This document shows, piece by piece, positions 1-64,000 of a DNA stretch of 64,000 bases. The first letter of the stretch is position 1, and every line of letters begins with the position of its first letter. Both the position numbers and the translations under genes were made by a program. Source of the DNA: Brachycybe producta (taxonomy: Eukaryota > Arthropoda > Diplopoda > Playtdesmida > Andrognathidae); the NCBI GenBank assembly GCA_036925085.1, contig JAUPFP010000075.1, positions 248,001 to 312,000 of the forward strand, written 5' to 3'. The notes under the pieces are model-generated. The model was given only the letters and a program-made list of their open reading frames with translations. It did no database searches and was not told where the DNA came from.

Positions 1-84
1 ATCCAAATACTGACTGGGCCCAATGTTGCTTAACTTTGGTGATCAGATGAGAACCAGTGTGTTCAACATGGTATGGCCGTTGAC
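1..84 (-). rRNA. 5S rRNA copy 1, partial (3' end cut by window)
   Basis: Visible changes C40T and C78T. Confidence 0.9.
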
Positions 85-271
85 ACCCGAAAATGTACAA
101 GTTCAACTTTCGAAAGATCTAAATAAGTTAACTCTCCACTTCAAAAAATACTTATTACAGTTAACTATTATTGTGTGCATTTTCAGTTATTTATATAAAA
201 TAAGTGTTCAATTTTATCATGCCAGTTATTAATATATGATTCCCATTATTTAAAAAATAGAAAAAAATTAT

Positions 272-389
272 GCCAACAACACCCAGAATTCCCAGGCAGT
301 CACCCATCCAACTACTGACTGGGCCCTATGTTGCTTAACTTTGGTGATCAGACGAGAACCAGTGTGTTCAACATGGTATGGCCATTGAC
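272..389 (-). rRNA. 5S rRNA copy 2, divergent
   Basis: C6T, A37G, C40T, T63A, C78G, A103T; flank A. It keeps the usual animal G37. Confidence 0.88.
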
Positions 390-578
390 ACACCAAAATG
401 TACAACTTCAACTTTCGAAAGATCTAAATAAGTTAACTCTCCACTTCAAAAAAAATACTTGTTACACTCAACTATTATTGTGTGCATTTTCAGTTATTTA
501 TATAAAATAAGTGTTCAATTTTATCATGCCAGTTATTAATATATGATTCCCATTATTTAAAAATTAGAAAAAAATTAT

Positions 579-696
579 GCCAACAACACCCATTATTCCC
601 AGGCAGTCACCCATCCAAGTACTGACTGGGCCCAATGTTGCTTAACTTTGGTGATCGGATGAGAACCAGTGTGTTCAACATAGTATGGCCGTTGAC
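579..696 (-). rRNA. 5S rRNA copy 3
   Basis: C15T and C104A; flank A. Confidence 0.9.
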
Positions 697-883
697 ACCC
701 CAAAATGTACAAGTTCAACTTTCGAAAGATCTAAATAAGTTAACTCTCCACTTCAAAAAATAATTATTACAGTTAACTATTATTGTGTGCATTTTCAGTT
801 ATTTATATAAAATAAGTGTTCAATTTTATCATGCCAGTTATTAATATATGATTCCCATTATTTAAAAAATAGAAAAAAATTAT

Positions 884-1001
884 GCCAACAACACCCAGTA
901 TTCCCAGGCAGTCACCCATTCAAGTACTGCCTAGGCCCAATGTTGCTTAACTTTGGTGATCAGATGAGAACCAGTGTGCTCAACATGGTATGACCGTTGA
1001 C
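884..1001 (-). rRNA. 5S rRNA copy 4, class L
   Basis: Adds C9T and A23G; flank A. Confidence 0.9.
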
Positions 1002-1189
1002 ACCCCAAAATGTACAAGTTCAACTTTCGAAAGATCTAAATAAGTTAACTCTCCACTTCAAAAAAATACTTATTACAGTTAACTATTATTGTGTGCATTT
1101 TCAGTTATTTATATAAAATAAGTGTTCAATTTTATCATGCGAGTTATTAATATATGATTCCCATTATTTAAAAAATAGAAAAAAACTAT

Positions 1190-1307
1190 GCCAACAACAC
1201 CCAGTATTCCCAGGCAGTCACCCATCCAAGTACTGACTGGGCCCAATGTTGCTTAACTTTGGTGATCAGATGAGAACCAGTGTGTTCAACATGGTATGGC
1301 CGTTGAC
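1190..1307 (-). rRNA. 5S rRNA copy 5
   Basis: Only C40T; flank A with ATAG leader. Confidence 0.92.
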
Positions 1308-1491
1308 ACCCCAAAATGTACAAGTTCAACTTTCGAAAGATCTAAATAAGTTAACTCTCCACTTCAAAAAACACTTGTTACATTTCACTATTATTGTGTG
1401 CATTTTTAGTTATTAATATAAAATAAGTGTTCAATTTTATCATGCCAGTTATTAATAGATGATTCCCATTATTTAAAACATGAAAAAAAAC

Positions 1492-1609
1492 ACCAACAAC
1501 ACACAGTATTCCCAGGCAGTCACCCATCCAACTACTGACTGGGCCCTATGTTGCTTAATTTTGGTGATCAGACGAGAACCAGTGTGTTCAACTTGGTATG
1601 GCCATTGAC
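1492..1609 (-). rRNA. 5S rRNA copy 6, divergent
   Basis: C6T, T17A, A37G, C40T, G51A, T63A, C78G, G107T; T8 flank. Relative of copy 2. Confidence 0.86.
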
Positions 1610-1795
1610 ACACCAAAATGTACAACTTTAACTTTCGAAGGATCTAAATAAGTTACCTCTCCACTTAAAAAAATACTTTTTACCCTCAACTATTATTGTG
1701 TGCATTTTCAGTTATTTATATAAAATAAGTTTTCAATTTTATAATACCAGGTATTAATAGATGATTCCCATTATTTAAAAAATGAAAAAAAATAT

Positions 1796-1913
1796 GCCAA
1801 CAACACCCCGCATTCCCAGGCAGTCAACCATACAAGTACTGACTAGGCCCAATGTTGCTTAACTTTGGTGATCGGATGAGAACCAGTGCATTCAACATGG
1901 TATGGTTGTTGAC
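1796..1913 (-). rRNA. 5S rRNA copy 7, divergent
   Basis: G7A, G8A, C24T, A25G, C69T, G82T, G87T, A103G, T105G; T8 flank. Confidence 0.86.
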
Positions 1914-2099
1914 ACCCCAAAACGTACAAGTTCAACTTTCGAAAGATCTAAATAAGTTAACTCTCCACTTCAAAAAATACTTATTACAGTTAACTACTAT
2001 TGTGTGCATTTTCAGTTATTTATATAAAATAAGTGTTCAATTTTATCATGCCAGTTATTAATATATGATTCCCATTATTTAAAAAATGAAAAGAAATAC

Positions 2100-2217
2100 A
2101 CCAACAACACCCAGTATTCCAAGGCAGTCACCCATCCAAGTACTGACTGGGCCCAATGTTGCTTAACTTTGGTGATCGGATGAGAACCAGTGTGTTCAAC
2201 ATGGTATGGCCGTTGAC
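2100..2217 (-). rRNA. 5S rRNA copy 8
   Basis: Only G97T; flank B. Confidence 0.92.
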
Positions 2218-2404
2218 ACCCCGAAATGTACAAGTTCAACTTTCGAAAGATCTAAATAAGTTAACTCTCCACTTCAAAAAATACTTATTACAGTTAACTA
2301 CTATTGTGTGCATTTTCAGTTATTTATATAAAATAAGTGTTCAATTTTATCATGCCAGTTATTAATATATGATTCCCATTATTTAAAAAATAGAAAAAAA
2401 TTAT

Positions 2405-2522
2405 GCCAACAACACCCAGTATTCCCAGGCAGTCACCCTTCCGAGTACTGACTGGGCCCAATGTTGCTTAACTTTGGTGATTGGATGAGAACCAGTGTGT
2501 TCAACATGATATGGCCGTTGAC
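2405..2522 (-). rRNA. 5S rRNA copy 9, class GI
   Basis: Adds G41A and T84A; flank A. Confidence 0.9.
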
Positions 2523-2709
2523 ACCCCAAAATGTACAAGTTCAACTTTCGAAAGATCTAAATAAGTTAACTCTCCACTTCAAAAAATACTTATTACAGTT
2601 AACTATTATTGTGTGCATTTTCAGTTATTTATATAAAATAAGTGGTCAATTTTATCATGCCAGTTATTAATATATGATTCCCATTATTTAAAAAATAGAA
2701 AAAAAGTAT

Positions 2710-2827
2710 GCCAACAACACCCAGTATTCCCAGGCAGTCAACCATCCAAGTACTGACTGGGCCCAATGTTGCTTAACTTTGGTGATCGGATGAGAACCAG
2801 TGTGTTCAAAATGGTATGGCTATTGAC
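2710..2827 (-). rRNA. 5S rRNA copy 10, class N
   Basis: Flank A with ATAC leader; upstream spacer lacks one A (CTAATAAG form). Confidence 0.9.
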
Positions 2828-3013
2828 ACCCCAAAATGTACAAGTTCAACTTTCGAAAGATCTAATAAGTTAACTCTCCACTTCAAAAAATACTTATTAC
2901 AGTTAACTATTATTGTGTGCATTTTCAGTTATTTATATAAAATAAGTGTTCAATTTTATCATGCCAGTTATTAATATATGATTCCCATTATTTAGAAAAT
3001 AGAAAAAAATTAT

Positions 3014-3131
3014 GCCAACAACACCAAGTATTCCCAGGCAGTCACCCATTCAAGTACTGCCTAGGCCCAATGTTGCTTAACTTTGGTGATCAGATGAGAA
3101 CCAGTGTGTTCAACATGGTATGGCCGTTGAC
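3014..3131 (-). rRNA. 5S rRNA copy 11, class L
   Basis: Adds G106T; flank A. Confidence 0.9.
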
Positions 3132-3307
3132 ACCCCAAAATGTACAAGTTCAACTTTCGAAAGATCTAAATAAGTTAACTCTCCACTTCAAAAAAATACT
3201 TATTACAGTTAACTATTATTGTGTGCATTTTCAGTTATTTATATAAAATAAGTGTTCAATTTTATCATGCCAGTTATTAATAGATGATTCCCATTATTTA
3301 AAAAATG

Positions 3308-3311
3308 AAAA
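3308..3311 (-). terminator. Pol III terminator, flank B (model copy 12)
   Basis: The RNA strand reads GGT-GTA-TTT-C-TTTT-C-A, so the first run of four T is T4 and a T6 run lies further on at 3300-3305. Position 118 is T instead of C, leaving a wobble with G1. Some transcripts may read on to the T6 run. Confidence 0.7.
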
Positions 3312-3339
3312 GAAATACACCAACAACACCCAGTATTCC

Positions 3340-3357
3340 CAGGCAGTCACCCATCCA
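3340..3357 (-). promoter_or_regulatory. 5S internal promoter box C (model copy 12)
   Basis: RNA positions 80-97, TGGATGGGTGACTGCCTG, the strongest TFIIIA contact in known animal 5S genes. Class G (T80C), class L (G82A) and class N (G87T) change it. Confidence 0.85.
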
Positions 3358-3364
3358 AGTACTG

Positions 3365-3370
3365 ACTGGG
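3365..3370 (-). promoter_or_regulatory. 5S intermediate element (model copy 12)
   Basis: RNA positions 67-72, CCCAGT. Classes H and H2 (C67T C68G), T (C68A) and L (C69T T72G) are altered here, so their TFIIIA binding may differ. Confidence 0.7.
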
Positions 3371-3372
3371 CC

Positions 3373-3387
3373 CAATGTTGCTTAACT
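3373..3387 (-). promoter_or_regulatory. 5S internal promoter box A (model copy 12)
   Basis: RNA positions 50-64 of a consensus copy, containing AGTTAAGCAAC. This is the TFIIIA/TFIIIC contact region of type 1 RNA polymerase III promoters. Classes H, H2, B1 and V carry substitutions in it (T53G, C57T, A50C). Confidence 0.85.
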
Positions 3388-3458
3388 TTGGTGATCGGAT
3401 GAGAACCAGTGTGTTCAACATGGTATGGCCGTTGACACCCCGAAATGTACAAGTTCAA

Positions 3459-3468
3459 CTTTCGAAAG
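3459..3468 (-). promoter_or_regulatory. Upstream palindrome CTTTCGAAAG at -32 to -23
   Basis: A perfect 10-bp palindrome at the same distance upstream of nearly every copy. It sits where arthropod 5S genes usually have a TATA-like start-site element, and it contains one of only three CpGs in the consensus unit. A promoter role is inferred. Variants are TTTTGAAAG upstream of copies 28 and 132, and TTTCAAAAG upstream of the H2 copies. Confidence 0.55.
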
Positions 3469-3612
3469 ATCTAAATAAGTTAACTCTCCACTTCAAAAAA
3501 TACTTATTACAGTTAACTACTATTGTGTGCATTTTCAGTTATTTATATAAAATAAGTGTTCAATTTTATCATGCCAGTTATTAATATATGATTCCCATTA
3601 TTTAAAAAATAG

Positions 3613-3619
3613 AAAAAAA
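3613..3619 (-). terminator. Pol III terminator, flank A (model copy 13)
   Basis: A T7 run on the RNA strand starts five bases after C118 (GGC-ATAA-T7). A second T6 run follows at 3604-3609. Runs of four or more T are the standard RNA polymerase III stop. This is the commoner flank. Confidence 0.85.
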
Positions 3620-3623
3620 TTAT

Positions 3624-3741
3624 GCCAACAACACCCAGTATTCCCAGGCAGTCACCCATCCGAGTACTGACTGGGCCCAATGTTGCTTAACTTTGGTGAT
3701 CGGATGAGAACCAGTGTGTTCAACATGATATGGCCGTTGAC
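3624..3741 (-). rRNA. 5S rRNA copy 13, class GI
   Basis: No further change seen; flank A. Confidence 0.92.
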
Positions 3742-3928
3742 ACCCCAAAATGTACAAGTTCAACTTTCGAAAGATCTAAATAAGTTAACTCTCCACTTCA
3801 AAAAATACTTATTACAGTTAACTATTATTGTGTGCATTTTCAGTTATTTATATAAAATAAGTGGTCAATTTTATCATGCCAGTTATTAATATATGATTCC
3901 CATTATTTAAAAAATAGAAAAAAATTAT

Positions 3929-4046
3929 GCCAACAACACCCAGTATTCCCAGGCAGTCAACCATCCAAGTACTGACTGGGCCCAATGTTGCTTAACTTTG
4001 GTGATCGGATGAGAACCAGTGTGTTCAAAATGGTATGGCTATTGAC
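3929..4046 (-). rRNA. 5S rRNA copy 14, class N
   Basis: Flank A; upstream spacer of the CTAATAAG form. Confidence 0.9.
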
Positions 4047-4232
4047 ACCCCAAAATGTACAAGTTCAACTTTCGAAAGATCTAATAAGTTAACTCTCCAC
4101 TTCAAAAAATACTTATTACAGTTAACTATTATTGTGTGCATTTTCAGTTATTTATATAAAATAAGTGTTCAATTTTATCATGCCAGTTATTAATATATGA
4201 TTCCCATTATTTAGAAAATAGAAAAAAATTAT

Positions 4233-4350
4233 GCCAACAACACCAAGTATTCCCAGGCAGTCACCCATCCAAGTACTGACTGGGTCCAATGTTGCTTAAC
4301 TTTGGTGATCGGATGAGAACCAGTGTGTTCAACATGGTATGGCCGTTGAC
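4233..4350 (-). rRNA. 5S rRNA copy 15, class S
   Basis: Flank A with TTTAGAAAA variant beyond the T run. Confidence 0.91.
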
Positions 4351-4535
4351 ACCCCAAAATGTACAAGTTCAACTTTCGAAAGATCTAAATAAGTTAACTC
4401 TCCACTTCAAAAAATACTTATTACAGTTAACTATTATTGTGTGCATTTTCAGTTATTTATATAAAATAAGTGTTCAATTTTATCATGCCAGTTATTAATA
4501 TATGATTCCCATTTAAAAAATAGAAAAAAAATTAT

Positions 4536-4653
4536 GCCAACAACACCCAGTATTCCCAGGCAGTCACCCATCCAAGTACTGACTGCACCCAATGTTGCTT
4601 CACTTTGGTGATCGAATGAGAACCAGTGTGTTCAACATGGTATAGCCGTTGAC
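4536..4653 (-). rRNA. 5S rRNA copy 16, class H
   Basis: Flank A8 in a spacer shortened by 4 bp. Confidence 0.89.
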
Positions 4654-4841
4654 AACCCAAAATGTACAAGTTCAACTTTCGAAAGATCTAAATAAGTTAA
4701 CTCTCCACTTCAAAAAAATACTTATTACAGTTAACTATTATTGTGTGCATTTTCAGTTATTTATATAAAATAATTGTTCAATTTTATCATGCCAGTTATT
4801 AATATATGATTCCCATTATTTAAAATATAGAAAAAAATTAT

Positions 4842-4959
4842 GCCAACAACACCCAGTATTCCCAGGCAGTCACCCATTCAAGTACTGCCTAGGCCCAATG
4901 TTGCTTAACTTTGGTCATCAGATGAGAACCAGTGTGTTCAACATGGTATGGCCGTTGAC
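4842..4959 (-). rRNA. 5S rRNA copy 17, class L
   Basis: Adds C44G; flank A. Confidence 0.9.
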
Positions 4960-5146
4960 ACCCCGAAATGTACAAGTTCAACTTTCGAAAGATCTAAATA
5001 AGTTAACTCTCCACTTCAAAAAATACTTATTACAGTTAACTACAATTGTGTGCATTTTCAGTTATTTATATAAAATAAGTGTTCAATTTTATCATGCCAG
5101 TTATTAATATATGATTCCCATTATTTAAAAAATAGAAAAAAATTAT

Positions 5147-5264
5147 GCCAACAACACCCAGTATTCCCAGGCAGTCACCCATCCGAGTACTGACTGGGCC
5201 CAATGTTGCTTAACTTTGGTGATCGGATGAGAACCAGTGTGTTCAACATGGTATGGCCGTTGAC
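5147..5264 (-). rRNA. 5S rRNA copy 18, class G
   Basis: Flank A; upstream spacer reads TTTACAG where most have TTTTCAG. Confidence 0.92.
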
Positions 5265-5451
5265 ACCCCAAAATGTACAAGTTCAACTTTCGAAAGATCT
5301 AAATAAGTTAACTCTCCACTTCAAAAAATACTTATTACAGTTAACTATTATTGTGTGCATTTACAGTTATTTATATAAAATAAGTGGTCAATTTTATCAT
5401 GCCAGTTATTAATATATGATTCCCATTATTTAAAAAATAGAAAAAAATTAT

Positions 5452-5569
5452 GCCAACAACACCCAGTATTCCCAGGCAGTCAACCATCCAAGTACTGACT
5501 GGGCCCAATGTTGCTTAACTTTTTTGATCGGATGAGAACCAGTGTGTTCAAAATGGTATGGCTATTGAC
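5452..5569 (-). rRNA. 5S rRNA copy 19, class N
   Basis: Adds C46A and C47A, which break helix III; flank A. Confidence 0.88.
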
Positions 5570-5756
5570 ACCCCAAAATGTACAAGTTCAACTTTCGAAA
5601 GATCTAAATAAGTTAACTCTCCACTTCAAAAAATACTTATTACAGTTAACTATTATTGTGTGCATTTTCAGTTATTTATATAAAATAAGTGTTCAATTTT
5701 ATCATGCCAGTTATTAATATATGATTCCCATTATTTAAAAAATAGAAAAAAATAAT

Positions 5757-5874
5757 GCCAACAACACCCAGTATTTCCAGGCAGTCACCCATCCAAGTAC
5801 TGACTGGGCCCAATGTTGCTTAACTTTGGTGATCGGATGAGAACCCGTGTGTTCAACATGGTATGGCCGTTGAC
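5757..5874 (-). rRNA. 5S rRNA copy 20
   Basis: T29G and G99A without C68A, a partial class T; flank A. Confidence 0.9.
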
Positions 5875-6062
5875 ACCCCAAAATGTACAAGTTCAACTTT
5901 CGAAAGATCTAAATAAGTTAACTCTCCACTTCAAAAAAATACTTATTACAGTTAACTATTATTGTGTGCATTTTCAGTTATTTATATAAAATAAGTGTTC
6001 AATTTTATCATGCCAGTTATTAATAGATGATTCCCATTATTTAAAAAAATGAAAAGAAATAC

Positions 6063-6180
6063 ACCAACAACACCCAGTATTCCCAGGCAGTCACCCATCC
6101 AAGTACTGACTGGGCCCAATGTTACTTAACTTTGGTGATCGGATGAGAACCAGTGTGTTCAACATGGTATGGCCGTTGAC
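6063..6180 (-). rRNA. 5S rRNA copy 21, class B1
   Basis: C57T gives a G21-U57 wobble; flank B. Confidence 0.91.
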
Positions 6181-6368
6181 ACCCCGAAATGTACAAGTTC
6201 AACTTTCGAAAGATCTAAATAAGTTAACTCTCCACTTCAAAAAAATACTTACTACAGTTAACTATTATTGTGTGCATTTTCAGTTATTTATATAAAATAA
6301 GTGTTCAATTTTATCATGCCAGTTATTAATATATGATTCCCATTATTTAAAAAATAGAAAAAAATTAT

Positions 6369-6486
6369 GCCAACAACACACAATATTCCCAGGCAGTCAC
6401 CCATCCAAGTACTAACTGGGCCCAATTTTGCTTAACTTTGGTGATCGGATGAGAACCAGTGTGTTCAACATGGTATGGCCGCTGAC
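6369..6486 (-). rRNA. 5S rRNA copy 22, divergent
   Basis: A5G, C60A, C73T, C104T, G107T; flank A. C60A unpairs G18. Confidence 0.87.
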
Positions 6487-6672
6487 GCCCCAAAATGTAC
6501 AAGTTCAACTTTCGAAAGATCTAAATAAGTTAACTCTCCACTTCAAAAAAGACTTATTACAGTTAACTATTATTGTGTGCATTTTCAGTTATTTATATAA
6601 AATAAGTGTTCAATTTTATTATGCCAGTTATTAATAGATGATTCCCATTATTTAAAAAATGAAAAGAAATAC

Positions 6673-6790
6673 ACCAACAACACCCAGTATTCCCAGGCAG
6701 TCACCAATTAAAGTACTGACTGGGCCCAATGTTGCTTAACTTTGGTGATCAGATGAGAACCAGTGTGTTCAACATGGTATGGTCGTTGAC
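6673..6790 (-). rRNA. 5S rRNA copy 23
   Basis: G8A, C40T, G81T, G82A, G85T, so box C is heavily altered; flank B. Confidence 0.87.
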
Positions 6791-6976
6791 ACCCGAAAAT
6801 GTACAAGTTCAACTTTCGAAAGATCTAAATAAGTTAACTCTCCACTTCAAAAATTACTTATTACAGTTAACTATTATTGTGTGCATTTTCAGTTATTTAT
6901 ATAAAATAAGTGTTCAATTTTATCATGCCAGTTATTAATATATGATTCCCTTTATTTAAAAAATAGAAAAAATTAT

Positions 6977-7094
6977 GCCAACAACACCCAGTATTCCCAG
7001 CCAGTCACCCATCCAAGTACTGACTGGGCCCAATGTTGCTTAACTTTGGTGATCGGATGAGATCCAGTGTGTTCAACATTGTATGGCCGTTAAC
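6977..7094 (-). rRNA. 5S rRNA copy 24
   Basis: C3T, C15A, T32A, C94G; flank A6. Confidence 0.88.
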
Positions 7095-7281
7095 ACCCCA
7101 AAATGTACAAGTTCAACTTTCGAAAGATCTAAATAAGTTAACTCTCCACTTCAAAAAAATACTTATTACAGTTAACTATTATTGTGTGCATTTTCAGTTA
7201 TTTATATAAAATACGTGTTCAATTTTATCATGCCAGTTATTAATAGATGATTCCCATTATTTAATAAATGAAAAGAAATAC

Positions 7282-7399
7282 ACCAACAACACCCAGTATT
7301 CCCAGGCAGTCACCCATCCAAGTACTGACTGGGCCCAATGTTGCTTAACTTTGGTGATCGGATGAGAACCAGTGTGTTCAACATAGTATGGCCATTGAC
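7282..7399 (-). rRNA. 5S rRNA copy 25
   Basis: C6T and C15T; flank B. Confidence 0.9.
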
Positions 7400-7586
7400 A
7401 CCCCAAAATGTACAAGTTCAACTTTCGAAAGATCTAAATAAGTTAACTCTTCACTTCAAAAAATACTTATTACAGTTAACTATTATTGTTTGCATTTTCA
7501 GTTATTTATATAAAATAAGTGTTCAATTTTATCATGCCAGTTATTAATATATGATTCCCATTATTTAAAAAATAGAAAAAATGTTT

Positions 7587-7704
7587 GCCAACAACAAACA
7601 GTATTCCCAGGCAGTCACCCATCCAAGTACTGACTGGGCCCAATGTTGCTTAACTTTGGTGATCAGATGAGAACCAGTGTGTTCAACATGGTATGACCGT
7701 TGAC
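7587..7704 (-). rRNA. 5S rRNA copy 26
   Basis: C9T, C40T, G107T, G108T; T6 flank with AAACA leader. Confidence 0.88.
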
Positions 7705-7891
7705 ATCCCAAAATGTACAAGTTCAACTTTCGAAAGATCTAAATAAGTTAACTCTCCACTTCAAAAAAATACTTATTACAGTTAACTATTATTGCTTGCA
7801 TTTTCAGTTATTTATATAAAATAAGAATTCAATTTTATCATGCCAGTTATTAATATATGATTCCCAATATTTAAAAAATAGAAAAAATTAT

Positions 7892-8009
7892 GCCAACAAC
7901 ACCCAGTATTCCCAGGCAGTCACCCATCCAAGTACTGACTGGGCCCAATGTTGCTTAACTTTGGTGATCGGATGAGAACCAGTGTGTTCAACATGGTATG
8001 GCCGTTGAC
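7892..8009 (-). rRNA. 5S rRNA copy 27, consensus
   Basis: Unaltered body; flank A6. Confidence 0.94.
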
Positions 8010-8195
8010 ACCCCAAAATGTACAAGTTCAACTTTCGAAAGATCTAAATAAGTTAACTCTCCACTTCAAAAAATACTTATTACAGTTAACTATTATTGTG
8101 TGCATTTTCAGTTATTTATATAAAATCAGTGTTCAATTTTATCATGCCAGTTATTAATAGATGATTCCCATTATTTAAAAAATGAAAAGAAATAC

Positions 8196-8313
8196 ACCAA
8201 CAACACCCAGTATTCCCAGGCAGTCACCCATCCAAGAACTGACTGGGCCCAATGTTGCTTAACTTTGGTGATCGGATGAGAACCAGTGTGTTCAACGTGG
8301 TATGGCCGTTGAC
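8196..8313 (-). rRNA. 5S rRNA copy 28, class E
   Basis: Flank B; the upstream palindrome is changed to TTTTGAAAG. Confidence 0.9.
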
Positions 8314-8501
8314 ACCCCAAAAAGTTCAAGTACAACTTTTGAAAGATCTAAATAAGTTAACTCTCCACTTCAAAAAATACTTATTACAGTTAACTATTAT
8401 TGTGTGCATTTTCAGTTATTTATATAAAATAAGTGTTCAATTTTATCATGCCAGTTATTAATATATGATTCCCATTATTTAAAAAAATAGAAAAAAATTA
8501 T

Positions 8502-8619
8502 GCCAACAACACCCAGTACTCCCAGGCAGTCACCCATCCAAGTACTGACTGGGCCCAATGTTCCTTAACTTTGGTGATCGGATGAGAACCAGTGTGTTCA
8601 ACATGGTATGGCCGTTGAC
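8502..8619 (-). rRNA. 5S rRNA copy 29
   Basis: C57G and A101G; flank A. C57G unpairs G21 in helix II. Confidence 0.89.
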
Positions 8620-8806
8620 ACCCCAAAATGTACAAGATCAACTTTCGAAAGATCTAAATAAGTTAACTCTCCACTTCAAAAAATACTTACTACAGTTAAC
8701 TATTATTGTGTGCATTTTCAGTTATTTATATAAAATAAGTGTTCAATTTTATCATGCCAGTTATTAATATATGATTCCCATTATTTAAAAAATAGAAACA
8801 AATTAT

Positions 8807-8924
8807 GCCAACAAAACACAGTATTCCCAGGCAGTCACCCATCCAAGTACTGACTGGGCCCAATGTTGCTTAACTTTGGTGATCGGATGAGAGCCAGTGT
8901 GTTCAACATGGTATGGCCGTTGAC
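8807..8924 (-). rRNA. 5S rRNA copy 30
   Basis: T32C, G107T, G110T; the first T run is broken to TTT-G-TTT. Confidence 0.88.
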
Positions 8925-9111
8925 ACCCCAAAATGTACAAGTTCAACTTTCGAAAGATCTAAATAAGTTAACTCTCCACTTCAAAAAATACTTATTACAG
9001 TTAACTATTATTGTGTGCATTTTCAGTTATTTATATAAAATAAGTGTTTAATTTTATCATGCCAGTTATTAATATATGATTCCCATTATTTAAAAAATAG
9101 AAAAAAATTAT

Positions 9112-9229
9112 GCCAACAACACCCAGTATTCCCAGGCAGTCACCCATCTAAGTACTGACTGGGCCCAATGTTGCTTAACTTTGGTGATCAGATGAGAACC
9201 AGTGTGTTCAACATGGTATGGCCGTTGAC
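9112..9229 (-). rRNA. 5S rRNA copy 31
   Basis: C40T and G81A; flank A. Confidence 0.9.
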
Positions 9230-9416
9230 ACCCCAAAATGTACAAGTTCAACTTTCGAAAGATCTAAATAAGTTAACTCTCCTCTTCAAAAAATACTTAT
9301 TACAGTTAACTATTATTGTGTGCATTTTCAGTTATTTATATAAAATAAGTGTTCAATTTTATCATGCCAGTTATTAATATATGATTCCCATTATTTAAAA
9401 AATAGAAAAAAATTAT

Positions 9417-9534
9417 GCCAACAACACCCAGTATTCCCAGGCAGTCACCCATCTAAGTACTGACTGGGCCCAATGTTGCTTAACTTTGGTGATCGGATGA
9501 AAACCAGTGTGTTCAACATAGTATGGCCGCTGAC
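9417..9534 (-). rRNA. 5S rRNA copy 32
   Basis: A5G, C15T, C34T, G81A; flank A. Confidence 0.89.
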
Positions 9535-9721
9535 ACACCAAAATGTACAAGTTCAACTTTCGAAAGATCTAAATAAGTTAACTCTCCACTTCAAAAAATA
9601 CTTATTACAGTTAACTATTATTGTGTGCATTTTCAGTTATTTATATAAAATAAGTGGTCAATTTTATCATGCCAGTTATTAATATATGATTCCCATTATT
9701 TAAAAAATAGAAAAAAATTAT

Positions 9722-9839
9722 ACCAACAACACCCAGTATTTCCAGGCAGTCACCCATCCAAGTACTGACTGGGCCCAATGTTGCTTAACTTTGGTGATCG
9801 GATGAGAACCAGTGTGTTCAACATGGTATGGCCGTTGAC
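9722..9839 (-). rRNA. 5S rRNA copy 33
   Basis: G99A and C118T; flank A. Confidence 0.91.
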
Positions 9840-10025
9840 ACCCCAAAATGTACAAGTTCAACTTTCGAAAGATCTAAATAAGTTAACTCTCCACTTCAAA
9901 AAAATACTTATTACAGTTAACTATTATTGTGTGCATTTTCAGTTATTTATATAAAATAAGTGTTCAATTTTATCATGCCAGTTATTAATAGATGATTCCC
10001 ATTATTTAAAAAATGAAAGAAATAC

Positions 10026-10143
10026 ACCAACAACACCCAGTATTCCCAGGCAGTCACCAATCCAAGTACTGACTGGGCCCAATGTTGCTTAACTTTGGTG
10101 ATCAGATGAGAACCAGTGTGTTCAACATGGTATGGTCGTTGAC
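10026..10143 (-). rRNA. 5S rRNA copy 34
   Basis: G8A, C40T, G85T. Flank B lost one T, leaving T3-C-T3, so no T4 before the distal T6. Confidence 0.89.
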
Positions 10144-10330
10144 ACCCGAAAATGTACAAGTTCAACTTTCGAAAGATCTAAATAAGTTAACTCTCCACTT
10201 CAAAAAATACTTATTACAGTTAACTATTATTGTGTGCATTTTCAGTTATTTATATAAAATAAGTGTTCAATTTTATCATGCCAGTTATTAATATATGATT
10301 CCCATTATTTAAAAAATAGAAAAAAATTAT

Positions 10331-10448
10331 GCCAACAACACCCAGTATTCCCAGCCAGTCACCCATCCAAGTACTGACTGGGCCCAATGTTGCTTAACTT
10401 TGGTGATCGGATGAGATCCAGTGTGTTCAACATTGTATGGCCGTTGAC
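10331..10448 (-). rRNA. 5S rRNA copy 35
   Basis: C15A, T32A, C94G, sister of copy 24; flank A. Confidence 0.89.
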
Positions 10449-10636
10449 ACCCCAAAATGTACAAGTTCAACTTTCGAAAGATCTAAATAAGTTAACTCCC
10501 CACTTCAAAAAAATACTTATTACAGTTAACTATTATTGTGTGCATTTTCAGTTATTTATATAAAATAAGTGTTCAATTTTATCATGCCAGTTATTAATAT
10601 ATGATTCCCATTATTTAAAAAATAGAAAAAAACTAT

Positions 10637-10754
10637 GCCAACAACACCCAGTATTCCCAGGCAGTCACCCATCCAAGTACTGACTGGGCCCAATGTTGCT
10701 TAACTTTGGTGATAGGATGAGAACCAGTGTGTTCAACATGGTATGGCTGTTGAC
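10637..10754 (-). rRNA. 5S rRNA copy 36
   Basis: G7A and G41T; flank A with ATAG leader. Confidence 0.9.
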
Positions 10755-10941
10755 ACCCCAAAATGTACAAGTTCAACTTTCGAAAGATCTGAATAAGTTA
10801 ACTCTCCACTTCAAAAAAATACTTATTACAGTTAACTATTATTGTGTGCATTTTCAGTTATTTATATAAAATAAGTGTTCAATTTTATCATGCCAGGTAT
10901 TAATAGATGATTCCCATTATTTAAAAAATGAAAAGAAATAC

Positions 10942-11059
10942 ACCAACAACACCCAGTATTAACAGGCAGTCACCAATCCAAGTACTGACTGGGCCCAATG
11001 TTGCTTAACTTTGGTGATCAGATGAGAACCAGTGTGTTCAACATGTTATGGCCGTTGAC
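10942..11059 (-). rRNA. 5S rRNA copy 37
   Basis: C14A, C40T, G85T, G98T, G99T; flank B. Confidence 0.88.
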
Positions 11060-11246
11060 ACCCGAAAATGTAAAAGTTCAACTTTCGAAAGATCTAAATA
11101 AGTTAACTCTCCACTTCAAAAAATACTTATTACAGTTAACTATTATTGTGTGCATTTTCAGTTATTTATATAAAATAAGTGTTCAATTTTATCATGCCAT
11201 TTATTAATATATGATTCCCAATATTTAAAAAATAGAAAAAAATTAT

Positions 11247-11364
11247 GCCAACAACACCCAGTATTTCCAGGCAGTCACCCATCCAAGTACTGACTGGGCC
11301 CAATGTTGCTTAACTTTGGTGATTGGATGAGAACCAGTGTGTTCAACATGGTATGGCCGTTGAC
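11247..11364 (-). rRNA. 5S rRNA copy 38
   Basis: G41A and G99A; flank A. Confidence 0.91.
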
Positions 11365-11552
11365 ACCCCAAAATGTACAAGTTCAACTTTCGAAAGATCT
11401 AAATAAGTTAACTCTCCACTTCAAAAAATACTTATTACAGTTAACTATTATTGTGTGCATTTTCAGTTATTTATATAAAATAAGTGTTCAATTTTATCAT
11501 GCCAGTTATTAATATATGATTCCCATTATTTAAAAAATAGAAAAAAAATTAT

Positions 11553-11670
11553 GCCAACAACACCCAGTATTCCCAAGCAGTCACCCATCCAAGTACTGAC
11601 TGGGCCCAATGTTGCTTCACATTGGTGATCGGATGAGAACCAGTGTGTTCAACATGGTATAGCCGTTGAC
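11553..11670 (-). rRNA. 5S rRNA copy 39
   Basis: C10T, A50T, T53G, C95T, a partial class H; A8 flank in a full-length spacer. Confidence 0.89.
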
Positions 11671-11856
11671 ACCCCAAAATGTACAAGTTCAACTATCGAA
11701 AGATCTAAATAAGTTAACTCTCCACTTCAAAAAATACTTATTACAGTTAACTAATATTGTGTGCATTTTCAGTTATTTATATAAAATAAGTGTTCAATTT
11801 TATCATGCCAGTTATTAATAGATGATTCCCATTATTTAAAAAATGAAAAGAAATAC

Positions 11857-11974
11857 ACCAACAACACCCAGTATTCCCAGGCAGTCACCCATCCAAGTAC
11901 TGACTGGGCCCAATGTTGCTTAACTTTGGTGATCGGATGAGAACCAGTGTGTTCAACATAGTATGGCCGTTGAC
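11857..11974 (-). rRNA. 5S rRNA copy 40
   Basis: Only C15T; flank B. Confidence 0.92.
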
Positions 11975-12162
11975 ACCCCAAAATGTACAAGTTCAACTTT
12001 CGAAAGATCTAAATAAGTTAACTCTCCACTTCAAAAAATACTTATTACAGTTAACTATTATTGTGTGCATTTTCAGTTATTTATATAAAATAAGTGTTCA
12101 ATTTTATCATGCCAGTTATTAATATATGATTCCCATTATTTAAAAAAATAGAAAAAAATTAT

Positions 12163-12280
12163 GCCAACAACACCCAGTACTCCCAGGCAGTCACCCATCC
12201 AAGTACTGACTGGGCCCAATGTTCCTTAACTTTGGTGATCGGATGAGAACCAGTGTGTTCAACATGGTATGGCCGTTGAC
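12163..12280 (-). rRNA. 5S rRNA copy 41
   Basis: C57G and A101G, sister of copy 29; flank A. Confidence 0.89.
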
Positions 12281-12467
12281 ACCCCAAAATGTACAAGATC
12301 AACTTTCGAAAGATCTAAATAAGTTAACTCTCCACTTCAAAAAATACTTACTACAGTTAACTATTATTGTGTGCATTTTCAGTTATTTATATAAAATAAG
12401 TGTTCAATTTTATCATGCCAGTTATTAATATATGATTCCCATTATTTAAAAAATAGAAACAAATTAT

Positions 12468-12585
12468 GCCAACAAAACACAGTATTCCCAGGCAGTCACC
12501 CATCCAAGTACTGACTGGGCCCAATGTTGCTTAACTTTGGTGATCGGATGAGAGCCAGTGTGTTCAACATGGTATGGCCGTTGAC
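12468..12585 (-). rRNA. 5S rRNA copy 42
   Basis: Sister of copy 30, with the same broken T run. Confidence 0.88.
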
Positions 12586-12772
12586 ACCCCAAAATGTACA
12601 AGTTCAACTTTCGAAAGATCTAAATAAGTTAACTCTCCACTTCAAAAAATACTTATTACAGTTAACTATTATTGTGTGCATTTTCAGTTATTTATATAAA
12701 ATAAGTGTTCAATTTTATCATGCCAGTTATTAATATATGATTCCCATTATTTAAAAAATAGAAAAAAATTAT

Positions 12773-12890
12773 GCCAACAACACCCAGTATTCCCAGGCAG
12801 TCACCCATCTAAGTACTGACTGGGCCCAATGTTGCTTAACTTTGGTGATCGGATGAGAACCAGTGTGTTCAACATGGTATGGCCGTTGAC
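12773..12890 (-). rRNA. 5S rRNA copy 43
   Basis: Only G81A; flank A. Confidence 0.91.
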
Positions 12891-13077
12891 ACCCCAAAAT
12901 GTACAAGTTCAACTTTCGAAAGATCTAAATAAGTTAACTCTCCTCTTCAAAAAATACTTATTACAGTTAACTCTTATTGTGTGCATTTTCAGTTATTTAT
13001 ATAAAATAAGTGTTCAATTTTATCATGCCAGTTATTAATATATGATTCCCATTATTTAAAAAATAGAAAAAAATTAT

Positions 13078-13195
13078 GCCAACAACACCCAGTATTCCCA
13101 GGCAGTCACCCATCTAAGTACTGACTGGGCCCAATGTTGCTTAACTTTGGTGATCGGATGAAAACCAGTGTGTTCAACATAGTATGGCCGCTGAC
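13078..13195 (-). rRNA. 5S rRNA copy 44
   Basis: Sister of copy 32 (A5G, C15T, C34T, G81A); flank A. Confidence 0.89.
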
Positions 13196-13381
13196 ACACC
13201 AAAATGTACAAGTTCAACTTTCGAAAGATCTAAATAAGTTAACTCTCCACTACAAAAAATACTTATTACAGTAAACTATTATTGTGTGCATTTTCAGTTA
13301 TTTATATAAAATAAGTGTTCAATTTTATCATGCCAGTTATTAATAGATGATTCCCATTATTTAAAAAATGAAAAGAAATAC

Positions 13382-13500
13382 ACCAACAACACCCAGTATT
13401 CCCAGGCAGTCACCCATCCAAGTACTGACTGGGCCCCAATGTTGCTTAACTTTGGTGATCGGATGAGAACCAGTGCGTTCAACATGGTATGTCCATTGAC
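13382..13500 (-). rRNA. 5S rRNA copy 45, 119 nt
   Basis: C6T, C9A, A25G and one extra G at 64-66; flank B. Confidence 0.88.
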
Positions 13501-13689
13501 ACCCCAAAATGTACAAGTTCAACTTTCGAAAGATCTAAATAAGTTAACTCTCCACTTCAAAAAAATACTTATTACAGTTAACTATTATTGTGTGCATTTT
13601 CAGTTATTTATATAAAATAAGTGTTCAATTTTATCATGCCAGTTATTAATATATGATTCCCATTATTTAAAAAAATAGAAAAAAATTAT

Positions 13690-13807
13690 GCCAACAACAC
13701 CCAGTATTCCCAGGCAGTCACCCATTCAAGTACTGCCTAGGCCCAATGTTGCTTAACTTTGGTGATCAGATGAGAACCAGTGTGTTCAACATGGTATGGC
13801 CGTTGAC
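13690..13807 (-). rRNA. 5S rRNA copy 46, class L
   Basis: No further change seen; flank A. Confidence 0.9.
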
Positions 13808-13994
13808 ACCCCAAAATGTACAAGTTCAACTTTCGAAAGATCTAAATAAGTTAACTCTCCACTTCAAAAAAATACTTATTACAGTTAACTATTATTGTGT
13901 GCATTTTCAGTTATTTATATAAAATAAGTGTTCAATTTTATCATGCCAGTTATTAATATATGATTCCCATTATTTAAAAAATGAAAAGAAATAC

Positions 13995-14112
13995 ACCAAC
14001 AACACCCAGTATTCCAAGGCAGTCACCCATCCAAGTACTGACTGGGCCCAATGTTGCTTAACTTTGGTGATCGGATGAGAACCAGTGTGTTCAACATGGT
14101 ATGGCCGTTGAC
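13995..14112 (-). rRNA. 5S rRNA copy 47
   Basis: Only G97T, sister of copy 8; flank B. Confidence 0.92.
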
Positions 14113-14299
14113 ACCCCGAAATGTACAAGTTCAACTTTCGAAAGATCTAAATAAGTTAACTCTCCACTTCAAAAAATACTTATTACAGTTAACTACTATT
14201 GTGTGCATTTTCAGTTATTTATATAAAATAAGTGTTCAATTTTATCATGCCAGTTATTAATATATGATTCCCATTATTTAAAAAATAGAAAAAAATTAT

Positions 14300-14417
14300 G
14301 CCAACAACACCCAGTATTCCCAGGCAGTCACCCTTCCGAGTACTGACTGGGCCCAATGTTGCTTAACTTTGGTGATCGGATGAGAACCAGTGTGTTCAAC
14401 ATGATATGGCCGTTGAC
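14300..14417 (-). rRNA. 5S rRNA copy 48, class GI
   Basis: Adds T84A, as copy 9 does; flank A. Confidence 0.9.
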
Positions 14418-14604
14418 ACCCCAAAATGTACAAGTTCAACTTTCGAAAGATCTAAATAAGTTAACTCTCCACTTCAAAAAATACTTATTACAGTTAACTA
14501 TTATTGTGTGCATTTTCAGTTATTTATATAAAATAAGTGGTCAATTTTATCATGCCAGTTATTAATATATGATTCCCATTATTTAAAAAATAGAAAAAAA
14601 GTAT

Positions 14605-14722
14605 GCCAACAACACCCAGTATTCCCAGGCAGTCAACCATCCAAGTACTGACTGGGCCCAATGTTGCTTAACTTTGGTGATCGGATGAGAACCAGTGTGT
14701 TCAAAATGGTATGGCTATTGAC
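14605..14722 (-). rRNA. 5S rRNA copy 49, class N
   Basis: Sister of copy 10, including the ATAC leader. Confidence 0.9.
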
Positions 14723-14908
14723 ACCCCAAAATGTACAAGTTCAACTTTCGAAAGATCTAATAAGTTAACTCTCCACTTCAAAAAATACTTATTACAGTTA
14801 ACTATTATTGTGTGCATTTTCAGTTATTTATATAAAATAAGTGTTCAATTTTATCATGCCAGTTATTAATATATGATTCCCATTATTTAGAAAATAGAAA
14901 AAAATTAT

Positions 14909-15026
14909 GCCAACAACACCAAGTATTCCCAGGCAGTCACCCATTCAAGTACTGCCTAGGCCCAATGTTGCTTAACTTTGGTGATCAGATGAGAACCATT
15001 GTGTTCAACATGGTATGGCCGTTGAC
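14909..15026 (-). rRNA. 5S rRNA copy 50, class L
   Basis: Adds G106T and private C28A; flank A. Confidence 0.9.
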
Positions 15027-15213
15027 ACCCCAAAATGTACAAGTTCAACTTTCGAAAGATCTAAATAAGTTAACTCTCCACTTCAAAAAAATACTTATTA
15101 CAGTTAACTATTATTGTGTGCATTTTCAGTTATTTATATAAAATAAGTGTTCAATTTTATCATGCCAGTTATTAATAGATGATTCCCATTATTTAAAAAA
15201 TGAAAAGAAATAC

Positions 15214-15331
15214 ACCAACAACACCCAGTATTCCCAGGCAGTCACCCATCCAAGTACTGACTGGGCCCAATGTTGCTTAACTTTGGTGATCGGATGAGAA
15301 CCAGTGTGTTCAACATGGTATGGCCGTTGAC
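15214..15331 (-). rRNA. 5S rRNA copy 51, consensus
   Basis: Unaltered body, sister of copy 12; flank B. Confidence 0.94.
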
Positions 15332-15518
15332 ACCCCGAAATGTACAAGTTCAACTTTCGAAAGATCTAAATAAGTTAACTCTCCACTTCAAAAAATACTT
15401 ATTACAGTTAACTACTATTGTGTGCATTTTCAGTTATTTATATAAAATAAGTGTTCAATTTTATCATGCCAGTTATTAATATATGATTCCCATTATTTAA
15501 AAAATAGAAAAAAATTAT

Positions 15519-15636
15519 GCCAACAACACCCAGTATTCCCAGGCAGTCACCCATCCGAGTACTGACTGGGCCCAATGTTGCTTAACTTTGGTGATCGGAT
15601 GAGAACCAGTGTGTTCAACATGATATGGCCGTTGAC
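15519..15636 (-). rRNA. 5S rRNA copy 52, class GI
   Basis: Sister of copy 13; flank A. Confidence 0.92.
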
Positions 15637-15823
15637 ACCCCAAAATGTACAAGTTCAACTTTCGAAAGATCTAAATAAGTTAACTCTCCACTTCAAAAAA
15701 TACTTATTACAGTTAACTATTATTGTGTGCATTTTCAGTTATTTATATAAAATAAGTGGTCAATTTTATCATGCCAGTTATTAATATATGATTCCCATTA
15801 TTTAAAAAATAGAAAAAAATTAT

Positions 15824-15941
15824 GCCAACAACACCCAGTATTCCCAGGCAGTCAACCATCCAAGTACTGACTGGGCCCAATGTTGCTTAACTTTGGTGAT
15901 CGGATGAGAACCAGTGTGTTCAAAATGGTATGGCTATTGAC
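15824..15941 (-). rRNA. 5S rRNA copy 53, class N
   Basis: Flank A; CTAATAAG spacer upstream. Confidence 0.9.
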
Positions 15942-16127
15942 ACCCCAAAATGTACAAGTTCAACTTTCGAAAGATCTAATAAGTTAACTCTCCACTTCAA
16001 AAAATACTTATTACAGTTAACTATTATTGTGTGCATTTTCAGTTATTTATATAAAATAAGTGTTCAATTTTATCATGCCAGTTATTAATATATGATTCCC
16101 ATTATTTAGAAAATAGAAAAAAATTAT

Positions 16128-16245
16128 GCCAACAACACCAAGTATTCCCAGGCAGTCACCCATCCAAGTACTGACTGGGTCCAATGTTGCTTAACTTTGG
16201 TGATCGGATGAGAACCAGTGTGTTCAACATGGTATGGCCGTTGAC
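16128..16245 (-). rRNA. 5S rRNA copy 54, class S
   Basis: Sister of copy 15, but its upstream spacer leads to flank B of the next unit. Confidence 0.91.
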
Positions 16246-16431
16246 ACCCCAAAATGTACAAGTTCAACTTTCGAAAGATCTAAATAAGTTAACTCTCCAC
16301 TTCAAAAAATACTTATTACAGTTAACTATTATTGTGTGCATTTTCAGTTATTTATATAAAATAAGTGTTCAATTTTATCATGCCAGTTATTAATAGATGA
16401 TTCCCATTATTTAAAAAATGAAAAGAAATAC

Positions 16432-16549
16432 ACCAACAACACCCAGTATTCCCAGGCAGTCACCCATCCAAGTACTGACTGGGCCCAATGTTGCTTAACT
16501 TTGGTGATCGGATGAGAACCAGTGTGTTCAACATGGTATGGCCGTTGAC
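16432..16549 (-). rRNA. 5S rRNA copy 55, consensus
   Basis: Unaltered body; flank B. Confidence 0.94.
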
Positions 16550-16736
16550 ACCCCGAAATGTACAAGTTCAACTTTCGAAAGATCTAAATAAGTTAACTCT
16601 CCACTTCAAAAAATACTTATTACAGTTAACTACTATTGTGTGCATTTTCAGTTATTTATATAAAATAAGTGTTCAATTTTATCATGCCAGTTATTAATAT
16701 ATGATTCCCATTATTTAAAAAATAGAAAAAAATTAT

Positions 16737-16854
16737 GAAAACAACACCCAGTATTCCCAGGCAGTCACCCATCCGAGTACTGACTGGGCCCAATGTTGCT
16801 TAACTTTGGTGATCGGATGAGAACCAGTGTGTTCAACATGATATGGCCGTTGAC
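16737..16854 (-). pseudogene. 5S rRNA copy 56, class GI, helix I broken
   Basis: The 3' end reads GTTTTC through G116T and G117T, unpairing bases 2 and 3 of helix I. Probably non-functional; flank A. Confidence 0.75.
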
Positions 16855-17041
16855 ACCCCAAAATGTACAAGTTCAACTTTCGAAAGATCTAAATAAGTTA
16901 ACTCTCCACTTCAAAAAATACTTATTACAGTTAACTATTATTGTGTGCATTTTCAGTTATTTATATAAAATAAGTGGTCAATTTTATCATGCCAGTTATT
17001 AATATATGATTCCCATTATTTAAAAAATAGAAAAAAATTAT

Positions 17042-17159
17042 GCCAACAACACCCAGTATTCCCAGGCAGTCAACCATCCAAGTACTGACTGGGCCCAATG
17101 TTGCTTAACTTTGGTGATCGGATGAGAACCAGTGTGTTCAAAATGGTATGGCTATTGAC
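17042..17159 (-). rRNA. 5S rRNA copy 57, class N
   Basis: Flank A; CTAATAAG spacer upstream. Confidence 0.9.
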
Positions 17160-17345
17160 ACCCCAAAATGTACAAGTTCAACTTTCGAAAGATCTAATAA
17201 GTTAACTCTCCACTTCAAAAAATACTTATTACAGTTAACTATTATTGTGTGCATTTTCAGTTATTTATATAAAATAAGTGTTCAATTTTATCATGCCAGT
17301 TATTAATATATGATTCCCATTATTTAGAAAATAGAAAAAAATTAT

Positions 17346-17463
17346 GCCAACAACACCAAGTATTCCCAGGCAGTCACCCATCCAAGTACTGACTGGGTCC
17401 AATGTTGCTTAACTTTGGTGATCGGATGAGAACCAGTGTGTTCAAAATGGTATGGCTATTGAC
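17346..17463 (-). rRNA. 5S rRNA copy 58, S/N hybrid
   Basis: The 3' half is class S (G66A G106T) and the 5' half and spacer are class N (C6T G7A G18T), so a junction lies between RNA positions 18 and 66. Confidence 0.9.
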
Positions 17464-17649
17464 ACCCCAAAATGTACAAGTTCAACTTTCGAAAGATCTA
17501 ATAAGTTAACTCTCCACTTCAAAAAATACTTATTACAGTTAACTATTATTGTGTGCATTTTCAGTTATTTATATAAAATAAGTGTTCAATTTTATCATGC
17601 CAGTTATTAATATATGATTCCCATTATTTAGAAAATAGAAAAAAATTAT

Positions 17650-17767
17650 GCCAACAACACCAAGTATTCCCAGGCAGTCACCCATCCAAGTACTGACTGG
17701 GTCCAATGTTGCTTAACTTTGGTGATCGGATGAGAACCAGTGTGTTCAACATGGTATGGCCGTTGAC
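17650..17767 (-). rRNA. 5S rRNA copy 59, class S
   Basis: Flank A with the TTTAGAAAA variant. Confidence 0.91.
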
Positions 17768-17952
17768 ACCCCAAAATGTACAAGTTCAACTTTCGAAAGA
17801 TCTAAATAAGTTAACTCTCCACTTCAAAAAATACTTATTACAGTTAACTATTATTGTGTGCATTTTCAGTTATTTATATAAAATAAGTGTTCAATTTTAT
17901 CATGCCAGTTATTAATATATGATTCCCATTTAAAAAATAGAAAAAAAATTAT

Positions 17953-18070
17953 GCCAACAACACCCAGTATTCCCAGGCAGTCACCCATCCAAGTACTGAC
18001 TGCACCCAATGTTGCTTCACTTTGGTGATCGAATGAGAACCAGTGTGTTCAACATGGTATAGCCGTTGAC
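17953..18070 (-). rRNA. 5S rRNA copy 60, class H
   Basis: Sister of copy 16; shortened A8 flank. Confidence 0.89.
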
Positions 18071-18258
18071 AACCCAAAATGTACAAGTTCAACTTTCGAA
18101 AGATCTAAATAAGTTAACTCTCCACTTCAAAAAAATACTTATTACAGTTAACTATTATTGTGTGCATTTTCAGTTATTTATATAAAATAATTGTTCAATT
18201 TTATCATGCCAGTTATTAATATATGATTCCCATTATTTAAAAAATAGAAAAAAATTAT

Positions 18259-18376
18259 GCCAACAACACCCAGTATTCCCAGGCAGTCACCCATTCAAGT
18301 ACTGCCTAGGCCCAATGTTGCTTAACTTTGGTGATCAGATGAGAACCAGTGTGTTCAACATGGTATGGCCGTTGAC
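18259..18376 (-). rRNA. 5S rRNA copy 61, class L
   Basis: No further change seen; flank A. Confidence 0.9.
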
Positions 18377-18563
18377 ACCCCGAAATGTACAAGTTCAACT
18401 TTCGAAAGATCTAAATAAGTTAACTCTCCACTTCAAAAAATACTTATTACAGTTAACTACAATTGTGTGCATTTTCAGTTATTTATATAAAATAAGTGTT
18501 CAATTTTATCATGCCAGTTATTAATATATGATTCCCATTATTTAAAAAATAGAAAAAAATTAT

Positions 18564-18681
18564 GCCAACAACACCCAGTATTCCCAGGCAGTCACCCATC
18601 CGAGTACTGACTGGGCCCAATGTTGCTTAATTTTGGTGATCGGATGAGAACCAGTGTGTTCAACATGGTATGGCCGTTGAC
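18564..18681 (-). rRNA. 5S rRNA copy 62, class G
   Basis: Adds G51A; flank A. Confidence 0.91.
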
Positions 18682-18868
18682 ACCCCAAAATGTACAAGTT
18701 CAACTTTCGAAAGATCTAAATAAGTTAACTCTCCACTTCAAAAAATACTTATTACAGTTAACTATTATTGTGTGCATTTTCAGTTATTTATATAAAATAA
18801 GTGGTCAATTTTATCATGCCAGTTATTAATATATGATTCCCATTATTTAAAAAATAGAAAAAAATTAT

Positions 18869-18986
18869 GCCAACAACACCCAGTATTCCCAGGCAGTCAA
18901 CCATCCAAGTACTGACTGGGCCCAATGTTGCTTAACTTTGGTGATCGGATGAGAACCAGTGTGTTCAAAATGGTATGGCTATTGAC
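18869..18986 (-). rRNA. 5S rRNA copy 63, class N
   Basis: Flank A; upstream spacer has the full CTAAATAAG form. Confidence 0.9.
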
Positions 18987-19172
18987 ACCCCAAAATGTAC
19001 AAGTTCAACTTTCGAAAGATCTAAATAAGTTAACTCTCCACTTCAAAAAATACTTATTACAGTTAACTATTATTGTGTGCATTTTCAGTTATTTATATAA
19101 AATAAGTGTTCAATTTTATCATGCCAGTTATTAATAGATGATTCCCATTATTTAAAAAATGAAAAGAAATAC

Positions 19173-19290
19173 ACCAACAACACCCAGTATTCCCAGGCAG
19201 TCACCCATCCAAGAACTGACTGGGCCCAATGTTGCTTAACTTTGGTGATCGGATGAGAACCAGTGTGTTCAACGTGGTATGGCCGTTGAC
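19173..19290 (-). rRNA. 5S rRNA copy 64, class E
   Basis: Flank B; T17C leaves a C17-A61 mismatch in helix II. Confidence 0.9.
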
Positions 19291-19476
19291 ACCCCAAAAT
19301 GTACAAGTTCAACTTTCGAAAGATCTAAATAAGTTAACTCTCCACTTCAAAAAATACTTATTACAGTTAACTATTATTGTTTGCATTTTCAGTTATTTAT
19401 ATAAAATAAGTGTTCAATTTTATCATGCCAGTTATTAATATATGATTCCCAATATTTAAAAAATAGAAAAAATTAT

Positions 19477-19594
19477 GCCAACAACACCCAGTATTCCGAG
19501 GCAGTCACCCATCCAAGTACTGACTGGGCCCAATGTTGCTTAACTTTAGTGATCGGATGAGAACCAGTGTGTTCAACATGGTATGGCCGTTGAC
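19477..19594 (-). rRNA. 5S rRNA copy 65, class D
   Basis: Adds C47T; flank A6. Confidence 0.9.
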
Positions 19595-19781
19595 ACCCCA
19601 AAATGTACAAGTTCAACTTTCGAAAGATCTAAATAAGTTAACTCTCCACTTCAAAAAAATACTTATTACAGTTAACTATTATTGTGTGCATTTTCAGTTA
19701 TTTATATAAAATCAGGGTTCAATTTTATTATGCCAGTTATTAATAGATGATTCCCATTATTTAAAAAATGAAAAAAAATAC

Positions 19782-19899
19782 ACCAACAACACCTATTATT
19801 CCCAGGCAGTCACCCATCCAAGAACTGACTGGGCCCAATGTTGCTTAACTTTGTTGATCGGATGAGAACCAGTGTGTTCAACGTGGTATGGCCGTTGAC
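19782..19899 (-). rRNA. 5S rRNA copy 66, class E2
   Basis: Adds C104A and G106A; flank B8. Confidence 0.88.
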
Positions 19900-20086
19900 A
19901 CCCCAAAATGTACAAGTACAACTTTCGAAAGATCTAAATAAGTTAACTCTCCACTTCAAAAAATACTTATTACAGTTAACTATTATTGTTTGCATTTTCA
20001 GTTATTTATATAAAATAAGTGTTCAATTTTATCATGCCAGTTATTAATATATGATTCCCATTATTTAAAAAACAGAAAAAAATTAT

Positions 20087-20204
20087 GCCAACAACACCCA
20101 GTATTCCCAGGCAGTCAACCATCCAAGTACTGACTGGGCCCAATGTTGCTTAACGTTGGTGATCGGATGAGAACCAGTGTGTTCAACATGGTATGGCTAT
20201 TGAC
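20087..20204 (-). rRNA. 5S rRNA copy 67, class V
   Basis: Flank A, with CTGT in place of CTAT beyond the T run. Confidence 0.9.
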
Positions 20205-20391
20205 ACACCAAAATGTACAAGTTCAACTTTCGAAAGATCTAAATAAGTTAACTCTCCACTTCAAAAAATACTTATTACAGTTAACTATTATTGTGTGCAT
20301 TTTCAGTTATTTATATAAAATAAGTGTTCAATTTTATCATGCCAGTTATTAATATATGATTCCCATTATTTAAAAAATAGAAAAAAATTAT

Positions 20392-20509
20392 GCCAACAAC
20401 ACCCAGTATTCCCAGGCAGTCACCCATTCAAGTACTGCCTAGGCCCAATGTTGCTTAACTTTGGTGATCAGATGAGAACCAGTGTGTTCAACATGGTATG
20501 GCCGTTGAC
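20392..20509 (-). rRNA. 5S rRNA copy 68, class L
   Basis: Duplicate of copy 61. Confidence 0.9.
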
Positions 20510-20696
20510 ACCCCGAAATGTACAAGTTCAACTTTCGAAAGATCTAAATAAGTTAACTCTCCACTTCAAAAAATACTTATTACAGTTAACTACAATTGTG
20601 TGCATTTTCAGTTATTTATATAAAATAAGTGTTCAATTTTATCATGCCAGTTATTAATATATGATTCCCATTATTTAAAAAATAGAAAAAAATTAT

Positions 20697-20814
20697 GCCA
20701 ACAACACCCAGTATTCCCAGGCAGTCACCCATCCGAGTACTGACTGGGCCCAATGTTGCTTAATTTTGGTGATCGGATGAGAACCAGTGTGTTCAACATG
20801 GTATGGCCGTTGAC
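20697..20814 (-). rRNA. 5S rRNA copy 69, class G
   Basis: Duplicate of copy 62, with G51A. Confidence 0.91.
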
Positions 20815-21001
20815 ACCCCAAAATGTACAAGTTCAACTTTCGAAAGATCTAAATAAGTTAACTCTCCACTTCAAAAAATACTTATTACAGTTAACTATTA
20901 TTGTGTGCATTTTCAGTTATTTATATAAAATAAGTGGTCAATTTTATCATGCCAGTTATTAATATATGATTCCCATTATTTAAAAAATAGAAAAAAATTA
21001 T

Positions 21002-21119
21002 GCCAACAACACCCAGTATTCCCAGGCAGTCAACCATCCAAGTACTGACTGGGCCCAATGTTGCTTAACTTTGGTGATCGGATGAGAACCAGTGTGTTCA
21101 AAATGGTATGGCTATTGAC
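21002..21119 (-). rRNA. 5S rRNA copy 70, class N
   Basis: Duplicate of copy 63. Confidence 0.9.
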
Positions 21120-21305
21120 ACCCCAAAATGTACAAGTTCAACTTTCGAAAGATCTAAATAAGTTAACTCTCCACTTCAAAAAATACTTATTACAGTTAAC
21201 TATTATTGTGTGCATTTTCAGTTATTTATATAAAATAAGTGTTCAATTTTATCATGCCAGTTATTAATAGATGATTCCCATTATTTAAAAAATGAAAAGA
21301 AATAC

Positions 21306-21423
21306 ACCAACAACACCCAGTATTCCCAGGCAGTCACCCATCCAAGAACTGACTGGGCCCAATGTTGCTTAACTTTGGTGATCGGATGAGAACCAGTGTG
21401 TTCAACGTGGTATGGCCGTTGAC
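21306..21423 (-). rRNA. 5S rRNA copy 71, class E
   Basis: Duplicate of copy 64. Confidence 0.9.
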
Positions 21424-21609
21424 ACCCCAAAATGTACAAGTTCAACTTTCGAAAGATCTAAATAAGTTAACTCTCCACTTCAAAAAATACTTATTACAGT
21501 TAACTATTATTGTTTGCATTTTCAGTTATTTATATAAAATAAGTGTTCAATTTTATCATGCCAGTTATTAATATATGATTCCCAATATTTAAAAAATAGA
21601 AAAAATTAT

Positions 21610-21727
21610 GCCAACAACACCCAGTATTCCGAGGCAGTCACCCATCCAAGTACTGACTGGGCCCAATGTTGCTTAACTTTAGTGATCGGATGAGAACCAG
21701 TGTGTTCAACATGGTATGGCCGTTGAC
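21610..21727 (-). rRNA. 5S rRNA copy 72, class D
   Basis: Duplicate of copy 65, with C47T. Confidence 0.9.
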
Positions 21728-21914
21728 ACCCCAAAATGTACAAGTTCAACTTTCGAAAGATCTAAATAAGTTAACTCTCCACTTCAAAAAAATACTTATT
21801 ACAGTTAACTATTATTGTGTGCATTTTCAGTTATTTATATAAAATCAGGGTTCAATTTTATTATGCCAGTTATTAATAGATGATTCCCATTATTTAAAAA
21901 ATGAAAAAAAATAC

Positions 21915-22032
21915 ACCAACAACACCTATTATTCCCAGGCAGTCACCCATCCAAGAACTGACTGGGCCCAATGTTGCTTAACTTTGTTGATCGGATGAGA
22001 ACCAGTGTGTTCAACGTGGTATGGCCGTTGAC
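21915..22032 (-). rRNA. 5S rRNA copy 73, class E2
   Basis: Duplicate of copy 66, with C104A and G106A. Confidence 0.88.
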
Positions 22033-22219
22033 ACCCCAAAATGTACAAGTACAACTTTCGAAAGATCTAAATAAGTTAACTCTCCACTTCAAAAAATACT
22101 TATTACAGTTAACTATTATTGTTTGCATTTTCAGTTATTTATATAAAATAAGTGTTCAATTTTATCATGCCAGTTATTAATATATGATTCCCATTATTTA
22201 AAAAACAGAAAAAAATTAT

Positions 22220-22337
22220 GCCAACAACACCCAGTATTCCCAGGCAGTCAACCATCCAAGTACTGACTGGGCCCAATGTTGCTTAACGTTGGTGATCGGA
22301 TGAGAACCAGTGTGTTCAACATGGTATGGCTATTGAC
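22220..22337 (-). rRNA. 5S rRNA copy 74, class V
   Basis: Duplicate of copy 67. Confidence 0.9.
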
Positions 22338-22524
22338 ACACCAAAATGTACAAGTTCAACTTTCGAAAGATCTAAATAAGTTAACTCTCCACTTCAAAAA
22401 ATACTTATTACAGTTAACTATTATTGTGTGCATTTTCAGTTATTTATATAAAATAAGTGTTCAATTTTATCATGCCAGTTATTAATATATGATTCCCATT
22501 ATTTAAAAAATAGAAAAAAATTAT

Positions 22525-22642
22525 GCCAACAACACCCAGTATTCCCAGGCAGTCACCCATCCAAGTACTGACTGGGCCCAATGTTGCTTAACTTTGGTGA
22601 TCGGATGAGAACCAGTGTGTTCAACATGGTATGGCCGTTGAC
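22525..22642 (-). rRNA. 5S rRNA copy 75, consensus
   Basis: Unaltered body; flank A. Confidence 0.94.
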
Positions 22643-22828
22643 ACCCCAAAATGTACAAGTTCAACTTTCGAAAGATCTAAATAAGTTAACTCTCCACTTC
22701 AAAAAATACTTATTACAGTTAACTAATATTGTGTGCATTTTCAGTTATTTATATAAAATAAGTGTTCAATTTTATCATGCCAGTTATTAATAGATGATTC
22801 CCATTATTTAAAAAATGAAAAGAAATAC

Positions 22829-22946
22829 ACCAACAACACCCAGTATTCCCAGGCAGTCACCCATCCAAGTACTGACTGGGCCCAATGTTGCTTAACTTTG
22901 GTGATCGGATGAGAACCAGTGTGTTCAACATAGTATATCCGTTGAC
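22829..22946 (-). rRNA. 5S rRNA copy 76, class Y
   Basis: Adds C15T; flank B. Confidence 0.9.
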
Positions 22947-23133
22947 ACCCCAAAATGTACAAGTTCAACTTTCGAAAGATCTAAATAAGTTAACTCTCCA
23001 CTTCAAAAAATACTTATTACAGTTAACTACAATTGTGTGCATTTTCAGTTATTTATATAAAATAAGTGTTCAATTTTATCATGCCAGTTATTAATATATG
23101 ATTCCCATTATTTAAAAAATAGAAAAAAATTAT

Positions 23134-23251
23134 GCCAACAACACCCAGTATTCCCAGGCAGTCACCCTTCCGAGTACTGACTGGGCCCAATGTTGCTTAA
23201 CTTTGGTGATCGGATGAGAACCAGTGTGTTCAACATGGTATGGCCGTTGAC
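23134..23251 (-). rRNA. 5S rRNA copy 77, class G
   Basis: Adds T84A; flank A. Confidence 0.91.
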
Positions 23252-23438
23252 ACCCCAAAATGTACAAGTTCAACTTTCGAAAGATCTAAATAAGTTAACT
23301 CTCCACTTCAAAAAATACTTATTACAGTTAACTATTATTGTGTGCATTTACAGTTATTTATATAAAATAAGTGGTCAATTTTATCATGCCAGTTATTAAT
23401 ATATGATTCCCATTATTTAAAAAATAGAAAAAAATTAT

Positions 23439-23556
23439 GCCAACAACACCCAGTATTCCCAGGCAGTCAACCATCCAAGTACTGACTGGGCCCAATGTTG
23501 CTTAACTTTGGTGATCGGATGAGAACCAGTGTGTTCAAAATGGTATGGCTATTGAC
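23439..23556 (-). rRNA. 5S rRNA copy 78, class N
   Basis: Flank A; CTAAATAAG spacer upstream. Confidence 0.9.
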
Positions 23557-23744
23557 ACCCCAAAATGTACAAGTTCAACTTTCGAAAGATCTAAATAAGT
23601 TAACTCTCCACTTCAAAAAAATACTTATTACAGTTAACTATTATTGTGTGCATTTTCAGTTATTTATATAAAATAAGTGTTCAATTTTATCATGCCAGTT
23701 ATTAATAGATGATTCCCATTATTTAAAAAAATGAAAAGAAATAC

Positions 23745-23862
23745 ACCAACAACACCCAGTATTTCCAGGCAGTCACCCATCCAAGTACTGACTGGGCCCA
23801 ATGTTACTTAACTTTGGTGATCGGATGAGAACCAGTGTGTTCAACATGGTATGGCCGTTGAC
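23745..23862 (-). rRNA. 5S rRNA copy 79, class B1
   Basis: Adds G99A; flank B. Confidence 0.91.
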
Positions 23863-24049
23863 ACCCCGAAATGTACAAGTTCAACTTTCGAAAGATCTAA
23901 ATAAGTTAACTCTCCACTTCAAAAAATACTTATTACAGTTAACTACAATTGTGTGCATTTTCAGTTATTTATATAAAATAAGTGTTCAATTTTATCATGC
24001 CAGTTATTAATATATGATTCCCATTATTTAAAAAATAGAAAAAAATTAT

Positions 24050-24167
24050 GCCAACAACACCCAGTATTCCCAGGCAGTCACCCATCCGAGTACTGACTGG
24101 GCCCAATGTTGCTTAACTTTGGTGATCGGATGAGAACCAGTGTGTTTAACATGGTATGGCCGTTGAC
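24050..24167 (-). rRNA. 5S rRNA copy 80, class G
   Basis: Adds G21A, which unpairs C57 in helix II; flank A. Confidence 0.9.
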
Positions 24168-24354
24168 ACCCCAAAATGTACAAGTTCAACTTTCGAAAGA
24201 TCTAAATAAGTTAACTCTCCACTTCAAAAAATACTTGTTACAGTTAACTATTATTGTGTGCATTTTCAGTTATTTATATAAAATAAGTGTTCAATTTTAT
24301 CATGCCAGTTATTAATATATGATTCCCATTATTTAAAAAATAGAAAAAAATAAT

Positions 24355-24472
24355 GCCAACAACACCCAGTATTTCCAGGCAGTCACCCATCCAAGTACTG
24401 ACTGTGCCCAATGTTGCTTAACTTTGGTGATCGGATGAGAACCCATGTGTTCAAGATGGTATGGCCGATGAC
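24355..24472 (-). rRNA. 5S rRNA copy 81, class T
   Basis: Adds A5T, G18C and C28T; flank A. Confidence 0.88.
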
Positions 24473-24657
24473 ACCCCAAAATGTACAAGTTCAACTTTCG
24501 AAAGATCTAAATAAGTTAACTCTCCACTTCAAAAAATACTTATTACAGTTAACTATTATTGTGTGCATTTTCAGTTATTTATATAAAATAAGTGTTCAAT
24601 TTTATCATGCCAGTTATTAATATATGATTCCCATTTAAAAAATAGAAAAAAAATTAT

Positions 24658-24775
24658 GCCAACAACACCCAGTATTCCCAGGCAGTCACCCATCCAAGTA
24701 CTGACTGCACCCAATGTTGCTTCACTTTGGTGATCGGATGAGAACCAGTGTGTTCAACATGGTATAGCCATTGAC
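24658..24775 (-). rRNA. 5S rRNA copy 82, class H2
   Basis: Shortened A8 flank; upstream palindrome reads TTTCAAAAG. Confidence 0.89.
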
Positions 24776-24962
24776 ACCCCAAAATGTACAAGTTCAACTT
24801 TCAAAAGATCTAAATAAGTTAACTCTCCACTTCAAAAAATACTTATTACAGTTAACTATTATTGTGTGCATTTTCAGTTATTTATATAAAATAAGTGTTC
24901 AATTTTATCATGCCAGTTATTAATAGATGATTCCCATTATTTAAAAAATAGAAAAAAATTAT

Positions 24963-25080
24963 GCCAACAACACCCAGTATTCCCAGGCAGTCACCCATCC
25001 AAGTACTGACTGGGCCCAATGTTGCTTAACTTTGGTGATCGGATGAGAACCAGTGTGTTCAACATGGTATGGCCGTTGAC
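24963..25080 (-). rRNA. 5S rRNA copy 83, consensus
   Basis: Unaltered body; flank A joined to the AATAGATGA spacer end usually seen with flank B. Confidence 0.94.
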
Positions 25081-25266
25081 ACCCCAAAATGTACAAGTTC
25101 AACTTTCGAAAGATCTAAATAAGTTAACTCTCCACTTCAAAAAATACTTATTACAGTTAACTAATATTGTGTGCATTTTCAGTTATTTATATAAAATAAG
25201 TGTTCAATTTTATCATGCCAGTTATTAATAGATGATTCCCATTATTTAAAAAATGAAAAGAAATAC

Positions 25267-25384
25267 ACCAACAACACCCAGTATTCCCAGGCAGTCACCC
25301 ATCCAAGTACTGACTGGGCCCAATGTTGCTTAACTTTGGTGATCGGATGAGAACCAGTGTGTTCAACATGGTATGGCCGTTGAC
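25267..25384 (-). rRNA. 5S rRNA copy 84, consensus, Y/G hybrid unit
   Basis: Flank B and left body match copy 76; the upstream spacer (TTTACAG) matches copy 77. The join gives a consensus body. Confidence 0.92.
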
Positions 25385-25571
25385 ACCCCAAAATGTACAA
25401 GTTCAACTTTCGAAAGATCTAAATAAGTTAACTCTCCACTTCAAAAAATACTTATTACAGTTAACTATTATTGTGTGCATTTACAGTTATTTATATAAAA
25501 TAAGTGGTCAATTTTATCATGCCAGTTATTAATATATGATTCCCATTATTTAAAAAATAGAAAAAAATTAT

Positions 25572-25689
25572 GCCAACAACACCCAGTATTTCCAGGCAGT
25601 CAACCATCCAAGTACTGACTGGGCCCAATGTTGCTTAACTTTGGTGATCGGATGAGAACCAGTGTGTTCAAAATGGTATGGCTATTGAC
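25572..25689 (-). rRNA. 5S rRNA copy 85, class N
   Basis: Adds G99A; flank A. Confidence 0.9.
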
Positions 25690-25877
25690 ACCCCAAAATG
25701 TACAAGTTCAACTTTCGAAAGATCTAAATAAGTTAACTCTCCACTTCAAAAAAATACTTATTACAGTTAACTATTATTGTGTGCATTTTCAGTTATTTAT
25801 ATAAAATAAGTGTTCAATTTTATCATGCCAGTTATTAATAGATGATTCCCATTATTTAAAAAAATGAAAAGAAATAC

Positions 25878-25995
25878 ACCAACAACACCCAGTATTTCCA
25901 GGCAGTCACCCATCCAAGTACTGACTGGGCCCAATGTTACTTAACTTTGGTGATCGGATGAGAACCAGTGTGTTCAACATGGTATGGCCGTTGAC
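25878..25995 (-). rRNA. 5S rRNA copy 86, class B1
   Basis: Adds G99A, sister of copy 79; flank B. Confidence 0.91.
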
Positions 25996-26182
25996 ACCCC
26001 GAAATGTACAAGTTCAACTTTCGAAAGATCTAAATAAGTTAACTCTCCACTTCAAAAAATACTTATTACAGTTAACTACAATTGTGTGCATTTTCAGTTA
26101 TTTATATAAAATAAGTGTTCAATTTTATCATGCCAGTTATTAATATATGATTCCCATTATTTAAAAAATAGAAAAAAATTAT

Positions 26183-26300
26183 GCCAACAACACCCAGTAT
26201 TCCCAGGCAGTCACCCATCCGAGTACTGACTGGGCCCAATGTTGCTTAACTTTGGTGATCGGATGAGAACCAGTGTGTTTAACATGGTATGGCCGTTGAC
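26183..26300 (-). rRNA. 5S rRNA copy 87, class G
   Basis: Adds G21A, sister of copy 80. Confidence 0.9.
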
Positions 26301-26487
26301 ACCCCAAAATGTACAAGTTCAACTTTCGAAAGATCTAAATAAGTTAACTCTCCACTTCAAAAAATACTTGTTACAGTTAACTATTATTGTGTGCATTTTC
26401 AGTTATTTATATAAAATAAGTGTTCAATTTTATCATGCCAGTTATTAATATATGATTCCCATTATTTAAAAAATAGAAAAAAATAAT

Positions 26488-26605
26488 GCCAACAACACCC
26501 AGTATTTCCAGGCAGTCACCCATCCAAGTACTGACTGTGCCCAATGTTGCTTAACTTTGGTGATCGGATGAGAACCCATGTGTTCAACATGGTATGGCCG
26601 ATGAC
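26488..26605 (-). rRNA. 5S rRNA copy 88, class T
   Basis: Adds A5T and C28T but keeps G18; flank A. Confidence 0.89.
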
Positions 26606-26790
26606 ACCCCAAAATGTACAAGTTCAACTTTCGAAAGATCTAAATAAGTTAACTCTCCACTTCAAAAAATACTTATTACAGTTAACTATTATTGTGTGCA
26701 TTTTCAGTTATTTATATAAAATAAGTGTTCAATTTTATCATGCCAGTTATTAATATATGATTCCCATTTAAAAAATAGAAAAAAAATTAT

Positions 26791-26908
26791 GCCAACAACA
26801 CCCAGTATTCCCAGGCAGTCACCCATCCAAGTACTGACTGCACCCAATGTTGCTTCACTTTGGTGATCGGATGAGAACCAGTGTGTTCAACATGGTATAG
26901 CCATTGAC
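26791..26908 (-). rRNA. 5S rRNA copy 89, class H2
   Basis: Sister of copy 82. Confidence 0.89.
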
Positions 26909-27095
26909 ACCCCAAAATGTACAAGTTCAACTTTCAAAAGATCTAAATAAGTTAACTCTCCACTTCAAAAAATACTTATTACAGTTAACTATTATTGTGT
27001 GCATTTTCAGTTATTTATATAAAATAAGTGTTCAATTTTATCATGCCAGTTATTAATAGATGATTCCCATTATTTAAAAAATAGAAAAAAATTAT

Positions 27096-27214
27096 GCCAA
27101 CAACACCCAGTATTCCCAGGCAGTCACCCATCCAAATACTGACTGGGCCCCAATGTTGCTTAACTTTGGTGATCGGATGAGAACCAGTGTGTTCAACATG
27201 GTATGGCTGTTGAC
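27096..27214 (-). rRNA. 5S rRNA copy 90, class K, 119 nt
   Basis: Flank A joined to the AATAGATGA spacer end. Confidence 0.88.
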
Positions 27215-27402
27215 ACCCCAAAATGTACAAGTTCAACTTTCGAAAGATCTAAATAAGTTAACTCTCCACTTCAAAAAAATACTTATTACAGTTAACTATT
27301 ATTGTGTGCATTTTCAGTTATTTATATAAAATAAGTGTTCAATTTTATCATGCCAGTTATTAATAGATGATTCCCATTATTTAAAAAATAGAAAAAAATT
27401 AT

Positions 27403-27521
27403 GCCAACAACACCCAGTATTCCCAGGCAGTCACCCATCCAAATACTGACTGGGCCCCAATGTTGCTTAACTTTGGTGATCGGATGAGAACCAGTGTGTT
27501 CAACATGGTATGGCTGTTGAC
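27403..27521 (-). rRNA. 5S rRNA copy 91, class K, 119 nt
   Basis: Single-unit tandem duplicate of copy 90 at 307 bp. Confidence 0.88.
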
Positions 27522-27709
27522 ACCCCAAAATGTACAAGTTCAACTTTCGAAAGATCTAAATAAGTTAACTCTCCACTTCAAAAAAATACTTATTACAGTT
27601 AACTATTATTGTGTGCATTTTCAGTTATTTATATAAAATAAGTGGTCAATTTTATCATGCCAGTTATTAATATATGATTCCCATTATTTAAAAAATAGAA
27701 AAAAATTAT

Positions 27710-27827
27710 GCCAACAACACCCAGTATTCCCAGGCAGTCAACCATCCAAGTACTGACTGGGCCCAATGTTGCTTAACTTTGGTGATCGGATGAGAACCAG
27801 TGTGTTCAAAATGGTATGGCTATTGAC
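27710..27827 (-). rRNA. 5S rRNA copy 92, class N
   Basis: Flank A; CTAATAAG spacer upstream. Confidence 0.9.
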
Positions 27828-28013
27828 ACCCCAAAATGTACAAGTTCAACTTTCGAAAGATCTAATAAGTTAACTCTCCACTTCAAAAAATACTTATTAC
27901 AGTTAACTATTATTGTGTGCATTTTCAGTTATTTATATAAAATAAGTGGTCAATTTTATCATGCCAGTTATTAATATATGATTCCCATTATTTAAAAAAT
28001 AGAAAAAAATTAT

Positions 28014-28131
28014 GCCAACAACACCCAGTATTCCCAGGCAGTCAACCATCCAAGTACTGACTGGGCCCAATGTTGCTTAACTTTGGTGATCGGATGAGAA
28101 CCAGTGTGTTCAAAATGGTATGGCTATTGAC
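28014..28131 (-). rRNA. 5S rRNA copy 93, class N
   Basis: Duplicate of copy 92; elsewhere this position has a single N unit. Confidence 0.9.
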
Positions 28132-28317
28132 ACCCCAAAATGTACAAGTTCAACTTTCGAAAGATCTAATAAGTTAACTCTCCACTTCAAAAAATACTTA
28201 TTACAGTTAACTATTATTGTGTGCATTTTCAGTTATTTATATAAAATAAGTGTTCAATTTTATCATGCCAGTTATTAATATATGATTCCCATTATTTAGA
28301 AAATAGAAAAAAATTAT

Positions 28318-28435
28318 GCCAACAACACCAAGTATTCCCAGGCAGTCACCCATTCAAGTACTGCCTAGGCCCAATGTTGCTTAACTTTGGTGATCAGATG
28401 AGAACCAGTGTGTTCAACATGGTATGGCCGTTGAC
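28318..28435 (-). rRNA. 5S rRNA copy 94, class L
   Basis: Adds G106T; flank A. Confidence 0.9.
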
Positions 28436-28622
28436 ACCCCAAAATGTACAAGTTCAACTTTCGAAAGATCTAAATAAGTTAACTCTCCACTTCAAAAAAA
28501 TACTTATTACAGTTAACTATTATTGTGTGCATTTTCAGTTATTTATATAAAATAAGTGTTCAATTTTATCATGCCAGTTATTAATAGATGATTCCCATTA
28601 TTTAAAAAATGAAAAGAAATAC

Positions 28623-28740
28623 ACCAACAACACCCAGTATTCCCAGGCAGTCACCCATCCAAGTACTGACTGGGCCCAATGTTGCTTAACTTTGGTGATC
28701 GGATGAGAACCAGTGTGTTCAACATGGTATGGCCGTTGAC
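28623..28740 (-). rRNA. 5S rRNA copy 95, consensus
   Basis: Unaltered body; flank B; one private G-to-T in the near upstream spacer. Confidence 0.94.
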
Positions 28741-28927
28741 ACCCCGAAATTTACAAGTTCAACTTTCGAAAGATCTAAATAAGTTAACTCTCCACTTCAA
28801 AAAATACTTATTACAGTTAACTACTATTGTGTGCATTTTCAGTTATTTATATAAAATAAGTGTTCAATTTTATCATGCCAGTTATTAATATATGATTCCC
28901 ATTATTTAAAAAATAGAAAAAAATTAT

Positions 28928-29045
28928 GCCAACAACACCCAGTATTCCCAGGCAGTCACCCATCCGAGTACTGACTGGGCCCAATGTTGCTTAACTTTGG
29001 TGATCGGATGAGAACCAGTGTGTTCAACATGATATGGCCGTTGAC
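28928..29045 (-). rRNA. 5S rRNA copy 96, class GI
   Basis: Flank A. Confidence 0.92.
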
Positions 29046-29232
29046 ACCCCAAAATGTACAAGTTCAACTTTCGAAAGATCTAAATAAGTTAACTCTCCAC
29101 TTCAAAAAATACTTATTACAGTTAACTATTATTGTGTGCATTTTCAGTTATTTATATAAAATAAGTGGTCAATTTTATCATGCCAGTTATTAATATATGA
29201 TTCCCATTATTTAAAAAATAGAAAAAAATTAT

Positions 29233-29350
29233 GCCAACAACACCCAGTATTCCCAGGCAGTCAACCATCCAAGTACTGACTGGGCCCAATGTTGCTTAAC
29301 TTTGGTGATCGGATGAGAACCAGTGTGTTCAAAATGGTATGGCTATTGAC
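29233..29350 (-). rRNA. 5S rRNA copy 97, class N
   Basis: Flank A; CTAATAAG spacer. Confidence 0.9.
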
Positions 29351-29536
29351 ACCCCAAAATGTACAAGTTCAACTTTCGAAAGATCTAATAAGTTAACTCT
29401 CCACTTCAAAAAATACTTATTACAGTTAACTATTATTGTGTGCATTTTCAGTTATTTATATAAAATAAGTGTTCAATTTTATCATGCCAGTTATTAATAT
29501 ATGATTCCCATTATTTAGAAAATAGAAAAAAATTAT

Positions 29537-29654
29537 GCCAACAACACCAAGTATTCCCAGGCAGTCACCCATCCAAGTACTGACTGGGTCCAATGTTGCT
29601 TAACTTTGGTGATCGGATGAGAACCAGTGTGTTCAACATGGTATGGCCGTTGAC
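29537..29654 (-). rRNA. 5S rRNA copy 98, class S
   Basis: Sister of copy 54. Confidence 0.91.
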
Positions 29655-29840
29655 ACCCCAAAATGTACAAGTTCAACTTTCGAAAGATCTAAATAAGTTA
29701 ACTCTCCACTTCAAAAAATACTTATTACAGTTAACTATTATTGTGTGCATTTTCAGTTATTTATATAAAATAAGTGTTCAATTTTATCATGCCAGTTATT
29801 AATAGATGATTCCCATTATTTAAAAAATGAAAAGAAATAC

Positions 29841-29958
29841 ACCAACAACACCCAGTATTCCCAGGCAGTCACCCATCCAAGTACTGACTGGGCCCAATGT
29901 TGCTTAACTTTGGTGATCGGATGAGAACCAGTGTGTTCAACATGGTATGGCCGTTGAC
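29841..29958 (-). rRNA. 5S rRNA copy 99, consensus
   Basis: Unaltered body; flank B; sister of copy 55. Confidence 0.94.
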
Positions 29959-30145
29959 ACCCCGAAATGTACAAGTTCAACTTTCGAAAGATCTAAATAA
30001 GTTAACTCTCCACTTCAAAAAATACTTATTACAGTTAACTACTATTGTGTGCATTTTCAGTTATTTATATAAAATAAGTGTTCAATTTTATCTTGCCAGT
30101 TATTAATATATGATTCCCATTATTTAAAAAATAGAAAAAAATTAT

Positions 30146-30263
30146 GCCAACAACACCCAGTATTCCCAGGCAGTCACCCATCCGAGTACTGACTGGGCCC
30201 AATGTTGCTTAACTTTGGTGATCGGATGAGAACCAGTGTGTTCAACATGATATGGCCGTTGAC
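30146..30263 (-). rRNA. 5S rRNA copy 100, class GI
   Basis: Flank A; same position as copy 56 but with helix I intact. Confidence 0.92.
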
Positions 30264-30450
30264 ACCCCAAAATGTACAAGTTCAACTTTCGAAAGATCTA
30301 AATAAGTTAACTCTCCACTTCAAAAAATACTTATTACAGTTAACTATTATTGTGTGCATTTTCAGTTATTTATATAAAATAAGTGGTCAATTTTATCATG
30401 CCAGTTATTAATATATGATTCCCATTATTTAAAAAATAGAAAAAAATTAT

Positions 30451-30568
30451 GCCAACAACACCCAGTATTCCCAGGCAGTCAACCATCCAAGTACTGACTG
30501 GGCCCAATGTTGCTTAACTTTGGTGATCGGATGAGAACCAGTGTGTTCAAAATGGTATGGCTATTGAC
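30451..30568 (-). rRNA. 5S rRNA copy 101, class N
   Basis: Flank A; CTAATAAG spacer. Confidence 0.9.
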
Positions 30569-30754
30569 ACCCCAAAATGTACAAGTTCAACTTTCGAAAG
30601 ATCTAATAAGTTAACTCTCCACTTCAAAAAATACTTATTACAGTTAACTATTATTGTGTGCATTTTCAGTTATTTATATAAAATAAGTGTTCAATTTTAT
30701 CATGCCAGTTATTAATATATGATTCCCATTATTTAGAAAATAGAAAAAAATTAT

Positions 30755-30872
30755 GCCAACAACACCAAGTATTCCCAGGCAGTCACCCATCCAAGTACTG
30801 ACTGGGTCCAATGTTGCTTAACTTTGGTGATCGGATGAGAACCAGTGTGTTCAACATGGTATGGCCGTTGAC
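30755..30872 (-). rRNA. 5S rRNA copy 102, class S
   Basis: One private change just outside the palindrome (CGAAAAATC). Confidence 0.91.
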
Positions 30873-31057
30873 ACCCCAAAATGTACAAGTTCAACTTTCG
30901 AAAAATCTAAATAAGTTAACTCTCCACTTCAAAAAATACTTATTACAGTTAACTATTATTGTGTGCATTTTCAGTTATTTATATAAAATAAGTGTTCAAT
31001 TTTATCATGCCAGTTATTAATATATGATTCCCATTTAAAAAATAGAAAAAAAATTAT

Positions 31058-31175
31058 GCCAACAACACCCAGTATTCCCAGGCAGTCACCCATCCAAGTA
31101 CTGACTGCACCCAATGTTGCTTCACTTTGGTGATCGAATGAGAACCAGTGTGTTCAACATGGTATAGCCGTTGAC
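31058..31175 (-). rRNA. 5S rRNA copy 103, class H
   Basis: Shortened A8 flank. Confidence 0.89.
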
Positions 31176-31363
31176 AACCCAAAATGTACAAGTTCAACTT
31201 TCGAAAGATCTAAATAAGTTAACTCTCCACTTCAAAAAAATACTTATTACAGTTAACTATTATTGTGTGCATTTTCAGTTATTTATATAAAATAATTGTT
31301 CAATTTTATCATGCCAGTTATTAATATATGATTCCCATTATTTAAAAAATAGAAAAAAATTAT

Positions 31364-31481
31364 GCCAACAACACCCAGTATTCCCAGGCAGTCACCCATT
31401 CAAGTACTGCCTAGGCCCAATGTTGCTTAACTTTGGTGATCAGATGAGAACCAGTGTGTTCAACATGGTATGGCCGTTGAC
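31364..31481 (-). rRNA. 5S rRNA copy 104, class L
   Basis: Flank A. Confidence 0.9.
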
Positions 31482-31668
31482 ACCCCGAAATGTACAAGTT
31501 CAACTTTCGAAAGATCTAAATAAGTTAACTCTCCACTTCAAAAAATACTTATTACAGTTAACTACAATTGTGTGCATTTTCAGTTATTTATATAAAATAA
31601 GTGTTCAATTTTATCATGCCAGTTATTAATATATGATTCCCATTATTTAAAAAATAGAAAAAAATTAT

Positions 31669-31786
31669 GCCAACAACACCCAGTATTCCCAGGCAGTCAC
31701 CCATCCAAGAACTGACTGGGCCCAATGTTGCTTAACTTTGGTGATCGGATGAGAACCAGTGTGTTCAACGTGGTATGGCCGTTGAC
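31669..31786 (-). rRNA. 5S rRNA copy 105, class E, hybrid unit
   Basis: Class E body behind flank A, where E units normally have flank B. Two units (G and N) of the 7-unit order are missing here. Confidence 0.9.
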
Positions 31787-31972
31787 ACCCCAAAATGTAC
31801 AAGTTCAACTTTCGAAAGATCTAAATAAGTTAACTCTCCACTTCAAAAAATACTTATTACAGTTAACTATTATTGTTTGCATTTTCAGTTATTTATATAA
31901 AATAAGTGTTCAATTTTATCATGCCAGTTATTAATATATGATTCCCAATATTTAAAAAATAGAAAAAATTAT

Positions 31973-32090
31973 GCCAACAACACCCAGTATTCCGAGGCAG
32001 TCACCCATCCAAGTACTGACTGGGCCCAATGTTGCTTAACTTTAGTGATCGGATGAGAACCAGTGTGTTCAACATGGTATGGCCGTTGAC
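31973..32090 (-). rRNA. 5S rRNA copy 106, class D
   Basis: Adds C47T; flank A6. Confidence 0.9.
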
Positions 32091-32277
32091 ACCCCAAAAT
32101 GTACAAGTTCAACTTTCGAAAGATCTAAATAAGTTAACTCTCCACTTCAAAAAAATACTTATTACAGTTAACTATTATTGTGTGCATTTTCAGTTATTTA
32201 TATAAAATCAGGGTTCAATTTTATTATGCCAGTTATTAATAGATGATTCCCATTATTTAAAAAATGAAAAAAAATAC

Positions 32278-32395
32278 ACCAACAACACCTAGTATTCCCA
32301 GGCAGTCACCCATCCAAGAACTGACTGGGCCCAATGTTGCTTAACTTTGTTGATCGGATGAGAACCAGTGTGTTCAACGTGGTATGGCCGTTGAC
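32278..32395 (-). rRNA. 5S rRNA copy 107, class E2
   Basis: Adds G106A; flank B8. Confidence 0.89.
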
Positions 32396-32582
32396 ACCCC
32401 AAAATGTACAAGTACAACTTTCGAAAGATCTAAATAAGTTAACTCTCCACTTCAAAAAATACTTATTACAGTTAACTATTATTGTTTGCATTTTCAGTTA
32501 TTTATATAAAATAAGTGTTCAATTTTATCATGCCAGTTATTAATATATGATTCCCATTATTTAAAAAACAGAAAAAAATTAT

Positions 32583-32700
32583 GCCAACAACACCCAGTAT
32601 TCCCAGGCAGTCAACCATCCAAGTACTGACTGGGCCCAATGTTGCTTAACGTTGGTGATCGGATGAGAACCAGTGTGTTCAACATGGTATGGCTATTGAC
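32583..32700 (-). rRNA. 5S rRNA copy 108, class V
   Basis: Flank A. Confidence 0.9.
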
Positions 32701-32887
32701 ACACCAAAATGTACAAGTTCAACTTTCGAAAGATCTAAATAAGTTAACTCTCCACTTCAAAAAATACTTATTACAGTTAACTATTATTGTGTGCATTTTC
32801 AGTTATTTATATAAAATAAGTGTTCAATTTTATCATGCCAGTTATTAATATATGATTCCCATTATTTAAAAAATAGAAAAAAATTAT

Positions 32888-33005
32888 GCCAACAACACCC
32901 AGTATTCCCAGGCAGTCACCCATCCAAGTACTGACTGGGCCCAATGTTGCTTAACTTTGGTGATCGGATGAGAACCAGTGTGTTCAACATGGTATGGCCG
33001 TTGAC
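32888..33005 (-). rRNA. 5S rRNA copy 109, consensus
   Basis: Unaltered body; flank A. Confidence 0.94.
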
Positions 33006-33191
33006 ACCCCAAAATGTACAAGTTCAACTTTCGAAAGATCTAAATAAGTTAACTCTCCACTTCAAAAAATACTTATTACAGTTAACTAATATTGTGTGCA
33101 TTTTCAGTTATTTATATAAAATAAGTGTTCAATTTTATCATGCCAGTTATTAATAGATGATTCCCATTATTTAAAAAATGAAAAGAAATAC

Positions 33192-33309
33192 ACCAACAAC
33201 ACCCAGTATTCCCAGGCAGTCACCCATCCAAGTACTGACTGGGCCCAATGTTGCTTAACTTTGGTGATCGGATGAGAACCAGTGTGTTCAACATGGTATA
33301 TCCGTTGAC
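33192..33309 (-). rRNA. 5S rRNA copy 110, class Y
   Basis: Flank B; keeps C15, unlike copy 76. Confidence 0.9.
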
Positions 33310-33496
33310 ACCCCAAAATGTACAAGTTCAACTTTCGAAAGATCTAAATAAGTTAACTCTCCACTTCAAAAAATACTTATTACAGTTAACTACAATTGTG
33401 TGCATTTTCAGTTATTTATATAAAATAAGTGTTCAATTTTATCATGCCAGTTATTAATATATGATTCCCATTATTTAAAAAATAGAAAAAAATTAT

Positions 33497-33614
33497 GCCA
33501 ACAACACCCAGTATTCCCAGGCAGTCACCCATCCGAGTACTGACTGGGCCCAATGTTGCTTAACTTTGGTGATCGGATGAGAACCAGTGTGTTCAACATG
33601 GTATGGCCGTTGAC
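33497..33614 (-). rRNA. 5S rRNA copy 111, class G
   Basis: Flank A; TTTACAG spacer upstream. Confidence 0.92.
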
Positions 33615-33801
33615 ACCCCAAAATGTACAAGTTCAACTTTCGAAAGATCTAAATAAGTTAACTCTCCACTTCAAAAAATACTTATTACAGTTAACTATTA
33701 TTGTGTGCATTTACAGTTATTTATATAAAATAAGTGGTCAATTTTATCATGCCAGTTATTAATATATGATTCCCATTATTTAAAAAATAGAAAAAAATTA
33801 T

Positions 33802-33919
33802 GCCAACAACACCCAGTATTCCCAGGCAGTCAACCATCCAAGTACTGACTGGGCCCAATGTTGCTTAACTTTGGTGATCGGATGAGAACCAGTGTGTTCA
33901 AAATGGTATGGCTATTGAC
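33802..33919 (-). rRNA. 5S rRNA copy 112, class N
   Basis: Flank A; CTAAATAAG spacer. Confidence 0.9.
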
Positions 33920-34107
33920 ACCCCAAAATGTACAAGTTCAACTTTCGAAAGATCTAAATAAGTTAACTCTCCACTTCAAAAAAATACTTATTACAGTTAA
34001 CTATTATTGTGTGCATTTTCAGTTATTTATATAAAATAAGTGTTCAATTTTATCATGCCAGTTATTAATAGATGATTCCCATTATTTAAAAAAATGAAAA
34101 GAAATAC

Positions 34108-34225
34108 ACCAACAACACCCAGTATTCCCAGGCAGTCACCCATCCAAGTACTGACTGGGCCCAATGTTACTTAACTTTGGTGATCGGATGAGAACCAGTG
34201 TGTTCAACATGGTATGGCCGTTGAC
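34108..34225 (-). rRNA. 5S rRNA copy 113, class B1
   Basis: Flank B; keeps G99. Confidence 0.91.
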
Positions 34226-34412
34226 ACCCCGAAATGTACAAGTTCAACTTTCGAAAGATCTAAATAAGTTAACTCTCCACTTCAAAAAATACTTATTACA
34301 GTTAACTACAATTGTGTGCATTTTCAGTTATTTATATAAAATAAGTGTTCAATTTTATCATGCCAGTTATTAATATATGATTCCCATTATTTAAAAAATA
34401 GAAAAAAATTAT

Positions 34413-34530
34413 GCCAACAACACCCAGTATTCCCAGGCAGTCACCCATCCGAGTACTGACTGGGCCCAATGTTGCTTAACTTTGGTGATCGGATGAGAAC
34501 CAGTGTGTTTAACATGGTATGGCCGTTGAC
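34413..34530 (-). rRNA. 5S rRNA copy 114, class G
   Basis: Adds G21A; flank A. Confidence 0.9.
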
Positions 34531-34717
34531 ACCCCAAAATGTACAAGTTCAACTTTCGAAAGATCTAAATAAGTTAACTCTCCACTTCAAAAAATACTTG
34601 TTACAGTTAACTATTATTGTGTGCATTTTCAGTTATTTATATAAAATAAGTGTTCAATTTTATCATGCCAGTTATTAATATATGATTCCCATTATTTAAA
34701 AAATAGAAAAAAATAAT

Positions 34718-34835
34718 GCCAACAACACCCAGTATTTCCAGGCAGTCACCCATCCAAGTACTGACTGTGCCCAATGTTGCTTAACTTTGGTGATCGGATG
34801 AGAACCCATGTGTTCACCATGGTATGGCCGATGAC
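34718..34835 (-). rRNA. 5S rRNA copy 115, class T
   Basis: Adds A5T and C28T, plus private T19G in helix II; flank A. Confidence 0.88.
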
Positions 34836-35020
34836 ACCCCAAAATGTACAAGTTCAACTTTCGAAAGATCTAAATAAGTTAACTCTCCACTTCAAAAAAT
34901 ACTTATTACAGTTAACTATTATTGTGTGCATTTTCAGTTATTTATATAAAATAAGTGTTCAATTTTATCATGCCAGTTATTAATATATGATTCCCATTTA
35001 AAAAATAGAAAAAAAATTAT

Positions 35021-35138
35021 GCCAACAACACCCAGTATTCCCAGGCAGTCACCCATCCAAGTACTGACTGCACCCAATGTTGCTTCACTTTGGTGATCGG
35101 ATGAGAACCAGTGTGTTCAACATGGTATAGCCATTGAC
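35021..35138 (-). rRNA. 5S rRNA copy 116, class H2
   Basis: Shortened A8 flank; TTTCAAAAG upstream. Confidence 0.89.
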
Positions 35139-35325
35139 ACCCCAAAATGTACAAGTTCAACTTTCAAAAGATCTAAATAAGTTAACTCTCCACTTCAAAA
35201 AATACTTATTACAGTTAACTATTATTGTGTGCATTTTCAGTTATTTATATAAAATAAGTGTTCAATTTTATCATGCCAGTTATTAATAGATGATTCCCAT
35301 TATTTAAAAAATAGAAAAAAATTAT

Positions 35326-35444
35326 GCCAACAACACCCAGTATTCCCAGGCAGTCACCCATCCAAATACTGACTGGGCCCCAATGTTGCTTAACTTTGGT
35401 GATCGGATGAGAACCAGTGTGTTCAACATGGTATGGCTGTTGAC
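35326..35444 (-). rRNA. 5S rRNA copy 117, class K, 119 nt
   Basis: Flank A with the AATAGATGA spacer end. Confidence 0.88.
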
Positions 35445-35632
35445 ACCCCAAAATGTACAAGTTCAACTTTCGAAAGATCTAAATAAGTTAACTCTCCACT
35501 TCAAAAAAATACTTATTACAGTTAACTATTATTGTGTGCATTTTCAGTTATTTATATAAAATAAGTGTTCAATTTTATCATGCCAGTTATTAATAGATGA
35601 TTCCCATTATTTAAAAAATAGAAAAAAATTAT

Positions 35633-35751
35633 GCCAACAACACCCAGTATTCCCAGGCAGTCACCCATCCAAATACTGACTGGGCCCCAATGTTGCTTAA
35701 CTTTGGTGATCGGATGAGAACCAGTGTGTTCAACATGGTATGGCTGTTGAC
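35633..35751 (-). rRNA. 5S rRNA copy 118, class K, 119 nt
   Basis: Tandem twin of copy 117. Confidence 0.88.
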
Positions 35752-35939
35752 ACCCCAAAATGTACAAGTTCAACTTTCGAAAGATCTAAATAAGTTAACT
35801 CTCCACTTCAAAAAAATACTTATTACAGTTAACTATTATTGTGTGCATTTTCAGTTATTTATATAAAATAAGTGGTCAATTTTATCATGCCAGTTATTAA
35901 TATATGATTCCCATTATTTAAAAAATAGAAAAAAATTAT

Positions 35940-36057
35940 GCCAACAACACCCAGTATTCCCAGGCAGTCAACCATCCAAGTACTGACTGGGCCCAATGTT
36001 GCTTAACTTTGGTGATCGGATGAGAACCAGTGTGTTCAAAATGGTATGGCTATTGAC
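35940..36057 (-). rRNA. 5S rRNA copy 119, class N
   Basis: Flank A; CTAATAAG spacer. Confidence 0.9.
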
Positions 36058-36243
36058 ACCCCAAAATGTACAAGTTCAACTTTCGAAAGATCTAATAAGT
36101 TAACTCTCCACTTCAAAAAATACTTATTACAGTTAACTATTATTGTGTGCATTTTCAGTTATTTATATAAAATAAGTGTTCAATTTTATCATGCCAGTTA
36201 TTAATATATGATTCCCATTATTTAGAAAATAGAAAAAAATTAT

Positions 36244-36361
36244 GCCAACAACACCAAGTATTCCCAGGCAGTCACCCATTCAAGTACTGCCTAGGCCCAA
36301 TGTTGCTTAACTTTGGTGATCAGATGAGAACCAGTGTGTTCAACATGGTATGGCCGTTGAC
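36244..36361 (-). rRNA. 5S rRNA copy 120, class L
   Basis: Adds G106T; flank A. Confidence 0.9.
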
Positions 36362-36548
36362 ACCCCAAAATGTACAAGTTCAACTTTCGAAAGATCTAAA
36401 TAAGTTAACTCTCCACTTCAAAAAAATACTTATTACAGTTAACTATTATTGTGTGCATTTTCAGTTATTTATATAAAATAAGTGTTCAATTTTATCATGC
36501 CAGTTATTAATAGATGATTCCCATTATTTAAAAAATGAAAAGAAATAC

Positions 36549-36666
36549 ACCAACAACACCCAGTATTCCCAGGCAGTCACCCATCCAAGTACTGACTGGG
36601 CCCAATGTTGCTTAACTTTGGTGATCGGATGAGAACCAGTGTGTTCAACATGGTATGGCCGTTGAC
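36549..36666 (-). rRNA. 5S rRNA copy 121, consensus
   Basis: Unaltered body; flank B. First unit of the 12-unit block. Confidence 0.94.
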
Positions 36667-36853
36667 ACCCCGAAATGTACAAGTTCAACTTTCGAAAGAT
36701 CTAAATAAGTTAACTCTCCACTTCAAAAAATACTTATTACAGTTAACTACTATTGTGTGCATTTTCAGTTATTTATATAAAATAAGTGTTCAATTTTATC
36801 ATGCCAGTTATTAATATATGATTCCCATTATTTAAAAAATAGAAAAAAATTAT

Positions 36854-36971
36854 GCCAACAACACCCAGTATTCCCAGGCAGTCACCCATCCGAGTACTGA
36901 CTGGGCCCAATGTTGCTTAACTTTGGTGATCGGATGAGAACCAGTGTGTTCAACATGATATGGCCGTTGAC
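36854..36971 (-). rRNA. 5S rRNA copy 122, class GI
   Basis: Flank A. Confidence 0.92.
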
Positions 36972-37158
36972 ACCCCAAAATGTACAAGTTCAACTTTCGA
37001 AAGATCTAAATAAGTTAACTCTCCACTTCAAAAAATACTTATTACAGTTAACTATTATTGTGTGCATTTTCAGTTATTTATATAAAATAAGTGGTCAATT
37101 TTATCATGCCAGTTATTAATATATGATTCCCATTATTTAAAAAATAGAAAAAAATTAT

Positions 37159-37276
37159 GCCAACAACACCCAGTATTCCCAGGCAGTCAACCATCCAAGT
37201 ACTGACTGGGCCCAATGTTGCTTAACTTTGGTGATCGGATGAGAACCAGTGTGTTCAAAATGGTATGGCTATTGAC
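37159..37276 (-). rRNA. 5S rRNA copy 123, class N
   Basis: Flank A; CTAATAAG spacer. Confidence 0.9.
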
Positions 37277-37462
37277 ACCCCAAAATGTACAAGTTCAACT
37301 TTCGAAAGATCTAATAAGTTAACTCTCCACTTCAAAAAATACTTATTACAGTTAACTATTATTGTGTGCATTTTCAGTTATTTATATAAAATAAGTGTTC
37401 AATTTTATCATGCCAGTTATTAATATATGATTCCCATTATTTAGAAAATAGAAAAAAATTAT

Positions 37463-37580
37463 GCCAACAACACCAAGTATTCCCAGGCAGTCACCCATCC
37501 AAGTACTGACTGGGTCCAATGTTGCTTAACTTTGGTGATCGGATGAGAACCAGTGTGTTCAACATGGTATGGCCGTTGAC
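37463..37580 (-). rRNA. 5S rRNA copy 124, class S
   Basis: Flank A with TTTAGAAAA variant. Confidence 0.91.
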
Positions 37581-37765
37581 ACCCCAAAATGTACAAGTTC
37601 AACTTTCGAAAGATCTAAATAAGTTAACTCTCCACTTCAAAAAATACTTATTACAGTTAACTATTATTGTGTGCATTTTCAGTTATTTATATAAAATAAG
37701 TGTTCAATTTTATCATGCCAGTTATTAATATATGATTCCCATTTAAAAAATAGAAAAAAAATTAT

Positions 37766-37883
37766 GCCAACAACACCCAGTATTCCCAGGCAGTCACCCA
37801 TCCAAGTACTGACTGCACCCAATGTTGCTTCACTTTGGTGATCGAATGAGAACCAGTGTGTTCAACATGGTATAGCCGTTGAC
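37766..37883 (-). rRNA. 5S rRNA copy 125, class H
   Basis: Shortened A8 flank. Confidence 0.89.
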
Positions 37884-38071
37884 AACCCAAAATGTACAAG
37901 TTCAACTTTCGAAAGATCTAAATAAGTTAACTCTCCACTTCAAAAAAATACTTATTACAGTTAACTATTATTGTGTGCATTTTCAGTTATTTATATAAAA
38001 TAATTGTTCAATTTTATCATGCCAGTTATTAATATATGATTCCCATTATTTAAAAAATAGAAAAAAATTAT

Positions 38072-38189
38072 GCCAACAACACCCAGTATTCCCAGGCAGT
38101 CACCCATTCAAGTACTGCCTAGGCCCAATGTTGCTTAACTTTGGTGATCAGATGAGAACCAGTGTGTTCAACATGGTATGGCCGTTGAC
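38072..38189 (-). rRNA. 5S rRNA copy 126, class L
   Basis: Flank A. Confidence 0.9.
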
Positions 38190-38376
38190 ACCCCGAAATG
38201 TACAAGTTCAACTTTCGAAAGATCTAAATAAGTTAACTCTCCACTTCAAAAAATACTTATTACAGTTAACTACAATTGTGTGCATTTTCAGTTATTTATA
38301 TAAAATAAGTGTTCAATTTTATCATGCCAGTTATTAATATATGATTCCCATTATTTAAAAAATAGAAAAAAATAAT

Positions 38377-38494
38377 GCCAACAACACCCAGTATTTCCAG
38401 GCAGTCACCCATCCGAGTACTGACTGTGCCCAATGTTGCTTAACTTTGGTGATCGGATGAGAACCCATGTGTTCAACATGGTATGGCCGTTGAC
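38377..38494 (-). rRNA. 5S rRNA copy 127, G/T hybrid
   Basis: Combines T80C (class G) with G99A, C68A, T29G and C28T (class T) but keeps A5; flank A. Confidence 0.89.
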
Positions 38495-38679
38495 ACCCCA
38501 AAATGTACAAGTTCAACTTTCGAAAGATCTAAATAAGTTAACTCTCCACTTCAAAAAATACTTATTACAGTTAACTATTATTGTGTGCATTTTCAGTTAT
38601 TTATATAAAATAAGTGTTCAATTTTATCATGCCAGTTATTAATATATGATTCCCATTTAAAAAATAGAAAAAAAATTAT

Positions 38680-38797
38680 GCCAACAACACCCAGTATTCC
38701 CAGGCAGTCACCCATCCAAGTACTGACTGCACCCAATGTTGCTTCACTTTGGTGATCGGATGAGAACCAGTGTGTTCAACATGGTATAGCCATTGAC
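38680..38797 (-). rRNA. 5S rRNA copy 128, class H2
   Basis: Shortened A8 flank. Confidence 0.89.
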
Positions 38798-38984
38798 ACC
38801 CCAAAATGTACAAGTTCAACTTTCAAAAGATCTAAATAAGTTAACTCTCCACTTCAAAAAATACTTATTACAGTTAACTATTATTGTGTGCATTTTCAGT
38901 TATTTATATAAAATAAGTGTTCAATTTTATCATGCCAGTTATTAATAGATGATTCCCATTATTTAAAAAATAGAAAAAAATTAT

Positions 38985-39103
38985 GCCAACAACACCCAGT
39001 ATTCCCAGGCAGTCACCCATCCAAATACTGACTGGGCCCCAATGTTGCTTAATTTTGGTGATCGGATGAGAACCAGTGTGTTCAACATGGTATGGCTGTT
39101 GAC
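38985..39103 (-). rRNA. 5S rRNA copy 129, class K, 119 nt
   Basis: Adds private G51A; flank A. Confidence 0.88.
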
Positions 39104-39291
39104 ACCCCAAAATGTACAAGTTCAACTTTCGAAAGATCTAAATAAGTTAACTCTCCACTTCAAAAAAATACTTATTACAGTTAACTATTATTGTGTGCAT
39201 TTTCAGTTATTTATATAAAATAAGTGTTCAATTTTATCATGCCAGTTATTAATAGATGATTCCCATTATTTAAAAAATAGAAAAAAATTAT

Positions 39292-39410
39292 GCCAACAAC
39301 ACCCAGTATTCCCAGGCAGTCACCCATCCAAATACTGACTGGGCCCCAATGTTGCTTAACTTTGGTGATCGGATGAGAACCAGTGTGTTCAACATGGTAT
39401 GGCTGTTGAC
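39292..39410 (-). rRNA. 5S rRNA copy 130, class K, 119 nt
   Basis: Twin of copy 129 without G51A. Confidence 0.88.
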
Positions 39411-39598
39411 ACCCCAAAATGTACAAGTTCAACTTTCGAAAGATCTAAATAAGTTAACTCTCCACTTCAAAAAAATACTTATTACAGTTAACTATTATTG
39501 TGTGCATTTTCAGTTATTTATATAAAATAAGTGGTCAATTTTATCATGCCAGTTATTAATATATGATTCCCATTATTTAAAAAATAGAAAAAAATTAT

Positions 39599-39716
39599 GC
39601 CAACAACACCCAGTATTCCCAGGCAGTCAACCATCCAAGTACTGACTGGGCCCAATGTTGCTTAACTTTGGTGATCGGATGAGAACCAGTGTGTTCAAAA
39701 TGGTATGGCTATTGAC
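39599..39716 (-). rRNA. 5S rRNA copy 131, class N
   Basis: Flank A; CTAATAAG spacer. Confidence 0.9.
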
Positions 39717-39902
39717 ACCCCAAAATGTACAAGTTCAACTTTCGAAAGATCTAATAAGTTAACTCTCCACTTCAAAAAATACTTATTACAGTTAACTATT
39801 ATTGTGTGCATTTTCAGTTATTTATATAAAATAAGTGTTCAATTTTATCATGCCAGTTATTAATATATGATTCCCATTATTTAGAAAATAGAAAAAAATT
39901 AT

Positions 39903-40020
39903 GCCAACAACACCAAGTATTCCCAGGCAGTCACCCATTCAAGTACTGCCTAGGCCCAATGTTGCTTAACTTTGGTGATCAGATGAGAACCAGTGTGTTC
40001 AACATGGTATGGCCGTTGAC
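39903..40020 (-). rRNA. 5S rRNA copy 132, class L
   Basis: Adds G106T; upstream palindrome changed to TTTTGAAAG. Confidence 0.9.
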
Positions 40021-40207
40021 ACCCCAAAATGTACAAGTTCAACTTTTGAAAGATCTAAATAAGTTAACTCTCCACTTCAAAAAAATACTTATTACAGTTA
40101 ACTATTATTGTGTGCATTTTCAGTTATTTATATAAAATAAGTGTTCAATTTTATCATGCCAGTTATTAATAGATGATTCCCATTATTTAAAAAATGAAAA
40201 GAAATAC

Positions 40208-40325
40208 ACCAACAACACCCAGTATTCCCAGGCAGTCACCCATCCAAGTACTGACTGGGCCCAATGTTGCTTAACTTTGGTGATCGGATGAGAACCAGTG
40301 TGTTCAACATGGTATGGCCGTTGAC
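40208..40325 (-). rRNA. 5S rRNA copy 133, consensus
   Basis: Unaltered body; flank B. Counterpart of copy 121. Confidence 0.94.
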
Positions 40326-40512
40326 ACCCCGAAATGTACAAGTTCAACTTTCGAAAGATCTAAATAAGTTAACTCTCCACTTCAAAAAATACTTATTACA
40401 GTTAACTACTATTGTGTGCATTTTCAGTTATTTATATAAAATAAGTGTTCAATTTTATCATGCCAGTTATTAATATATGATTCCCATTATTTAAAAAATA
40501 GAAAAAAATTAT

Positions 40513-40630
40513 GCCAACAACACCCAGTATTCCCAGGCAGTCACCCATCCGAGTACTGACTGGGCCCAATGTTGCTTAACTTTGGTGATCGGATGAGAAC
40601 CAGTGTGTTCAACATGATATGGCCGTTGAC
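40513..40630 (-). rRNA. 5S rRNA copy 134, class GI
   Basis: Counterpart of copy 122. Confidence 0.92.
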
Positions 40631-40817
40631 ACCCCAAAATGTACAAGTTCAACTTTCGAAAGATCTAAATAAGTTAACTCTCCACTTCAAAAAATACTTA
40701 TTACAGTTAACTATTATTGTGTGCATTTTCAGTTATTTATATAAAATAAGTGGTCAATTTTATCATGCCAGTTATTAATATATGATTCCCATTATTTAAA
40801 AAATAGAAAAAAATTAT

Positions 40818-40935
40818 GCCAACAACACCCAGTATTCCCAGGCAGTCAACCATCCAAGTACTGACTGGGCCCAATGTTGCTTAACTTTGGTGATCGGATG
40901 AGAACCAGTGTGTTCAAAATGGTATGGCTATTGAC
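40818..40935 (-). rRNA. 5S rRNA copy 135, class N
   Basis: Counterpart of copy 123. Confidence 0.9.
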
Positions 40936-41121
40936 ACCCCAAAATGTACAAGTTCAACTTTCGAAAGATCTAATAAGTTAACTCTCCACTTCAAAAAATA
41001 CTTATTACAGTTAACTATTATTGTGTGCATTTTCAGTTATTTATATAAAATAAGTGTTCAATTTTATCATGCCAGTTATTAATATATGATTCCCATTATT
41101 TAGAAAATAGAAAAAAATTAT

Positions 41122-41239
41122 GCCAACAACACCAAGTATTCCCAGGCAGTCACCCATCCAAGTACTGACTGGGTCCAATGTTGCTTAACTTTGGTGATCG
41201 GATGAGAACCAGTGTGTTCAACATGGTATGGCCGTTGAC
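41122..41239 (-). rRNA. 5S rRNA copy 136, class S
   Basis: Counterpart of copy 124. Confidence 0.91.
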
Positions 41240-41424
41240 ACCCCAAAATGTACAAGTTCAACTTTCGAAAGATCTAAATAAGTTAACTCTCCACTTCAAA
41301 AAATACTTATTACAGTTAACTATTATTGTGTGCATTTTCAGTTATTTATATAAAATAAGTGTTCAATTTTATCATGCCAGTTATTAATATATGATTCCCA
41401 TTTAAAAAATAGAAAAAAAATTAT

Positions 41425-41542
41425 GCCAACAACACCCAGTATTCCCAGGCAGTCACCCATCCAAGTACTGACTGCACCCAATGTTGCTTCACTTTGGTGA
41501 TCGAATGAGAACCAGTGTGTTCAACATGGTATAGCCGTTGAC
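41425..41542 (-). rRNA. 5S rRNA copy 137, class H
   Basis: Counterpart of copy 125. Confidence 0.89.
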
Positions 41543-41730
41543 AACCCAAAATGTACAAGTTCAACTTTCGAAAGATCTAAATAAGTTAACTCTCCACTTC
41601 AAAAAAATACTTATTACAGTTAACTATTATTGTGTGCATTTTCAGTTATTTATATAAAATAATTGTTCAATTTTATCATGCCAGTTATTAATATATGATT
41701 CCCATTATTTAAAAAATAGAAAAAAATTAT

Positions 41731-41848
41731 GCCAACAACACCCAGTATTCCCAGGCAGTCACCCATTCAAGTACTGCCTAGGCCCAATGTTGCTTAACTT
41801 TGGTGATCAGATGAGAACCAGTGTGTTCAACATGGTATGGCCGTTGAC
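41731..41848 (-). rRNA. 5S rRNA copy 138, class L
   Basis: Counterpart of copy 126. Confidence 0.9.
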
Positions 41849-42035
41849 ACCCCGAAATGTACAAGTTCAACTTTCGAAAGATCTAAATAAGTTAACTCTC
41901 CACTTCAAAAAATACTTATTACAGTTAACTACAATTGTGTGCATTTTCAGTTATTTATATAAAATAAGTGTTCAATTTTATCATGCCAGTTATTAATATA
42001 TGATTCCCATTATTTAAAAAATAGAAAAAAATAAT

Positions 42036-42153
42036 GCCAACAACACCCAGTATTTCCAGGCAGTCACCCATCCGAGTACTGACTGTGCCCAATGTTGCTT
42101 AACTTTGGTGATCGGATGAGAACCCATGTGTTCAACATGGTATGGCCGTTGAC
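42036..42153 (-). rRNA. 5S rRNA copy 139, G/T hybrid
   Basis: Counterpart of copy 127, same mix of changes. Confidence 0.89.
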
Positions 42154-42338
42154 ACCCCAAAATGTACAAGTTCAACTTTCGAAAGATCTAAATAAGTTAA
42201 CTCTCCACTTCAAAAAATACTTATTACAGTTAACTATTATTGTGTGCATTTTCAGTTATTTATATAAAATAAGTGTTCAATTTTATCATGCCAGTTATTA
42301 ATATATGATTCCCATTTAAAAAATAGAAAAAAAATTAT

Positions 42339-42456
42339 GCCAACAACACCCAGTATTCCCAGGCAGTCACCCATCCAAGTACTGACTGCACCCAATGTTG
42401 CTTCACTTTGGTGATCGGATGAGAACCAGTGTGTTCAACATGGTATAGCCATTGAC
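42339..42456 (-). rRNA. 5S rRNA copy 140, class H2
   Basis: Counterpart of copy 128. Confidence 0.89.
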
Positions 42457-42643
42457 ACCCCAAAATGTACAAGTTCAACTTTCAAAAGATCTAAATAAGT
42501 TAACTCTCCACTTCAAAAAATACTTATTACAGTTAACTATTATTGTGTGCATTTTCAGTTATTTATATAAAATAAGTGTTCAATTTTATCATGCCAGTTA
42601 TTAATAGATGATTCCCATTATTTAAAAAATAGAAAAAAATTAT

Positions 42644-42762
42644 GCCAACAACACCCAGTATTCCCAGGCAGTCACCCATCCAAATACTGACTGGGCCCCA
42701 ATGTTGCTTAACTTTGGTGATCGGATGAGAACCAGTGTGTTCAACATGGTATGGCTGTTGAC
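42644..42762 (-). rRNA. 5S rRNA copy 141, class K, 119 nt
   Basis: Counterpart of copy 129 without G51A. Confidence 0.88.
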
Positions 42763-42950
42763 ACCCCAAAATGTACAAGTTCAACTTTCGAAAGATCTAA
42801 ATAAGTTAACTCTCCACTTCAAAAAAATACTTATTACAGTTAACTATTATTGTGTGCATTTTCAGTTATTTATATAAAATAAGTGTTCAATTTTATCATG
42901 CCAGTTATTAATAGATGATTCCCATTATTTAAAAAATAGAAAAAAATTAT

Positions 42951-43069
42951 GCCAACAACACCCAGTATTCCCAGGCAGTCACCCATCCAAATACTGACTG
43001 GGCCCCAATGTTGCTTAACTTTGGTGATCGGATGAGAACCAGTGTGTTCAACATGGCATGGCTGTTGAC
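42951..43069 (-). rRNA. 5S rRNA copy 142, class K, 119 nt
   Basis: Adds a private A-to-G at position 11 (GGCATGG on the plus strand). Confidence 0.88.
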
Positions 43070-43257
43070 ACCCCAAAATGTACAAGTTCAACTTTCGAAA
43101 GATCTAAATAAGTTAACTCTCCACTTCAAAAAAATACTTATTACAGTTAACTATTATTGTGTGCATTTTCAGTTATTTATATAAAATAAGTGGTCAATTT
43201 TATCATGCCAGTTATTAATATATGATTCCCATTATTTAAAAAATAGAAAAAAATTAT

Positions 43258-43375
43258 GCCAACAACACCCAGTATTCCCAGGCAGTCAACCATCCAAGTA
43301 CTGACTGGGCCCAATGTTGCTTAACTTTGGTGATCGGATGAGAACCAGTGTGTTCAAAATGGTATGGCTATTGAC
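43258..43375 (-). rRNA. 5S rRNA copy 143, class N
   Basis: Counterpart of copy 131. Confidence 0.9.
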
Positions 43376-43561
43376 ACCCCAAAATGTACAAGTTCAACTT
43401 TCGAAAGATCTAATAAGTTAACTCTCCACTTCAAAAAATACTTATTACAGTTAACTATTATTGTGTGCATTTTCAGTTATTTATATAAAATAAGTGTTCA
43501 ATTTTATCATGCCAGTTATTAATATATGATTCCCATTATTTAGAAAATAGAAAAAAATTAT

Positions 43562-43679
43562 GCCAACAACACCAAGTATTCCCAGGCAGTCACCCATTCA
43601 AGTACTGCCTAGGCCCAATGTTGCTTAACTTTGGTGATCAGATGAGAACCAGTGTGTTCAACATGGTATGGCCGTTGAC
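43562..43679 (-). rRNA. 5S rRNA copy 144, class L
   Basis: Adds G106T; normal palindrome, unlike copy 132. Confidence 0.9.
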
Positions 43680-43866
43680 ACCCCAAAATGTACAAGTTCA
43701 ACTTTCGAAAGATCTAAATAAGTTAACTCTCCACTTCAAAAAAATACTTATTACAGTTAACTATTATTGTGTGCATTTTCAGTTATTTATATAAAATAAG
43801 TGTTCAATTTTATCATGCCAGTTATTAATAGATGATTCCCATTATTTAAAAAATGAAAAGAAATAC

Positions 43867-43984
43867 ACCAACAACACCCAGTATTCCCAGGCAGTCACCC
43901 ATCCAAGTACTGACTGGGCCCAATGTTGCTTAACTTTGGTGATCGGATGAGAACCAGTGTGTTCAACATGGTATGGCCGTTGAC
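43867..43984 (-). rRNA. 5S rRNA copy 145, consensus
   Basis: Unaltered body; flank B. Starts a third, broken 12-unit block. Confidence 0.94.
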
Positions 43985-44171
43985 ACCCCGAAATGTACAA
44001 GTTCAACTTTCGAAAGATCTAAATAAGTTAACTCTCCACTTCAAAAAATACTTATTACAGTTAACTACTATTGTGTGCATTTTCAGTTATTTATATAAAA
44101 TAAGTGTTCAATTTTATCATGCCAGTTATTAATATATGATTCCCATTATTTAAAAAATAGAAAAAAATTAT

Positions 44172-44289
44172 GCCAACAACACCCAGTATTCCCAGGCAGT
44201 CACCCATCCGAGTACTGACTGGGCCCAATGTTGCTTAACTTTGGTGATCGGATGAGAACCAGTGTGTTCAACATGATATGGCCGTTGAC
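44172..44289 (-). rRNA. 5S rRNA copy 146, class GI
   Basis: Flank A. Confidence 0.92.
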
Positions 44290-44476
44290 ACCCCAAAATG
44301 TACAAGTTCAACTTTCGAAAGATCTAAATAAGTTAACTCTCCACTTCAAAAAATACTTATTACAGTTAACTATTATTGTGTGCATTTTCAGTTATTTATA
44401 TAAAATAAGTGGTCAATTTTATCATGCCAGTTATTAATATATGATTCCCATTATTTAAAAAATAGAAAAAAATTAT

Positions 44477-44594
44477 GCCAACAACACCAAGTATTCCCAG
44501 GCAGTCACCCATCCAAGTACTGACTGGGTCCAATGTTGCTTAACTTTGGTGATCGGATGAGAACCAGTGTGTTCAACATGGTATGGCCGTTGAC
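44477..44594 (-). rRNA. 5S rRNA copy 147, class S
   Basis: Flank A lacks the TTTAGAAAA variant normally linked to S, so the N unit before it was lost by a join in the spacer. Confidence 0.91.
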
Positions 44595-44779
44595 ACCCCA
44601 AAATGTACAAGTTCAACTTTCGAAAGATCTAAATAAGTTAACTCTCCACTTCAAAAAATACTTATTACAGTTAACTATTATTGTGTGCATTTTCAGTTAT
44701 TTATATAAAATAAGTGTTCAATTTTATCATGCCAGTTATTAATATATGATTCCCATTTAAAAAATAGAAAAAAAATTAT

Positions 44780-44897
44780 GCCAACAACACCCAGTATTCC
44801 CAGGCAGTCACCCATCCAAGTACTGACTGCACCCAATGTTGCTTCACTTTGGTGATCGAATGAGAACCAGTGTGTTCAACATGGTATAGCCGTTGAC
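44780..44897 (-). rRNA. 5S rRNA copy 148, class H
   Basis: Shortened A8 flank. Confidence 0.89.
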
Positions 44898-45085
44898 AAC
44901 CCAAAATGTACAAGTTCAACTTTCGAAAGATCTAAATAAGTTAACTCTCCACTTCAAAAAAATACTTATTACAGTTAACTATTATTGTGTGCATTTTCAG
45001 TTATTTATATAAAATAATTGTTCAATTTTATTATGCCAGTTATTAATATATGATTCCCATTATTTAAAAAATAGAAAAAAATTAT

Positions 45086-45203
45086 GCCAACAACACCCAG
45101 TATTCCCAGGCAGTCACCCATTCAAGTACTGCCTAGGCCCAATGTTGCTTAACTTTGGTGATCAGATGAGAACCAGTGTGTTCAACATGGTATGGCCGTT
45201 GAC
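45086..45203 (-). rRNA. 5S rRNA copy 149, class L
   Basis: Flank A. Confidence 0.9.
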
Positions 45204-45390
45204 ACCCCGAAATGTACAAGTTCAACTTTCGAAAGATCTAAATAAGTTAACTCTCCACTTCAAAAAATACTTATTACAGTTAACTACAATTGTGTGCATT
45301 TTCAGTTATTTATATAAAATAAGTGTTCAATTTTATCATGCCAGTTATTAATATATGATTCCCATTATTTAAAAAATAGAAAAAAATTAT

Positions 45391-45508
45391 GCCAACAACA
45401 CCCAGTATTCCCAGGCAGTCACCCATCCGAGTACTGACTGGGCCCAATGTTGCTTAATTTTGGTGATCGGATGAGAACCAGTGTGTTCAACATGGTATGG
45501 CCGTTGAC
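45391..45508 (-). rRNA. 5S rRNA copy 150, class G
   Basis: Adds G51A; flank A. Confidence 0.91.
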
Positions 45509-45695
45509 ACCCCAAAATGTACAAGTTCAACTTTCGAAAGATCTAAATAAGTTAACTCTCCACTTCAAAAAATACTTATTACAGTTAACTATTATTGTGT
45601 GCATTTTCAGTTATTTATATAAAATAAGTGGTCAATTTTATAATGCCAGTTATTAATATATGATTCCCATTATTTAAAAAATAGAAAAAAATTAT

Positions 45696-45813
45696 GCCAA
45701 CAACACCCAGTATTCCCAGGCAGTCAACCATCCAAGTACTGACTGGGCCCAATGTTGCTTAACTTTGGTGATCGGATGAAAACCAGTGTGTTCAAAATGG
45801 TATGGCTATTGAC
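45696..45813 (-). rRNA. 5S rRNA copy 151, class N
   Basis: Adds C34T; CTAAATAAG spacer. Confidence 0.9.
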
Positions 45814-46000
45814 ACCCCAAAATGTACAAGTTCAACTTTCGAAAGATCTAAATAAGTTAACTCTCCACTTCAAAAAATACTTATTACAGTTAACTATTAT
45901 TGTGTGCATTTTCAGTTATTTATATAAAATAAGTGTTCAATTTTATCATGCCAGTTATTAATAGATGATTCCCATTATTTAAAAAAATGAAAAGAAATAC

Positions 46001-46118
46001 ACCAACAACACCCAGTATTCCCAGGCAGTCACCCATCCAAGAACTGACTGGGCCCAATGTTGCTTAACTTTGGTGATCGGATGAGAACCAGTGTGTTCAA
46101 CGTGGTATGGCCGTTGAC
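46001..46118 (-). rRNA. 5S rRNA copy 152, class E
   Basis: Flank B with T7 in the distal run. Confidence 0.9.
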
Positions 46119-46304
46119 ACCCCAAAATGTACAAGTTCAACTTTCGAAAGATCTAAATAAGTTAACTCTCCACTTCAAAAAATACTTATTACAGTTAACT
46201 ATTATTGTTTGCATTTTCAGTTATTTATATAAAATAAGTGTTCAATTTTATCATGCCAGTTATTAATATATGATTCCCAATATTTAAAAAATAGAAAAAA
46301 TTAT

Positions 46305-46422
46305 GCCAACAACACCCAGTATTCCGAGGCAGTCACCCATCCAAGTACTGACTGGGCCCAATGTTGCTTAACTTTGGTGATTGGATGAGAACCAGTGTGT
46401 TCAACATGGTATGGCCGTTGAC
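46305..46422 (-). rRNA. 5S rRNA copy 153, class D
   Basis: Adds G41A, removing the loop C CpG; flank A6. Confidence 0.9.
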
Positions 46423-46609
46423 ACCCCAAAATGTACAAGTTCAACTTTCGAAAGATCTAAATAAGTTAACTCTCCACTTCAAAAAAATACTTATTACAGT
46501 TAACTATTATTGTGTGCATTTTCAGTTATTTATATAAAATCAGGGTTCAATTTTATTATGCCAGTTATTAATAGATGATTCCCATTATTTAAAAAATGAA
46601 AAAAAATAC

Positions 46610-46727
46610 ACCAACAACACCCAGTATTCCCAGGCAGTCACCCATCCAAGAACTGACTGGGCCCAATGTTGCTTAACTTTGTTGATCGGATGAGAACCAG
46701 TGTGTTCAACGTGGTATGGCCGTTGAC
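46610..46727 (-). rRNA. 5S rRNA copy 154, class E2
   Basis: Flank B8; keeps C104 and G106. Confidence 0.89.
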
Positions 46728-46914
46728 ACCCCAAAATGTACAAGTACAACTTTCGAAAGATCTAAATAAGTTAACTCTCCACTTCAAAAAATACTTATTA
46801 CAGTTAACTATTATTGTTTGCATTTTCAGTTATTTATATAAAATAAGTGTTCAATTTTATCATGCCAGTTATTAATATATGATTCCCATTATTTAAAAAA
46901 CAGAAAAAAAGTAT

Positions 46915-47032
46915 GCCAACAACACCCAGTATTCCCAGGCAGTCAACCATCCAAGTACTGACTGGGCCCAATGTTGCTTAACGTTGGTGATCGGATGAGA
47001 ACCAGTGTGTTCAACATGGTATGGCTATTGAC
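46915..47032 (-). rRNA. 5S rRNA copy 155, class V
   Basis: Flank A with ATAC leader. Confidence 0.9.
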
Positions 47033-47219
47033 ACACCAAAATGTACAAGTTCAACTTTCGAAAGATCTAAATAAGTTAACTCTCCACTTCAAAAAATACT
47101 TATTACAGTTAACTATTATTGTGTGCATTTTCAGTTATTTATATAAAATAAGTGTTCAATTTTATCATGCCAGTTATTAATATATGATTCCCATTATTTA
47201 AAAAATAGAAAAAAATTAT

Positions 47220-47337
47220 GCCAACAACACCCAGTATTCCCAGGCAGTCACCCATCCGAGTACTGACTGGGCCCAATGTTGCTTAACTTTGGTGATCGGA
47301 TGAGAACCAGTGTGTTCAACATGATATGGCCGTTGAC
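47220..47337 (-). rRNA. 5S rRNA copy 156, class GI
   Basis: Counterpart of copy 146; starts the second 10-unit block. Confidence 0.92.
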
Positions 47338-47524
47338 ACCCCAAAATGTACAAGTTCAACTTTCGAAAGATCTAAATAAGTTAACTCTCCACTTCAAAAA
47401 ATACTTATTACAGTTAACTATTATTGTGTGCATTTTCAGTTATTTATATAAAATAAGTGGTCAATTTTATCATGCCAGTTATTAATATATGATTCCCATT
47501 ATTTAAAAAATAGAAAAAAATTAT

Positions 47525-47642
47525 GCCAACAACACCAAGTATTCCCAGGCAGTCACCCATCCAAGTACTGACTGGGTCCAATGTTGCTTAACTTTGGTGA
47601 TCGGATGAGAACCAGTGTGTTCAACATGGTATGGCCGTTGAC
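47525..47642 (-). rRNA. 5S rRNA copy 157, class S
   Basis: Counterpart of copy 147; near upstream spacer has a private CpG (AACGTAC). Confidence 0.91.
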
Positions 47643-47827
47643 ACCCCAAAACGTACAAGTTCAACTTTCGAAAGATCTAAATAAGTTAACTCTCCACTTC
47701 AAAAAATACTTATTACAGTTAACTATTATTGTGTGCATTTTCAGTTATTTATATAAAATAAGTGTTCAATTTTATCATGCCAGTTATTAATATATGATTC
47801 CCATTTAAAAAATAGAAAAAAAATTAT

Positions 47828-47945
47828 GCCAACAACACCCAGTATTCCCAGGCAGTCACCCATCCAAGTACTGACTGCACCCAATGTTGCTTCACTTTGG
47901 TGATCGAATGAGAACCAGTGTGTTCAACATGGTATAGCCGTTGAC
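47828..47945 (-). rRNA. 5S rRNA copy 158, class H
   Basis: Counterpart of copy 148. Confidence 0.89.
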
Positions 47946-48133
47946 AACCCAAAATGTACAAGTTCAACTTTCGAAAGATCTAAATAAGTTAACTCTCCAC
48001 TTCAAAAAAATACTTATTACAGTTAACTATTATTGTGTGCATTTTCAGTTATTTATATAAAATAATTGTTCAATTTTATTATGCCAGTTATTAATATATG
48101 ATTCCCATTATTTAAAAAATAGAAAAAAATTAT

Positions 48134-48251
48134 GCCAACAACACCCAGTATTCCCAGGCAGTCACCCATTCAAGTACTGCCTAGGCCCAATGTTGCTTAA
48201 CTTTGGTGATCAGATGAGAACCAGTGTGTTCAACATGGTATGGCCGTTGAC
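48134..48251 (-). rRNA. 5S rRNA copy 159, class L
   Basis: Counterpart of copy 149. Confidence 0.9.
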
Positions 48252-48438
48252 ACCCCGAAATGTACAAGTTCAACTTTCGAAAGATCTAAATAAGTTAACT
48301 CTCCACTTCAAAAAATACTTATTACAGTTAACTACAATTGTGTGCATTTTCAGTTATTTATATAAAATAAGTGTTCAATTTTATCATGCCAGTTATTAAT
48401 ATATGATTCCCATTATTTAAAAAATAGAAAAAAATTAT

Positions 48439-48556
48439 GCCAACAACACCCAGTATTCCCAGGCAGTCACCCATCCGAGTACTGACTGGGCCCAATGTTG
48501 CTTAATTTTGGTGATCGGATGAGAACCAGTGTGTTCAACATGGTATGGCCGTTGAC
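48439..48556 (-). rRNA. 5S rRNA copy 160, class G
   Basis: Counterpart of copy 150, with G51A. Confidence 0.91.
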
Positions 48557-48743
48557 ACCCCAAAATGTACAAGTTCAACTTTCGAAAGATCTAAATAAGT
48601 TAACTCTCCACTTCAAAAAATACTTATTACAGTTAACTATTATTGTGTGCATTTTCAGTTATTTATATAAAATAAGTGGTCAATTTTATAATGCCAGTTA
48701 TTAATATATGATTCCCATTATTTAAAAAATAGAAAAAAATTAT

Positions 48744-48861
48744 GCCAACAACACCCAGTATTCCCAGGCAGTCAACCATCCAAGTACTGACTGGGCCCAA
48801 TGTTGCTTAACTTTGGTGATCGGATGAAAACCAGTGTGTTCAAAATGGTATGGCTATTGAC
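48744..48861 (-). rRNA. 5S rRNA copy 161, class N
   Basis: Counterpart of copy 151, with C34T. Confidence 0.9.
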
Positions 48862-49048
48862 ACCCCAAAATGTACAAGTTCAACTTTCGAAAGATCTAAA
48901 TAAGTTAACTCTCCACTTCAAAAAATACTTATTACAGTTAACTATTATTGTGTGCATTTTCAGTTATTTATATAAAATAAGTGTTCAATTTTATCATGCC
49001 AGTTATTAATAGATGATTCCCATTATTTAAAAAAATGAAAAGAAATAC

Positions 49049-49166
49049 ACCAACAACACCCAGTATTCCCAGGCAGTCACCCATCCAAGAACTGACTGGG
49101 CCCAATGTTGCTTAACTTTGGTGATCGGATGAGAACCAGTGTGTTCAACGTGGTATGGCCGTTGAC
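49049..49166 (-). rRNA. 5S rRNA copy 162, class E
   Basis: Counterpart of copy 152. Confidence 0.9.
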
Positions 49167-49352
49167 ACCCCAAAATGTACAAGTTCAACTTTCGAAAGAT
49201 CTAAATAAGTTAACTCTCCACTTCAAAAAATACTTATTACAGTTAACTATTATTGTTTGCATTTTCAGTTATTTATATAAAATAAGTGTTCAATTTTATC
49301 ATGCCAGTTATTAATATATGATTCCCAATATTTAAAAAATAGAAAAAATTAT

Positions 49353-49470
49353 GCCAACAACACCCAGTATTCCGAGGCAGTCACCCATCCAAGTACTGAC
49401 TGGGCCCAATGTTGCTTAACTTTGGTGATCGGATGAGAACCAGTGTGTTCAACATGGTATGGCCGTTGAC
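49353..49470 (-). rRNA. 5S rRNA copy 163, class D
   Basis: G97C only; flank A6. Confidence 0.91.
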
Positions 49471-49657
49471 ACCCCAAAATGTACAAGTTCAACTTTCGAA
49501 AGATCTAAATAAGTTAACTCTCCACTTCAAAAAAATACTTATTACAGTTAACTATTATTGTGTGCATTTTCAGTTATTTATATAAAATCAGGGTTCAATT
49601 TTATTATGCCAGTTATTAATAGATGATTCCCATTATTTAAAAAATGAAAAAAAATAC

Positions 49658-49775
49658 ACCAACAACACCCAGTATTCCCAGGCAGTCACCCATCCAAGAA
49701 CTGACTGGGCCCAATGTTGCTTAACTTTGTTGATCGGATGAGAACCAGTGTGTTCAACGTGGTATGGCCGTTGAC
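49658..49775 (-). rRNA. 5S rRNA copy 164, class E2
   Basis: Flank B8; upstream spacer has two extra T in the second GTTAAC. Confidence 0.89.
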
Positions 49776-49962
49776 ACCCCAAAATGTACAAGTACAACTT
49801 TCGAAAGATCTAAATAAGTTAACTCTCCACTTCAAAAAATACTTATTACAGTTTTAACTATTATTGTTTGCATTTTCAGTTATTTATATAAAATAAGTGT
49901 TCAATTTTATCATGCCAGTTATTAATATGATTCCCATTATTTAAAAAACAGAAAAAAAGTAT

Positions 49963-50080
49963 GCCAACAACACCCAGTATTCCCAGGCAGTCAACCATCC
50001 AAGTACTGACTGGGCCCAATGTTGCTTAACGTTGGTGATCGGATGAGAACCAGTGTGTTCAACATGGTATGGCTATTGAC
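49963..50080 (-). rRNA. 5S rRNA copy 165, class V
   Basis: Flank A with ATAC leader; spacer beyond it lacks one TA pair. Confidence 0.9.
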
Positions 50081-50267
50081 ACACCAAAATGTACAAGTTC
50101 AACTTTCGAAAGATCTAAATAAGTTAACTCTCCACTTCAAAAAATACTTATTACAGTTAACTATTATTGTGTGCATTTTCAGTTATTTATATAAAATAAG
50201 TGTTCAATTTTATCATGCCAGTTATTAATATATGATTCCCATTATTTAAAAAATAGAAAAAAATTAT

Positions 50268-50385
50268 GCCAACAACACCCAGTATTCCCAGGCAGTCACC
50301 CATCCAAGTACTGACTGGGCCCAATGTTGCTTAACTTTGGTGATCGGATGAGAACCAGTGTGTTCAACATGGTATGGCCGTTGAC
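50268..50385 (-). rRNA. 5S rRNA copy 166, consensus
   Basis: Unaltered body; flank A. Confidence 0.94.
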
Positions 50386-50571
50386 ACCCCAAAATGTACA
50401 AGTTCAACTTTCGAAAGATCTAAATAAGTTAACTCTCCACTTCAAAAAATACTTATTACAGTTAACTAATATTGTGTGCATTTTCAGTTATTTATATAAA
50501 ATAAGTGTTCAATTTTATCATGCCAGTTATTAATAGATGATTCCCATTATTTAAAAAATGAAAAGAAATAC

Positions 50572-50689
50572 ACCAACAACACCCAGTATTCCCAGGCAGT
50601 CACCCATCCAAGTACTGACTGGGCCCAATGTTGCTTAACTTTGGTGATCGGATGAGAACCAGTGTGTTCAACATGGTATATCCGTTGAC
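50572..50689 (-). rRNA. 5S rRNA copy 167, class Y
   Basis: Flank B. Confidence 0.9.
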
Positions 50690-50876
50690 ACCCCAAAATG
50701 TACAAGTTCAACTTTCGAAAGATCTAAATAAGTTAACTCTCCACTTCAAAAAATACTTATTACAGTTAACTACAATTGTGTGCATTTTCAGTTATTTATA
50801 TAAAATAAGTGTTCAATTTTATCATGCCAGTTATTAATATATGATTCCCATTATTTAAAAAATAGAAAAAAATTAT

Positions 50877-50994
50877 GCCAACAACACCCAGTATTCCCAG
50901 GCAGTCACCCATCCGAGTACTGACTGGGCCCAATGTTGCTTAACTTTGGTGATCGGATGAGAACCAGTGTGTTCAAAATGGTATGGCTATTGAC
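50877..50994 (-). rRNA. 5S rRNA copy 168, G/N hybrid
   Basis: 3' half is class G (T80C, G87 kept) and 5' half is class N (C6T G7A G18T), placing a junction between 18 and 80. Confidence 0.9.
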
Positions 50995-51181
50995 ACCCCA
51001 AAATGTACAAGTTCAACTTTCGAAAGATCTAAATAAGTTAACTCTCCACTTCAAAAAATACTTATTACAGTTAACTATTATTGTGTGCATTTTCAGTTAT
51101 TTATATAAAATAAGTGTTCAATTTTATCATGCCAGTTATTAATATATGATTCCCATTATTTAAAAAATAGAAAAAAATAAT

Positions 51182-51299
51182 GCCAACAACACCCAGTATT
51201 TCCAGGCAGTCACCCATCCAAGTACTGACTGTGCCCAATGTTGCGTAACTTTGGTGATCGGATGAGAACCCGTGTGTTCAACATGGTATGGCCGTTGAC
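51182..51299 (-). rRNA. 5S rRNA copy 169, class T
   Basis: Adds A55C in box A; flank A. Confidence 0.89.
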
Positions 51300-51486
51300 A
51301 CCCCAAAATGTACAAGTTCAACTTTCGAAAGATCTAAATAAGTTAACTCTCCACTTCAAAAAAATACTTATTACAGTTAACTATTATTGTGTGCATTTTC
51401 AGTTATTTATATAAAATCAGTGTTCAATTTTATCATGCCAGTTATTAATAGATGATTCCCATTATTTAAAAAATGAAAAGAAATAC

Positions 51487-51604
51487 ACCAACAACACCCA
51501 GTATTCCCAGGCAGTCACCCATCCAAAAACTGACTGGGCCCAATGTTGCTTAACTTTGGTGATCGGATGAGAACCAGTGTGTTCAACGTGGTATGGCCGT
51601 TGAC
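51487..51604 (-). rRNA. 5S rRNA copy 170, class E3
   Basis: Flank B; the GTAC core of loop E/box C reads GTTT. Confidence 0.89.
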
Positions 51605-51791
51605 ACCCCAAAATGTACAAGTACAACTTTCGAAAGATCTAAATAAGTTAACTCTCCACTTCAAAAAATACTTATTACAGTTAACTATTATTGTTTGCAT
51701 TTTCAGTTATTTATATAAAATAAGTGTTCAATTTTATCATGCCAGTTATTAATATATGATTCCCATTATTTAAAAAATAGAAAAAAATTAT

Positions 51792-51909
51792 GCCAACAAC
51801 ACCCAGTATTCCCAGGCAGTCACCCATCCAAGTACTGACTGGGCCCAATGTTGCTTAACTTTGGTGATCGGATGAGAACCAGTGTGTTCAACATGGTATG
51901 GCCGTTGAC
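51792..51909 (-). rRNA. 5S rRNA copy 171, consensus
   Basis: Unaltered body; flank A. Confidence 0.94.
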
Positions 51910-52095
51910 ACCCCAAAATGTACAAGTTCAACTTTCGAAAGATCTAAATAAGTTAACTCTCCACTTCAAAAAATACTTATTACAGTTAACTAATATTGTG
52001 TGCATTTTCAGTTATTTATATAAAATAAGTGTTCAATTTTATCATGCCAGTTATTAATAGATGATTCCCATTATTTAAAAAATGAAAAGAAATAC

Positions 52096-52214
52096 ACCAA
52101 CAACACCCAGTATTCCCCAGGCAGTCACCCATCCAAGTACTGACTGGGCCCAATGTTGCTTAACTTTGGTGATCGGATGAGAACCAGTGTGTTCAACATG
52201 GTATATCCGTTGAC
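52096..52214 (-). rRNA. 5S rRNA copy 172, class Y, 119 nt
   Basis: One extra G in the run at 97-99; flank B. Confidence 0.88.
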
Positions 52215-52401
52215 ACCCCAAAATGTACAAGTTCAACTTTCGAAAGATCTAAATAAGTTAACTCTCCACTTCAAAAAATACTTATTACAGTTAACTACAA
52301 TTGTGTGCATTTTCAGTTATTTATATAAAATAAGTGTTCAATTTTATCATGCCAGTTATTAATATATGATTCCCATTATTTAAAAAATAGAAAAAAATTA
52401 T

Positions 52402-52519
52402 GCCAACAACACCCAGTATTCCCAGGCAGTCACCCATCCGAGTACTGACTGGGCCCAATGTTGCTTAACTTTGGTGATCGGATGAGAACCAGTGTGTTCA
52501 ACATGGTATGGCCGTTGAC
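52402..52519 (-). rRNA. 5S rRNA copy 173, class G
   Basis: Flank A. Confidence 0.92.
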
Positions 52520-52707
52520 ACCCCAAAATGTACAAGTTCAACTTTCGAAAGATCTAAATAAGTTAACTCTCCACTTCAAAAAATACTTATTACAGTTAAC
52601 TATTATTGTGTGCATTTTCAGTTATTTATATAAAATAAGTGGTCAATTTTATCATGCCAGTTATTAATATATGATTCCCATTATTTAAAAAATAGAAAAA
52701 AAATTAT

Positions 52708-52825
52708 GCCAACAACACCCAGTATTCCCAGGCAGTCAACCATCCAAGTACTGACTGGGCCCAATGTTGCTTAACTTTGGTGATCGGATGAGAACCAGTG
52801 TGTTCAAAATGGTATGGCTATTGAC
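52708..52825 (-). rRNA. 5S rRNA copy 174, class N
   Basis: A8 flank in a full-length spacer; CTAAATAAG upstream. Confidence 0.9.
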
Positions 52826-53012
52826 ACCCCAAAATGTACAAGTTCAACTTTCGAAAGATCTAAATAAGTTAACTCTCCACTTCAAAAAATACTTATTACA
52901 GTTAACTATTATTGTGTGCATTTTCAGTTATTTATATAAAATAAGTGTTCAATTTTATCATGCCAGTTATTAATAGATGATTCCCATTATTTAAAAAAAT
53001 GAAAAGAAATAC

Positions 53013-53130
53013 ACCAACAACACCCAGTATTCCCAGGCAGTCACCCATCCAAGTACTGACTGGGCCCAATGTTACTTAACTTTGGTGATCGGATGAGAAC
53101 CAGTGTGTTCAACATGGTATGGCCGTTGAC
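53013..53130 (-). rRNA. 5S rRNA copy 175, class B1
   Basis: Flank B. Confidence 0.91.
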
Positions 53131-53317
53131 ACCCCGAAATGTACAAGTTCAACTTTCGAAAGATCTAAATAAGTTAACTCTCCACTTCAAAAAATACTTA
53201 TTACAGTTAACTACAATTGTGTGCATTTTCAGTTATTTATATAAAATAAGTGTTCAATTTTATCATGCCAGTTATTAATATATGATTCCCATTATTTAAA
53301 AAATAGAAAAAAATTAT

Positions 53318-53435
53318 GCCAACAACACCCAGTATTCCCAGGCAGTCACCCATCCGAGTACTGACTGGGCCCAATGTTGCTTAACTTTGGTGATCGGATG
53401 AGAACCAGTGTGTTTAACATGGTATGGCCGTTGAC
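53318..53435 (-). rRNA. 5S rRNA copy 176, class G
   Basis: Adds G21A; flank A. Confidence 0.9.
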
Positions 53436-53622
53436 ACCCCAAAATGTACAAGTTCAACTTTCGAAAGATCTAAATAAGTTAACTCTCCACTTCAAAAAAT
53501 ACTTATTACAGTTAACTATTATTGTGTGCATTTTCAGTTATTTATATAAAATAAGTGTTCAATTTTATCATGCCAGTTATTAATATATGATTCCCATTAT
53601 TTAAAAAATAGAAAAAAATAAT

Positions 53623-53740
53623 GCCAACAACACCCAGTATTTCCAGGCAGTCACCCATCCAAGTACTGACTGTGCCCAATGTTGCTTAACTTTGGTGATC
53701 GGATGAGAACCCGTGTGTTCAACATGGTATGGCCGTTGAC
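53623..53740 (-). rRNA. 5S rRNA copy 177, class T
   Basis: Box A intact; flank A. Confidence 0.9.
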
Positions 53741-53925
53741 ACCCCAAAATGTACAAGTTCAACTTTCGAAAGATCTAAATAAGTTAACTCTCCACTTCAA
53801 AAAATACTTATTACAGTTAACTATTATTGTGTGCATTTTCAGTTATTTATATAAAATAAGTGTTCAATTTTATCATGCCAGTTATTAATATATGATTCCC
53901 ATTTAAAAAATAGAAAAAAAATTAT

Positions 53926-54043
53926 GCCAACAACACCCAGTATTCCCAGGCAGTCACCCATCCAAGAACTGACTGGGCCCAATGTTGCTTAACTTTGGTG
54001 ATCGGATGAGAACCAGTGTGTTCAACGTGGTATGGCCGTTGAC
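53926..54043 (-). rRNA. 5S rRNA copy 178, class E, hybrid unit
   Basis: Class E body behind the shortened A8 flank of H/H2 units. Confidence 0.9.
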
Positions 54044-54229
54044 ACCCCAAAATGTACAAGTTCAACTTTCGAAAGATCTAAATAAGTTAACTCTCCACTT
54101 CAAAAAATACTTATTACAGTTAACTATTATTGTTTGCATTTTCAGTTATTTATATAAAATAAGTGTTCAATTTTATCATGCCAGTTATTAATATATGATT
54201 CCCAATATTTAAAAAATAGAAAAAATTAT

Positions 54230-54347
54230 GCCAACAACACCCAGTATTCCGAGGCAGTCACCCATCCAAGTACTGACTGGGCCCAATGTTGCTTAACTTT
54301 GGTGATTGGATGAGAACCAGTGTGTTCAACATGGTATGGCCGTTGAC
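54230..54347 (-). rRNA. 5S rRNA copy 179, class D
   Basis: Adds G41A; flank A6. Confidence 0.9.
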
Positions 54348-54534
54348 ACCCCAAAATGTACAAGTTCAACTTTCGAAAGATCTAAATAAGTTAACTCTCC
54401 ACTTCAAAAAAATACTTATTACAGTTAACTATTATTGTGTGCATTTTCAGTTATTTATATAAAATCAGGGTTCAATTTTATTATGCCAGTTATTAATAGA
54501 TGATTCCCATTATTTAAAAAATGAAAAAAAATAC

Positions 54535-54652
54535 ACCAACAACACCCAGTATTCCCAGGCAGTCACCCATCCAAGAACTGACTGGGCCCAATGTTGCTTA
54601 ACTTTGTTGATCGGATGAGAACCAGTGTGTTCAACGTGGTATGGCCGTTGAC
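54535..54652 (-). rRNA. 5S rRNA copy 180, class E2
   Basis: Flank B8. Confidence 0.89.
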
Positions 54653-54839
54653 ACCCCAAAATGTACAAGTACAACTTTCGAAAGATCTAAATAAGTTAAC
54701 TCTCCACTTCAAAAAATACTTATTACAGTTAACTATTATTGTTTGCATTTTCAGTTATTTATATAAAATAAGTGTTCAATTTTATCATGCCAGTTATTAA
54801 TATATGATTCCCATTATTTAAAAAACAGAAAAAAAGTAT

Positions 54840-54957
54840 GCCAACAACACCCAGTATTCCCAGGCAGTCAACCATCCAAGTACTGACTGGGCCCAATGTT
54901 GCTTAACGTTGGTGATCGGATGAGAACCAGTGTGTTCAACATGGTATGGCTATTGAC
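54840..54957 (-). rRNA. 5S rRNA copy 181, class V
   Basis: Flank A with ATAC leader. Confidence 0.9.
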
Positions 54958-55144
54958 ACACCAAAATGTACAAGTTCAACTTTCGAAAGATCTAAATAAG
55001 TTAACTCTCCACTTCAAAAAATACTTATTACAGTTAACTATTATAGTGTGCATTTTCAGTTATTTATATAAAATAAGTGTTCAATTTTATCATGCCAGTT
55101 ATTAATATATGATTCCCATTATTTAAAAAATAGAAAAAAATTAT

Positions 55145-55262
55145 GCCAACAACACCCAGTATTCCCAGGCAGTCACCCATCCGAGTACTGACTGGGCCCA
55201 ATGTTGCTTAACTTTGGTGATCGGATGAGAACCAGTGTGTTCAACATGATATGGCCGTTGAC
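55145..55262 (-). rRNA. 5S rRNA copy 182, class GI
   Basis: Flank A. Confidence 0.92.
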
Positions 55263-55449
55263 ACCCCAAAATGTACAAGTTCAACTTTCGAAAGATCTAA
55301 ATAAGTTAACTCTCCACTTCAAAAAATACTTATTACAGTTAACTATTATTGTGTGCATTTTCAGTTATTTATATAAAATAAGTGGTCAATTTTATCATGC
55401 CAGTTATTAATATATGATTCCCATTATTTAAAAAATAGAAAAAAATTAT

Positions 55450-55567
55450 GCCAACAACACCAAGTATTCCCAGGCAGTCACCCATCCAAGTACTGACTGG
55501 GTCCAATGTTGCTTAACTTTGGTGATCGGATGAGAACCAGTGTGTTCAACATGGTATGGCCGTTGAC
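55450..55567 (-). rRNA. 5S rRNA copy 183, class S, hybrid unit
   Basis: S body whose upstream spacer carries the GTGGTCAA mark of G units, and is followed by an N unit not by H. Confidence 0.91.
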
Positions 55568-55754
55568 ACCCCAAAATGTACAAGTTCAACTTTCGAAAGA
55601 TCTAAATAAGTTAACTCTCCACTTCAAAAAATACTTATTACAGTTAACTATTATTGTGTGCATTTTCAGTTATTTATATAAAATAAGTGGTCAATTTTAT
55701 CATGCCAGTTATTAATATATGATTCCCATTATTTAAAAAATAGAAAAAAATTAT

Positions 55755-55872
55755 GCCAACAACACCCAGTATTCCCAGGCAGTCAACCATCCAAGTACTG
55801 ACTGGGCCCAATGTTGCTTAACTTTGGTGATCGGATGAGAACCAGTGTGTTCAAAATGGTATGGCTATTGAC
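55755..55872 (-). rRNA. 5S rRNA copy 184, class N
   Basis: Flank A; CTAAATAAG upstream. Confidence 0.9.
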
Positions 55873-56059
55873 ACCCCAAAATGTACAAGTTCAACTTTCG
55901 AAAGATCTAAATAAGTTAACTCTCCACTTCAAAAAATACTTATTACAGTTAACTATTATTGTGTGCATTTTCAGTTATTTATATAAAATAAGTGTTCAAT
56001 TTTATCATGCCAGTTATTAATAGATGATTCCCATTATTTAAAAAAATGAAAAGAAATAC

Positions 56060-56177
56060 ACCAACAACACCCAGTATTCCCAGGCAGTCACCCATCCAAG
56101 AACTGACTGGGCCCAATGTTGCTTAACTTTGGTGATCGGATGAGAACCAGTGTGTTCAACGTGGTATGGCCGTTGAC
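56060..56177 (-). rRNA. 5S rRNA copy 185, class E
   Basis: Flank B. Confidence 0.9.
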
Positions 56178-56363
56178 ACCCCAAAATGTACAAGTTCAAC
56201 TTTCGAAAGATCTAAATAAGTTAACTCTCCACTTCAAAAAATACTTATTACAGTTAACTATTATTGTTTGCATTTTCAGTTATTTATATAAAATAAGTGT
56301 TCAATTTTATCATGCCAGTTATTAATATATGATTCCCAATATTTAAAAAATAGAAAAAATTAT

Positions 56364-56481
56364 GCCAACAACACCCAGTATTCCGAGGCAGTCACCCATC
56401 CAAGTACTGACTGGGCCCAATGTTGCTTAACTTTGGTGATCGGATGAGAACCAGTGTGTTCAACATGGTATGGCCGTTGAC
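56364..56481 (-). rRNA. 5S rRNA copy 186, class D
   Basis: G97C only; flank A6. Confidence 0.91.
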
Positions 56482-56668
56482 ACCCCAAAATGTACAAGTT
56501 CAACTTTCGAAAGATCTAAATAAGTTAACTCTCCACTTCAAAAAAATACTTATTACAGTTAACTATTATTGTGTGCATTTTCAGTTATTTATATAAAATC
56601 AGGGTTCAATTTTATTATGCCAGTTATTAATAGATGATTCCCATTATTTAAAAAATGAAAAAAAATAC

Positions 56669-56786
56669 ACCAACAACACCCAGTATTCCCAGGCAGTCAC
56701 CCATCCAAGAACTGACTGGGCCCAATGTTGCTTAACTTTGTTGATCGGATGAGAACCAGTGTGTTCAACGTGGTATGGCCGTTGAC
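56669..56786 (-). rRNA. 5S rRNA copy 187, class E2
   Basis: Flank B8. Confidence 0.89.
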
Positions 56787-56973
56787 ACCCCAAAATGTAC
56801 AAGTACAACTTTCGAAAGATCTAAATAAGTTAACTCTCCACTTCAAAAAATACTTATTACAGTTAACTATTATTGTTTGCATTTTCAGTTATTTATATAA
56901 AATAAGTGTTCAATTTTATCATGCCAGTTATTAATATATGATTCCCATTATTTAAAAAACAGAAAAAAAGTAT

Positions 56974-57091
56974 GCCAACAACACCCAGTATTCCCAGGCA
57001 GTCAACCATCCAAGTACTGACTGGGCCCAATGTTGCTTAACGTTGGTGATCGGATGAGAACCAGTGTGTTCAACATGGTATGGCTATTGAC
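56974..57091 (-). rRNA. 5S rRNA copy 188, class V
   Basis: Flank A with ATAC leader. Confidence 0.9.
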
Positions 57092-57278
57092 ACACCAAAA
57101 TGTACAAGTTCAACTTTCGAAAGATCTAAATAAGTTAACTCTCCACTTCAAAAAATACTTATTACAGTTAACTATTATTGTGTGCATTTTCAGTTATTTA
57201 TATAAAATAAGTGTTCAATTTTATCATGCCAGTTATTAATATATGATTCCCATTATTTAAAAAATAGAAAAAAATTAT

Positions 57279-57396
57279 GCCAACAACACCCAGTATTCCC
57301 AGGCAGTCACCCATCCAAGTACTGACTGGGCCCAATGTTGCTTAACTTTGGTGATCGGATGAGAACCAGTGTGTTCAACATGGTATGGCCGTTGAC
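57279..57396 (-). rRNA. 5S rRNA copy 189, consensus
   Basis: Unaltered body; flank A. Confidence 0.94.
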
Positions 57397-57582
57397 ACCC
57401 CAAAATGTACAAGTTCAACTTTCGAAAGATCTAAATAAGTTAACTCTCCACTTCAAAAAATACTTATTACAGTTAACTAATATTGTGTGCATTTTCAGTT
57501 ATTTATATAAAATAAGTGTTCAATTTTATCATGCCAGTTATTAATAGATGATTCCCATTATTTAAAAAATGAAAAGAAATAC

Positions 57583-57700
57583 ACCAACAACACCCAGTAT
57601 TCCCAGGCAGTCACCCATCCAAGTACTGACTGGGCCCAATGTTGCTTAACTTTGGTGATCGGATGAGAACCAGTGTGTTCAACATGGTATATCCGTTGAC
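57583..57700 (-). rRNA. 5S rRNA copy 190, class Y
   Basis: Flank B. Confidence 0.9.
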
Positions 57701-57887
57701 ACCCCAAAATGTACAAGTTCAACTTTCGAAAGATCTAAATAAGTTAACTCTCCACTTCAAAAAATACTTATTACAGTTAACTACAATTGTGTGCATTTTC
57801 AGTTATTTATATAAAATAAGTGTTCAATTTTATCATGCCAGTTATTAATATATGATTCCCATTATTTAAAAAATAGAAAAAAATTAT

Positions 57888-58005
57888 GCCAACAACACCC
57901 AGTATTCCCAGGCAGTCACCCATCCGAGTACTGACTGGGCCCAATGTTGCTTAACTTTGGTGATCGGATGAGAACCAGTGTGTTCAAAATGGTATGGCTA
58001 TTGAC
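57888..58005 (-). rRNA. 5S rRNA copy 191, G/N hybrid
   Basis: Counterpart of copy 168. Confidence 0.9.
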
Positions 58006-58192
58006 ACCCCAAAATGTACAAGTTCAACTTTCGAAAGATCTAAATAAGTTAACTCTCCACTTCAAAAAATACTTATTACAGTTAACTATTATTGTGTGCA
58101 TTTTCAGTTATTTATATAAAATAAGTGTTCAATTTTATCATGCCAGTTATTAATATATGATTCCCATTATTTAAAAAATAGAAAAAAATAAT

Positions 58193-58310
58193 GCCAACAA
58201 CACCCAGTATTTCCAGGCAGTCACCCATCCAAGTACTGACTGTGCCCAATGTTGCGTAACTTTGGTGATCGGATGAGAACCCGTGTGTTCAACATGGTAT
58301 GGCCGTTGAC
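58193..58310 (-). rRNA. 5S rRNA copy 192, class T
   Basis: Adds A55C, counterpart of copy 169. Confidence 0.89.
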
Positions 58311-58497
58311 ACCCCAAAATGTACAAGTTCAACTTTCGAAAGATCTAAATAAGTTAACTCTCCACTTCAAAAAAATACTTATTACAGTTAACTATTATTG
58401 TGTGCATTTTCAGTTATTTATATAAAATCAGTGTTCAATTTTATCATGCCAGTTATTAATAGATGATTCCCATTATTTAAAAAATGAAAAGAAATAC

Positions 58498-58615
58498 ACC
58501 AACAACACCCAGTATTCCCAGGCAGTCACCCATCCAAAAACTGACTGGGCCCAATGTTGCTTAACTTTGGTGATCGGATGAGAACCAGTGTGTTCAACGT
58601 GGTATGGCCGTTGAC
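58498..58615 (-). rRNA. 5S rRNA copy 193, class E3
   Basis: Counterpart of copy 170. Confidence 0.89.
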
Positions 58616-58802
58616 ACCCCAAAATGTACAAGTACAACTTTCGAAAGATCTAAATAAGTTAACTCTCCACTTCAAAAAATACTTATTACAGTTAACTATT
58701 ATTGTTTGCATTTTCAGTTATTTATATAAAATAAGTGTTCAATTTTATCATGCCAGTTATTAATATATGATTCCCATTATTTAAAAAATAGAAAAAAATT
58801 AT

Positions 58803-58920
58803 GCCAACAACACCCAGTATTCCCAGGCAGTCACCCATCCAAGTACTGACTGGGCCCAATGTTGCTTAACTTTGGTGATCGGATGAGAACCAGTGTGTTC
58901 AACATGGTATGGCCGTTGAC
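58803..58920 (-). rRNA. 5S rRNA copy 194, consensus
   Basis: Counterpart of copy 171. Confidence 0.94.
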
Positions 58921-59106
58921 ACCCCAAAATGTACAAGTTCAACTTTCGAAAGATCTAAATAAGTTAACTCTCCACTTCAAAAAATACTTATTACAGTTAA
59001 CTAATATTGTGTGCATTTTCAGTTATTTATATAAAATAAGTGTTCAATTTTATCATGCCAGTTATTAATAGATGATTCCCATTATTTAAAAAATGAAAAG
59101 AAATAC

Positions 59107-59224
59107 ACCAACAACACCCAGTATTCCCAGGCAGTCACCCATCCAAGTACTGACTGGGCCCAATGTTGCTTAACTTTGGTGATCGGATGAGAACCAGTGT
59201 GTTCAACATGGTATATCCGTTGAC
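59107..59224 (-). rRNA. 5S rRNA copy 195, class Y
   Basis: Counterpart of copy 172 without the extra G. Confidence 0.9.
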
Positions 59225-59411
59225 ACCCCAAAATGTACAAGTTCAACTTTCGAAAGATCTAAATAAGTTAACTCTCCACTTCAAAAAATACTTATTACAG
59301 TTAACTACAATTGTGTGCATTTTCAGTTATTTATATAAAATAAGTGTTCAATTTTATCATGCCAGTTATTAATATATGATTCCCATTATTTAAAAAATAG
59401 AAAAAAATTAT

Positions 59412-59529
59412 GCCAACAACACCCAGTATTCCCAGGCAGTCACCCATCCGAGTACTGACTGGGCCCAATGTTGCTTAACTTTGGTGATCGGATGAGAACC
59501 AGTGTGTTCAACATGGTATGGCCGTTGAC
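59412..59529 (-). rRNA. 5S rRNA copy 196, class G
   Basis: Counterpart of copy 173. Confidence 0.92.
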
Positions 59530-59716
59530 ACCCCAAAATGTACAAGTTCAACTTTCGAAAGATCTAAATAAGTTAACTCTCCACTTCAAAAAATACTTAT
59601 TACAGTTAACTATTATTGTGTGCATTTTCAGTTATTTATATAAAATAAGTGGTCAATTTTATCATGCCAGTTATTAATATATGATTCCCATTATTTAAAA
59701 AATAGAAAAAAATTAT

Positions 59717-59834
59717 GCCAACAACACCCAGTATTCCCAGGCAGTCAACCATCCAAGTACTGACTGGGCCCAATGTTGCTTAACTTTGGTGATCGGATGA
59801 GAACCAGTGTGTTCAAAATGGTATGGCTATTGAC
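59717..59834 (-). rRNA. 5S rRNA copy 197, class N
   Basis: Counterpart of copy 174 with T7, not T8. Confidence 0.9.
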
Positions 59835-60021
59835 ACCCCAAAATGTACAAGTTCAACTTTCGAAAGATCTAAATAAGTTAACTCTCCACTTCAAAAAATA
59901 CTTATTACAGTTAACTATTATTGTGTGCATTTTCAGTTATTTATATAAAATAAGTGTTCAATTTTATCATGCCAGTTATTAATAGATGATTCCCATTATT
60001 TAAAAAAATGAAAAGAAATAC

Positions 60022-60139
60022 ACCAACAACACCCAGTATTCCCAGGCAGTCACCCATCCAAGTACTGACTGGGCCCAATGTTACTTAACTTTGGTGATCG
60101 GATGAGAACCAGTGTGTTCAACATGGTATGGCCGTTGAC
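60022..60139 (-). rRNA. 5S rRNA copy 198, class B1
   Basis: Counterpart of copy 175. Confidence 0.91.
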
Positions 60140-60326
60140 ACCCCGAAATGTACAAGTTCAACTTTCGAAAGATCTAAATAAGTTAACTCTCCACTTCAAA
60201 AAATACTTATTACAGTTAACTACAATTGTGTGCATTTTCAGTTATTTATATAAAATAAGTGTTCAATTTTATCATGCCAGTTATTAATATATGATTCCCA
60301 TTATTTAAAAAATAGAAAAAAATTAT

Positions 60327-60444
60327 GCCAACAACACCCAGTATTCCCAGGCAGTCACCCATCCGAGTACTGACTGGGCCCAATGTTGCTTAACTTTGGT
60401 GATCGGATGAGAACCAGTGTGTTTAACATGGTATGGCCGTTGAC
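60327..60444 (-). rRNA. 5S rRNA copy 199, class G
   Basis: Adds G21A, counterpart of copy 176. Confidence 0.9.
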
Positions 60445-60631
60445 ACCCCAAAATGTACAAGTTCAACTTTCGAAAGATCTAAATAAGTTAACTCTCCACT
60501 TCAAAAAATACTTATTACAGTTAACTATTATTGTGTGCATTTTCAGTTATTTATATAAAATAAGTGTTCAATTTTATCATGCCAGTTATTAATATATGAT
60601 TCCCATTATTTAAAAAATAGAAAAAAATAAT

Positions 60632-60749
60632 GCCAACAACACCCAGTATTTCCAGGCAGTCACCCATCCAAGTACTGACTGTGCCCAATGTTGCTTAACT
60701 TTGGTGATCGGATGAGAACCCGTGTGTTCAACATGGTATGGCCGTTGAC
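60632..60749 (-). rRNA. 5S rRNA copy 200, class T
   Basis: Counterpart of copy 177. Confidence 0.9.
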
Positions 60750-60934
60750 ACCCCAAAATGTACAAGTTCAACTTTCGAAAGATCTAAATAAGTTAACTCT
60801 CCACTTCAAAAAATACTTATTACAGTTAACTATTATTGTGTGCATTTTCAGTTATTTATATAAAATAAGTGTTCAATTTTATCATGCCAGTTATTAATAT
60901 ATGATTCCCATTTAAAAAATAGAAAAAAAATTAT

Positions 60935-61052
60935 GCCAACAACACCCAGTATTCCCAGGCAGTCACCCATCCAAGTACTGACTGCACCCAATGTTGCTTC
61001 ACTTTGGTGATCGGATGAGAACCAGTGTGTTCAACATGGTATAGCCATTGAC
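60935..61052 (-). rRNA. 5S rRNA copy 201, class H2
   Basis: Shortened A8 flank; TTTCAAAAG upstream. Confidence 0.89.
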
Positions 61053-61239
61053 ACCCCAAAATGTACAAGTTCAACTTTCAAAAGATCTAAATAAGTTAAC
61101 TCTCCACTTCAAAAAATACTTATTACAGTTAACTACAATTGTGTGCATTTTCAGTTATTTATATAAAATAAGTGTTCAATTTTATCATGCCAGTTATTAA
61201 TATATGATTCCCATTATTTAAAAAATAGAAAAAAATTAT

Positions 61240-61357
61240 GCCAACAACACCCAGTATTCCCAGGCAGTCACCCATCCGAGTACTGACTGGGCCCAATGTT
61301 GCTTAACTTTGGTGATCGGATGAGAACCAGTGTGTTCAACATGGTATGGCCGTTGAC
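61240..61357 (-). rRNA. 5S rRNA copy 202, class G
   Basis: Flank A. Confidence 0.92.
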
Positions 61358-61544
61358 ACCCCAAAATGTACAAGTTCAACTTTCGAAAGATCTAAATAAG
61401 TTAACTCTCCACTTCAAAAAATACTTATTACAGTTAACTATTATTGTGTGCATTTTCAGTTATTTATATAAAATAAGTGGTCAATTTTATCATGCCAGTT
61501 ATTAATATATGATTCCCATTATTTAAAAAATAGAAAAAAATTAT

Positions 61545-61662
61545 GCCAACAACACCCAGTATTCCCAGGCAGTCAACCATCCAAGTACTGACTGGGCCCA
61601 ATGTTGCTTAACTTTGGTGATCGGATGAGAACCAGTGTGTTCAAAATGGTATGGCTATTGAC
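61545..61662 (-). rRNA. 5S rRNA copy 203, class N
   Basis: Flank A; CTAAATAAG upstream. Confidence 0.9.
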
Positions 61663-61849
61663 ACCCCAAAATGTACAAGTTCAACTTTCGAAAGATCTAA
61701 ATAAGTTAACTCTCCACTTCAAAAAATACTTATTACAGTTAACTATTATTGTGTGCATTTTCAGTTATTTATATAAAATAAGTGTTCAATTTTATCATGC
61801 CAGTTATTAATATATGATTCCCATTATTTAAAAAATAGAAAAAAATAAT

Positions 61850-61967
61850 GCCAACAACACCCAGTATTTCCAGGCAGTCACCCATCCAAGTACTGACTGT
61901 GCCCAATGTTGCTTAACTTTGGTGATCGGATGAGAACCCGTGTGTTCAACATGGTATGGCCGTTGAC
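61850..61967 (-). rRNA. 5S rRNA copy 204, class T
   Basis: Box A intact, unlike copies 169 and 192; flank A. Confidence 0.9.
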
Positions 61968-62154
61968 ACCCCAAAATGTACAAGTTCAACTTTCGAAAGA
62001 TCTAAATAAGTTAACTCTCCACTTCAAAAAAATACTTATTACAGTTAACTATTATTGTGTGCATTTTCAGTTATTTATATAAAATCAGTGTTCAATTTTA
62101 TCATGCCAGTTATTAATAGATGATTCCCATTATTTAAAAAATGAAAAGAAATAC

Positions 62155-62272
62155 ACCAACAACACCCAGTATTCCCAGGCAGTCACCCATCCAAAAACTG
62201 ACTGGGCCCAATGTTGCTTAACTTTGGTGATCGGATGAGAACCAGTGTGTTCAACGTGGTATGGCCGTTGAC
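62155..62272 (-). rRNA. 5S rRNA copy 205, class E3
   Basis: Flank B; 12 units from copy 193. Confidence 0.89.
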
Positions 62273-62459
62273 ACCCCAAAATGTACAAGTACAACTTTCG
62301 AAAGATCTAAATAAGTTAACTCTCCACTTCAAAAAATACTTATTACAGTTAACTATTATTGTTTGCATTTTCAGTTATTTATATAAAATAAGTGTTCAAT
62401 TTTATCATGCCAGTTATTAATATATGATTCCCACTATTTAAAAAATAGAAAAAAATTAT

Positions 62460-62577
62460 GCCAACAACACCCAGTATTCCCAGGCAGTCACCCATCCAAG
62501 TACTGACTGGGCCCAATGTTGCTTAACTTTGGTGATCGGATGAGAACCAGTGTGTTCAACATGGTATGGCCGTTGAC
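62460..62577 (-). rRNA. 5S rRNA copy 206, consensus
   Basis: Unaltered body; flank A with one private change (CCACTATTT) beyond it. Confidence 0.94.
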
Positions 62578-62763
62578 ACCCCAAAATGTACAAGTTCAAC
62601 TTTCGAAAGATCTAAATAAGTTAACTCTCCACTTCAAAAAATACTTATTACAGTTAACTAATTTTGTGTGCATTTTCAGTTATTTATATAAAATAAGTGT
62701 TCAATTTTATCATGCCAGTTATTAATAGATGATTCCCATTATTTAAAAAATGAAAAGAAATAC

Positions 62764-62881
62764 ACCAACAACACCCAGTATTCCCAGGCAGTCACCCATC
62801 CAAGTACTGACTGGGCCCAATGTTGCTTAACTTTGGTGATCGGATGAGAACCAGTGTGTTCAACATGGTATATCCGTTGAC
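62764..62881 (-). rRNA. 5S rRNA copy 207, class Y
   Basis: Flank B; upstream spacer differs from other Y units (CTATTATTG, then flank B of copy 208). Confidence 0.9.
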
Positions 62882-63068
62882 ACCCCAAAATGTACAAGTT
62901 CAACTTTCGAAAGATCTAAATAAGTTAACTCTCCACTTCAAAAAATACTTATTACAGTTAACTATTATTGTGTGCATTTTCAGTTATTTATATAAAATAA
63001 GTGTTCAATTTTATCATGCCAGTTATTAATAGATGATTCCCATTATTTAAAAAAATGAAAAGAAATAC

Positions 63069-63186
63069 ACCAACAACACCCAGTATTCCCAGGCAGTCAC
63101 CCATCCAAGTACTGACTGGGCCCAATGTTGCTTAACTTTGGTGATTGGATGAGAACCAGTGTGTTCAACATGGTATGGCCGTTGAC
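63069..63186 (-). rRNA. 5S rRNA copy 208
   Basis: Only G41A; flank B. Confidence 0.92.
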
Positions 63187-63373
63187 ACCCCGAAATGTAC
63201 AAGTTCAACTTTCGAAAGATCTAAATAAGTTAACTCTCCACTTCAAAAAATACTTATTACAGTTAACTACAATTGTGTGCATTTTCAGTTATTTATATAA
63301 AATAAGTGTTCAATTTTATCATGCCAGTTATTAATATATGATTCCCATTATTTAAAAAATAGAAAAAAATTAT

Positions 63374-63491
63374 GCCAACAACACCCAGTATTCCCAGGCA
63401 GTCACCCATCCGAGTACTGACTGGGCCCAATGTTGCTTAACTTTGGTGATCGGATGAGAACCAGTGTGTTCAACATGGTATGGCCGTTGAC
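63374..63491 (-). rRNA. 5S rRNA copy 209, class G
   Basis: Flank A. Confidence 0.92.
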
Positions 63492-63678
63492 ACCCCAAAA
63501 TGTACAAGTTCAACTTTCGAAAGATCTAAATAAGTTAACTCTCCACTTCAAAAAATACTTATTACAGTTAACTATTATTGTGTGCATTTTCAGTTATTTA
63601 TATAAAATAAGTGGTCAATTTTATCATGCCAGTTATTAATATATGATTCCCATTATTTAAAAAATAGAAAAAAATTAT

Positions 63679-63796
63679 GCCAACAACACCCAGTATTCCC
63701 AGGCAGTCAACCATCCAAGTACTGACTGGGCCCAATGTTGCTTAACTTTGGTGATCGGATGAGAACCAGTGTGTTCAAAATGGTATGGCTATTGAC
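63679..63796 (-). rRNA. 5S rRNA copy 210, class N
   Basis: Flank A; CTAAATAAG upstream. Confidence 0.9.
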
Positions 63797-63983
63797 ACCC
63801 CAAAATGTACAAGTTCAACTTTCGAAAGATCTAAATAAGTTAACTCTCCACTTCAAAAAATACTTATTACAGTTAACTATTATTGTGTGCATTTTCAGTT
63901 ATTTATATAAAATAAGTGTTCAATTTTATCATGCCAGTTATTAATATATGATTCCCATTATTTAAAAAATAGAAAAAAATAAT

Positions 63984-64000
63984 GCCAACAACACCCAGTA
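63984..64000 (-). rRNA. 5S rRNA copy 211, partial (5' part beyond window)
   Basis: Only the last 17 bases of the RNA are visible; flank A with an ATTA leader, as in T units. Confidence 0.88.

Follow-up and report, generated by a model that had tools for sequence, protein, structure and literature searches.

CpG-specific base loss in a large tandem 5S rRNA array best read as an amplified, satellite-like gene family

Introduction

In animals, the copies of an rRNA gene usually number up to hundreds (PMC5437419). In the account of pikes (Esox) given in the same report, 5S rDNA is amplified to an extreme copy number, CG-methylated, arranged in inverted blocks and proposed to be silenced by methylation, its genes being homogeneous and its spacers more variable (PMC5437419). 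In zebrafish (maternal and somatic 5S genes) and Xenopus (oocyte and somatic 5S genes), a large and a small class of distinct sequence are reported to share one genome (PMC5513064). In Tribolium castaneum and T. freemani, defective copies are described as intermixed with the tandem 5S units, whose genes are 99.4% alike, compared with 94.1% for the spacers of T. castaneum (PMC11202950).

We analysed a window, i.e. the whole stretch of 64,000 nt at C75:248001-312000 of its own genome (G000; 295.3 Mb, 442 contigs, probably that of an animal), which consists entirely of a tandem 5S rRNA array on the minus strand, with ~305 bp per unit, crossing both window ends. A preliminary description of this DNA had proposed that the RNA stayed under structural selection while nine CpG sites decayed, three compensated helix pairs being the evidence. 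This interpretation is partly supported: bases have indeed been lost, specifically at CpG, and past constraint is visible, whereas ongoing structural selection is not. The covariation argument is weaker than claimed, with one pair misassigned. Our preferred reading is that of an amplified 5S family that turned satellite-like, constrained in the past but under no clear constraint today.

The array and the named gene copy

The features of the window are the following:

1..64000, minus strand: tandem array of ~210 5S units of ~305 bp, each a 119-bp gene and a ~186-bp AT-rich spacer (Tandem Repeats Finder, RF00001, unit cutting)
3318..3436, minus strand: 5S rRNA gene copy (RF00001, 105.7 bits), equal to the window consensus apart from C118T and A119G
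3437..3622, minus strand: spacer upstream of this gene copy, before the neighbour copy at 3623-3741 (Rfam coordinates); the array consensus spacer is homologous to that of a cluster on C66
3300..3317, minus strand: T-rich stretch 3' of the gene, Pol III terminator-like (from the sequence)

The gene had been described at 3319..3436, and Rfam places it at 3318-3436, minus strand, at full length (model positions 1-120) and with a score far above the gathering score of 38. Tandem Repeats Finder returned a single array of 209.9 copies, the Rfam search 210 RF00001 matches, and unit cutting 210 starts, 209 of the units being complete. The longest T run within the first 21 nt 3' of the gene is 6-8 in 208 of the 209 units and 4 in the remaining one. 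Across the genome, an exact 41-base spacer word gives at least 1,702 array units, 106 array genes match the consensus without a difference over 117 bases, and the arrays on C75 and C122 contain both orientations.

The copies are not uniform along the window. About 48 of the 209 belong to a subfamily with linked changes at unit positions 118-131 (C118T, A119G, A122T, T125C and T131A), spanning the gene end and the T-rich stretch. At lags 1-3, none of the 621 comparisons between neighbouring units gave an identical pair, where about 7 were expected, whereas 12, 16 and 14 identical pairs were found at lags 7, 12 and 23, respectively, so that the array seems to have grown in blocks of several units. 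At the low end of the window (about 1-12200) all 40 units are of distinct type, compared with 27-30 distinct types per 40 units elsewhere, and the last nine units carry more differences.

CpG-richer 5S genes elsewhere in the genome

The preliminary description had named a second, CpG-rich 5S locus supplying all 5S RNA as evidence that would speak against it. A CpG-richer set does exist in the same genome, and to that extent counts against the description. Among 8,855 first-look 5S candidates we scored 47, and the class counts below are lower bounds, as exact words were used and isolated matches on C3, C100 and C56 were left out. An exact 23-base word with C92 has 19 matches in the genome: 13 in class A, four in class B, one on C14 (a class-B-like gene with 6 differences) and one on C32 (a diverged fragment with 31 differences), the last two being excluded from the classes. 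The low-copy genes are:

C67:410-682 kb (L035-L044), divergent: five head-to-head gene pairs of class A, members 192-211 bp apart
C66 near 692 kb: two genes of class A
C46: one gene of class A
C66 at 680 kb: one gene of class A with A93, and so without the 23-base word
C66 at 582.5 kb: class B, five full copies and one damaged copy with a period of 312-314 bp

Class A thus comprises at least 14 genes outside arrays, all with C17, G25, G37, G61 and C92 and with 5-8 CpG, compared with two (at 6 and 40) in the array consensus gene. Over the 39 helix pairs tested, 13 of the 14 have no broken pair and the remaining gene has one. Class B has U17-A61, A25 and T63, but retains G37 and C92; these two positions separate it from the array consensus gene, with G97T as a further difference in one copy. 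The array consensus therefore equals the class B states with A37 and U92 added, and the array spacer is homologous to the class B spacer (22-23 mismatches of 185) and to that of C66:692k. Classes A, B and the array give this genome the two or more 5S sequence classes that a maternal/somatic dual system would require.

Four of the five C67 pairs have in common an intergenic stretch that is 77-85% identical (the fifth, oppositely oriented, was compared unturned only). Downstream of these four pairs, identity falls to 0.61-0.66 in five of six comparisons, near that of shuffled sequence (0.59-0.64), with L036 vs L038 at 0.78. From this, the intergenic stretch looks like a kept, shared promoter region. 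We infer that class A makes 5S RNA and that the array may add to it.

CpG sites and helix pairs

All nine letters of the preliminary description are present (T17, T29, A37, A48, A61, T63, A70, T92 and T105), whereas one of its pairs and its chance figure do not stand. Under the Rfam structure, 17-61 (helix II) and 29-48 (helix III) pair as described and are both U-A in the array consensus. Position 70, which had been joined to 92, pairs with 105 in helix V (A-U); the 70-92 pair was rejected, since in the Rfam structure 92 pairs with 85, now as G.U. The chance of three matching outcomes, given as 1 in 64, becomes about 1/8, because an ancestral CpG on each side of a pair would place it in a stack of two CpGs opposite each other: when one base is lost per CpG, such a stack leaves a Watson-Crick pair in two of four outcomes, two G.U pairs in one and a break in one.

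The CpG ancestry of the nine sites is uneven among the 14 low-copy genes. Positions 17, 37 and 61 lie in CpG in 14/14, and 92 is C in all 14 and in CpG in 13 (one has A93). Position 63 is C in seven and in CpG in six, and 48 is in CpG in one gene, on C46. Positions 29, 70 and 105 are T, A and T in all 14, i.e. their CpG ancestry has no internal support. Position 25, absent from the earlier list, is G in 14/14 and in CpG in seven. L001, an animal-like 5S gene in a bacterial bin, has C29, G48, G70 and C105, none of them in CpG. A CpG at 29-30 occurs in a bivalve primer word, the primers being derived from Mytilus edulis 5S (one match, in the text of PMC3003622), and one at 47-48 in a Bombyx probe (as given in PMC5482885).

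Consequently, of the three compensated pairs (17-61, 29-48 and 70-105), only 17-61 differs between the low-copy genes and the array. The other two were already in place: 70-105 is A-U in 14/14 class A genes and 29-48 is U-A in 13 and U.G in one, so both changes are either older than the split of the loci or were exchanged among them. The exception, C46:1155522-1155640 (L028), is a 5S gene whose U29.G48 is intermediate between C-G and U-A. Between L001 and the array, seven pairs differ in both bases yet still pair, four of these lying outside the earlier list, and pair 8-111 is unpaired in L001; judged by sequence, these paired differences are ordinary 5S covariation. At the paired sites of the preliminary description, four pair-keeping and no pair-breaking events, compared with 20 and 42 among array variants, give p 0.015, and p 0.098 against variants in five or more copies, the ancestor of 29-48 and 70-105 being in both cases an assumed one.

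The states of pair 17-61 were followed across 11 other array samples, in 297 units kept out of 323 genes found (spacing within 285-325 bp, at most 30 differences): U-A in 260, C.A in 15, U.G in 12, A.A in six, U.U in three and C.C in one. A G.U step is, from these sequences, a plausible route at this pair. A heavily decayed subfamily on C185 and C141 (L022, L023 and L025; 9/297 units) accounts for nine of these 12 U.G copies; it has T24, G25, T40 and U17.G61, yet also A37 and T92, which implies that the order of CpG losses differed among lineages. A strict line from class A through class B to the array is contradicted by these nine copies, as they combine T17, G25 and G61 with A37 and T92. The C17 copies of the window (18/209) are not favoured as ancestral remnants either: they carry A61, are in full linkage with A77T, and cluster B is T17-A61.

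CpG-specific loss and methylation

Compared with the nearest class A gene (C67_556k_m), the array has changed at 6/14 CpG bases, 0/51 other G/C and 1/54 A/T (p 3.6e-5; this reference was picked after the fact, and p ranges from 3.6e-5 to 0.009 over all 14 class A genes), and every change is a CpG transition except that at position 40. By this comparison of sequences, the CpG-specific loss in the array is real. Since L001 carries C17, G37, G61, C63 and C92, the array states are derived, and with L001 as sole outgroup the CpG excess is non-significant (6/18 CpG vs 6/47, p 0.077). The L001 contig (1-5648) was binned as bacterial yet holds U1, U2, 5S and histone 3' stem-loops, and is thus an animal-like locus.

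The window has an observed/expected ratio of 0.36 for CpG, 1.43 for TpG and 1.27 for CpA, compared with 0.85, 1.13 and 1.12 in four pooled non-array loci (36 kb, their own 5S genes included; single loci 0.60-1.19 for CpG), whose GC content is 31-35%. Among the window genes, the remaining CpG bases are the most variable (pi 0.24 at four CpG bases vs 0.061 at other G/C), and 32 of the 36 gene variants in five or more copies lie outside CpG, where few CpG remain. A partial DNMT1 replication-foci domain (DNMT1-RFD) on C7 scored 28.5 bits (cut-off 22), and 29.4 bits in a second search; with a sub-threshold CXXC finger nearby, a DNMT1-like gene is predicted in this genome, and germline methylation is plausible given this domain. 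Such methylation of the array would be the simplest cause of the CpG bias. Searches of viral contigs (five patterns), plasmids and phages returned no match, and literature searches for array-type 5S words, and for CpG, methylation, deamination or compensatory change in 5S, found no such report.

Constraint on the gene, past and present

Constraint on the gene is supported for the past, whereas the structural selection proposed is not seen in the present copies. Between the array and class B, the gene differs at 2/119 positions and the spacer at 22/185 (p 0.0008, gaps excluded), and this 2:22 divergence departs from the 66:74 polymorphic sites of the array (p 2.3e-4). As the gene diverged far more slowly than the spacer, the lineage leading to the array was constrained. 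In the window, however, pi is higher in the gene (0.0505) than in the spacer (0.0248), and the same holds in 11/11 other array samples (sign test 0.0005, the samples being related); in a functional array under concerted evolution, the gene would instead be the more conserved part. In the other arrays, the difference almost disappears once sites are matched by base class (gene vs spacer pi 0.124 vs 0.109 at G/C, 0.060 vs 0.056 at A/T), and at non-CpG G/C sites of the window pi is 0.061 in the gene and 0.019 in the spacer. The safe statement is that the gene in the array shows no extra constraint relative to the spacer.

For the helices, we used 39 pairs, 34 from Rfam and five that we added. All 39 are standard in the array consensus, and 62/209 window copies have no broken pair, while 147/209 have at least one. 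The distinct window gene variants comprise 42 pair-breaking, 20 pair-keeping and 25 unpaired ones, with null means of 39.9, 20.4 and 26.6; ongoing structural selection is therefore unsupported by the variant classes, as the counts match random placement. No pair-restoring double change occurs in the 209 window copies, the sole double change being U.U at 69-106, in six of them, and in the 297 other array copies 13 double-change cells keep pairing and 23 break it. Pair-breaking variants have lower copy numbers than pair-keeping ones (p 0.023; p 0.046 against keeping and unpaired variants together), a gap that is absent for transitions alone (p 0.74), and spacer variants are present in fewer copies than keeping and unpaired gene variants (p 0.001). 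These copy-number differences are a hint of weak selection.

Discussion

The window probably belongs to a 5S rDNA array that was amplified and turned satellite-like. It looks more like an amplified, now drifting family than a gene set under tight current control, a reading that follows from the scattered CG-richer 5S genes of the same genome and is supported by its three classes with graded CpG loss. The founder of the array would have been drawn from a functional 5S lineage. CpG loss is graded over class A, class B and the array consensus, which adds A37 and U92, and the RNA stayed foldable. The path was not one straight line: the decayed subfamily with U17.G61 and G25, yet A37 and U92, points to repeated CpG losses or to their spread by conversion. 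Germline methylation presumably drove the CpG bias. In the array, now amplified to at least 1,702 units, constraint on a single copy is no longer visible; most array copies may have lost function, and 5S RNA would probably be supplied by the low-copy genes, alone or together with intact array copies. Against this satellite-like reading, many array copies could work, given the intact consensus, the 62/209 unbroken copies, the 106 exact-consensus genes and the T runs; the copy numbers hint at weak selection and gene and spacer are about equal in the other arrays once matched by base class; and the low-copy genes, as counted here, are only 14 plus a few.

By analogy with Xenopus and with zebrafish, where in the latter 2,330 maternal and 12 somatic 5S genes are reported (PMC5513064), the array might be a maternal (egg) set and the low-copy genes a somatic one, with defective array copies tolerated. 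A large array beside a few dispersed genes with other upstream sequences would fit, as would a foldable consensus and slow divergence before amplification; array variation without clear constraint, and just 106 genes with the exact consensus out of at least 1,702 units, make it unlikely. In a more specific form, which we regard as quite doubtful, a few divergently paired, CpG-richer genes would coexist with an array RNA that CpG decay moved, via G.U at 17-61 and with a sister cluster still surviving, to a new compensated state, possibly one used in eggs. The preliminary description, in which the array is the working 5S set whose helices are held by current selection while methylation erodes CpG, draws on the intact consensus structure, the low divergence from class B, the CpG-specific change and the weak copy-number differences among variants. 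It is very unlikely, as pairs break at a random rate, variability is higher in the gene than in the spacer, window copies lack pair-restoring double changes (and breaks outnumber kept pairs among those elsewhere), and a single one of the three pairs differs between the low-copy genes and the array.

The CpG loss itself could have arisen without methylation, through a general G/C-to-A/T pressure in an AT-rich genome, with chance fixation in the founder. The low GC content of the non-array loci, the position of most frequent gene variants outside the few remaining CpG and the non-significant excess relative to L001 are in line with this, but it is quite unlikely in view of the unchanged non-CpG G/C bases relative to the nearest class A gene, the CpG deficit with TpG and CpA excess of the array, and the DNMT1-like domain.

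If the satellite-like reading is true, a structural RNA gene is preserved at several stages of CpG decay within one genome, where homologous spacers can serve as a clock, and the interplay of methylation, amplification and RNA structure becomes testable: are large 5S arrays egg-specific, reservoirs or dead satellites? If the dual reading is true, the genome records how methylation can push a structural RNA into a new state. The commonest 5S copy in an assembly, moreover, may not be the working RNA.

With the pike arrays, as described, the present array has in common the extreme copy number, the inverted blocks (here on C75 and C122) and the proposed silencing by methylation; in pikes CG methylation is reported and the spacer is the more variable part, whereas here methylation would be a plausible cause of the CpG depletion, CpG is already lost and the gene varies more (PMC5437419). 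As in Xenopus and zebrafish, a large and a small class differ in sequence within one genome, although here the classes are known from sequence and the array copies lack clear constraint (PMC5513064). Tandem units with intermixed defective copies recall Tribolium, in which, as reported, the genes are more alike than the spacers (PMC11202950). Higher variability of the gene than of the spacer in a large array would be the reverse of what the pike and the Tribolium reports describe.
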